Shown: positions 1-33,870 of the stretch, in pieces
Layout of the letters: every line of letters begins with the position of its first letter
How positions within the stretch are numbered: the first letter of the stretch is position 1
Source: Desulfopila aestuarii DSM 18488
Lineage (GTDB): Bacteria; Desulfobacterota; Desulfobulbia; Desulfobulbales; Desulfocapsaceae
Assembly: GCA_945863875.1 (NCBI GenBank)
Contig: CAMBBS010000044.1
Location: forward strand, 1 to 33,870
Direction: 5' to 3'
DNA length: 33,870 nucleotides
Position numbers and translations under genes: made by a program
The notes under the pieces: generated by a model
The model's database searches: none
What the model was told of the DNA's origin: nothing
The model's input: only the letters and a program-made list of their open reading frames with translations

Positions 1-357
1 GGTCTGACCCTCTTTCTGCACGACGAGCAGTTCATCAAGTGGAAGCCTACCGTCATTAACTGGCTTTTCGGGGTGGCCTTTCTGCTCAGCCATATCCTTG
101 GCGAGAAAACTGCCATCGAGCGGATGCTGGGAACCAACCTGACCTTGCCCAGGCAGGTATGGCGACGCCTCAATCTTGGCTGGGTCACCTTTTTTCTCGG
201 CCTGGGCGGGGCCAACCTCTATGTCATGAGCCACTTCGACCGCGACACCTGGGTAAATTTCAAGCTCTTTGGCATGCTCGGCCTTACCGCGGTGTTCATC
301 GTGCTCCAATCCCTCTATCTCTCACGGTATATGGCGGAGCCCGGCAGCAAGTGCTAA
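1..357 (+). CDS. yciB: Septation protein A / inner membrane protein YciB, C-terminal part
   Basis: The reading frame is open from the first base, so the gene begins upstream of the window and only about the last 118 residues are present. The protein contains KWKP, then MLG, LTLP and VWRRLNLGW, followed by DTWVNFKLFGMLG and the ending LYLSRYM. This is the typical C-terminal half of the YciB/IspZ family (about 180 residues, five membrane segments), inner-membrane proteins linked to envelope and division-site maintenance. Three hydrophobic stretches are visible here. A GTG at 73 is internal and not the real start. The next gene lies 174 bases away with no evident terminator between. Confidence 0.9.
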   Translation, partial: GLTLFLHDEQFIKWKPTVINWLFGVAFLLSHILGEKTAIERMLGTNLTLPRQVWRRLNLGWVTFFLGLGGANLYVMSHFDRDTWVNFKLFGMLGLTAVFIVLQSLYLSRYMAEPGSKC

Positions 358-531
358 CAGCCAACAGAGGGGCATGCGCCTTGACCATAGGGGCAAATTC
401 ACAGCTTCGAATACATTTTTCGTTTTCTTGTTTGATATGGCAGTTTTTCTGCCTGCAATACAATACTGTGCAGTCCTGTCCTATCGTCCGAAGTCACGCA
501 ATACTACACCCTCATTTCGGGAGCAGCTGCC

Positions 532-1023
532 ATGGAATCTATCCCAAAAATATCGACAATACTGTATGCCACTGATCTCGGAGAAAACACCCGTCCTGTT
601 TTTCGCCAGGCCATACATCAGGCTAGAGCTCACGGTGCCACGATCATCATGATACATGTGGTCGAACCGTTGAGCGAAACCGCACGATCGGTCCTGGCTG
701 CCTACATGCCGGAGGCCTCAATCGAAAAAACACAGGAAAATGGTATGAAGAACATCCTCGCCGACATGAAGAAACGCATCAAGAAGTACTATGACGAGGA
801 GTGTCTGGGGCAGGCAACGGGCACTATCCCGCTCAAAGAAATGATTGTCGTAACCGGCCGGCCGAGTGAACAGATTCTTACCGCAGCCGAAACATACAAG
901 GCCGATTTGATTGTCATGGGCCAGTCCTCTAAAAAAGTCTTGGGCAACAAGGTAATGGGTTCCTCGGCCAGAAGGGTAGCCCGATTGGCAAAAGTACCTC
1001 TCTTGATTGTTCCAAACATTTGA
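532..1023 (+). CDS. Universal stress protein (UspA family)
   Basis: A 163-residue single Usp domain, the normal family length. It opens with the beta strand ISTILYATDL, has the IIMIHVVEP strand near residue 40, and ends with ADLIVMGQSS, then VMGSSARRVARLAKVPLLIVP. In ATP-binding Usp proteins the loop is G-x2-G-x9-G-S/T. Here the second glycine is replaced (GQSS), while the last glycine and serine are kept, so nucleotide binding is uncertain. The start is ATG with a gggag stretch just upstream. Such proteins act in the cytoplasm in stress adaptation. It stands alone between yciB and the TRAP operon. Confidence 0.92.
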   Translation: MESIPKISTILYATDLGENTRPVFRQAIHQARAHGATIIMIHVVEPLSETARSVLAAYMPEASIEKTQENGMKNILADMKKRIKKYYDEECLGQATGTIPLKEMIVVTGRPSEQILTAAETYKADLIVMGQSSKKVLGNKVMGSSARRVARLAKVPLLIVPNI

Positions 1024-1114
1024 CGGTTTTGCTGCTGAGCTTAGACGGATTAGTAACCATTTGGCCCAAAACCATGGTTGGATTTTCGCCGTTTCCAGAA
1101 GACCTGGAAGACAT

Positions 1115-1134
1115 ATCATTTGCAATCAAATGAT
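1115..1134. promoter_or_regulatory. Perfect inverted repeat upstream of dctP (candidate activator site)
   Basis: ATCATTTG and CAAATGAT form a perfect 8-base inverted repeat around a 4-base spacer. A second nested repeat, TGCAA to TTGCA, spans 1121-1140. The repeat is centred about 65 bases upstream of the start site predicted from the sigma54-like boxes at 1163-1178. That is a reasonable place for an upstream activator such as a DctD-type regulator. Binding is inference. Confidence 0.4.
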
Positions 1135-1162
1135 TTTGCACTATTAATTGTACATTGGTGTA

Positions 1163-1178
1163 TGGTATCTCTCTCGCA
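1163..1178 (+). promoter_or_regulatory. Candidate sigma54 promoter for dctPQM
   Basis: TGGTATCTCTCTCGCA has GG and GC exactly ten bases apart, as needed for -24/-12 recognition by RpoN. Matches outside these dinucleotides are only moderate. Transcription would start near 1188, leaving a leader of about 107 bases before the dctP start at 1295. TRAP and Dct dicarboxylate uptake genes are often sigma54 dependent. Confidence 0.4.
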
Positions 1179-1294
1179 ATAGCCAATGAATTGATTCCCG
1201 CTGTGTTTTCGGCACCCTCGTCCGGCAGCAAAAAGATATTCTGTCTTTATGGACGAGACGTGTATTTGTCAGTCAACGTAAAATGGAGGATAAC

Positions 1295-2299
1295 ATGTTT
1301 CAGACGGTAACAAAGGTTTTGGCAACATTGACCATTTCAACAGCCCTTCTCGTTAGCCCTGCATTTGCTGAACCGATTTCCATCAAATTCAGCCATGTTG
1401 TTGCTGTTGACACCCCGAAAGGCCAAGCTGCCGAATTTTTCAAGAAACGGGCGGAGGAATTGACCCAGGGAAAAGTGAAGGTCGAAGTATATCCGAACAG
1501 TCAACTCTATAAAGATAAAGAAGAAATGGAGGCACTGCAGATCGGTGCGGTTCAGATGCTCGCTCCATCGCTTGCCAAATTCGGACCTCTCGGCGTCAAG
1601 GATTTCGAGGTGTTCGACCTGCCTTTCATTTTTAACAGTTACGATGACCTTCACAAAATCACTAAAGGTGAGATTGGCCAGAAGCTCCTTGCCAAACTCG
1701 AACCGAAGGGAATTAAAGGATTGGCTTACTGGGATAATGGTTTCAAATCCTTTTCCGCCAACACTCCGATCAAGACCCCCGGAGATCTGAAAGGAAAAAA
1801 ACTCCGTATTCAGTCTTCAAAGGTACTCGAAGCTCAGATGCAGGCTCTGAAAGCTATCCCCCAGACCATGGCTTTCTCCGAGGTATACCAGGCCCTGCAG
1901 ACCGGCGTAGTGGATGGTACCGAAAACCCGATCTCTAATTTTTATACCCAGAAAATGCATGAAGTACAGAAATACATGACCATTACCGATCATGGTTACC
2001 TGGGGTATGCGGTCATCGTCAATAAAAAATTCTGGGAAGAACTGCCCGCTGATGTGCGTACCCAGCTTGAGACCGCCATGGTAGACGCCACCGATTACGC
2101 CAACAAGATCGCCAAGGACAAAAACGATCAAGATCTCGCGGCAGTAAAAGCCTCCGGCAAAACCGAAGTAACCGTCCCTACTCCTGAAGAACGTGCTGTT
2201 TTCCGGGCAACCCTCATTCCTGTGCATGAGAAGATGGCCAACCGTATCGGAAAAGAGACCATTGACGCGGTATATCAGGCTATCGATTTCAAAAAATAA
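1295..2299 (+). CDS. dctP: TRAP transporter substrate-binding protein, DctP family
   Basis: A periplasmic receptor of a tripartite ATP-independent transporter, 334 residues. An in-frame ATG at 1283 is unlikely to be used, because the GGAGG at 1285-1289 overlaps it and sits 5 bases before the ATG at 1295. From there the protein begins with a clean signal peptide (residues 1-25, ending SPAFA). The DctP signature follows: KFSHVV near residue 31, FIFNSYDDLHK near 111, GLAYWDNGF, then GKKLRIQSS with Arg171 at the conserved carboxylate-binding position, and VDGTENP. The ligand is probably an organic acid such as a C4-dicarboxylate, but its identity cannot be read from sequence. It is the first gene of dctPQM. 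Confidence 0.93.
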   Translation: MFQTVTKVLATLTISTALLVSPAFAEPISIKFSHVVAVDTPKGQAAEFFKKRAEELTQGKVKVEVYPNSQLYKDKEEMEALQIGAVQMLAPSLAKFGPLGVKDFEVFDLPFIFNSYDDLHKITKGEIGQKLLAKLEPKGIKGLAYWDNGFKSFSANTPIKTPGDLKGKKLRIQSSKVLEAQMQALKAIPQTMAFSEVYQALQTGVVDGTENPISNFYTQKMHEVQKYMTITDHGYLGYAVIVNKKFWEELPADVRTQLETAMVDATDYANKIAKDKNDQDLAAVKASGKTEVTVPTPEERAVFRATLIPVHEKMANRIGKETIDAVYQAIDFKK

Positions 2300-2325
2300 A
2301 CGAAACCAATAGCGCCAAATGGTGC

Positions 2326-2357
2326 GGGGGGGGGGCGGCCTGATTGTCGGCCGTCCC
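2326..2357 (+). promoter_or_regulatory. G10 tract and intercistronic hairpin between dctP and dctQ
   Basis: A run of ten G bases (2326-2335) leads into a stem: GGGGCGGCC at 2332-2340 pairs with GGCCGTCCC at 2349-2357 (nine pairs including one G-U) around an 8-base loop. No U tract follows, so it is unlikely to be a full terminator. Its place directly after the binding-protein gene suggests 3' protection or partial termination that favours dctP mRNA. Confidence 0.55.
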
Positions 2358-2385
2358 TATCGTTTTCTAGGAGGTTAAGGCAGTA

Positions 2386-3084
2386 ATGTTGAAATTTCTT
2401 AACAATACCTTGAATAGATTTGAGGAGATATTTGTCACCTTTCTCATGGGAGGGGCAACCCTGATAATCTTTATTGCGGTTGGTCATCGCTATGGCGCGG
2501 GCTTGCCCATCCCGGTTGTGCAGGACTGGCTGCTTGGCTTGAATTTTGGCTGGGCCCAGGAACTGTGTATCATCATGTTCGTCTGGATGGCCAAATTCGG
2601 TGCCGCCTACGGTGTGCGAACCGGCATCCATGTCGGGGTCGACGTCCTGATAAAGAAGATGAAAACCCCGCTGCGCAACAAGTTTATCATCTTCGGTTTA
2701 TTGGCTGGAGCCACATTCACGGCAATAGTCGCCACCCTGGGCTTCAATTTCATCTGGGAGAACGGTTTACACTACGCCTTTTTCACCCTGTTTGGCCTGG
2801 ATACCGGCGTAGTTCCGCAAGGCCCGACTACACCAGATCTGGAATGGCCCACCTGGGCGGTATACAGTGCGGTGCCTCTTGGCTCCAGCCTGATGTGCTT
2901 CCGTTTTCTCCAGGTTATGGTCATTTTCATCAGATCTGGCGAGTTGCCACATCATGACCACGGACACGTAGAGGGTATCGATAAAGATAAGGCAGCTCTT
3001 GACGAGCAGGTTCTCAAGGTAAGCGACACCTTCGACCCGAAGGATTTCACCAACGGCAAAGACCGGAAGGAGGAAAGCAAATGA
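2386..3084 (+). CDS. dctQ: TRAP transporter small permease, DctQ family
   Basis: A 232-residue inner-membrane subunit. Hydrophobic segments lie at about residues 16-32, 59-73, 102-122 and 160-180. The motif WAQELCIIMFVWMAKFGAAYGVRTGIH is interrupted here for length: WAQELCI followed by FVWMAKFGAA and the conserved R-x-G-x-H-x-G-V-D. These are diagnostic of DctQ. The C-terminal tail of about 50 residues is long, hydrophilic and charged, longer than in many family members. The start ATG follows AGGAGG by 11 bases. The last four bases overlap dctM (ATGA), so the two permeases are translationally coupled. Confidence 0.92.
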   Translation: MLKFLNNTLNRFEEIFVTFLMGGATLIIFIAVGHRYGAGLPIPVVQDWLLGLNFGWAQELCIIMFVWMAKFGAAYGVRTGIHVGVDVLIKKMKTPLRNKFIIFGLLAGATFTAIVATLGFNFIWENGLHYAFFTLFGLDTGVVPQGPTTPDLEWPTWAVYSAVPLGSSLMCFRFLQVMVIFIRSGELPHHDHGHVEGIDKDKAALDEQVLKVSDTFDPKDFTNGKDRKEESK

Positions 3085-4364
3085 GCGCTCTTGTTATCTT
3101 CGGTATTCTTCTTGTCCTGATGCTGACCGGCATGCCGATTTCGATTTCTCTCGGCCTTACGGTGCTGACCTTCCTCTTTACCATGACTCAGGTGCCCCTG
3201 GAATCGGTGGCACTCAAACTCTTTTCGGGAATCGAAAAGTTTGAGATCATGGCTATTCCCTTCTTCATCCTGGCCGGCAACTTTCTCACCCACGGCGGCG
3301 TAGCCCGCAGGATGATGAATTTTGCCACCGCAATGGTCGGTCACTGGCACGGCGGTCTGGCTCTTGCCGGAGTTGTCGCCTGTGCCCTGTTCGCCGCGGT
3401 CTCCGGTTCTTCACCGGCAACGGTTGTTGCTATCGGTTCAATACTGTTGCCGGGCATGGTCAAAGCGGGTTTTCCGATGAAGTTCGGCGCCGGCGTCGTC
3501 GCCACCTCCGGGGCACTCGGTATTCTCATTCCGCCATCGATTGTCATGGTTATGTATTCGATCGCGACCAATACTTCGGTGGGTGCTCTCTTCATGGCGG
3601 GGATCATTCCAGGCCTAATCTTGGCCTCGATGCTTGGCGGCATGACCTGGTACCGGGCCAAAAAGTTTAAATATCCACGCCAACCCAAGGCTTCCTGGAC
3701 GGAACGGTTCCATACTTTCCGCAAATCGGCCTGGGGTTTGATGCTGATAATCGTGGTCATGGGCGGGATCTATTCAGGAATCTTTACCCCGACCGAGGCC
3801 GCCGCGATGAGTGCCGTCTATGCCTTCGTCGTCGCCGTCTTCATCTATAAGGATTTACGTCTCCGCGATGTCCCGAAGGTGTTGCTCAACTCGGCCAACA
3901 TGTCGGCCATGCTGCTCTATATCATCACCAACGCGGTCATGTTTTCCTTTATCCTGGCCAATGAAAACATCCCGCAGGAATTAACCAACTGGATGATCGA
4001 CATGGGATTCGGCAAGATCGCCTTTCTCCTGGCGGTCAATGTCCTGTTGCTCATGGCCGGCAACTTTATGGAACCCTCATCAATCATGCTGATCTTTGCT
4101 CCGATCATCTTCCCGATAGCCATGCAGCTTGGTGTCGATCCGGTGCATCTCGGTATTTTGATGGTGGTTAATATGGAGGTCGGCATGTGCCATCCGCCGG
4201 TAGGACTGAATCTCTATGTCGCCTCCGGTCTTACCAAGATGGGCATCACCGAGCTGACCATCGCTGTATGGCCGTGGCTTCTGACCATGCTGGTCTTCCT
4301 GGTCGCTGTCACTTACTGGCCGACCATGTCGATCTGGCTGCCGAAAGTTCTCGGCATGATGTAG
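3081..4364 (+). CDS. dctM: TRAP transporter large permease, DctM family
   Basis: A 427-residue transport subunit of normal length with about 12 hydrophobic segments. Family motifs include FEIMAIPFFILAGN near residue 52, VSGSSPATVVAIG near 108, GILIPPSI near 146, FTPTEAAAM near 236 and a late MEVGMCHPPVGLN. It carries out sodium-coupled import of the ligand delivered by DctP. The start ATG overlaps the end of dctQ. The operon ends with a strong hairpin 15 bases after the stop codon. Confidence 0.95.
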   Translation: MSALVIFGILLVLMLTGMPISISLGLTVLTFLFTMTQVPLESVALKLFSGIEKFEIMAIPFFILAGNFLTHGGVARRMMNFATAMVGHWHGGLALAGVVACALFAAVSGSSPATVVAIGSILLPGMVKAGFPMKFGAGVVATSGALGILIPPSIVMVMYSIATNTSVGALFMAGIIPGLILASMLGGMTWYRAKKFKYPRQPKASWTERFHTFRKSAWGLMLIIVVMGGIYSGIFTPTEAAAMSAVYAFVVAVFIYKDLRLRDVPKVLLNSANMSAMLLYIITNAVMFSFILANENIPQELTNWMIDMGFGKIAFLLAVNVLLLMAGNFMEPSSIMLIFAPIIFPIAMQLGVDPVHLGILMVVNMEVGMCHPPVGLNLYVASGLTKMGITELTIAVWPWLLTMLVFLVAVTYWPTMSIWLPKVLGMM

Positions 4365-4378
4365 TCAATCTCACCAGA

Positions 4379-4412
4379 GAAGACGGGACAGAGAATTCTC
4401 AGTCCCGTCTTC
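4379..4412 (+). terminator. Hairpin terminator after dctM
   Basis: GAAGACGGGAC (4379-4389) and GTCCCGTCTTC (4402-4412) form a perfect 11-pair stem. The loop itself holds the palindrome GAGAATTCTC. The following bases (ttgtgg) make only a weak U tract, so termination may be partial or may run in both directions. Confidence 0.7.
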
Positions 4413-4740
4413 TTGTGGTCTCACCGTCCCTGCAGCACTGTTCTGCCATCCCTGAATAATGGGCCATTGAAGCGTAGGTAGTCAAGATTTTCGCGTATTG
4501 ACGAAGATCCGTTTAAAACACAAGATCCATCAAAATCATCGATCACCATTGGCATCGCCTGCCACGACGACAACTTACACTGGCATGGGAATCACGAACA
4601 CCAAACCTGACTCTCGCTGCGCATCGCAACGTACGTACGGGAGGACATCTTTTCCATGGCCCCCGCCGAAGCTGGATCAAATATTTGCTTCTAATGGCTA
4701 GTTCTTATAAAATTTCTGCCTCTTGCTGTTTTTCTATTTT
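4413..4740. other. Stretch without a supported gene
   Basis: Short open frames exist on both strands but none resembles a known family or has a convincing ribosome site. On the minus strand this lies downstream of the antiporter remnant and may be its eroded C-terminal part. The match is too weak to call. Confidence 0.4.
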
Positions 4741-4744
4741 GGCG

Positions 4745-5195
4745 GGAATAAAACCGTGACGGGAGGTGGCTCTGAATATCGGGGATAAGATATCGCGAAG
4801 GCTCCTCTCTTTTCCAGTGCGAGGAATCATTTGCATAAACAGGCACTCCTCATTGAAGTCAGCATCACCACCATTAACAATGCTACATACAGCCGCTCAT
4901 GGATTATCCCTGCATTTACAGCTATCATCGCCACAACTATTCCCATAGCACCAACTGAAACCATTCCAAAACCAACAGCCCAGGCCTCCCTGGGTAACAT
5001 GCCTCCCCATCGGGCTCCTATGGCGCCACCCATCAGTTTGAATATGCAAGCAGCTGATAATACGATTAAAGCCAGAGAGAAGTCGAAATAAGTCTCGAAA
5101 TTCACCTTCAGGCCGACACTCGCTAAAAACACCGGGGCAAAAATGAAAGAAATTAATTCAGAGTTCCTGATCTCGAGGAAGAAGCAGCTATTGGT
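4745..5195 (-). pseudogene. Remnant of a cation/proton antiporter (CPA2/KefB-like)
   Basis: The minus strand reads ISFIFAPVFLASVGLKV, then IFKLMGGAIGARWGGM, LPREAWAVGFGM, GAMGIVVAMIA, AGIIHERLYVALL and VVMLTSM. This is the C-terminal membrane core of monovalent cation/proton antiporters. The upstream part is gone: a stop codon precedes the segment near 5195 and there is no start. Just after LTSM a one-base shift breaks the frame. The sequence resumes in another frame as LFMQMIPRTGKERSLRDILSP before fading. A full gene would be 400-700 codons, so this is a decayed fragment of about 130-150 codons. Confidence 0.7.
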
Positions 5196-5206
5196 TTATG
5201 TTACAA

Positions 5207-5232
5207 ATATTCCTGTAATAACAGGGGAATAT
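5207..5232. other. Imperfect inverted repeat
   Basis: ATATTCCTGT and ACAGGGGAATAT pair around AATA with a two-base bulge. It lies between two pseudogenes, so it may be a relic operator or a mobile element end. No function can be assigned. Confidence 0.3.
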
Positions 5233-5354
5233 AAATAAACGACTTATCAGTCAGCTTGAGACGATTGGTGACGGGTGAAGATTTTGACAAGATACCGCAT
5301 TTTCATCAATTAACACATCTAAGGCACATCTTAGCTTAACCAAGGTCCGACGAA

Positions 5355-6190
5355 ATGCCACAACTCCAATTACCCTTTTTTTCCCAAGGGGTGGCGCTCA
5401 TTAATGCCAACATCGGTTTTCATCGTGAGGGAGACATCATCACCTGTTTTCATGGCCATCTTCCTGTTTTTCGCCGTGAGGTTAACGACCACCGAAGCTT
5501 TCGCATGAGTACCAGTCAGCTCTATACAAATGGCAGCGCGAAACAGTCTGAAATCTGCCGAACTTTCAGCATCGCCGCAATCAATGTGAAGCAAGGCGTA
5601 AAGCTGTATCGCGAGAAGGGAATCGCCGGATTTTACGAAGAACCGCGACGGCGCGGAGGTGCAATTCTGATGCCGCCGGTACTTGTAGAGGTTCAGAGGT
5701 ATTTGGATCGTGGGAAGAGCTGGCTGAGACTGCTACCCGGATGGATCTCCTGACAGATACTCTGCGCCAAGCGGTTCATGCCGGCAAACTTCACAGACCT
5801 AAAAAAACGCAACTGCCAAAGCAGAACAACCTGGGCGTACGAAAAGTACGAGAAGTTCAGAAGATGCCGCCGCACCGATCGGAATGGGAAGCACCGACAT
5901 TTTTGGCCGTATCGCTGCCAGCCCCATGGCATGGAAACAATGCCGCCAGCCTTCACTGTCTGTCATGACGTACCGGCCGGTGGTGTGCTTCTGGCCCTGC
6001 CGACACATCACCATCGCTGATCTGCCGAAGGAGAAACGCTTCAAACGCCTGGGCCTAAAGGGAAATATCTGACTGATACGATCAAAATGACCGCCTATAG
6101 GACGAAAACAGCCATGGTAAGTATCATTCATGATTCAATGAGCCGCAGTGAAGATGCTTGGAGCCTCATTGAGGCAATTGTCAATTCGGA
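5355..6190 (+). pseudogene. Shredded transposase-like gene (several frameshifts, internal deletion)
   Basis: The first frame (from ATG 5355) reads MPQLQLPFFSQGV, DIITCFHGHLPVF, FRMSTSQL, then INVKQGVKLYREKGIAGFY and RRRGGAILMPPVL. I recognise this N-terminal pattern from helix-turn-helix transposase-like proteins common in deltaproteobacterial genomes. Homology then jumps frame at about 5712 (TDTLRQAVHAGKLHRPKK), about 5820 (GMGSTDIFGRIAAS) and about 5925 (CHDVPAGGVLLALP). The large central catalytic part is missing. A C-terminal piece resumes as KGKYLTDTIKM, TAYRTKTAM and MSRSEDAWSLIEAI up to about 6190. At least three frameshifts plus a deletion make it non-functional. The family name is from memory. 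Confidence 0.6.
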
Positions 6191-6268
6191 GAGTTACCGA
6201 GGATGCACCGGCCGCGAAAAAAGCCAGCAGGGGTTGCCACGTACCGGGGACGCGGTCATGAGGGCCGC

Positions 6269-6298
6269 TTGTTACTTAGCAGGAATAATTAATATGAT
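6269..6298 (+). promoter_or_regulatory. Candidate sigma70 promoter for the liv operon
   Basis: TTGTTA (6269-6274) and TATGAT (6293-6298) are 18 bases apart, a fair match to -35 and -10 boxes. The predicted start near 6305 gives a leader of about 180 bases before livK. Such motifs arise by chance in AT-rich spacers, so this is tentative. Confidence 0.35.
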
Positions 6299-6483
6299 AA
6301 TCCTGTTTTCATAATAAAATACGGCTGTAAAAGCTGGTTCACCGAATATAGTTAAGGTTTTTTCCTTTTTTGCCTTTTTGACGGATGAAAAAACCTTGCC
6401 TGTTTATCTTCTTTTCGGGTAGGTTGTTCAATGATTTTTTAATAGCCGTTAAGATCGAACAGGAATTGAAAGGAGGAACGCGT

Positions 6484-7635
6484 ATGAAAAAGATGTTGGG
6501 CAAAACTGTTTGTGCTTTTGTAGCTGCTTGTTTGCTGTCGGCGCCATCCGTTTGGGCCGAAAATATCAAGGTTGGCGCCTTGCTGGCTGTGACCGGTCCG
6601 GCCTCGTTTCTCGGTGGTCCCGAGGCTCGCACCCTTGAAATGATGGTTGAACAGGTCAACGCCAAAGGTGGCATCAACGGTCAGAAGGTTGAGCTTTTGG
6701 TGAAGGACACCGCCGGCAATCCGGAAAAGGCGATTTCGTTTGCCAAGCAATTGCTGGAAGAAGACAAGGTGCTGGCGGTCCTCGGACCGTCGAGTTCCGG
6801 GGAAACCATGAGCATCAAAAAGATCTTCGAGGACGCCAAAACTCCGCTGATCTCCTGTGCCGCGGCGGAGGTCATCGTCAATCCGCTCGCCTCCTGGGTA
6901 TTTAAAACCCCGCAGAACGATTCTTTGGCGGCAATCAAGATCTTTATGGAGATGAACAAGCAGGGGATCAGCAAGGTCGCCGTGCTCGTCGATAACTCCG
7001 GGTTCGGAAAGGCCGGCAAGGAACAGCTGGAGAAAATCGCCCCCGAATACAAAATAGAGGTCGTCGAGGCGGAAGTGTACGACACCAAGGCCACCGATCT
7101 CTCGGCCGTCATTGCCAAAATAAAGGCCAATCCGGCGGTACAGGGCGTCATCAACTGGTCGATCGTTCCGGCCCAGTCAATTGTCGTAAAAAATATCCGC
7201 CAGGCCGGATGGCAGGTGCCGATCTTCCAGAGCCATGGCTTTGGCAATATCAAGTATGTCGAAGCAGCGGGAGCGGCGGCCGAGGGGGTGATCTTTCCCG
7301 CCGGGCGTTTGCTGATGGCCGATCTTCTGCCGGATGGCCATCCCCAGAAGGCTTTACTGATGCAGTACGTCAAGGATTATGAGGGCAAATATAAGGAAAC
7401 CGCTTCAACGTTCGGCGGCCATGGTTATGATGCCTTTATGATTTTCGAAAAGGCTGTGGCGATTGGCGGCAACGATAAGGAGAAGGTCCGCACCTCCATC
7501 GAAGGCTTGAAGAATCTGCCCGGAACCGGCGGTGTCTATAATTTCTCCGCCACCGACCATAACGGTCTGGCCCTGGACGCTTTCGAGATGATGACCGTAA
7601 AGGATGGAAAGTTCGTCCCGTACACGAGTAAATAG
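6484..7635 (+). CDS. livK: Branched-chain amino acid type ABC transporter substrate-binding protein
   Basis: A periplasmic leucine-binding-protein-like receptor (type I fold), 383 residues. An in-frame ATG at 6385 would add 33 residues with no ribosome site. The ATG at 6484 follows AAAGGAGG by 7 bases and gives a proper signal peptide (residues 1-25, ending APSVWA). After it come IKVGALLAVTGPAS, EQVNAKGGINGQKVEL, the VLGPSSSGET ligand loop near residue 100, and GHGYDAFMI near 320. The ligand could be a branched-chain amino acid or an aromatic acid. The aryl-CoA ligase gene at the operon's end makes the second plausible. Confidence 0.92.
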   Translation: MKKMLGKTVCAFVAACLLSAPSVWAENIKVGALLAVTGPASFLGGPEARTLEMMVEQVNAKGGINGQKVELLVKDTAGNPEKAISFAKQLLEEDKVLAVLGPSSSGETMSIKKIFEDAKTPLISCAAAEVIVNPLASWVFKTPQNDSLAAIKIFMEMNKQGISKVAVLVDNSGFGKAGKEQLEKIAPEYKIEVVEAEVYDTKATDLSAVIAKIKANPAVQGVINWSIVPAQSIVVKNIRQAGWQVPIFQSHGFGNIKYVEAAGAAAEGVIFPAGRLLMADLLPDGHPQKALLMQYVKDYEGKYKETASTFGGHGYDAFMIFEKAVAIGGNDKEKVRTSIEGLKNLPGTGGVYNFSATDHNGLALDAFEMMTVKDGKFVPYTSK

Positions 7636-7649
7636 CCCTTTATAGTGAG

Positions 7650-7671
7650 CAGGGGCGGTTAACCGCCTCTG
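7650..7671 (+). promoter_or_regulatory. Intercistronic hairpin between livK and livH
   Basis: CAGGGGCGG and CCGCCTCTG pair around TTAA (nine pairs, one G-U). It lies 15 bases after the livK stop and about 50 before livH, without a U tract. As in many binding-protein operons, it probably stabilises livK mRNA or partly ends transcription. Confidence 0.6.
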
Positions 7672-7718
7672 TCCTTCGCCATGACGTTTATGTCTTTTTC
7701 GATACGTTCTCCCAGAGT

Positions 7719-8609
7719 ATGACAACCGAACTCTTCATTCAGTATCTGGTCGCCGGGGTAACCTATGGCAGCATCTATGCAATCGTAGCCATAGGCTTCA
7801 ACATTATCTACAATACTACCGGTATCATCAACTTTGCCCAAGGGGAATTTGTCATGCTCGGCGGTATGCTATCGATAACCTTCCTCCACTACCTGCCGCT
7901 GCCACTGGCAATTACCCTGGCCGTTCTTGTCACCATGGGCATCGGGGCGGCCATCGAAATGCTCTTTATCCGATGGCTAAAAGATCCAGGGGTGCTGCGG
8001 ATGATCATCATTACTATCGGTCTTTCAATCCTTATCCGTGAGGCTGCCCTGCATGTCTGGGGGTCGAATGTGCGCGCGTTGCCCTATTTCTTCGGCAATG
8101 AAATCAGTACTTTTGCTATTTTCGGCGCAAGGGTGTCACCGCAGGTACTGTGGGTGATTGGCACCTGTGGGCTGATGGTCGTCGCCCTCAATATTTTTTT
8201 CCAGGCCACCTCCATCGGCCGGGAGATGCGGGCCTGTGCCGCCAATCGCGTTGCCGCCTTACTCTGCGGAATTGACACCCGCAACATGGTAACCCTGTCT
8301 TTTGTCCTCAGCGCCGGAATTGGCGCCCTGGCTGGGGCGGTCATGTCTCCGATCACCTACACACAGTACGACAACGGCACCGGTCTGGCGATAAAGGGCT
8401 TCACGGTGGCCATTCTCGGCGGCCTTGGCAATTCCCTGGGGGCGGTAGCCGCCGGGCTGCTCCTCGGGATTATCGAGGCCTTTTCCGTCTCAGTTGTGCC
8501 GCTGGCCTTCCAGGATGCAATTGCCATCTCCATCCTCCTGATTATCCTCTTTGTCAGACCGTATGGTCTGTTCGGATCGAGCGCCATGGCCGGCCTTAAG
8601 GAGTTTTGA
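7719..8609 (+). CDS. livH: Branched-chain amino acid type ABC permease, LivH
   Basis: A 296-residue inner-membrane permease. Family motifs are visible: GSIYAIVAIGFNIIYNTTGIINFAQGE near residues 16-42 (split here as GSIYAIVAIGFN and IINFAQGEFVMLGG), GREMRACAANR near 166, and VAILGGLGNSLGAVAAG near 229. It has about eight hydrophobic segments. Length is normal for LivH. The ribosome site is weak, which fits reinitiation or reduced translation relative to livK. Its stop is near the livM start (TGA at 8607-8609). Confidence 0.93.
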   Translation: MTTELFIQYLVAGVTYGSIYAIVAIGFNIIYNTTGIINFAQGEFVMLGGMLSITFLHYLPLPLAITLAVLVTMGIGAAIEMLFIRWLKDPGVLRMIIITIGLSILIREAALHVWGSNVRALPYFFGNEISTFAIFGARVSPQVLWVIGTCGLMVVALNIFFQATSIGREMRACAANRVAALLCGIDTRNMVTLSFVLSAGIGALAGAVMSPITYTQYDNGTGLAIKGFTVAILGGLGNSLGAVAAGLLLGIIEAFSVSVVPLAFQDAIAISILLIILFVRPYGLFGSSAMAGLKEF

Positions 8610-8614
8610 CGAAC

Positions 8615-9700
8615 ATGGGCAAAAACCTCGTCTTTCTGCCAATTGTCGCCGTGGTCATAGCCATCCAGCTGCTGACCGCGTGGACCGGCACCATTTACTA
8701 CTTGACCCAGCTGACCATGTCGGCCTACTATTCGCTGCTCATTGTCGGCCTCTGCGTAGTGATGGGCTATGCCGGGCAAATCTCCATCGGTCATGCCGGT
8801 TTTTTTGCCATCGGCGGCTACCTCTCGGCGGCACTTACCACCCGTAACCTTATTCCCCATGCCGACTTTCTGCTGGTTCGTTTACTGAATTCCCTCGGCT
8901 GTCTTCAAGCCGGGCAAGACGTTTATGGCGATCCGCTCCTGGTATTCACTCCCTGGGTCGCCTGCATTATCGCCATCCTGACAACCCTGATTGTTGCCTT
9001 CATCCTCGGCGTCCCGGTGTTGAAACTGAAGGGGCACTATCTGGCCATGGCCACTCTAGGATTTGGTATCATCATCTACCGGATCGTTCTGGCAAGTGCC
9101 TATTTTGGCGAGGCCGATGGCATTTCCGGTGTCCCCGGCTTTATGCTTGTGCCGGGTCTTCTGGTAAGTGGTGACAAGGCCTGGCGGGTTCCGAACTACT
9201 ATATCGCCTGGTCCGTCCTGCTGCTTGCCATATTGCTCCTTCGCCAGCTCATCGACTCCAGGGTGGGCAGAGCGCTCCGGGCCATCCACGGTTCTCCGGA
9301 AGCCGCCGAAGCCATGGGTGTTGATATCGCCACCTACAAGCTGAAGACCTTCATGCTGTCGGCGGTGTTTTCCGCCCTGGCCGGCGTTCTCCTCACCCAC
9401 TACAACGGCGGTATCGGCCCGTCCGAGGCAAGCGTCATGAAATCGGTACGCTACGTGGCCATCGTCGCGGTCGGTGGTATGGCCAACCTTTGGGGCGCAC
9501 TGGCAATGGGCATGCTTCTCAATTTCCTGTCGCTGCGCGGACTCTTCGGCAGCTACGACGATGCGGTCTTTGGCCTGATCCTCATCACCATCATGCTCTT
9601 TGCTCCGAATGGCATCCTCGGTCTCCAGCTTGGCCGGATCTGGCAGGGTTTGCCTTACTTCCTGCGAAAAAAACCGGTGACGAAGGGGGTGAATGATTGA
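8615..9700 (+). CDS. livM: Branched-chain amino acid type ABC permease, LivM
   Basis: A 361-residue inner-membrane permease. A TTG at 8606 in the same frame overlaps livH but leaves only 2 bases after AAGGAG (8598-8603). The ATG at 8615 with an 11-base spacer is the better start. Motifs include GYAGQISIGHAGFFAIGGY near residue 50, LKGHYLAMATLGFG near 135, GRALRAIHGSPEAAEAMGV near 207, and VGGMANLWGALAMG near 284. An insertion of about 20 residues after NLIPHADF is larger than in Escherichia coli LivM. The stop TGA overlaps the livG start by one base. Confidence 0.92.
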   Translation: MGKNLVFLPIVAVVIAIQLLTAWTGTIYYLTQLTMSAYYSLLIVGLCVVMGYAGQISIGHAGFFAIGGYLSAALTTRNLIPHADFLLVRLLNSLGCLQAGQDVYGDPLLVFTPWVACIIAILTTLIVAFILGVPVLKLKGHYLAMATLGFGIIIYRIVLASAYFGEADGISGVPGFMLVPGLLVSGDKAWRVPNYYIAWSVLLLAILLLRQLIDSRVGRALRAIHGSPEAAEAMGVDIATYKLKTFMLSAVFSALAGVLLTHYNGGIGPSEASVMKSVRYVAIVAVGGMANLWGALAMGMLLNFLSLRGLFGSYDDAVFGLILITIMLFAPNGILGLQLGRIWQGLPYFLRKKPVTKGVND

Positions 9701-10455
9701 TGACCATTCTCCAGGTTCTGCAGCTGAGCAAGCGCTTTGGCGGTCTTCAGGCGGTCGATGAAGTCAGTTTCTCCCTTCGGCAGGGAATGATCAAGGCAGT
9801 AATCGGCCCGAATGGCGCCGGCAAGACCACCCTTTTTAACCTAATTGCCGGGATGCTCGCCCCGACCGGTGGCGAAATCCGTTTCCAGGGCAGGGCCATT
9901 CAGGGAATGCGACCGTTTCGCATCGCCGGCCTGGGTATTGCCAGGACCTTTCAGAACATCAAGATGTTCACCGGCATGACCGCCCTCGAGAACGTCATGG
10001 TTGGCAGGCATAGCCAATCGAAATCCGGCTTTCTCGCCTCGATGCTACATACCTCCGGCTGCCGCTCGGAAGAACGGGCGATTCGTGTCAGGGCGCTTGA
10101 ACTGCTCGATTTCCTCGGTATCGCCGACTGCGCCGATACCCTCGCCACCAACCTTGCCTTCGGTCAGCAGCGGGCCGTGGAAATGGCCCGGGCACTGGCT
10201 ATGGAACCGTCGCTGCTCCTCCTCGACGAACCGGCGGCCGGGTTGAATATATATGAAACCGCGGAAATTGGCAGGCTCATCGTGCGCATCAGAGAGCTTG
10301 GCATCACCGTTCTCTTGGTGGAACACGACATGTCCCTTGTCATGGATATCTCCGACGAAATTGTCGTGCTCAGTTTCGGACAAAAGATCGCCGAAGATAT
10401 CCCGACGGTCATCCAACAGGATCCGGAAGTCATAAAGGTTTATCTTGGCGAATAG
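9700..10455 (+). CDS. livG: Branched-chain amino acid type ABC ATPase, LivG
   Basis: A 251-residue cytoplasmic ATPase. The ATG at 9700 overlaps the livM stop by one base and follows AAGGGGGTG; a TTG at 9697 is the less likely start. It has Walker A GPNGAGKTT near residue 37, the Q-loop segment GIARTFQNIKMF, a signature loop modified to NLAFGQQRAVEMARAL (the usual LSYGQQR), Walker B LLLLDEPAAGLN and the H-loop VEHDMSLVM. The C-terminal extension ending IKVYLGE is typical of LivG. It energises LivHM together with LivF. Confidence 0.93.
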   Translation: MTILQVLQLSKRFGGLQAVDEVSFSLRQGMIKAVIGPNGAGKTTLFNLIAGMLAPTGGEIRFQGRAIQGMRPFRIAGLGIARTFQNIKMFTGMTALENVMVGRHSQSKSGFLASMLHTSGCRSEERAIRVRALELLDFLGIADCADTLATNLAFGQQRAVEMARALAMEPSLLLLDEPAAGLNIYETAEIGRLIVRIRELGITVLLVEHDMSLVMDISDEIVVLSFGQKIAEDIPTVIQQDPEVIKVYLGE

Positions 10456-10485
10456 CCGGGCAGGAGAGGCTGTAGCGGTGAATAC

Positions 10486-11211
10486 ATGTTAAAAATACGC
10501 AATCTTGAGGCCGGATACGGTAAGCTGCGGGTGTTGAAGAATGTGTCGATGCACGTAAGTGGCGGGGAGATCGTTGCCATTATCGGTGCCAACGGTGCAG
10601 GCAAGACCACCCTACTCGCCACCATTGCCGGGCTGATCCGCGCATCGTCCGGCGAGATCCATTTCCTCGGCGAGGATATCAGCAAACTGGCGGCGGCCAA
10701 GATCCCCGGCAGGGGCTGCGTCATGGTGCCGGAGGGCCGGCAAGTATTCGCCTCGATGACCGTTGCCGATAACCTCATTCTCGGCGGTCATGCCCTGTCT
10801 CGGCAACATAAAAAGGATTTATCCCGGCTCCTCGACCACCAGTACGAGCTGTTCCCGATCCTCCGGGAACGCCGGTCGCAGCTGGCCGGGACCCTTTCCG
10901 GCGGCGAGCAGCAGATGCTCGCCATGGGCCGGGCCTTGATGTCCAAGCCATCTCTCGTGATGATGGACGAACCCTCGACAGGGCTTGCCCCGCTCATTGT
11001 CCGCGATATTTTTCAGATCATCGTTCGGCTGCGGGCGGAGGGCAACACCGTGCTTCTCGTCGAACAGAACGCCAAGGCGGCCCTGGCCATCGCGGATCGC
11101 GGCTATGTCCTGGAAACCGGCAAGGTAATCATCCAGGCCCCGGCCGAGGATCTCCTGGCCAACAAGGATGTGCAGCGTGCCTACCTGGGGCGAGAAAAGC
11201 TGGAGGAATGA
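10486..11211 (+). CDS. livF: Branched-chain amino acid type ABC ATPase, LivF
   Basis: A 241-residue second ATPase of the transporter. Walker A GANGAGKTT lies near residue 33, VPEGRQVFASMTVADNL (LivF-specific) near 85, the signature LSGGEQQMLAMGRAL near 134, Walker B LVMMDEPSTGLAPL, and the H-loop VEQNAKAAL. It ends with VQRAYLGR as is usual for LivF. It starts 30 bases after livG, with GGAGAGG somewhat far upstream of the ATG. Confidence 0.93.
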   Translation: MLKIRNLEAGYGKLRVLKNVSMHVSGGEIVAIIGANGAGKTTLLATIAGLIRASSGEIHFLGEDISKLAAAKIPGRGCVMVPEGRQVFASMTVADNLILGGHALSRQHKKDLSRLLDHQYELFPILRERRSQLAGTLSGGEQQMLAMGRALMSKPSLVMMDEPSTGLAPLIVRDIFQIIVRLRAEGNTVLLVEQNAKAALAIADRGYVLETGKVIIQAPAEDLLANKDVQRAYLGREKLEE

Positions 11212-11284
11212 ATCTTCGAGCCGTGGCCGGTTTTTTTTCCTTTGCGAAAAACTCTTTTTCTAAGACAATGGAAAGGAGAGCACC

Positions 11285-11302
11285 ATGGCAGACAATTCAT
11301 AA
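11285..11302 (+). other. Five-codon mini-ORF with strong ribosome site ahead of paaK
   Basis: AAAGGAGAGCACC precedes ATG, and the frame reads MADNS then TAA. The paaK start lies 20 bases further on, with its own GGGGG site. It could be a leader peptide tuning paaK translation or the eroded start of a lost gene. The ribosome site is as good as those of real genes nearby. Confidence 0.4.
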
Positions 11303-11322
11303 CACCATTAGGGGGATGAACT

Positions 11323-12621
11323 ATGTATTGGCAAAAGCAATTTGAATGCATGCGCAGGGAGGACTTGGAGCAACTGCAGCTGGAGAGGCTTCAGGCCACC
11401 CTCTACCGCTTGGGAACGCATGTGCCCTTCTATCGACGGAAGCTGCGCGAGGCTAAGGTCGATTACGAAGCGATCACCTCGCTTGAAGCTTTGCGCAGTC
11501 TGCCTTTTACCACCAAGGAGGACCTGCACGGCAATTATCCCTACGGTCTCTTTGCCGTGCCTCTCCGGGATGTGGTGCGGATTCATTCTTCTTCCGGCAA
11601 CGCTGGCATGACCACGGTCGTTGGCTACAGTAAAAACGATATCAAGAATTGGTCGGACCTGGTGGCGCGGATCCTTCGCAGCGCAGGAGTGACCGCACTG
11701 GACGTGGTACAGATCGCCTATGACTATGGCATCTTTACCGGTGGACTGGGCTTGCATTATGGTGCCGAACGGCTGGGCGCCTCAGTCATCCCCATCTCCT
11801 CAGGCAATATCAAACGGCAGATCCGCATCATGCGGGACTTCAAGACCACCGCCCTGATCTGTACACCGTCCCATGCCCTGAAACTTGCCGATGTGATGAT
11901 GGATACGGGCGTGAACTCCAGCGAATTATCGTTGAAATACGGAGTGTTCGGGGCTGAACCCTGGTCCGAGACGATGCGCCGGGAGATTGCCGACCGTCTC
12001 GGCATCATCGCCACCGACAACTATGGCCTTTCCGAGGTCATGGGACCGGGTATTGCCGGGGAATGCCGGGAATGCAACGGCCTGCACATCAATGAGGATC
12101 ATTTCCTCGTCGAGGTCCTGGATACGGCAACCCTTGAACCGGTCCCCCCGGGCGAGGTCGGCGAACTGGTCATCACCACCCTGACCAAGGAGGCCTTTCC
12201 GGTCATCCGCTACCGCACCCGCGACCTTACCCGCCTCCTCCCCGGCGCCTGTCCCTGCGGCCGGACCCTGGCCCGGATGAGCCGCATCCTCGGCCGTTCC
12301 GACGACATGCTGATCATTAGGGGGGTGAATATTTTTCCCGCCCAGATCCAGGCCGTACTTGCCGATATCGACGGTACGGAACCGTCCTACCTGATCGTCG
12401 TCGACCGGGAGAACCATGAGGATAAACTGACTGTCATGGTTGAGGTCACCGAGGCCCTCTTCTCCGACCAGATACGCAAACAGTGGGCCCTCGCCGCATC
12501 TATCCAAGAACGGCTGGTCACCGATCTCGGCATCCAGGTTCAGGTCAAACTCGTCGAGGAAAAGACACTGGAGCGAATCGACAGCAAAGGCAGAAAAGTT
12601 ATCGACAATCGGACTTTTTAA
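11323..12621 (+). CDS. paaK: Phenylacetate-CoA ligase (AMP-forming, PaaK family)
   Basis: A 432-residue cytoplasmic acyl-adenylate enzyme of normal PaaK length that would activate phenylacetate or a related aryl acid to its CoA thioester. Family landmarks are VPFYRRKL near residue 34, LPFTTKEDL near 60, NYGLSEVMGPGIAGEC near 229, VGELVITTLTKEAFPVIRYRTRDL (in two parts around 280-305), GRSDDMLIIRGVNIFPAQI near 325, and the end RIDSKGRKVIDNR. The phosphate-binding loop at 88-102 reads HSSSGNAGMTTVVGY. The familiar form is SSGTTGKPTVVGY, so the lysine position carries Met. The operon with livKHMGF suggests uptake and activation of an aromatic acid, possibly from amino acid fermentation. Confidence 0.9.
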   Translation: MYWQKQFECMRREDLEQLQLERLQATLYRLGTHVPFYRRKLREAKVDYEAITSLEALRSLPFTTKEDLHGNYPYGLFAVPLRDVVRIHSSSGNAGMTTVVGYSKNDIKNWSDLVARILRSAGVTALDVVQIAYDYGIFTGGLGLHYGAERLGASVIPISSGNIKRQIRIMRDFKTTALICTPSHALKLADVMMDTGVNSSELSLKYGVFGAEPWSETMRREIADRLGIIATDNYGLSEVMGPGIAGECRECNGLHINEDHFLVEVLDTATLEPVPPGEVGELVITTLTKEAFPVIRYRTRDLTRLLPGACPCGRTLARMSRILGRSDDMLIIRGVNIFPAQIQAVLADIDGTEPSYLIVVDRENHEDKLTVMVEVTEALFSDQIRKQWALAASIQERLVTDLGIQVQVKLVEEKTLERIDSKGRKVIDNRTF

Positions 12622-12660
12622 TTACCTCTTGTGAAGATTAAGGTAAACAGGCTGTCAATG

Positions 12661-12935
12661 GGGGGTTCTGTCGCAAAGTTTTCAAAAAAGTCGAACGCCC
12701 CTACTCCCCTTTTCAACTATGCTGCCAACGAGTAGAAGGTTTACGCTAAACTTTGTACCGAGATGTCTTTCATTGCCAATTGCCCCTTCCTGAGCGTATG
12801 AACTATCTCAATGCCATTCAATGTAATAGAGGCAGAGTCAGCTGATTTGAAGTCGAGCATGGAGTTGATTATTCTCTTCAAGAGGAGATTTGTAGACCAC
12901 ACTTCCGTCAATGGTGATTTTTTCATGGAGCTCCA
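12661..12935 (-). mobile_element. IS6-family insertion sequence remnant (C-terminal transposase piece and terminal repeat)
   Basis: GGTTCTGTCGCAAAGTTT near 12664 looks like an IS6-type terminal inverted repeat. Reading inward on the minus strand, a piece ending at 12741 holds LLLKRIINSMLDFKSADSAS and GIEIVHTLRKGQLA, matching the C-terminus of IS6 transposases (K-R-x-x-x-x-M-L-x-F-K-S, then I-R-K-G-Q). In another frame just upstream, HEKITIDGS fits the family motif before the catalytic region's end. The roughly 35 residues that should separate these pieces are deleted. No other inverted repeat was found, so the element is dead. Confidence 0.65.
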
Positions 12936-12944
12936 TTGTTGGGG

Positions 12945-13758
12945 TATACCCCCATTTCATTGACGTAGTGCCGGGTACGCCCACAGCTTCACGAAAGTCC
13001 ACCGATGGTCTGTCACATTTGCTGCCATCGCCGGGGTTTTCGGCCGTAATATCCGATCTTCACCTCAACTGAATGTTTCATGGGGACGAATCAAATTGTA
13101 GCAGGCCACGCAGATGGCGAACTTAGCCTTGAGCCAACGCATTGAACAGGCAACGGCCGGAGCCTTGCGCGTCAGACATCCCATAACCGCCAGTATAAGT
13201 TGGAACGTCCGATGTAGATGGTGTTGATCATCTGCCTTGGCGACTCTGCTAATCGCGCAAAAACTGACTGTTCGGTCCCGTAAATCACCTTACATTCCAC
13301 CTTGATGATCTTTACACCCTGTCTTGTCTTATGAACCGTGGCATAATCAAGATCAGCATCAATGACCCGCTCTGGATTCCTGGGCCGCCCGGGTTTGCCT
13401 GTCGGTGGCAGAGGAACCAGTTGGTGAAACAACTCACCCAAGACCTTGCCGTAATGGGGCAGATCATCTGAGACAAACAAGGGCTTGCCTTGACAGCAGT
13501 CGGTCAAATCCTTCAACCTCTGCCGAGCATCGTCCAGCTCACGCCCGCCAATCCTAAACGCTATCAGTAGTCGGGTTGGCGCGTCAATGGCCATCCAGAT
13601 CCACGTCCGTCCGTACTGGCGTTCGAGGTCTTCGGCACTGCCAGAACTTTACTTTTTTTCACAAAGGCCCATAACTCGTCAAGCTGCGCCTCGGTCATTT
13701 CCAACGAAGTCAGGAGGCTGGAAAAAAGCACATCAGCGCAGTATGTCAAAGACCGCAC
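12945..13758 (-). pseudogene. IS1-like transposase pseudogene, frameshifted
   Basis: On the minus strand the N-terminal frame reads MTEAQLDELWAFVKKSK. It shifts near 13600 to RTWIWMAIDAPTRLLIAFRIG and continues through DDARQRLKDL, LFVSDDLPHY, then QSVFARLAESPRQMINTIYIGRSN. It shifts again near 13180 to LTRKAPAVACSM and YNLIRPHET, and once more to MTDHRWTFVKLW. This order matches IS1-like transposases with a DELW motif and an acidic catalytic core. The zinc-binding N-terminal part is missing. With at least three frame changes it cannot make an active enzyme. Its 3' end abuts the IS6 remnant. Confidence 0.65.
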
Positions 13759-14354
13759 CCTGAAAAAACAGGATAGACAGGGTGAAGAGTCTTATGTCCA
13801 AAAAACGTTGAAAATCACTTTTTCGCCCACCAGGGATGAGCGGTAAAGCGGCCACCAAAATGAGCGCTCGAGAAAAAAAGTCAAATCCTGACTGTTATTT
13901 TGTGTTAGATTGTTTAAATTTTAATTATACGACTCGGCTGCTGGTCCAAAACTGGAACTGCTGACATGTCCACAACTTGAGATTGCAACACCAAATCTCA
14001 TAAAAATTGATTTAATCAAGAAGAAGCTTAAATTACCGTTCTGTTTATATTCTTGATGTTGCCATTTAATATCTATCACCTTAGCAAGTTGCCATTTCGT
14101 TCAAAATAACCAAAATCTTGTCGATCTTAACATCCCTATCGAAGATGTTGCCGGAAAGACATATGAACGAGGAAGCTGTTGGTTCTACAATCAGGAAAAG
14201 CAGCGGTTCGGTGCATACGGTACGGTAAAAACAACAGCCTTCGTTCTCCGGCCCTGAGCTTCGAACATGGAACCCACCGGAGCAACTCAGGTCCGACTCA
14301 ATGCAGTGACAACACCGCCCAAGGAATCTCTGGTCTCAGACAGGGAGGATTCAA
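13759..14354. other. About 600 bases without a supported gene
   Basis: AT-rich sequence with only short frames. GTTGCCATTT occurs twice in the same orientation (14058-14067 and 14088-14097). A 69-codon open frame at 14179-14388 on the plus strand resembles nothing I know and is antisense to the HipA-like tail. It probably consists of eroded mobile element flanks. Confidence 0.4.
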
Positions 14355-14538
14355 CTACTTCTCGAAGGAGAAGGGATTAAGGAACTGACGTCCCCATAGC
14401 AGCTTTTTATCTATTTCGCTAAGTTGCGCTTCCTCGCACACCTCACCCCAGTATTGACGAATAGTTGCCTCAAGTTGCTCAAATATTTTTTTGGCATTGT
14501 TTTCAGAAAGCAGGAAATGATACTCAACGTGGTATCAA
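14355..14538 (-). pseudogene. HipA-like toxin C-terminal remnant
   Basis: About 58 codons read EYHFLLSENNAKKIF, then TIRQYWGEVCEEAQLSEID and end FLNPFSFEK followed by a stop. The pattern (L-S plus A-x-x-I, then W-x-x-x-A/C, then L-S-x-x-E/D and a terminal F) resembles the C-terminal helix bundle of HipA-type kinases. An in-frame TGA near 14538 closes it upstream, and no start codon with a ribosome site is present. HipA is about 400 residues, so roughly 85 percent is gone. The call is tentative. Confidence 0.35.
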
Positions 14539-14554
14539 ACTGCCTTGGGCCTCG

Positions 14555-14935
14555 TTATTTTGACAATTCAAAATCATGCCGTGTTTGAAATACTGGTGTT
14601 TGAATAATCTTAAATATAGCTTCTCTGGCTAATACGGATGTGTTTCTCCCCAACACATCCGCCTTTCTCTTCAATTCGTGATGATCTTCTTTTCTTAAAG
14701 GCACTTGCAACCAAACTATATCTGTTGGATATTGTTTGACACCCTTCTCTTTAATCAACTCGACAACACCCTTTATTTTTTCTGCATATTCATCTCGAAT
14801 CTTGCGATATTCACGGCTGTTTTCAGGCTGCTCCCAGTTCTGGTATGTGCGGGGCGCTACACCTAATACTACGGCAAAATCCTTCTGCCTTGCCCCAATT
14901 TCTTTTCTGATCTCTTTTAATTCGTCAGGCTTCAT
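14555..14935 (-). CDS. XRE-type helix-turn-helix protein with C-terminal ribbon-helix-helix-like part
   Basis: The chosen start gives 126 residues. Residues 4-36 (ELKEIRKEIGARQKDFAVVL, then GVAPRTYQNWEQ) form a Cro/C1-type helix-turn-helix. After a charged helix (residues 40-66), residues 72-112 (IVWLQVPLRKEDHHELKRKA, then TSVLAREAIFKII) look like a ribbon-helix-helix or MetJ/Arc-like segment. The frame is open further upstream to 15097, but that extension has no homology, so the ATG at 14935 is preferred despite a poor ribosome site. It probably acts as a DNA-binding autoregulator. It sits 17 bases before the HipA-like tail, which suggests a broken toxin-antitoxin locus. Confidence 0.6.
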   Translation of the reverse strand: MKPDELKEIRKEIGARQKDFAVVLGVAPRTYQNWEQPENSREYRKIRDEYAEKIKGVVELIKEKGVKQYPTDIVWLQVPLRKEDHHELKRKADVLGRNTSVLAREAIFKIIQTPVFQTRHDFELSK

Positions 14936-15239
14936 GATCAAATAATCTACATGAAGTCGTCTCAGAAAACGGAGAAAATTGTTCGCGGTATATAGCATAT
15001 ACAAGCCATCCCGGGTCTCATTATTGATACCTTGTTTTCTCGATGCCGACCGATGCCGGTGGAATCTGCTGCTGATCGTCCTGGAGGATGGTGTCAATCC
15101 TCCTTGGTTCGTCTGTTTTGATTCAAGATACCCTGTCTGTGGATTACGCTGCTCGCTCTTTCACATTGCCCAACGGTCAATCTTTCTATATAGTCACGTT
15201 CTAATATTAAAACCATAAACCAACTTATAAGGATATCTG
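14936..15239. other. Stretch without a supported gene
   Basis: Divergent space between the XRE gene (minus) and the small ORF at 15240 (plus). GATGCCGACC and GATGCCGGTG occur back to back near 15040. No convincing promoter pair was found. Confidence 0.35.
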
Positions 15240-15335
15240 ATGAATAATTTATACCGGATGGGATTGATGCCGATGTTGTCTGATTTAGACGCATACCTAG
15301 AAGAGTTTCCTTTGTTACGCCACCACGGTAAATGA
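15240..15335 (+). CDS. Small ORF of 31 codons ahead of the HAMP receptor gene
   Basis: ATG at 15240 is preceded by AAGGA with a 6-base spacer. The frame reads MNNLYRMGLMPMLSDLDAYL then EEFPLLRHHGK and stops 13 bases before the receptor's start. The peptide is amphipathic and acidic in the middle, with no signal peptide. It may be a genuine small protein, a leader controlling the downstream gene, or a fragment. I do not recognise it. Confidence 0.4.
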   Translation: MNNLYRMGLMPMLSDLDAYLEEFPLLRHHGK

Positions 15336-15348
15336 AGAGGTTGCAAAA

Positions 15349-16434
15349 ATGTCTTCCCCGCGTATTCAACTGAAATTCTGTCATAAACTCTTTCTGAGTC
15401 ATTTTCTGGCAGTTGTTCTGGTTTCGGGAAGTATAGGCTCGTTTTTTTACATCAGTGCCATCGATAGTCTAATGCAGAGCCTACGCTCCCGACTCAGAAA
15501 CAGCGCCGCTTTGTTGAGCCAGAGCATTGATGCCAAAGAGATGGAGATAATCAGAACTAAAGCGGATATCGACACTGAGGCTTACAAGGAGACGCTGGCC
15601 ATGTTGCGTCGTCTTCGTCGATCAAATCCAGATATCGCCTTTTTGTACATCATGCGAAAGGAGACGGGCCAACTCTTCTTTGTGGTAGATTCTGACGAAA
15701 CTGAACGACAGGCTATGCCTGGCCAAGAGTACACTGAGGCTCCGGATACCATGATCGATTCCTTTCACAACCCGTCAGTGGATGACAAACCCTATAGGGA
15801 TGAGTGGGGAGTCTTTCTGTCCGGCTATTCTCCACTTCGCAACGGTGAGGGGAGATATCTGATCGGCATCGACATGCGTGCCGACGAGGTGGACCAGAAA
15901 ATGGCACGGCTGCAGATGACAGGTCTTCTGTCCCTGTTGGGATCTCTCCTGCTGGCCTTGGTGTTCAGTCTTTATTTTTCTCGGGGGTTGGGAACACACA
16001 TCAGTGAATTGACAAGGTTGTGCAGTCAGATTGCCATGGGACGCCTGCATGCCAGAAGTCGGATTCGTACTTACGATGAATTTGATGACCTTATCGAAGC
16101 ATTCAATACTATGGGCGAGGAACTGGAACAAACCCGCAATACGGTGCAGAAGACCATGGAGGAATTGAGCGATTCCAGGGACAAGCTCGACATCCGCGTT
16201 AAGGAGCGGACCCGAGAATTGGAAGATGCCCTTAACAAGGTCAAGGTACTCAGCGGATTTTTACCGATTTGCTGCTCGTGCAAGAAGATTCGGGACGACG
16301 AGGGGTACTGGCAACAGGTGGAGAAGTTCGTACAGGACCGCACAAATGCCCGTTTCACCCACGGCTTTTGTCCTGACTGCGTGATTAAGCTCTACGGCAG
16401 CGTTCTCTCAAACGAAAAAGCCGTAAAGGAATAA
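15349..16434 (+). CDS. Membrane receptor with HAMP domain and Cys-rich C-terminal tail, no catalytic domain
   Basis: A 361-residue protein. A short cytoplasmic start is followed by membrane segment 1 (about 13-35) and a periplasmic sensing region (38-188) with IAFLYIMRKETGQLFFVVDSD and GRYLIGIDMRADEVD (each split from longer conserved runs), suggesting a Cache/PDC-like fold. Membrane segment 2 (190-210), a HAMP linker (211-263) and a coiled coil (255-300) follow. The tail (301-361) holds ICCSCKKIRDDEGYW and HGFCPDC: Cys308, 309, 311, 341 and 344. I know this tail from the ends of many deltaproteobacterial sensory proteins, where it follows PAS or receiver modules. No kinase, cyclase or methyl-accepting region is present. 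GAAGAGG lies 8 bases before the ATG. Confidence 0.8.
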   Translation: MSSPRIQLKFCHKLFLSHFLAVVLVSGSIGSFFYISAIDSLMQSLRSRLRNSAALLSQSIDAKEMEIIRTKADIDTEAYKETLAMLRRLRRSNPDIAFLYIMRKETGQLFFVVDSDETERQAMPGQEYTEAPDTMIDSFHNPSVDDKPYRDEWGVFLSGYSPLRNGEGRYLIGIDMRADEVDQKMARLQMTGLLSLLGSLLLALVFSLYFSRGLGTHISELTRLCSQIAMGRLHARSRIRTYDEFDDLIEAFNTMGEELEQTRNTVQKTMEELSDSRDKLDIRVKERTRELEDALNKVKVLSGFLPICCSCKKIRDDEGYWQQVEKFVQDRTNARFTHGFCPDCVIKLYGSVLSNEKAVKE

Positions 16435-16670
16435 GTATTTACAAATGCTGGGCACGACTCCAAGGCATAACAGGAAGAAGGTCAACTTGATGAGTTTTTG
16501 GACGACCCAACCTTGGTAAAGCAAATCTCTTACGACGAGAGGAGGATGGCACTGCCCATGACCGGGAGCTGCTGCGTCAGGGGGACGAAATTGTCAAACT
16601 CCAGGTGGGTGACATACGTCAGGGAGGCTTTGACGGTAACCACTTGCGCCTACGAGTCACCAACGTAAGT
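16435..16670. other. Intergenic stretch with one copy of a dispersed repeat
   Basis: Convergent space between the receptor gene and the tolC fragment. CAGGAAGAAGGTCAAC at 16471-16486 is a copy of a repeat also found near 31942 and 33333. Both strands carry short protein-like frames, for example ELLRQGDEIVKLQVGDIRQG on the plus strand and LTYVTHLEFDNFVPLTQQ on the minus strand. Neither can be assigned. Confidence 0.4.
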
Positions 16671-17069
16671 TCATGACCTAAGGTGCCCCTCCTGCAACTG
16701 TTTGACCTTTTCGGACAGGGCATACCGTCCTTTGACAAACAGCGGCATTTCCACCTTGGGGCCAATCCGTTCAATCTCCTCGGAAAATAGCAGCGATTCG
16801 CCGGCGGTAACGTCGACCTCGGCTGGCGACATGGGGCGCAGGTTGGTCGGGGAATTATATCTTTCATAATTTTCGAAAGCGAAAAACTTTAGATTGAGTT
16901 CCGCCCGCGCCTGCTCCAGGTGTATTGCCGTTGCCCCCATTGTCAGCTGACCGGCCTGGATATCGGGCTGTTTTCCGGCTGCTTCCAGCAATGTTGCTAT
17001 ACTGAGCTCAGCTGCCGAAAGAGGTGAAAAAGAAAGAAGCAAAAACAGCAGACAAGGCGGATATTTCAT
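16671..17069 (-). pseudogene. TolC-family outer membrane efflux protein, truncated after the N-terminal part
   Basis: From ATG at 17069 the protein has a signal peptide (LLFLLLSFSPLSAAE), then LSIATLLEAAGKQPDI and AIHLEQARAELNLKFFAFENY, a start typical of TolC-like outer membrane factors. Those proteins are usually 420-480 residues. Here the frame ends after 132 residues at LQEGHLRS. The second half of the repeat, needed for the trimeric barrel, is absent, and the sequence beyond does not resume recognisably. It was probably part of the arsenic/redox gene cluster or an efflux operon before truncation. Confidence 0.55.
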
Positions 17070-17112
17070 CAAGTAATTTCCCTGTAAAACGATGTGACGC
17101 GGCATAACGATT

Positions 17113-17448
17113 TTAATCGGCAACTGGTTTCTGCAGCATTTTCCATTCTTCATAGCCATTTTTATACCAGTACATTTCTGCCGATATACCCCAGTCTTCC
17201 GCTTACATTATGGCCTGATAGGCGCGCAGCATTCAGGTGAAGTAGAAAACGACGACCTTTTTGCCACCAATCTCCTGCGCCAGATTTTCTTTGGTCATTT
17301 TGTTTGATGGGTCATTTTTTTCAAAAAAAGGCAGATTCACCGCGCCGTTAATATGGCCAAGGGAGAATTTGTACGCCAGACGGTGGTCAATAAAAACCAC
17401 TCCGTTTTTCCAAAAGTACTCTGTTTGTTCAATGTCAATAATGTTCAC
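17113..17448 (-). pseudogene. Rhodanese-like protein with two in-frame stops and a lost catalytic cysteine
   Basis: The frame reads IIDIEQTEYFWKNGVVFIDH, then FSLGHINGAVNLPF and GGKKVVVFYFT. It meets TGA (17233-17235), continues MLRAYQAIM, meets TAA (17203-17205), and continues AEDWGISAEMYWYKNGYEEW and KPVAD to a final stop at 17113. The whole run is in one frame and covers a complete single rhodanese domain. The active-site loop normally begins FYC; here the codon is TTC (Phe), one base from TGC. GTG at 17448 is a possible start but the upstream signal peptide region also appears shifted. It would have been an exported sulfurtransferase-like protein. Confidence 0.7.
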
Positions 17449-17538
17449 ATCGCCTGCAGCATGACCAGGAAGTGCTGCAAGATGAAAGCATATTGCATCT
17501 GTGCTATGGGAAGATGCGGTTTTTTAATGATACAAAAA

Positions 17539-18000
17539 TCACTCACTGTTTTCTTGTCTGTCAAGAGAGTCCGGCAGGGTTTCGACGAAGGCGCGGATTT
17601 CATCACGCACCAGCCGATAGCAGTTACGTTGTTCTTCAAGGTCGGCTCCTTTTGACGCCAGCTCTTTTGCCATCGCCGGTGGATCGGTGAAGCCGACATG
17701 CAGCTTTTTTTGTGCTCCCGGCAAAAAAGGGCATGTCTCGCGGGCGTTATCGCAAACGGTAATAACGCCATCAAAGGTCATGTCTCTAAGAGAATCGATA
17801 TGCTTTGAGGTGTGCCTGGATATATCAACCCCGCCCTCGGCCATAACCTCGACCGCCGTTTGATTGAGGCCATGGGTTTCAATACCGGCGGAATATGGTT
17901 CGATCGAATCGCCTTTGAGCGCTCGGGTCCAACCTTCCGCCATCTGACTGCGGCAGGAATTGCCGGTGCAGAGATAGAGAATCTTGAGTTTGGGTGCCAT
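17539..18000 (-). CDS. arsC: Arsenate reductase, thioredoxin-coupled (low-molecular-weight phosphatase fold)
   Basis: A 153-residue cytoplasmic enzyme that reduces arsenate to arsenite. The P-loop CTGNSCRS places the nucleophile at Cys11 and Arg at 17. The redox relay cysteines Cys83 and Cys90 lie in VCDNARETCP, as in the Staphylococcus pI258 type, and the general acid Asp106 is in TDPP. Every residue needed for thioredoxin-linked catalysis is present. AAGG lies 8 bases before the ATG. It appears intact although its neighbours (rhodanese, thioredoxin, arsR, permease) are broken. The ccdA-like gene lies 90 bases upstream. Confidence 0.93.
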   Translation of the reverse strand: MAPKLKILYLCTGNSCRSQMAEGWTRALKGDSIEPYSAGIETHGLNQTAVEVMAEGGVDISRHTSKHIDSLRDMTFDGVITVCDNARETCPFLPGAQKKLHVGFTDPPAMAKELASKGADLEEQRNCYRLVRDEIRAFVETLPDSLDRQENSE

Positions 18001-18089
18001 GTTCTTTACCTTTTCTTTAACTTTGCAAATTGTTCAGCCAGGCACTGATTTTTTCCTTGAGCTGATCCCTGATCTGTACGCGCCGCATA

Positions 18090-18794
18090 TCAGGCTGGGA
18101 AAAATGGCTGGACGATGAAATAGACGCCGAGCAGACCAATCATCGTTCCCGCCAGACGCCGGAATACCCGGCCGCCCTGCTGCCAACTGCTGTTTATGAG
18201 GAGACGCTTGACCATGGCTGTCGAACTGCCGGCAACGACTATGGGAAGACAATGGCCGACAGCAAACAGGAGTATAAATATTACGCCGGTGAAGACCTTG
18301 GCCTGTACGGAGACGATGGCAAGGATCGGGGCAATGAAACCAAAGGTGCAGGAGCCGGACAGCACCCCATAGGCAAGACCGAGAACAAAGGCCCCGGATA
18401 ATCCTTTCAGGGTTAACCTGGCCATGAGGCCACCGGACATCGAGCATTTTGCCACCCCGAGCATATCAAGGGCGACCCAGAGCAGTAGCAGACCGATGAC
18501 AATGGTCCAATACGGTCCGACATCACCGAGCATGCGGCCGAGCAGCGAGCAGACGACGCCGATAACGGCAATGGTGATAAACAGCCCGGTGGTGAAAACT
18601 ACAGCATATTGGGTTGCCTTACGTCCTTCGACCAGATGATTCTGGCCGCCGACATAGCCGATAATAAGTGGAATGGAGGCCAGATGGCAGGGGCTGAACA
18701 GCACACTGACCATACCCCAAAGAAAACAGCCGAAGGCACCCAGCAGAAGGCCTTGGCCCATCCATGAATTGATAGCGAGAAAGACCTGATCCAT
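18090..18794 (-). CDS. CcdA/DsbD-like membrane thiol-electron transporter
   Basis: A 234-residue inner-membrane protein with six or seven hydrophobic segments. The start at 18794 (MDQVFLAINSW) lies 4 bases after the stop of the thioredoxin gene and follows GGGAG; the longer open frame starting at 18830 runs into that gene. Cys36 in FSPCHLASIPLIIGYVGG and a second Cys in SGSCTFGFIAP are placed as in the CcdA family, which passes electrons from cytoplasmic thioredoxin to exported thiol proteins. The neighbouring exported thioredoxin would be the natural partner. Confidence 0.85.
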   Translation of the reverse strand: MDQVFLAINSWMGQGLLLGAFGCFLWGMVSVLFSPCHLASIPLIIGYVGGQNHLVEGRKATQYAVVFTTGLFITIAVIGVVCSLLGRMLGDVGPYWTIVIGLLLLWVALDMLGVAKCSMSGGLMARLTLKGLSGAFVLGLAYGVLSGSCTFGFIAPILAIVSVQAKVFTGVIFILLFAVGHCLPIVVAGSSTAMVKRLLINSSWQQGGRVFRRLAGTMIGLLGVYFIVQPFFPA

Positions 18795-18798
18795 GAAG

Positions 18799-19199
18799 TT
18801 ATTTGACTCCCAATTTTTCAAGTTCGGCAATTATAGACGCTTTGTCCATGAATTCTTCGTGCCTGGCCATTCCTTTACCCCCGGCAGTGTAGAAAATCTG
18901 GGTAGGAATAGTCCGAATACCGTATTTCCGGGCGGCTTGTGGCTTCCCCCAGACATCAATAAATACAATGGCTGCCCGATCTTTATACCCCTTCTCGAAT
19001 TCTTCCATTATCGGCGTTATCATTTTGCAGGGTATGCAACTTTTGGCGCCGAGGTCAACCATTGTCACCTTACCGGGGAACCGGTGCCTCCGGTATTGTC
19101 TGGACATCAGTGGCGGTGGATCCTGCCGCGGTGAACAGCAGGATTGAGGCTGAAAGAACAACGGTCCTGGCTATTGTTTTGAATGAAAAATATTTCACA
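18799..19199 (-). pseudogene. Exported thioredoxin-like protein, frameshifted after the signal peptide
   Basis: AGGAGG (19204-19209, minus strand) precedes GTG at 19199. It opens a signal peptide VKYFSFKTIARTVVLSASIL followed by LFTAAGSTATDVQTIPEAPVP. The frame then ends at TAA. The thioredoxin domain continues in another frame: GKVTMVDLGAKSCIPCKMI, then AAIVFIDVWG, RTIPTQIFYT and a C-terminus at 18801. A four-C run (GGGG at 19075-19078 on the plus strand) where three would keep the frame explains the break. The active site is CIPC. Repairing one base restores a protein of about 133 residues. It is either a recent pseudogene or a sequencing error. Confidence 0.75.
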
Positions 19200-19210
19200 T
19201 ATCCTCCTGT

Positions 19211-19594
19211 TATCTACAATAGATTTTTGCGTTGTCAGCGACCTGGGCAATAGCGCCGATGTCGACTTCGATATTGCCTTTCTCAAAGCCGTGATCGGTG
19301 AGACGGAGATGATTGAAATTCTTAAAACCAGCCTCTTACAGGGATTTTTTGGTACAGTCAAGGGCACAGCCGTCGATAGCCAGAATAGAAGCTGCCGCCT
19401 CGGTTGACTTGATAATACCACTCACAGGACCACCAATCCCGGCCAGACAAAACATCTAGCCGTTGCCGTTAGCGCAGAGTTCTCTGGCCGTCCGGTCAGC
19501 CAGTTCGCCGACATCGGCGGCACCGGAACAGGAACATATCAATTTGGGGGGCTGCACTACAGCCACAACCATCATTTTTTTGCATTGGAATCAT
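19211..19594 (-). pseudogene. DGC-domain putative zinc-binding protein, with one frameshift and two stops
   Basis: Minus-strand pieces read DGCGCSAAP, then (after a one-base shift in a C6 run) LICSCSGAADVGELADRTAR and ELCANGNG. A TAG follows, then MFCLAGIGGPVSGIIKSTEA, SILAIDGCALDCTKKSL, a TAA, and EAGFKNFNHLRLTDHGFEKG to the final stop at 19211. The spacing of Cys pairs, the LAGIGG and AIDGC motifs, and LTDxGxEKG match DGC-type cysteine-rich proteins often found in arsenic, mercury and redox clusters. Both internal stops lie in otherwise aligned positions, so this is a decayed gene. Confidence 0.65.
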
Positions 19595-19658
19595 GATACA
19601 TCTTTTTTCGCTTAGATTTTTTGTTTTATAAAAAAAATATCTCTATTCCCATAGGGAC

Positions 19659-19898
19659 TTAGTTTTTGAGACTGAGCATGTTCTTCACTTCGTCGAGTGA
19701 TGGAACCTTTCCCACACTCTTTCCCTCGCCATCGATTACCAGCCCGGGAGTCATCATCACCCCGAAGGTCATGATCTGATTAATATCGGAATATTTTTCG
19801 ATCTCATAGTCGATACCAAGTTCTTTCGCCGCAGCCACAGCGGTTTCAGCAAGTTTGGTGCATTTGGCACAGCCTGGCCCAAGGATCTGAATCTTCAT
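19659..19898 (-). CDS. Small redox-active disulfide protein (thioredoxin-like, CxxC)
   Basis: A 79-residue protein: MKIQILGPGCAKCTKLAETA, VAAAKELGIDYEIEKYSDI, then FGVMMTPGLVIDGEGKSVGK and a short end. It has the compact glutaredoxin-like fold of the thioredoxin_3 family, with active site C-A-K-C at residues 10-13 and the cis-proline in MTPGLV. An upstream in-frame ATG at 19925 is less likely because it lacks a ribosome site, whereas AAGAAG precedes 19898. It appears intact. In related clusters it follows an ArsP/SO_0444-type permease, as here, and probably delivers electrons or handles metal. Confidence 0.85.
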   Translation of the reverse strand: MKIQILGPGCAKCTKLAETAVAAAKELGIDYEIEKYSDINQIMTFGVMMTPGLVIDGEGKSVGKVPSLDEVKNMLSLKN

Positions 19899-20837
19899 TT
19901 TTTTCTTCTTTATAAAAATATCCAAAAACTAACCCGAAAGACAACCTACAGATTGAGAAGGTGATCACGACGAGAGACGCAAAAACCATCGTTTTTTTAA
20001 TGCCAAGTACCGTGTTGATGACCAGCATGCTCGGCAGACTGAGCGACGGCCCGGCCAGCAACAGGGCGAGTACCGGTCCTTTTCCCATGCCGTTATCCAT
20101 AAGCCCCTGCAGGATCGGTACCTCGTTAAGGGTGGCGAAATACATGAGGGCACCGGCGAACGAGGCGAATAAATTGGCCACGAGCAAATTGCCGCCAACG
20201 GCCCTTGCCACCCATTCGGAAGGGATAATGCCTTCATGGCCAACCCGGCCGAGCAGAAGGCCAAAAAGCAGCAGTGGCAGAATCTGCTTGGCAAAGGTCC
20301 AGGAAGAGAAGAACCACCCGCCGATTCCCCCTTATCAGTGCTGATAAAGACCGACAGGCCGATGAAACCGGCGGTGAAGACAATAAGCGTTTGCTCCTGA
20401 AAGACAATGGCCAGGGCGATTGCCGGAATGGCAGTGAGGCCAACTTTCCAGGGCCGCATCTGAAAGCAGGAGATTAAAATCAGGCCAAGGGCCGCGCCCA
20501 TTTTATATATCCCGGAAAAGAGCGGCAGGATCGTGCAGGAACAGACGGCAGGAATGGTACCGGACACTGAGACCACACCATAGGCCATGACTTATTTGGC
20601 CTTGGGACCGAGGTATTTCATCACCGAGGCCTGGCTGACAAATACGCCGATTACTCCGGCAATAAAAAAGGCCGGAACCAGACAGAGCAGGACGTGCTCC
20701 TGAGCATACCACTTGACCAGGCGGAAGGCCTCGAGCAGGCTGTTGTCGAAACGGGCAGTGCCGATGGGGAGAAGATAGCAGCCAAGAAAAACGGTGACGA
20801 TCAACAGCAGGTATTTGTTCTCAGTTTTCCAATTCAT
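19846..20837 (-). pseudogene. ArsP/SO_0444-type permease, broken by a stop, a deletion and a frameshift
   Basis: The N-terminal frame (start 20837) reads VLLCLVPAFFIAGVIGVFVS, then VMKYLGPKAK and a TAA at 20592. The same frame continues VMAYGVVSVSGTIPAVCSC and TILPLFSGIYKMGAALG. Here the expected segment of roughly 60-100 residues is missing, and membrane sequence resumes. A frame change near 20330 leads to FFSSWTFAKQILPLLLFGLL, EWVARAVGGNLLVANLFAS, MYFATLNEVPILQGLM, MGKGPVLALLLAGPSLSLPS and VLGIKKTMVFASL. The last frame overruns into the small thioredoxin gene (stop 19846), so its own end is lost too. The intact protein would be a membrane permease exporting arsenicals or metals. Confidence 0.75.
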
Positions 20838-20955
20838 CGATTCAATCCATGTATATTTGACTAAATAACCATGTATTTACAAAAATCTCTCGCGAAAACC
20901 CAACCATAAAAACATTTCCTATACTGAATCAGTGCACCTCTTGGTAAGCCGCTCT

Positions 20956-20986
20956 ACAGTCGTACAGTGGGAGTCTGAACGACTGT
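20956..20986 (-). terminator. Hairpin between arsR and the permease
   Basis: ACAGTCGTACAG (20956-20967) pairs with CTGAACGACTGT (20975-20986), 11 of 12 positions matching, around TGGGAGT. It follows the arsR stop by 14 bases in the direction of transcription. No U run follows on the minus strand, so it is more likely an attenuating or stabilising hairpin than a terminator. Confidence 0.45.
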
Positions 20987-21000
20987 CTCGACACAAGGCA

Positions 21001-21258
21001 TTAAGAGTTGAGGATGCAGGGCACCTTTAGCCGGTAATAAACCTGTTTGCCTCGTTTCTCACTCGCAACAACTCTGGCCTGCTTGAGTGTTGCCAAATGC
21101 TTTTAAATGGAAGAAAAATCGACATCGACAAGCAACTCGCAAACGCACAGTTCGCCAGCGGCCAGTCGCTCAGCCATCCACAGCCTGGTGGGATGGCCAA
21201 GAGCTCTGAACACATTGGCTTTGGCCTCAGCAATGGCCTTTTCACGTTCGGTCTTCAT
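21001..21258 (-). pseudogene. arsR: ArsR-family repressor with an in-frame stop in the recognition helix
   Basis: From ATG at 21258 (AAAGGA upstream) the frame reads MKTEREKAIAEAKANVFRAL, GHPTRLWMAERLAAGELCVC, then ELLVDVDFSSI, TAA, and KHLATLKQARVVASEKRGKQ and VYYRLKVPCILNS. This is a winged-helix ArsR protein. ELCVCEL is the thiol metal-binding motif of the DNA-binding helix. The stop replaces the residue before KHL, normally Ser (TCA to TAA), inside the recognition helix. The C-terminus is also a few residues short. A product ending at the stop would lack half the domain. Confidence 0.8.
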
Positions 21259-21424
21259 GGGTTCCTTTTATTTTTTTCATTAAACATTTGGAAAAACACC
21301 AAGCGTAAGAGTCAAGATGTAATCTCTATAAACGGAGTAAATATTGCGCATATCAAAACTCCACCAGCGTATCAGCTCATTAATGAATGATGTTACTTTT
21401 TCGAAACATCGATCATAGGCCAAA

Positions 21425-21446
21425 GTGTTGTAATGGTGTATAACAC
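21425..21446. promoter_or_regulatory. Inverted repeat upstream of the sensor operon
   Basis: GTGTTGTA and TATAACAC (7 of 8 positions complementary) flank ATGGTG. The repeat lies about 50 bases upstream of the start site predicted from the sigma54 boxes at 21462-21477, and about 170 bases upstream of arsR on the other strand. It could be an ArsR or response-regulator site. Confidence 0.35.
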
Positions 21447-21461
21447 AGCTATCACAGCGTG

Positions 21462-21477
21462 TGGATTGATCCTTGCA
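21462..21477 (+). promoter_or_regulatory. Candidate sigma54 promoter of the sensor operon
   Basis: TGGATTGATCCTTGCA has GG and GC ten bases apart and a full TTGCA -12 box. The predicted start near 21488 is 36 bases before the ATG at 21524. Since the third gene of the operon is a sigma54 activator, autoregulation is likely. Confidence 0.55.
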
Positions 21478-21523
21478 GAATGATTGTCCAACTCCGTAGC
21501 CGTGCCACCACTATGAGGTTAAA

Positions 21524-23248
21524 ATGAACTGCTTCAAATCCATCGGACTGTGTTTACTTCTGCTCGCTTGTCCATCCATCGCCATGGCGGAAAACCCAAA
21601 GACATCGCTGCGCGCCGGGGTCGCGAGCATGATTACGCCGGTCAGTGCCGTCAAATATTATTACCAGGCTGTTGATTATATAGGAAAAAAACTGGGGATG
21701 CCGATTGAGATGGTACACCGGACTACCTATGATGAAATTGACGTGATGCTGGAAAACAAGGAGGTGGATTTCGCCTTTATCTGCTCCTCCCCCTATGTCC
21801 TCAATAACGAGAAATTCGGTGCAGAACTGCTGGTGGCGCCACAGGTCAACGGCAAGGTTCACTACAGTTCGAACATCATCGTCCACAAGGACAGTGAAAT
21901 TCATGAGGTTGAACAGCTTCAGGATCGCACCTTTGTTTTTGTCGATCCAAAATCCAACAGCGGTAAGCTCTATCCCACCTATCTGCTGGCTAAAAGGAAC
22001 CACACCCCGGAGAGTTTTTTCCGGTCGCAGCTTTATAGTTACAGTCACAACAAATCGGTGGAGCTAGTTGCCAAAAAGCGGGTGGAGGGAGCGGCTGTCG
22101 ATTCGATAGTCTATGATTTTATGGTGGCAACCGGTTCGCCCTATGCCGAGCAAACCAGGGTCATTCACCGCTCACCGCCATTCGGCATCCCGCCGGTGGT
22201 CGTTCCCCTGGGGCTGCCCTTGTATCTGAAACAGTCGCTGCGAGCCGTCTTTCTTGAGATGCATATGGACCCTGAAGGTAAACAGATACTTGAACAGATG
22301 CGAATCGAAAAATTCGTTGAAGTGCCTGATGCCAACTATGATTCCATCAGGGCTATGCGTGCATTTATTGCTAATAATGTCGCCGATCATGCCGCCGATC
22401 TCGAATTTGCCGCGAACCTTTCCGGCCAAAACGAGTCACCAGGTGAAGTCATTTATTTTGGCGTTCTACCAAGAGACAACCCGATTCTCGCCTATGAACG
22501 CTATCAGCCGCTGATGGATTATCTTACCGATACAACGGGAATTAAAACGGAGCTGCACCTCGAGAAAAGTTACCAAGAGGTGGTCAACAGTCTTGGCCAG
22601 GGCAAGACATCTTTTGCTCTGCTCGGGCCGCTGACCTATCTCGATGCATATAAACGGTTTGCAGTTGTTCCCATCGCCAGGGGCAAAACATCAAAGGGCG
22701 AAACTTTTTATCGCAGTGCTCTGGTCACTGCCGGCGACAGCGGTATTGATGATCTAAAGCAGCTGACTGCGAAACGTTTTGCCTTTGCGGCACTCTGGTC
22801 GACCTCAGGCAACCTCATTCCCCGATACATGCTGGCCCAGTCAGGGATTCATCTCGACCACCTCAGCGCCTACCACCATTACAGTTACCACGACACAGTA
22901 GCCAAAAAAGTCATCAGCGGGGAATTCGACGCCGGCGCCCTGCGGCTGTCAACCGCCGAGCGATATAGTGTGCACGGTCTGAAGATAATCGCTACCTCAG
23001 ACCCGATCCCTACCGGTCCTGTTGTCGTTTTACCGAAAACACCGTACCTGGTAATGCGCAAGGTGCAAAGGGCCCTGCTCGGTATGAGCGGCGATGAAAG
23101 AGGCAAAAGCATACTGCAAAAACTTGATCCTGATCTGCAGGGCGGCTTTGTCGTCGCTTCCGATGCCGATTATTTTGCCATCCGCAACATGATTAACGAT
23201 GTGCCGAAAACCTGCGGCATTGACTGTCATCCAAACATTTCTTTTTAA
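21524..23248 (+). CDS. Tandem PhnD-type periplasmic binding protein (candidate arsenic oxyanion sensor)
   Basis: A 574-residue exported protein. The signal peptide (residues 1-22, ending SIAMA) is followed by two successive phosphonate/phosphite-binding-like domains. Domain 1 (about 28-270) starts LRAGVASMITPVSAVKYYYQ and has VDFAFICSSPYVL. Domain 2 (about 310-560) starts VIYFGVLPRDNPILAYERYQ and has TSFALLGPLTYL. Single-domain relatives AioX and ArxX bind arsenite and signal to a kinase; that link is established for those families. Here the next gene is a sensor kinase 12 bases away. The doubled receptor is unusual. The start ATG follows GAGG by 5 bases. The cognate ligand (arsenate, arsenite or phosphate) is inference. 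Confidence 0.8.
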   Translation: MNCFKSIGLCLLLLACPSIAMAENPKTSLRAGVASMITPVSAVKYYYQAVDYIGKKLGMPIEMVHRTTYDEIDVMLENKEVDFAFICSSPYVLNNEKFGAELLVAPQVNGKVHYSSNIIVHKDSEIHEVEQLQDRTFVFVDPKSNSGKLYPTYLLAKRNHTPESFFRSQLYSYSHNKSVELVAKKRVEGAAVDSIVYDFMVATGSPYAEQTRVIHRSPPFGIPPVVVPLGLPLYLKQSLRAVFLEMHMDPEGKQILEQMRIEKFVEVPDANYDSIRAMRAFIANNVADHAADLEFAANLSGQNESPGEVIYFGVLPRDNPILAYERYQPLMDYLTDTTGIKTELHLEKSYQEVVNSLGQGKTSFALLGPLTYLDAYKRFAVVPIARGKTSKGETFYRSALVTAGDSGIDDLKQLTAKRFAFAALWSTSGNLIPRYMLAQSGIHLDHLSAYHHYSYHDTVAKKVISGEFDAGALRLSTAERYSVHGLKIIATSDPIPTGPVVVLPKTPYLVMRKVQRALLGMSGDERGKSILQKLDPDLQGGFVVASDADYFAIRNMINDVPKTCGIDCHPNISF

Positions 23249-23260
23249 TTGAGCAGCGTC

Positions 23261-24709
23261 ATGCGATTTTCCCTGCAGACAAAATTCATCCTGGTCACCT
23301 TTCTCGCCGTGTTCGGCATTACCTCGGTCATCAGCCTGGTGACCGCCGCCAAAACCCGCTCGGCCTTATATTATGCCACCGAAAAACAGGGCCGTATTCT
23401 TGCCCAGACGGTCAGTGCGCTGATCATCAACGAACTCATTTATGAGAAGCTTGGCCTGGTCGAAGAGGGCGGCTTGATAGACAACTACATGCGCGATCTG
23501 CACCAGCGAAGCGATATCGCCCTGCACTTTGTCGCCGTGCTGGATAATGGTCTGCGGGTCATTTCGCACAGTGATTTCAAAGAGTTCGGCAAGACCTACG
23601 ATAGCAGTTTTATCCGGGATGCCCAGCAGATCGATGCTGTCCAAGTAAGAAAAATTGCCGGCGATGGACAAAGTCCCGCCTCTCTGGAGTTTGTCTCGCC
23701 GCTGTCGATTGAAGGCAAACGCTGGGGCCTGTTGACCTTTTCCCTCTCACTTGAGGAAATGGAGCAGGAAATGCGGGCGATGATTGTGCAAATCATCGCC
23801 CTTTCCGCCCTGGCGCTTATCTTTCTCTTTACTCTCATTTATCTGCTCAGCAGGCGGTTTATCAAACCTATCATAGACCTCTCCGCAGCGATGGGCGAGG
23901 TCGAAGTGGAAATGGGTGAAAAGACCGTTCCGGTTTCCGGCAACGATGAACTGGCACGTCTCGGAGAAAGCTACAATGAAATGGTTCGACGCATTCGCAG
24001 GGCCAATGAGGAAATGAAGCTGGCCCATGAAAAACTGCTGCAATCCGAAAAGCTGGCGACGCTTGGGGTGCTGTCGTCGAGTATCGCCCATCGTATCAAT
24101 AACCCCCTCGGCGGCCTGTTCAACTGTGTAAGCATGCTGCGCCGGCAGGGCGATGATGCCGACTTCAGAAAAGATTATCTCGCCCTGATTGACGAGGGGC
24201 TGCAGAGTATCAAAGAGACCGTCGGCCAGTTGTTGTACACGGTCGGCAAACGCCAGGGGGAAGAAAAAAAATCGGACGTGGCCGCCGTGCTCGCCAGTGT
24301 CTTGAAGTTTCTCGATTACCGTCTGAAAAAACAGGATATTTCTTTTCGTGAAAACATTGATGCAGGGCTGGTTGCCCCCATTGCCCCCCATGACCTGGAA
24401 GAAATCTTCCTCAATACCATGCTGAACGCCATTCAGGCCATGGATGGCGGCGGCGAGCTGGAGGTTACCGCTGGGCGGGCAAAGCAGCAGATCGCCATAC
24501 ACATCAGGGATACCGGGGTCGGTATCCCCGAAGATCAGGTTGCCCATGTCTTCGATCTTTTTTACTCGACCAAAGAGGCCGGAGAGGGGACCGGCCTCGG
24601 TATGTGGATGACCTATGAACTGGTAAAAAAATATCAAGGAGATATCTCGGTGAGCAGCCGGGAAAACATCGGCACAAGCATATCTTTAATGATCCCGGAG
24701 GGGATATGA
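23261..24709 (+). CDS. Membrane sensor histidine kinase (ArxS/AioS-like role)
   Basis: A 482-residue kinase. TTG at 23249 is possible but ATG at 23261 gives a clean N-terminus. Membrane segments lie at about 9-30 and 174-197, with a periplasmic Cache-like domain between (DIALHFVAVLDNGLRVISHS near 85-104). HAMP spans about 198-250. The dimerisation helix LATLGVLSSSIAHRINNPLG places the phospho-acceptor at His277, followed by Arg rather than the usual Glu. The ATPase motifs are NTMLNAIQAM (N box), DTGVGIP (G1), FYSTK (F) and GTGLGM (G2). It probably receives a signal from the upstream binding protein and passes phosphate to the overlapping regulator (ATGA overlap at 24706). Confidence 0.9.
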   Translation: MRFSLQTKFILVTFLAVFGITSVISLVTAAKTRSALYYATEKQGRILAQTVSALIINELIYEKLGLVEEGGLIDNYMRDLHQRSDIALHFVAVLDNGLRVISHSDFKEFGKTYDSSFIRDAQQIDAVQVRKIAGDGQSPASLEFVSPLSIEGKRWGLLTFSLSLEEMEQEMRAMIVQIIALSALALIFLFTLIYLLSRRFIKPIIDLSAAMGEVEVEMGEKTVPVSGNDELARLGESYNEMVRRIRRANEEMKLAHEKLLQSEKLATLGVLSSSIAHRINNPLGGLFNCVSMLRRQGDDADFRKDYLALIDEGLQSIKETVGQLLYTVGKRQGEEKKSDVAAVLASVLKFLDYRLKKQDISFRENIDAGLVAPIAPHDLEEIFLNTMLNAIQAMDGGGELEVTAGRAKQQIAIHIRDTGVGIPEDQVAHVFDLFYSTKEAGEGTGLGMWMTYELVKKYQGDISVSSRENIGTSISLMIPEGI

Positions 24710-26055
24710 AACATTCCATTCTTCTTGTCGAAGATGAAAAAATAGTCAGGGTTTCCCTGACGGATGCACTCAGGGCGGAGGGGTATACGGTTCTCCCCGT
24801 CGAGGATGGCGGCAAGGCGATGAGCGCCCTGGAGGAGGCTGAATTCTCCCTGGTTATAACCGATATTCGTTTACCCGAGGTCAGCGGTATCGAAATACTG
24901 CGCAAATGTCTTTTTGAGGCACCGACCACCCCGGTTATCATGATGACCGCCTTCGGCACCATTAAGGACGCGGTCGAAGCGATGCGCCTTGGCGCCTTCG
25001 ATTACATGACCAAGCCCTTTGATCTCGATGAGATGCTCCTCACGGTCGGCAAGGCCCTTGAGTTACAGTCGCTCACCAGTGAAAACATCCGCCTGAAAAA
25101 GGAATTAAGCAGATACTGGGGCGCCCCCAATATAATAGGCGAGAGCAAGGCAATGCGGACAATTTTCGGCCTGCTCGATAAGATCAGCCGGACCGACTCA
25201 ACGGTGCTCATTCTCGGAGAATCCGGTACCGGCAAGGAGTTGATCGCCTCGACCATCCACTACCAGAGCAGCAGGAAAAAAAAACCCATTATCCGGGTGA
25301 ATTGTGCAGCGCTTCCCGAGGAGCTTATCGAGAGTGAGCTGTTCGGCTATGAGAAAGGTGCCTTCACCGGTGCGGTAGCCCGAAAGCCAGGCCGTTTTGA
25401 TCTCGCCGACGGCGGCACGATCTTTCTCGATGAGATAGGGGATCTGCCCCTGCTCACCCAGACAAAAATCCTCCGTGTCCTTGAAGAGCGCACCTTTGAA
25501 CGTCTCGGCGCGACGCAATCTTCTGCGGTGGATGTGCGCATAATCGCCGCGACCAACAAGGATCTGCAAAAGGAAATCGAAAAAGGTTTGTTTCGTGAAG
25601 ATCTTTATTACCGGTTACATGTCATCCCCATGGTCATGCCGCCTCTGCGGAAAAGAAAAGATGACATCCCCCTGCTCATCCATGCCTTTGCGAGAAAATT
25701 TAACGATCAGCTGGGCACCGATGTCTCCTTTGACCCTGAAGCGATCCAGGTTCTGATGCAGCACACCTTCCCCGGCAATGTCCGGGAATTGATGAATGTC
25801 ATCGAGCGCTGTATTGCCCTGGCCAACGATACGATCATCAGACGAACCGATCTCCCCGGCCATATCGCCGGCAGCCGCAACCAAAAGACACCGCTGGCGA
25901 CACTCCAGGAGATCACCGCCGAGGCCGAAAAGAATCATATCGCCCAGATTCTCAGACTGACTGACGGCAACCGATCAAAGGCCTCGGCTATCCTGGGGAT
26001 CAGCAGAAAAACGCTCTGGGAAAAGATTAAAAATATCGGCTTGACTGCTGACTGA
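24706..26055 (+). CDS. Sigma54-dependent response regulator (NtrC family)
   Basis: A 449-residue activator. The receiver (1-120) has acidic pocket Glu9-Asp10, phospho-acceptor Asp53 in ITDIRLPEVSG, Thr81 and Lys103. The AAA+ domain (about 140-375) has GESGTGKE (171-178), GAFTGA (218-223, contacts sigma54), Walker B FLDEIGDLPL and VRIIAATNKDL. A Fis-type helix-turn-helix ends the protein (GNRSKASAILGISRKTLWEK). All parts needed to drive sigma54 promoters are intact. It overlaps the kinase gene by four bases. The arrA promoter 250 bases downstream is the obvious target. Confidence 0.95.
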   Translation: MKHSILLVEDEKIVRVSLTDALRAEGYTVLPVEDGGKAMSALEEAEFSLVITDIRLPEVSGIEILRKCLFEAPTTPVIMMTAFGTIKDAVEAMRLGAFDYMTKPFDLDEMLLTVGKALELQSLTSENIRLKKELSRYWGAPNIIGESKAMRTIFGLLDKISRTDSTVLILGESGTGKELIASTIHYQSSRKKKPIIRVNCAALPEELIESELFGYEKGAFTGAVARKPGRFDLADGGTIFLDEIGDLPLLTQTKILRVLEERTFERLGATQSSAVDVRIIAATNKDLQKEIEKGLFREDLYYRLHVIPMVMPPLRKRKDDIPLLIHAFARKFNDQLGTDVSFDPEAIQVLMQHTFPGNVRELMNVIERCIALANDTIIRRTDLPGHIAGSRNQKTPLATLQEITAEAEKNHIAQILRLTDGNRSKASAILGISRKTLWEKIKNIGLTAD

Positions 26056-26222
26056 TCCGGAGCATATTTTAAATCCTACCAATGGATGTGTCTTGCTGTT
26101 TCGTTCGTGTAACACTTTTCTCCTCTGCTATGGCAAAAAGAAAGATTAACAGTCTGTAATTATTTACACATTATACTTTTTATCGTTTTTTGTCCTGCCC
26201 GAGCCGTACCGCGAAATACCAA

Positions 26223-26250
26223 TTGTCCGAAATTATTACTTATTCGACAG
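26223..26250 (+). promoter_or_regulatory. Candidate activator site upstream of arrA
   Basis: TGTCCGAA and TTCGACA, an imperfect inverted repeat with ends about 28 bases apart, lie about 80-105 bases before the predicted sigma54 start site of arrA. This is the usual distance for an NtrC-type upstream activating sequence. Only sequence symmetry supports it. Confidence 0.35.
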
Positions 26251-26302
26251 AGTCCGATAGAAAAACGTTTCGTTGAGGTAACAGATACCCAGCTCTTGGC
26301 TA

Positions 26303-26318
26303 TGGCATGAATAATGCT
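26303..26318 (+). promoter_or_regulatory. Sigma54 promoter of the arrA operon
   Basis: TGGCATGAATAATGCT matches TGGCAC-N5-TTGC at all but two positions, with GG (26304-26305) and GC (26316-26317) exactly ten bases apart. The predicted start near 26328 leaves a 55-base leader with GGAGG before the arrA ATG. The gene just upstream encodes the matching activator type. Confidence 0.7.
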
Positions 26319-26382
26319 ATGACCATGTGGTAGCCAGTGTGTTATCCAGAGACCAAACTCAACAAGATGTGCGGAGGTTATT

Positions 26383-28941
26383 ATGAAAATTAAAAGGAGG
26401 GACTTTCTTAAACTGTCGGCAATAGCAGGGGCAACTGCAGCTTTAGAGGGTGCACAGTCTCATCTAGGAATGAACGCCCTTGCCGCAAGTTCAAAAAGCG
26501 ATAAAAAAATAGGTGAAGGTCCCGGTGAGTGGAAACCGACCACCTGTCAGGGTTGTACCACCTGGTGTCCCGCGGAAGTATTCGTGCAGGACGGCCGGGC
26601 GGTAAAGGTACGGGGCAACAGATACTCAAAGCAGAATGACGGCAAAGTCTGTCCACGGGGCCATCTGTCGCTGCAGCAGGTGTATGATCCCGACCGGCTT
26701 AAAGTGCCAATGAAGCGTACCAATCCGAAGAAAGGCCGCGGTGTTGATCCGAAGTTCGTGCCGATCACCTGGGACGAGGCATTCAACACCATCGCCGACA
26801 AGATGATGGAGCTGCGCAAAAACGAGGAACCGGAAAAGTTCTGCCTGATGCGCGGCAGATATACCTATATGCGCGATATCATCTATGACGTGCTGCCGAA
26901 AATTTTCGGCACACCCAATAATATTTCGCACAGCTCCACCTGTGCCGAGGCGGAAAAATTCGGCTCTTACTATACGGAAGGACTCTGGGACTATCGGGAC
27001 TATGATATCTCCAATTCAAAATATATCCTCATCTGGGGCTGCGACCCCGTGGCCAGTAACCGTATGGTTCCGGCCACTATCAAGAGACTGGGGGACGCTC
27101 TTGACCGGGCAACGGTGGCGGCCGTCGATCCGCGTCTGACCACGAGTGCCGCCAAGGCCAACGAATGGCTGCCGCTTATCCCCGGCACCGATGGCGCCTT
27201 GGCCCTGGCTATTGCCCATGTCATTCTCACTGATGGTGCCTGGAACAGAGAGTTTGTCGGCGACTTTATCGACCGCTTTAATCGTTTTAAAGCCGGAAAA
27301 ACTGTAAACGAAAAAGACTTCGTCGAGAAGGAAACCCACGGGCTGGTTAAATGGTGGAATCTTGCGGTAAAAGATATGACCGCCGCCAAGGCCGCCGCGA
27401 TCTGCGGCGTACCGGCCGAGCAGATTCTTCGCGTCGCCCGGGGCCTGGCGAAATCGGCGCCGCATGTCGCCGTCTGGATGGGTCCTGGGGCGGCAATGCA
27501 GGCCCGCGGCGCCTACTCCGCTATGGCGGTGCACGCCCTGGCTGGACTTCTCGGCAGTGTGGACAACGTTGGCGGCTCTCTGCAGGCCGCGAAAATCCCG
27601 GTCAATAAAATGGACGACGATATTCTGAAAAAACATCAGGATGACTTGGCCAAGAAACATACCAAGCTGGAAAAGATCGATCAGCGTGGTCGCCTCGAGT
27701 TGCCGGTTCTCGCCAGCGGAAAATCAGGTGGAGGCGTTTCCACCAATAACGTCCCCACGGGCATCTTGAACAAGGACCCCTATGAGCTCAAAGTAGTTGT
27801 AGGCTATATGAACAACTTCGTTTTTTCCTCTAATGGTACCGACCGCTGGGAAAAAGCCCTGTCATCGGTGCCATTTACCGTTCATCTGACCACCAACGCC
27901 TCCGAATTCACCATGTTTGCCGATATAGTCCTTCCCTGTGCGGTAAGCAAATATGAGCGTTACGGGTTTGTCAAAACAAAGGCCAATCGCTATGCTACCT
28001 GTACCCTGCTGCAACCGGTTGTCGACCCCATCTGGGATGTGATCCAGGATGAATCGGAATTTCCGTTCCTGCTCGCTGAAAAATTCAAAGAACGCGGTTT
28101 CCCCAACCTGTATGACTGCCTGGTCGAGATGTACTCGGATCCGGAAACAGGAGCAGCGCCTAAGGATTCGAAGGAATTTACCGTCTTCGCCCTGAAGTAT
28201 TACACCCAGCCGTTGTGGGATGGCAAGAAAGACACCCATGGCGACAAGATCAACGGCTGGAAGGACATGCTCGAAAAAGGCATGTGGAACTCCGAAGCCT
28301 ATAAATATAAAGCCCACTGGGGCGGCAAATTCGGCACGGTGACGAAAAAGTTTGAATTTTACAGCGAGACCTTGAAGAAAGCCCTCACCGGTCATGCCGA
28401 AAAACACAAGGTTGATGTGGACACGGTCATGGCCAAAATTAATTACACCGCCCGCGGCGAACTCGCTTTTGTACCACACCATGAGCCATCGATGCGGCAT
28501 GGCAGCGAAAAGGACTTCCCCCTGCTGTTCGTCGACTACAAATCCCGCCTGAACCGCGAGGGCAGGAGCCAGAACAGCCCTTGGTATTACGAGTTCAAGC
28601 ATGTCGATCCCGGTGATATCGGCGGCCAGGATACAGTGCGTATCCATCCTGCCGACGCGGCAAAATACGGCGTCAAGGATGGCGATAAGATCAAACTCAC
28701 CTCAATGGGCGGCAGCGGCGAATGCTTCGTCCGGGTCTGGGAGGGAGTCAGGCCCGGCACGGTAAGTAAGTCCTACGGCCAGGGCCACTGGGCCTATGGC
28801 CGCACGGCCACCGGTGATTTTGCCGGGAGCGCAACCAGAGGCGTCAATAACAACACCATCATTCCATGGGAACTGGAACGGCTGTCCGGCTCAAATGCTC
28901 GAAACGGCGGCCATGCAGCAGTTCGTATAGAGAAGATCTAA
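26383..28941 (+). CDS. arrA: Arsenate respiratory reductase-like molybdoenzyme, large subunit
   Basis: An 852-residue molybdopterin enzyme of the DMSO reductase family. A TAT signal (KRRDFLK) sends it to the periplasm. Cys55, 58, 62 and 90 (C-x2-C-x3-C-x27-C) hold a [4Fe-4S] cluster. Arg159-Tyr160, His183, molybdenum ligand Cys187, Lys192 and Tyr204 fall at the same relative spacing as the ArrA active-site residues Arg165, Tyr166, His189, Cys193, Lys198 and Tyr210 that I recall from the Shewanella enzyme structure. PKFVPITWDEA also fits ArrA. It would reduce arsenate to arsenite as terminal acceptor. ArxA or a polysulfide-reductase relative remain possible. The start follows GGAGG by 5 bases, and a sigma54 promoter lies ahead. 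Confidence 0.8.
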   Translation: MKIKRRDFLKLSAIAGATAALEGAQSHLGMNALAASSKSDKKIGEGPGEWKPTTCQGCTTWCPAEVFVQDGRAVKVRGNRYSKQNDGKVCPRGHLSLQQVYDPDRLKVPMKRTNPKKGRGVDPKFVPITWDEAFNTIADKMMELRKNEEPEKFCLMRGRYTYMRDIIYDVLPKIFGTPNNISHSSTCAEAEKFGSYYTEGLWDYRDYDISNSKYILIWGCDPVASNRMVPATIKRLGDALDRATVAAVDPRLTTSAAKANEWLPLIPGTDGALALAIAHVILTDGAWNREFVGDFIDRFNRFKAGKTVNEKDFVEKETHGLVKWWNLAVKDMTAAKAAAICGVPAEQILRVARGLAKSAPHVAVWMGPGAAMQARGAYSAMAVHALAGLLGSVDNVGGSLQAAKIPVNKMDDDILKKHQDDLAKKHTKLEKIDQRGRLELPVLASGKSGGGVSTNNVPTGILNKDPYELKVVVGYMNNFVFSSNGTDRWEKALSSVPFTVHLTTNASEFTMFADIVLPCAVSKYERYGFVKTKANRYATCTLLQPVVDPIWDVIQDESEFPFLLAEKFKERGFPNLYDCLVEMYSDPETGAAPKDSKEFTVFALKYYTQPLWDGKKDTHGDKINGWKDMLEKGMWNSEAYKYKAHWGGKFGTVTKKFEFYSETLKKALTGHAEKHKVDVDTVMAKINYTARGELAFVPHHEPSMRHGSEKDFPLLFVDYKSRLNREGRSQNSPWYYEFKHVDPGDIGGQDTVRIHPADAAKYGVKDGDKIKLTSMGGSGECFVRVWEGVRPGTVSKSYGQGHWAYGRTATGDFAGSATRGVNNNTIIPWELERLSGSNARNGGHAAVRIEKI

Positions 28942-28960
28942 AGAAGAGGAGGACTGAATA

Positions 28961-29725
28961 ATGACACAATATGGAATGATAATCGACCTGAGAAAATGTG
29001 TCGGCTGCGGCGCCTGTGCGCTCGCCTGCAAAACCGAAAACAATACGGCCCTGAGGAAAAACGGCCAGACCTTTAACTGGGCTGACTTTATTCACGAGAC
29101 CAGCGGGACCTTTCCCAATACCAAGTTTAGGACCATGCCGGTGCTGTGCAACCATTGCAGCAACGCCCCCTGTGTCGAGGCCTGCCCGGTTGAACCAAAG
29201 GCGATGTTCAAGACGCCCGAAGGCATGACCATGCACAACGATGAACGGTGCATCGGCTGTCGTGCCTGCCAGCAAGCCTGTCCATACAGCATGGATGAGG
29301 TGATGAAGGATGGTGCTTCCGGGCAATACAGCGTCATCAGTTACAATGCGGAGGGAGAATCGACACAGCCGTTTTTTACCGATACGACCGAGGTTATCAA
29401 GGGATGCTCTGCTTCCGGGGCGGAGCTGGCGGCCCTGACCAAGGCGACGCCTCCCCATAAAACAAACTACTCCCACCCGGATTATGAAAATGTGCGGCGG
29501 GACAATATCGTCGAAAAATGTATTTTCTGCGATCACCGGGTAAAAAATGGGCTCCTGCCGGCCTGTGTTGAGGCCTGCCCATCGGGAGCCCGGGTTTTCG
29601 GCGATCTCAACGATCCCGCAAGCGAACCGGCAAAACTTCTGCAAAAGCATGCGAGTGTCGTGTTGAAAGAGGAAGAGGGCACACAGCCCAATGTGCGCTA
29701 TATTCGCGAATATTCGGCAAGATAA
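28961..29725 (+). CDS. arrB: Four-cluster ferredoxin subunit of the molybdoenzyme (ArrB-like)
   Basis: A 254-residue protein without a signal peptide, expected to be co-exported with ArrA. Sixteen cysteines form four [4Fe-4S] sites: Cys13/16/19/23, 63/66/71/75, 97/100/103/107 and 187/190/202/206, in the order typical of DmsB/PhsB/ArrB subunits. It passes electrons from the quinone-side donor to ArrA. A stretch at about 115-180 is a loop without cysteines that is longer than in short relatives. GAGGAGG precedes the ATG, and the gene starts 19 bases after arrA. Confidence 0.88.
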   Translation: MTQYGMIIDLRKCVGCGACALACKTENNTALRKNGQTFNWADFIHETSGTFPNTKFRTMPVLCNHCSNAPCVEACPVEPKAMFKTPEGMTMHNDERCIGCRACQQACPYSMDEVMKDGASGQYSVISYNAEGESTQPFFTDTTEVIKGCSASGAELAALTKATPPHKTNYSHPDYENVRRDNIVEKCIFCDHRVKNGLLPACVEACPSGARVFGDLNDPASEPAKLLQKHASVVLKEEEGTQPNVRYIREYSAR

Positions 29726-29740
29726 GAGCCGGCTTTACCT

Positions 29741-29773
29741 GCGGCACCACCGGTCTCCTGTCGGTGGTGCCGC
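29741..29773 (+). terminator. Strong hairpin between arrB and the chaperone gene
   Basis: GCGGCACCACCG (29741-29752) and CGGTGGTGCCGC (29762-29773) form a perfect 12-pair stem with a 9-base loop. The bases after it (gtcattgttt) are a weak U tract. It may partly end transcription or protect arrAB mRNA, giving more enzyme than chaperone. Confidence 0.65.
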
Positions 29774-29788
29774 GTCATTGTTTAATAT

Positions 29789-30439
29789 ATGGGTTATGAC
29801 CTTATGAACAACTCGGAAGAAGTTCTCCATCGCGGTAATTGCTTCAAGTTACTGGCCGCCTGTTTCTGCGAACCGGATAATGAGATGTTCCTGGAAGAAC
29901 AGCTCTGCGACAATCTGGCGCTGCTACTGCAATCCCTTTCGCCTGCTGCGGCTGCCCAGGCCGAGGCCATGAAGTCCTGGCTGCAGATCACGGAGCAGGA
30001 GCGGCTCCGCCTGGATCATGCCGCACTCTTTGTCGGTCCCTTTGAACTGATCGCCGTGCCCTACGGTTCGGTCTATCTGGAAAATAATAGACGTGTCATG
30101 GGCGATTCAACTCTCAGCACCCAGCGTTTTTACCAGGATGCCGGACTCTTGGTCGAGATGAAAGAGCCGCCCGATCATATTGCCATTGAGCTGGAATTCA
30201 TGTACTTCCTTTGTGCCAAAGAGGCCGAGGCGCTTTCACAAGGTGCACTGGATGAAGCGATGCGCCTGCAGGGACTCCAGGCGGAGTTTTTCCTGAAAAT
30301 GATGGCCTGGCTGCCGCAGTTCTGTGAGCTGGTCCGTGCCGGTGCTGACACCGAATTTTACCGGGCGGCGGCCGGCTGTCTGGATAATTTTTATGCATCG
30401 TGCCGACTCGTCTATACGGGCAACGACACAATAAATTAG
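29789..30439 (+). CDS. TorD/DmsD-family molybdoenzyme maturation chaperone
   Basis: A 216-residue cytoplasmic all-helical chaperone that would bind the TAT leader of ArrA during cofactor insertion. Family features are the hydrophobic helix repeats, LDHAALFVGPFELIAVPYGS near residue 75, and the signature EPPDHIAIELEFMYFLCAKE near 128. Either ATG 29789 or ATG 29804 (MNNSEE) may be the start; neither has a clear ribosome site, which suggests low expression. It is the third gene of the operon. Confidence 0.85.
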   Translation: MGYDLMNNSEEVLHRGNCFKLLAACFCEPDNEMFLEEQLCDNLALLLQSLSPAAAAQAEAMKSWLQITEQERLRLDHAALFVGPFELIAVPYGSVYLENNRRVMGDSTLSTQRFYQDAGLLVEMKEPPDHIAIELEFMYFLCAKEAEALSQGALDEAMRLQGLQAEFFLKMMAWLPQFCELVRAGADTEFYRAAAGCLDNFYASCRLVYTGNDTIN

Positions 30440-30458
30440 GATATGGTGCAGGTGGTGC

Positions 30459-31469
30459 ATGTTGATCTTTTCGCTGCTGACTAAAACAGCCGGTGCGACA
30501 CCGGTTGCTGAGATTGTTGCCGGCCGATGTTTACGTCGGCGATTGATCAGTTTTGACTGCACCCGGTGTCTTGACAGCTGTGCCGCGAATGCCCTGTCTT
30601 TGCAAAACAGCAAGATACAAATAGACAATGCCCGGTGTACCGGCTGTGGCAGGTGCACGGCGGTCTGTCCGGCGGAGGCACTGATCTTAGCCGGTTTCGA
30701 TCTCTGCCGCATGCTGGACGAATGCAATTCTTTTGCGGATTCCGTATTTAATTGCCCTCGGCAAAAGCAGACTTTCTCAAAGGAATTCCCGCTCCCCTGC
30801 ATCGGCGTGCTGTCCAATGAGGCACTGCTCTCTATTGCCTTGAAAGGCAATGGCCCGGTCTATTTCAACCTTCTTGCCTGTCCGGAATGCCCTCAGTTTC
30901 ATGGAGTTGAGGGGTTTGTCGAGACTGTCGAGCGTGTACTAAAAACAATTGGCCCCCATCTTAACACCAACACCGACCTCCGGGCGATTAGCGCAGCTTC
31001 CCAAATGCCCGCCGTCCTGCCAAGCGACAGAAGATCTTTTCTGCTCGGCCTTGGCAGCAACGTTGTCTCGCTTGTGCAAAGCCGTTACGCCATAAAACCA
31101 TCCCTGTCAAAAAAAGAACCACACAAGGCAAACGGTCGCCGGCTCCCTGAAAAAACCGCCTTGCTGAAAAAAGTCATAATGGCGCAAGACAGTTCCGTTT
31201 CCCCGACACTCTTGGCACAATGCACCCCGACACTCTCCCTCACCGATTCCTGCACTCTCTGCCCGCGCTGTGCGGGGATGTGTCCAACCGGAGCAATCAA
31301 GCTGGTGCGGCAGGAGAACAGCAGTAAAAAGCTCACATTTGCTGGCGGCAGATGTACCGGGTGCGGCCTCTGCGCCGCCTTTTGCAAGGTGCAAGCGATC
31401 ACCATCAGCGGGCCTCTCTCTGTGAACGAAGAGGCATGTTGCCCTGGTTTACATGGCAGGGTTATTTAA
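30459..31469 (+). CDS. Polyferredoxin-like [4Fe-4S] protein of the arr operon
   Basis: A 336-residue protein with four cluster motifs in two pairs. Near the N-terminus are Cys34/37/41 (FDCTRCLDSC) and Cys60/63/66/70. Near the C-terminus are Cys265/268/271/275 and Cys299/302/305/309. Between them is a Cys-poor region with ACPECPQ and an internal RRSFLLGLGS stretch. A C-terminal CC pair precedes the end. No signal peptide or membrane segment is evident. It starts 20 bases after the chaperone gene, with AGGTGG ahead of ATG. It may feed electrons to ArrAB or help assemble clusters. Its exact role is unknown to me. Confidence 0.8.
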   Translation: MLIFSLLTKTAGATPVAEIVAGRCLRRRLISFDCTRCLDSCAANALSLQNSKIQIDNARCTGCGRCTAVCPAEALILAGFDLCRMLDECNSFADSVFNCPRQKQTFSKEFPLPCIGVLSNEALLSIALKGNGPVYFNLLACPECPQFHGVEGFVETVERVLKTIGPHLNTNTDLRAISAASQMPAVLPSDRRSFLLGLGSNVVSLVQSRYAIKPSLSKKEPHKANGRRLPEKTALLKKVIMAQDSSVSPTLLAQCTPTLSLTDSCTLCPRCAGMCPTGAIKLVRQENSSKKLTFAGGRCTGCGLCAAFCKVQAITISGPLSVNEEACCPGLHGRVI

Positions 31470-31850
31470 AAACAGATTTCGGGGTATTTCCGGCTCTTCA
31501 GAAGCTTCATGATAACCTACAACGCTTGCAATGCCGCTTAGCTCTTCTCCAATTTCTTCGCAGAATTTCCTGGCAACGAGTACTTTTACAGAATTTACCG
31601 ACCTCAAGTCCACATGACCTTTTCGAAGGGAGGATACCCCCGGTCCCTGCAACTTTTTCTTTGAAAACGGCCAATATGCCAGGCCAGCTGTCTTTCGTGC
31701 AGCTCTGGATATCCGTTTCTCCCCTTATGAAAATATTCTTAGGGAACTCGATACCGGCTTTTCATTTGCAAAAGAGATTGAGACAGCATGATCAGTTACT
31801 TGGCAGACAATCTGTTTCTTAAAGCCACGCGGGCATTAATGTAATAACAC
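31470..31850 (+). pseudogene. Unrecognised gene remnants, possibly two coupled genes
   Basis: On the plus strand a frame ends PGPCNFFFENGQYARPAVFR then AALDIRFSPYENILRELDTG and FSFAKEIETA with TGA at 31789. ATG at 31788 overlaps that stop (ATGA) and opens MISYLADNLFLKATRALM, then TAA. The first frame has earlier stops (31510-31515, 31615), and ahead of it another frame offers EFPGNEYFYRIYRPQVHM. The coupling suggests the ends of two former operon genes downstream of the polyferredoxin. A 67-codon frame on the minus strand (31449-31652) is an alternative reading. No family is recognised. Confidence 0.3.
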
Positions 31851-31875
31851 ATTCCTGGGGAGAGGAGGAAAGCGT

Positions 31876-31899
31876 ATGCAAAGGGGATCATGTGAATAG
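31876..31899 (+). other. Seven-codon mini-ORF behind a strong ribosome site
   Basis: AGAGGAGG (31861-31868) precedes ATG by 7 bases. The frame reads MQRGSCE then TAG. It looks like the preserved start of a gene whose body has been lost. The dispersed repeat begins about 40 bases later. Confidence 0.35.
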
Positions 31900-31937
31900 A
31901 ACGCATTCGTTCGATCAGAGCATTAGGGGCTAACGTA

Positions 31938-31960
31938 TAGTCAGGAAGAAAGTCAACCTG
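31938..31960 (+). repeat. Dispersed repeat, copy 2 of 3
   Basis: TAGTCAGGAAGAAAGTCAAC contains the core CAGGAAGAARGTYAAC shared with 16471-16486 and 33333-33348. The flanks differ apart from TAGT, which copy 3 shares. All three copies lie in gene-free accessory sequence on the same strand, so it may mark ends of old mobile elements. Confidence 0.5.
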
Positions 31961-32111
31961 GGTACCTCAGTTCGCTGCTATGGTTGCCGATGCAAATGTT
32001 TCTGTGTAAAGTAGCAGTCCGTTTGTATTAAATCATTAAATCGCCAGCCGGGCTGAATTTTCCCCTGGTAATCGTATAAATCTGTTTGATCTTCAAGGTA
32101 TAAAGAGAGTC

Positions 32112-33179
32112 ATGGATAAGCTGGATAATATGGGGTATGGCGACTGGTTTCGCGATCAATTTGATGTCGGCAAAAAAGCTACTCATGAGGTTGCCCGTGT
32201 AGTCGCAGTCCACAAAGATAGATGCGTGATAACAAAGGGAGACGGAGATGTTTTTGCGGAGTATTCTGGAAATCTGCTCTATTCGTCAGACTCTCCGTTT
32301 GATCTGCCAACGACCGGAGATTGGATATATGCAGATTTTTATGACAATGACTCTTTTGCAATTATCCATGGGGTATTACCAAGAAAAACCCTATTAAAAC
32401 GAAAAACAGCTGGAAAACTGGTAGAATTTCAGCTCATTGCAGCAAATATCGATGTCGCCTTCATCATGCAATCCGTAGACTACAACTTCAATCTCAGAAG
32501 ATTGGAGCGATATCTGGCAATGGTACACGAAAACCAGATTACTCCATTAATATTGCTCAGCAAATGCGATCTTGTCTCACCAGATGAAGTCGAAGAAATC
32601 AAGAAGAATATTATTAGCATTGCCCCTCATACTTCAGTACTGGCTTTTAGTAATTTTACCCGGGAAAATATCACTGCGATAAAAAACTCTTTATTGCCCG
32701 GGAAGACGTATTGCCTGCTCGGTTCATCAGGGGTAGGTAAAACGACCCTTCTCAACAGCATCATCGGCAGCGAACAATTCCAAACTCGAGCTGTCAGTAA
32801 AAAACAAAGTAAAGGAAGGCACACCACGACAAGCCGGGAGCTTGTACAGCTGGGCAATGGTGCAATGCTGATAGACACTCCGGGAATGAGGGAACTCGGA
32901 AACATGTCTATCGACACCGGTATTGACGAAACATTTTCGGAGATATTAGAACTGGCAGAGCACTGTCAATATCGTGATTGCTCCCATACCAATGAAAAGG
33001 GATGCGCAATTCTGGCAGCAATAAACGCCGGAGAGCTGGATGAACAACGTTACAAAAACTATGTGAAAATGAGAGCTGAATCAGCTTTCTATGATATGTC
33101 TTATACCGAAAAAAGAAAGAAGGATAAGGAATTTGGAAAGATGGTTAAATCAGTCATGAAAAGTAAGAAAAAACGATAG
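32112..33179 (+). CDS. rsgA: Ribosome small-subunit GTPase A
   Basis: A 355-residue circularly permuted GTPase that assists late 30S subunit maturation. An N-terminal OB-fold (about 24-95) is followed by G4 SKCD (150-153), then G1 GSSGVGKT (204-211), the switch region KGRHTTTSREL (G2, about 234-244) and G3 DTPG (255-258). The C-terminal zinc knuckle is Cys285, Cys290, His292 and Cys298. A lysine-rich tail ends the protein. GAGAG lies just upstream of the ATG. Codon use is more AT-rich than in the arr genes, so it belongs to a different transcription unit. Confidence 0.95.
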   Translation: MDKLDNMGYGDWFRDQFDVGKKATHEVARVVAVHKDRCVITKGDGDVFAEYSGNLLYSSDSPFDLPTTGDWIYADFYDNDSFAIIHGVLPRKTLLKRKTAGKLVEFQLIAANIDVAFIMQSVDYNFNLRRLERYLAMVHENQITPLILLSKCDLVSPDEVEEIKKNIISIAPHTSVLAFSNFTRENITAIKNSLLPGKTYCLLGSSGVGKTTLLNSIIGSEQFQTRAVSKKQSKGRHTTTSRELVQLGNGAMLIDTPGMRELGNMSIDTGIDETFSEILELAEHCQYRDCSHTNEKGCAILAAINAGELDEQRYKNYVKMRAESAFYDMSYTEKRKKDKEFGKMVKSVMKSKKKR

Positions 33180-33519
33180 TACCTCACCGAGAAATATCCC
33201 GCTACTCGCCAGTTTAGTCTTTAATATCAAAATTTTGATTGTCTCTTGATTTGAGGTTTACCTGTTAAAAAATTGTCCTGAAAGGAGCATTTTGGTCTTC
33301 CAGACAGCTCCAGAGTCTCTCTTTTTGATAGTCAGGAAGAAGGTTAACTCTCCTATTCCCTCCCCGACTTTCACGTGCCAATGGGCAACTCTTTACATTT
33401 CAGACCTCGTAAACACATCCTGAAAATAGGTAAAATTAATCGCCTTACAGCGAAAATAACCAAATTCACCTGTTTTCTTGACTTGGATTGTCCAATTATC
33501 ATGTCGTGTGTCGCATAAT
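33180..33519. other. Gene-free stretch with dispersed repeat copy 3
   Basis: AT-rich sequence between rsgA and the IS200-type end. TAGTCAGGAAGAAGGTTAAC at 33329-33348 is the third copy of the dispersed repeat. No gene or terminator was found. Confidence 0.4.
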
Positions 33520-33533
33520 CAAACAGTCATGTA

Positions 33534-33552
33534 CCACCGGCAAAGCCGGTGG
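33534..33552. repeat. Subterminal hairpin of an IS200/IS605-type element
   Basis: CCACCGGC and GCCGGTGG pair perfectly around AAA. It lies 80 bases beyond the stop of the tnpA-like gene, as expected for the right-end hairpin recognised by the HUH transposase. A second small hairpin (CACC-TAAA-GGTG) is at 33597-33608. Confidence 0.65.
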
Positions 33553-33631
33553 CTTGAAAGTTTCTGAACCGCTCAAATCGGTTGAAAATCAGGAGCCACC
33601 TAAAGGTGACTGCTAAAACAACTGCAGTTGA

Positions 33632-33870
33632 TCAATCCGTTTGCTTCTCTTTCTCCTGCTTTTGGATATACTCTCGAACGGCCTCCTCATCCTTACCCAC
33701 CGTCGATACTAATACCCTCTTGCCCAGAAATGCTGCCCAACAAAATTCGTTTTTCGTCCTTGAAAATTCCGTCCGATTTGAATCGCACTTTTGCCTTTGA
33801 TAAAACCAACAACCTGAGATACCGAATGTTCGGGGGGGAATGGAGATCAAAATGTGGACATGATCAGGCA
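33632..33870 (-). mobile_element. tnpA: IS200-family transposase TnpA, cut by the window end, with two compensating frameshifts
   Basis: On the minus strand the sequence enters as PDHVHILISIPP, which holds the His-x-His pair of the HUH motif. After a C7 run (33831-33837 region) the homologous frame becomes EHSVSQVVGFIKGKSAIQIG, then RNFQGRKTNFVGQHFWARGY. Near 33710 homology returns to the first frame as VSTVGKDEEAVREYIQKQEK and stops at 33632. The uninterrupted reading frame therefore contains about 35 wrong residues between two correct ends. Full IS200 TnpA is about 130-150 residues; the N-terminal third lies beyond the window. The catalytic Tyr region is in the shifted or neighbouring part, so activity is doubtful. 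Confidence 0.7.

Follow-up and report, generated by a model that had tools for sequence, protein, structure and literature searches.

An ars-redox gene cluster in partial decay beside an arr operon retains ccdA and arsC

Why should a run of arsenic-resistance genes fall apart beside an intact respiratory operon while some of its members stay open, and is the cell left with arsenite that it cannot export? The locus lies in a 33,870-nucleotide stretch of Desulfopila aestuarii DSM 18488 (hereafter the window), in which nine genes, all on the minus strand, occupy positions 16671-21258 in the order arsR-arsP-arsE-DGC-trx-ccdA-arsC-rhodanese-tolC, at the place and on the strand reported by an earlier note made from the letters alone. 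The locus is a decayed member of the ars-redox cluster (arsP, ArsE/redox disulfide 2, thioredoxin, CcdA, ArsC), the gene order of which is the same in the loci L038, L059, L065 and L133 among others, with a variable presence of DGC and arsC. The comparison with relatives proposed in the earlier note could be made, as whole or nearly whole versions occur among them; we took as lesion reference L038 (G003:C3), from a same-genus MAG (BRH_c16a), which keeps the cluster whole from arsR to ccdA. The parts are as follows.

20980..21258, minus strand: arsR remnant with in-frame TAA and small indels (85% to L038 ArsR, q1-86, 1 stop)
19921..20837, minus strand: arsP-type permease (PF03773) remnant with TAA, 366-base deletion and more indels (PF03773, matched in two pieces at 80.4 and 63.8 bits)
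19659..19898, minus strand: arsE-like thioredoxin-fold protein (MTH895/ArsE family), intact (TIGR00412, 102.6 bits, cut-off 62)
19216..19590, minus strand: DGC protein remnant with two in-frame stops and a damaged start (PF08859, 88.1 bits, with 1 TAG and 1 TAA)
18799..19198, minus strand: periplasmic-type thioredoxin (trx), signal peptide and domain in different frames, domain an open frame
18090..18794, minus strand: ccdA-like (DsbD_TM) membrane electron carrier, intact (PF02683, 53.6 bits)
17539..18000, minus strand: arsC, thioredoxin-type arsenate reductase, intact (best NCBIfam match TIGR02691, 136.8 bits, below its cut-off of 174.3)
17116..17481, minus strand: rhodanese-like remnant with two in-frame stops (64% to L038 rhodanese, q22-143, 2 stops)
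16671..17069, minus strand: tolC N-terminal remnant (63% to the first part of a TolC-like frame of 425 aa adjoining ccdA in G004)
21524..26055, plus strand: intact arr regulatory genes for a PhnD-like binding protein, a histidine kinase and a sigma-54 response regulator (PhnD and NtrC-type matches for the first and third)
26383..31469, plus strand: arrA, arrB, TorD-like chaperone and ferredoxin-type protein, intact neighbours (ArrA/ArrB family and structure matches)

The intact respiratory operon announced beside the decaying cluster is indeed there, and it is of the ArrA type (respiratory arsenate reductase). Its two main products match the ArrA and ArrB families best, at 1114 bits for ArrA (NCBIfam cut-off 1600) and 247.8 bits for ArrB (cut-off 450), and by far the best solved structure is ArrA 6cz7 (E=2e-292). 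The regulatory genes are arranged alike beside ArrA in G009, G035 and G006. The host, a Desulfobulbaceae-like bacterium, is a probable arsenate respirer; ArrAB respiratory arsenate reduction proceeds outside the membrane. Only about 265 bases separate arsR from the arr genes in the window. The corresponding interval holds an ACR3 with an ArsR in G006, along with what we take to be a radical-SAM-like frame, and presumably MobB-like and MoeA-like frames in G009 and other frames, one of them MobB-like, in G035. It is possible that an exporter, since deleted, once lay between arsR and the arr genes.

The damage described in the earlier note is borne out gene by gene. Stops or frameshifts break five frames of the cluster (arsR, arsP, DGC, trx and rhodanese) and tolC is truncated, while arsE, ccdA and arsC are all open. 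Relative to L038, arsR has lost 6 bases, has gained 2 close to the gene end and has an in-frame TAA at 21103-21105; arsP has an in-frame TAA at 20592-20594 and has lost 366 bases near 20481, a single base near 20329 and a further 15 bases; and DGC, the remnant of which is the sole PF08859 match in the genome (G000, E<=0.001), carries TAG at 19456-19458, TAA at 19336-19338 and a frame-changing deletion close to its start. A 1-base insertion (near 19081) puts the signal peptide and the domain of trx out of frame; a second apparent insertion at the trx start may be an alignment edge effect. The rhodanese frame contains TGA and TAA, and its tblastn match begins only at reference residue 22. Indels at the extreme ends of the compared stretches (in arsR, arsP, arsE, DGC, the trx start and rhodanese) were not counted as lesions, because their presence depends on where the stretches were cut. 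The tolC remnant, 132 codons long, gave no match in a Pfam search. Reassignment of the stops was considered and rejected, since TAA, TAG and TGA fall at differing L038 residues and are accompanied by frameshifts and deletions. Neither arsE nor ccdA has a single frame-changing indel against L038, and ccdA shares 94% identity with its intact relative. The arsC gene lacks a full orthologue in L038 and is similar in sequence to the seven relatives used; its redox cysteines Cys 11, 16, 83 and 90 stand at the positions expected for a pI258-family arsenate reductase and are conserved in all seven once aligned.

The question arises as to whether the open genes are maintained or have merely been spared. 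Substitutions were polarised on the window branch and on its sister branch and counted as nonsynonymous:synonymous; rhodanese was left out, as outgroups are lacking, and the arsC of L058, with one stop near its end, was left out of the arsC counts. The window branch gave 10:5 for arsR, 38:19 plus 1 stop for arsP, 22:9 plus 2 stops for DGC and 14:12 for trx, against 0:7, 7:29, 6:10 and 4:5 on the sister branch, whereas ccdA gave 2:17 against 4:16. The broken genes show a nonsynonymous excess beyond chance, and none is seen in ccdA or arsC. For arsE (3:3) the gene is too short for judgement alone. As the codon model for arsR with all 14 taxa was saturated, the window branch was run on closer taxa, 9 at most, among which the sister branch had its own omega and the background is the remaining branches. 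Pooled arsR, arsP and DGC gave an omega of 0.18 on the window lineage against 0.07 in the background (P=1e-6), the signal coming from arsP (0.212 vs 0.062) and the pooled set, since the background omega was not rejected for arsR, DGC or trx tested singly; for the trx domain an omega of 1 is still rejected (twice log-likelihood difference = 8.1). By contrast with arsP, ccdA has an omega of 0.060 against 0.064 (omega=1 rejected, P=9e-8) and arsC one of 0.105 against 0.110 (P=8e-11). The trees agree, with end branches of 0.26 (window) and 0.025 (BRH_c16a) for arsP and of 0.043 and 0.037 for ccdA. Constraint has therefore been lost on the window lineage by arsP, and by arsR, arsP and DGC taken together, and ccdA and arsC retain ordinary purifying selection despite the surrounding decay.

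These results bear on three simpler accounts of the locus. Errors of sequencing or assembly might be blamed for the broken frames, given a draft of 93 contigs and some lesions of only 1-2 bases; the loss of 366 bases and the several stops that arose by substitution are of another kind, however, long open genes run across much of the same contig (though a few other stretches look broken), and errors would not be confined to broken genes as the lineage-specific nonsynonymous excess is, on account of which this general explanation is very unlikely indeed. That the whole cluster is dying, with arsE, ccdA and arsC simply not yet hit, would suit the disabling lesions in five of nine genes, the reduction of tolC to a remnant and the promoter-like sites, which do not exceed shuffled expectation (4 found vs 5.5 expected), just as the promoter and terminator scans of the locus returned nothing above shuffles. 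Under arsP-like decay, though, ccdA should have gained some 26 extra nonsynonymous changes and has 2 in all (P=2e-9), and arsC evolves at the background omega with omega=1 rejected, so that we hold such an end stage to be unlikely. A further account would have ccdA kept for a task unrelated to arsenic, for instance the general reduction of periplasmic thiols or the maturation of cytochromes, its survival then telling nothing about arsenic. CcdA/DsbD proteins do have general roles, the Pfam match here is DsbD_TM, and in a few relatives (L051, L101) only trx stands beside ccdA among the genes sought; against this, the loci listed overwhelmingly have arsR, arsP, arsE, arsC or ACR3 near ccdA, and a separate weak CcdA-like frame on another contig (C85, 20 bits) could fill the general role. 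We regard this account as distinctly unlikely.

If the losses are genuine, do they leave the cell without an exit for arsenite? The earlier note had inferred that arsenite would be made with no local exporter, which is literally true at the locus; as a genome-wide gap it finds no support, as contig C11 encodes an intact ACR3 arsenite exporter (TIGR00832, 456.6 bits vs cut-off 282.8; open frame without stops), and a weaker ACR3-like match (C9, 89.4 bits) stays below the cut-off. The lost permease is itself of the ArsP type, and according to the available part of the source the characterised ArsP of Campylobacter jejuni moves trivalent organoarsenicals and not inorganic arsenite (PMC6205960). 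A second cluster adjoins the ACR3 on C11, with arsR, arsP, arsE and trx open, and this second ArsP-type permease with its own ArsR likewise speaks against the implied arsenite problem. The second complete cluster that the earlier note had advised looking for is thus present in part: its ccdA is wrecked, without about residues 61-185 of 234, and no intact ars-type CcdA other than that of the window was found in the genome. The window arsC is not unique, as C18 carries another, different arsC. The two clusters are not products of a recent duplication, which we rejected because the C11 arsP falls in a clade with Desulforhopalus and Desulfosediminicola (support 100/99), apart from the window copy. 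Raw counts on the C11 branch (arsP 32:18, vs 28:67 on the L090 branch; arsE 6:3; trx 9:3) would alone suggest relaxation there as well; in the codon model it is unsupported for arsP (omega 0.099 vs 0.062, P=0.11), and arsR, arsP, arsE and trx pooled give 0.083 against 0.079, with omega=1 rejected (P=1e-13). Local gene loss should not be read as a physiological gap without a search of the whole genome.

The locus is a genuine ars-redox cluster that has partly decayed, and we lean to the reading that its losses are covered by the C11 cluster and its CcdA and ArsC retained. The C11 cluster and ACR3 would have made the window cluster redundant gene by gene; the window ArsC would reduce arsenate entering the cytoplasm, the resulting arsenite leaving through ACR3; the window CcdA may serve as the transmembrane electron carrier for the periplasmic thioredoxin that C11 now encodes; and ArrAB respiration would have no need of the lost genes. 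The two clusters complement each other across five shared genes. Coincidence could account for this, since three genes broken in the window and one on C11 would leave an open copy of all five with odds of 2 in 5 (about 0.4). Ars-type ccdA (>=40% identity) occurs at two separate loci in six of 57 genomes, the present one included; four of these (G000, G004, G009 and G012, where the fragment may reflect a contig end) have a damaged or incomplete second copy, and in G003 and G043 both copies are intact, which means that redundancy need not lead to loss. It is tempting, if rather unlikely, to go further and see two clusters of separate descent merged into one system, CcdA and ArsC coming from the arr-linked locus and ArsR, ArsP, trx and ACR3 from C11; a bolder addition would let the frame-shifted trx, now without signal peptide, serve the cytoplasmic ArsC. 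The locus shows gene by gene which arsenic-resistance parts a probable arsenate respirer can lose or keep, and the survival of CcdA amid the decay hints, in a way that can be tested, that a genome needs one CcdA and no more than one.

No report of a pseudogenised ars cluster beside arr genes was recognised in the literature searches made. The published cluster of three redox genes (eight instances in seven organisms, arsC in 7/8), as far as the available part of its account goes, resembles the window in bringing the three redox genes together with arsC and differs in that arsR, trx, DGC and the permease of the ArsP type are all broken here; that part treats neither decay nor neighbouring arr genes. 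The window remnant, with HVLLCLVPAFFIAG and a CSC motif, fits the description of ArsP cluster 1 permeases in the portion of the source available (PMC4435449), although the window copy is a pseudogene and has PAV in place of the LAV that precedes the motif. The closest parallel in layout is Geobacter sp. OR-1 (PMC4319506), where genes for arsenic resistance likewise border arrAB and another arsenic island lies elsewhere; its arr-linked island comprises arsD, arsA, acr3 and arsR, whereas the arr-linked genes of the window are of the ArsP/CcdA type and partly broken, with the ACR3 on another contig.

The window cluster is a real, partly decayed example of a known cluster type, and its nine minus-strand genes are those claimed by the earlier note. 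The window takes up all of contig C44 (33870 bases) of a 4.69 Mb draft genome (93 contigs, 98.5% complete), and carries the following features:

16671-21258, minus strand: arsR, ArsP-type permease (PF03773; arsP), ArsE-like thioredoxin-fold protein (arsE), DGC protein, periplasmic-type thioredoxin (trx), CcdA-like protein (ccdA), arsC, rhodanese and tolC
from 21524, plus strand: arr operon, with PhnD-like binding protein, histidine kinase, sigma-54 response regulator, ArrA, ArrB, TorD-like chaperone and ferredoxin-type protein
13172-13760, minus strand: broken frames, which we take from their appearance to be a transposase remnant; the longest has no Pfam match
about 4800-5250, minus strand: broken fragment, cation/proton antiporter-like by eye

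Against a named collection, which may omit records of the window's own genome, the top matches of the window CcdA came from MAGs and isolates of the Desulfobulbaceae: BRH_c16a (94%), Desulfobulbus sp. Tol-SR (91%) and Desulfoprunum (86-87%).

The corresponding cluster (L038) of a same-genus MAG, probably BRH_c16a, has open frames for arsR, arsP, arsE, DGC, trx and ccdA. Measured against it, the window copy bears in-frame stops in arsR, arsP, DGC and rhodanese and frame-changing indels in arsR, arsP, DGC and trx, arsP additionally lacking 366 bases, and tolC is cut down to a remnant of 132 codons. The breakage first noticed from the sequence alone is thus borne out, as is the intactness of arsC, ccdA and arsE, whose frames are open. 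It is worth mentioning that in another relative (L042, G004:C41) a TolC-like frame of 425 aa and two further frames come after the cluster, the window having the TolC remnant only. We presume the two further frames to be membrane-fusion-like and then RND-like (1026 aa).

The decay is also genuine and selective, since an excess of nonsynonymous changes on the window branch is found in the broken genes and none in ccdA and arsE. Sites at which the window and L038 differ were polarised with 7 to 10 outgroup relatives, by gene, many of them being unassignable to a branch. For arsR, arsP, DGC and trx together, the window branch took 84 nonsynonymous and 45 synonymous changes plus 3 to stop codons, versus 17, 51 and 0 on the sister branch (Fisher P=4.5e-8), whereas ccdA and arsE gave nonsynonymous:synonymous counts of 5:20 versus 7:16 (P=0.51). 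In a purpose-written Goldman-Yang type branch model, omega of arsP reached 0.212 on the window branch versus a background of 0.062 (P=5e-6), and that of pooled arsR, arsP and DGC 0.18 versus 0.07 (P=1e-6); tested singly in this model, arsR, DGC and trx did not reject the background omega. For ccdA, omega was 0.060 versus 0.064 and a value of 1 was rejected (P=9e-8); 2 nonsynonymous changes were seen in this gene where about 26 extra are expected under arsP-like decay. In protein trees, the window end branch of ArsP is ten-fold longer than that of the sister (0.26 versus 0.025) and that of CcdA is similar (0.043 versus 0.037), in a tree poorly resolved around the window copy. As L038 holds a mere remnant of the window-type arsC (G003:C3, 9869-10590) adjoining a different arsC, we compared arsC with other relatives; its omega was 0.105 versus 0.110, with omega=1 rejected (P=8e-11; P=3e-10 under a second tree shape). 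There is therefore good evidence that ccdA and arsC survive selectively amid decay. The L038 genome presents the reverse of the window, the arsR-to-ccdA stretch being whole and the window-type arsC lost; the window's genome encodes a second, different arsC on contig C18.

The earlier note supposed that, with repressor and permease lost and arsC surviving, arsenite made in the cytoplasm would have no local exporter. Arsenite is not stranded by this loss, since an intact ACR3 exporter (456.6 bits) is encoded on contig C11 and the characterised ArsP is described as moving trivalent organoarsenicals, not inorganic arsenite (PMC6205960). The window permease belongs to ArsP cluster 1 as delimited in PMC4435449, a subfamily that may or may not share this organoarsenical substrate. 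ACR3 adjoins a second ars-redox cluster: arsR, arsP, arsE and trx are open, but ccdA lacks about residues 61-185 and DGC has no match, its sole match in the genome being the broken window copy. The C11 ArsP groups with Desulforhopalus and Desulfosediminicola, apart from the window copy. Another permease gene of this genome, of the SO_0444 family (C77:5623-6825, minus strand; L004 1225-2430; NCBIfam NF033936, 398 bits), shows an in-frame TGA where the first Cys of the CxC motif is encoded; among 42 relatives with a match, many have TGA and others none, counted whatever its position. The family is already given as a UxC selenoprotein in a 2026 review (PMC13188914).

Whether the C11 copies are themselves eroding is answered differently by two measures. 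Raw polarised counts suggest relaxation (arsP 32:18, versus 28:67 on the branch of locus L090; arsE 6:3; trx 9:3), whereas the codon model gives, for arsR, arsP, arsE and trx pooled, an omega of 0.083 versus 0.079, with omega=1 rejected (P=1e-13). As synonymous sites are near saturation between these lineages, we relied more on the codon model; for arsP alone it yields 0.099 versus 0.062 (P=0.11), so that this gene may be mildly relaxed. For all five genes shared by both clusters an intact copy survives at one locus or at both: C11 has those of arsR, arsP and trx, the window that of ccdA, and arsE is intact at both. Taken alone, this arrangement would arise with a chance of about 0.4; it rises above coincidence because the window ccdA is fully constrained and the surrounding broken genes, most of all arsP, are not. 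On the account with the best support, which is reasonable but unproven, most of the window cluster would have become redundant through ACR3 and the C11 cluster, while its CcdA and ArsC would still be functional, CcdA probably partnering the C11 thioredoxin. In two relatives, a second ars-type ccdA is truncated or stop-ridden (L053, G004:C114; L054, G009:C93), and each genome has another intact copy. That CcdA and thioredoxin act together in redox reactions in ars operons figures in PMC2963123 as a proposal, not as a tested mechanism, and its authors express doubt there that ArsC is served by CcdA from across the membrane.

The neighbouring operon's ArrA has ArrA as by far its best NCBIfam match, at 1114 bits, where the curated cut-off is 1600 and thus not reached. 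Its top solved-structure match is ArrA 6cz7. ArrA occurs at E<=1e-60 in 15 of the 57 genomes searched, the window's own included. Neighbourhoods were fetched for 9 of the 14 ArrA-bearing relatives; an ars-redox cluster lies near arr in three (G009, G035 and G006) and is absent from the stretch in six. Linkage of arr with ars thus recurs, and one form has already been described in Geobacter sp. OR-1 (PMC4319506).
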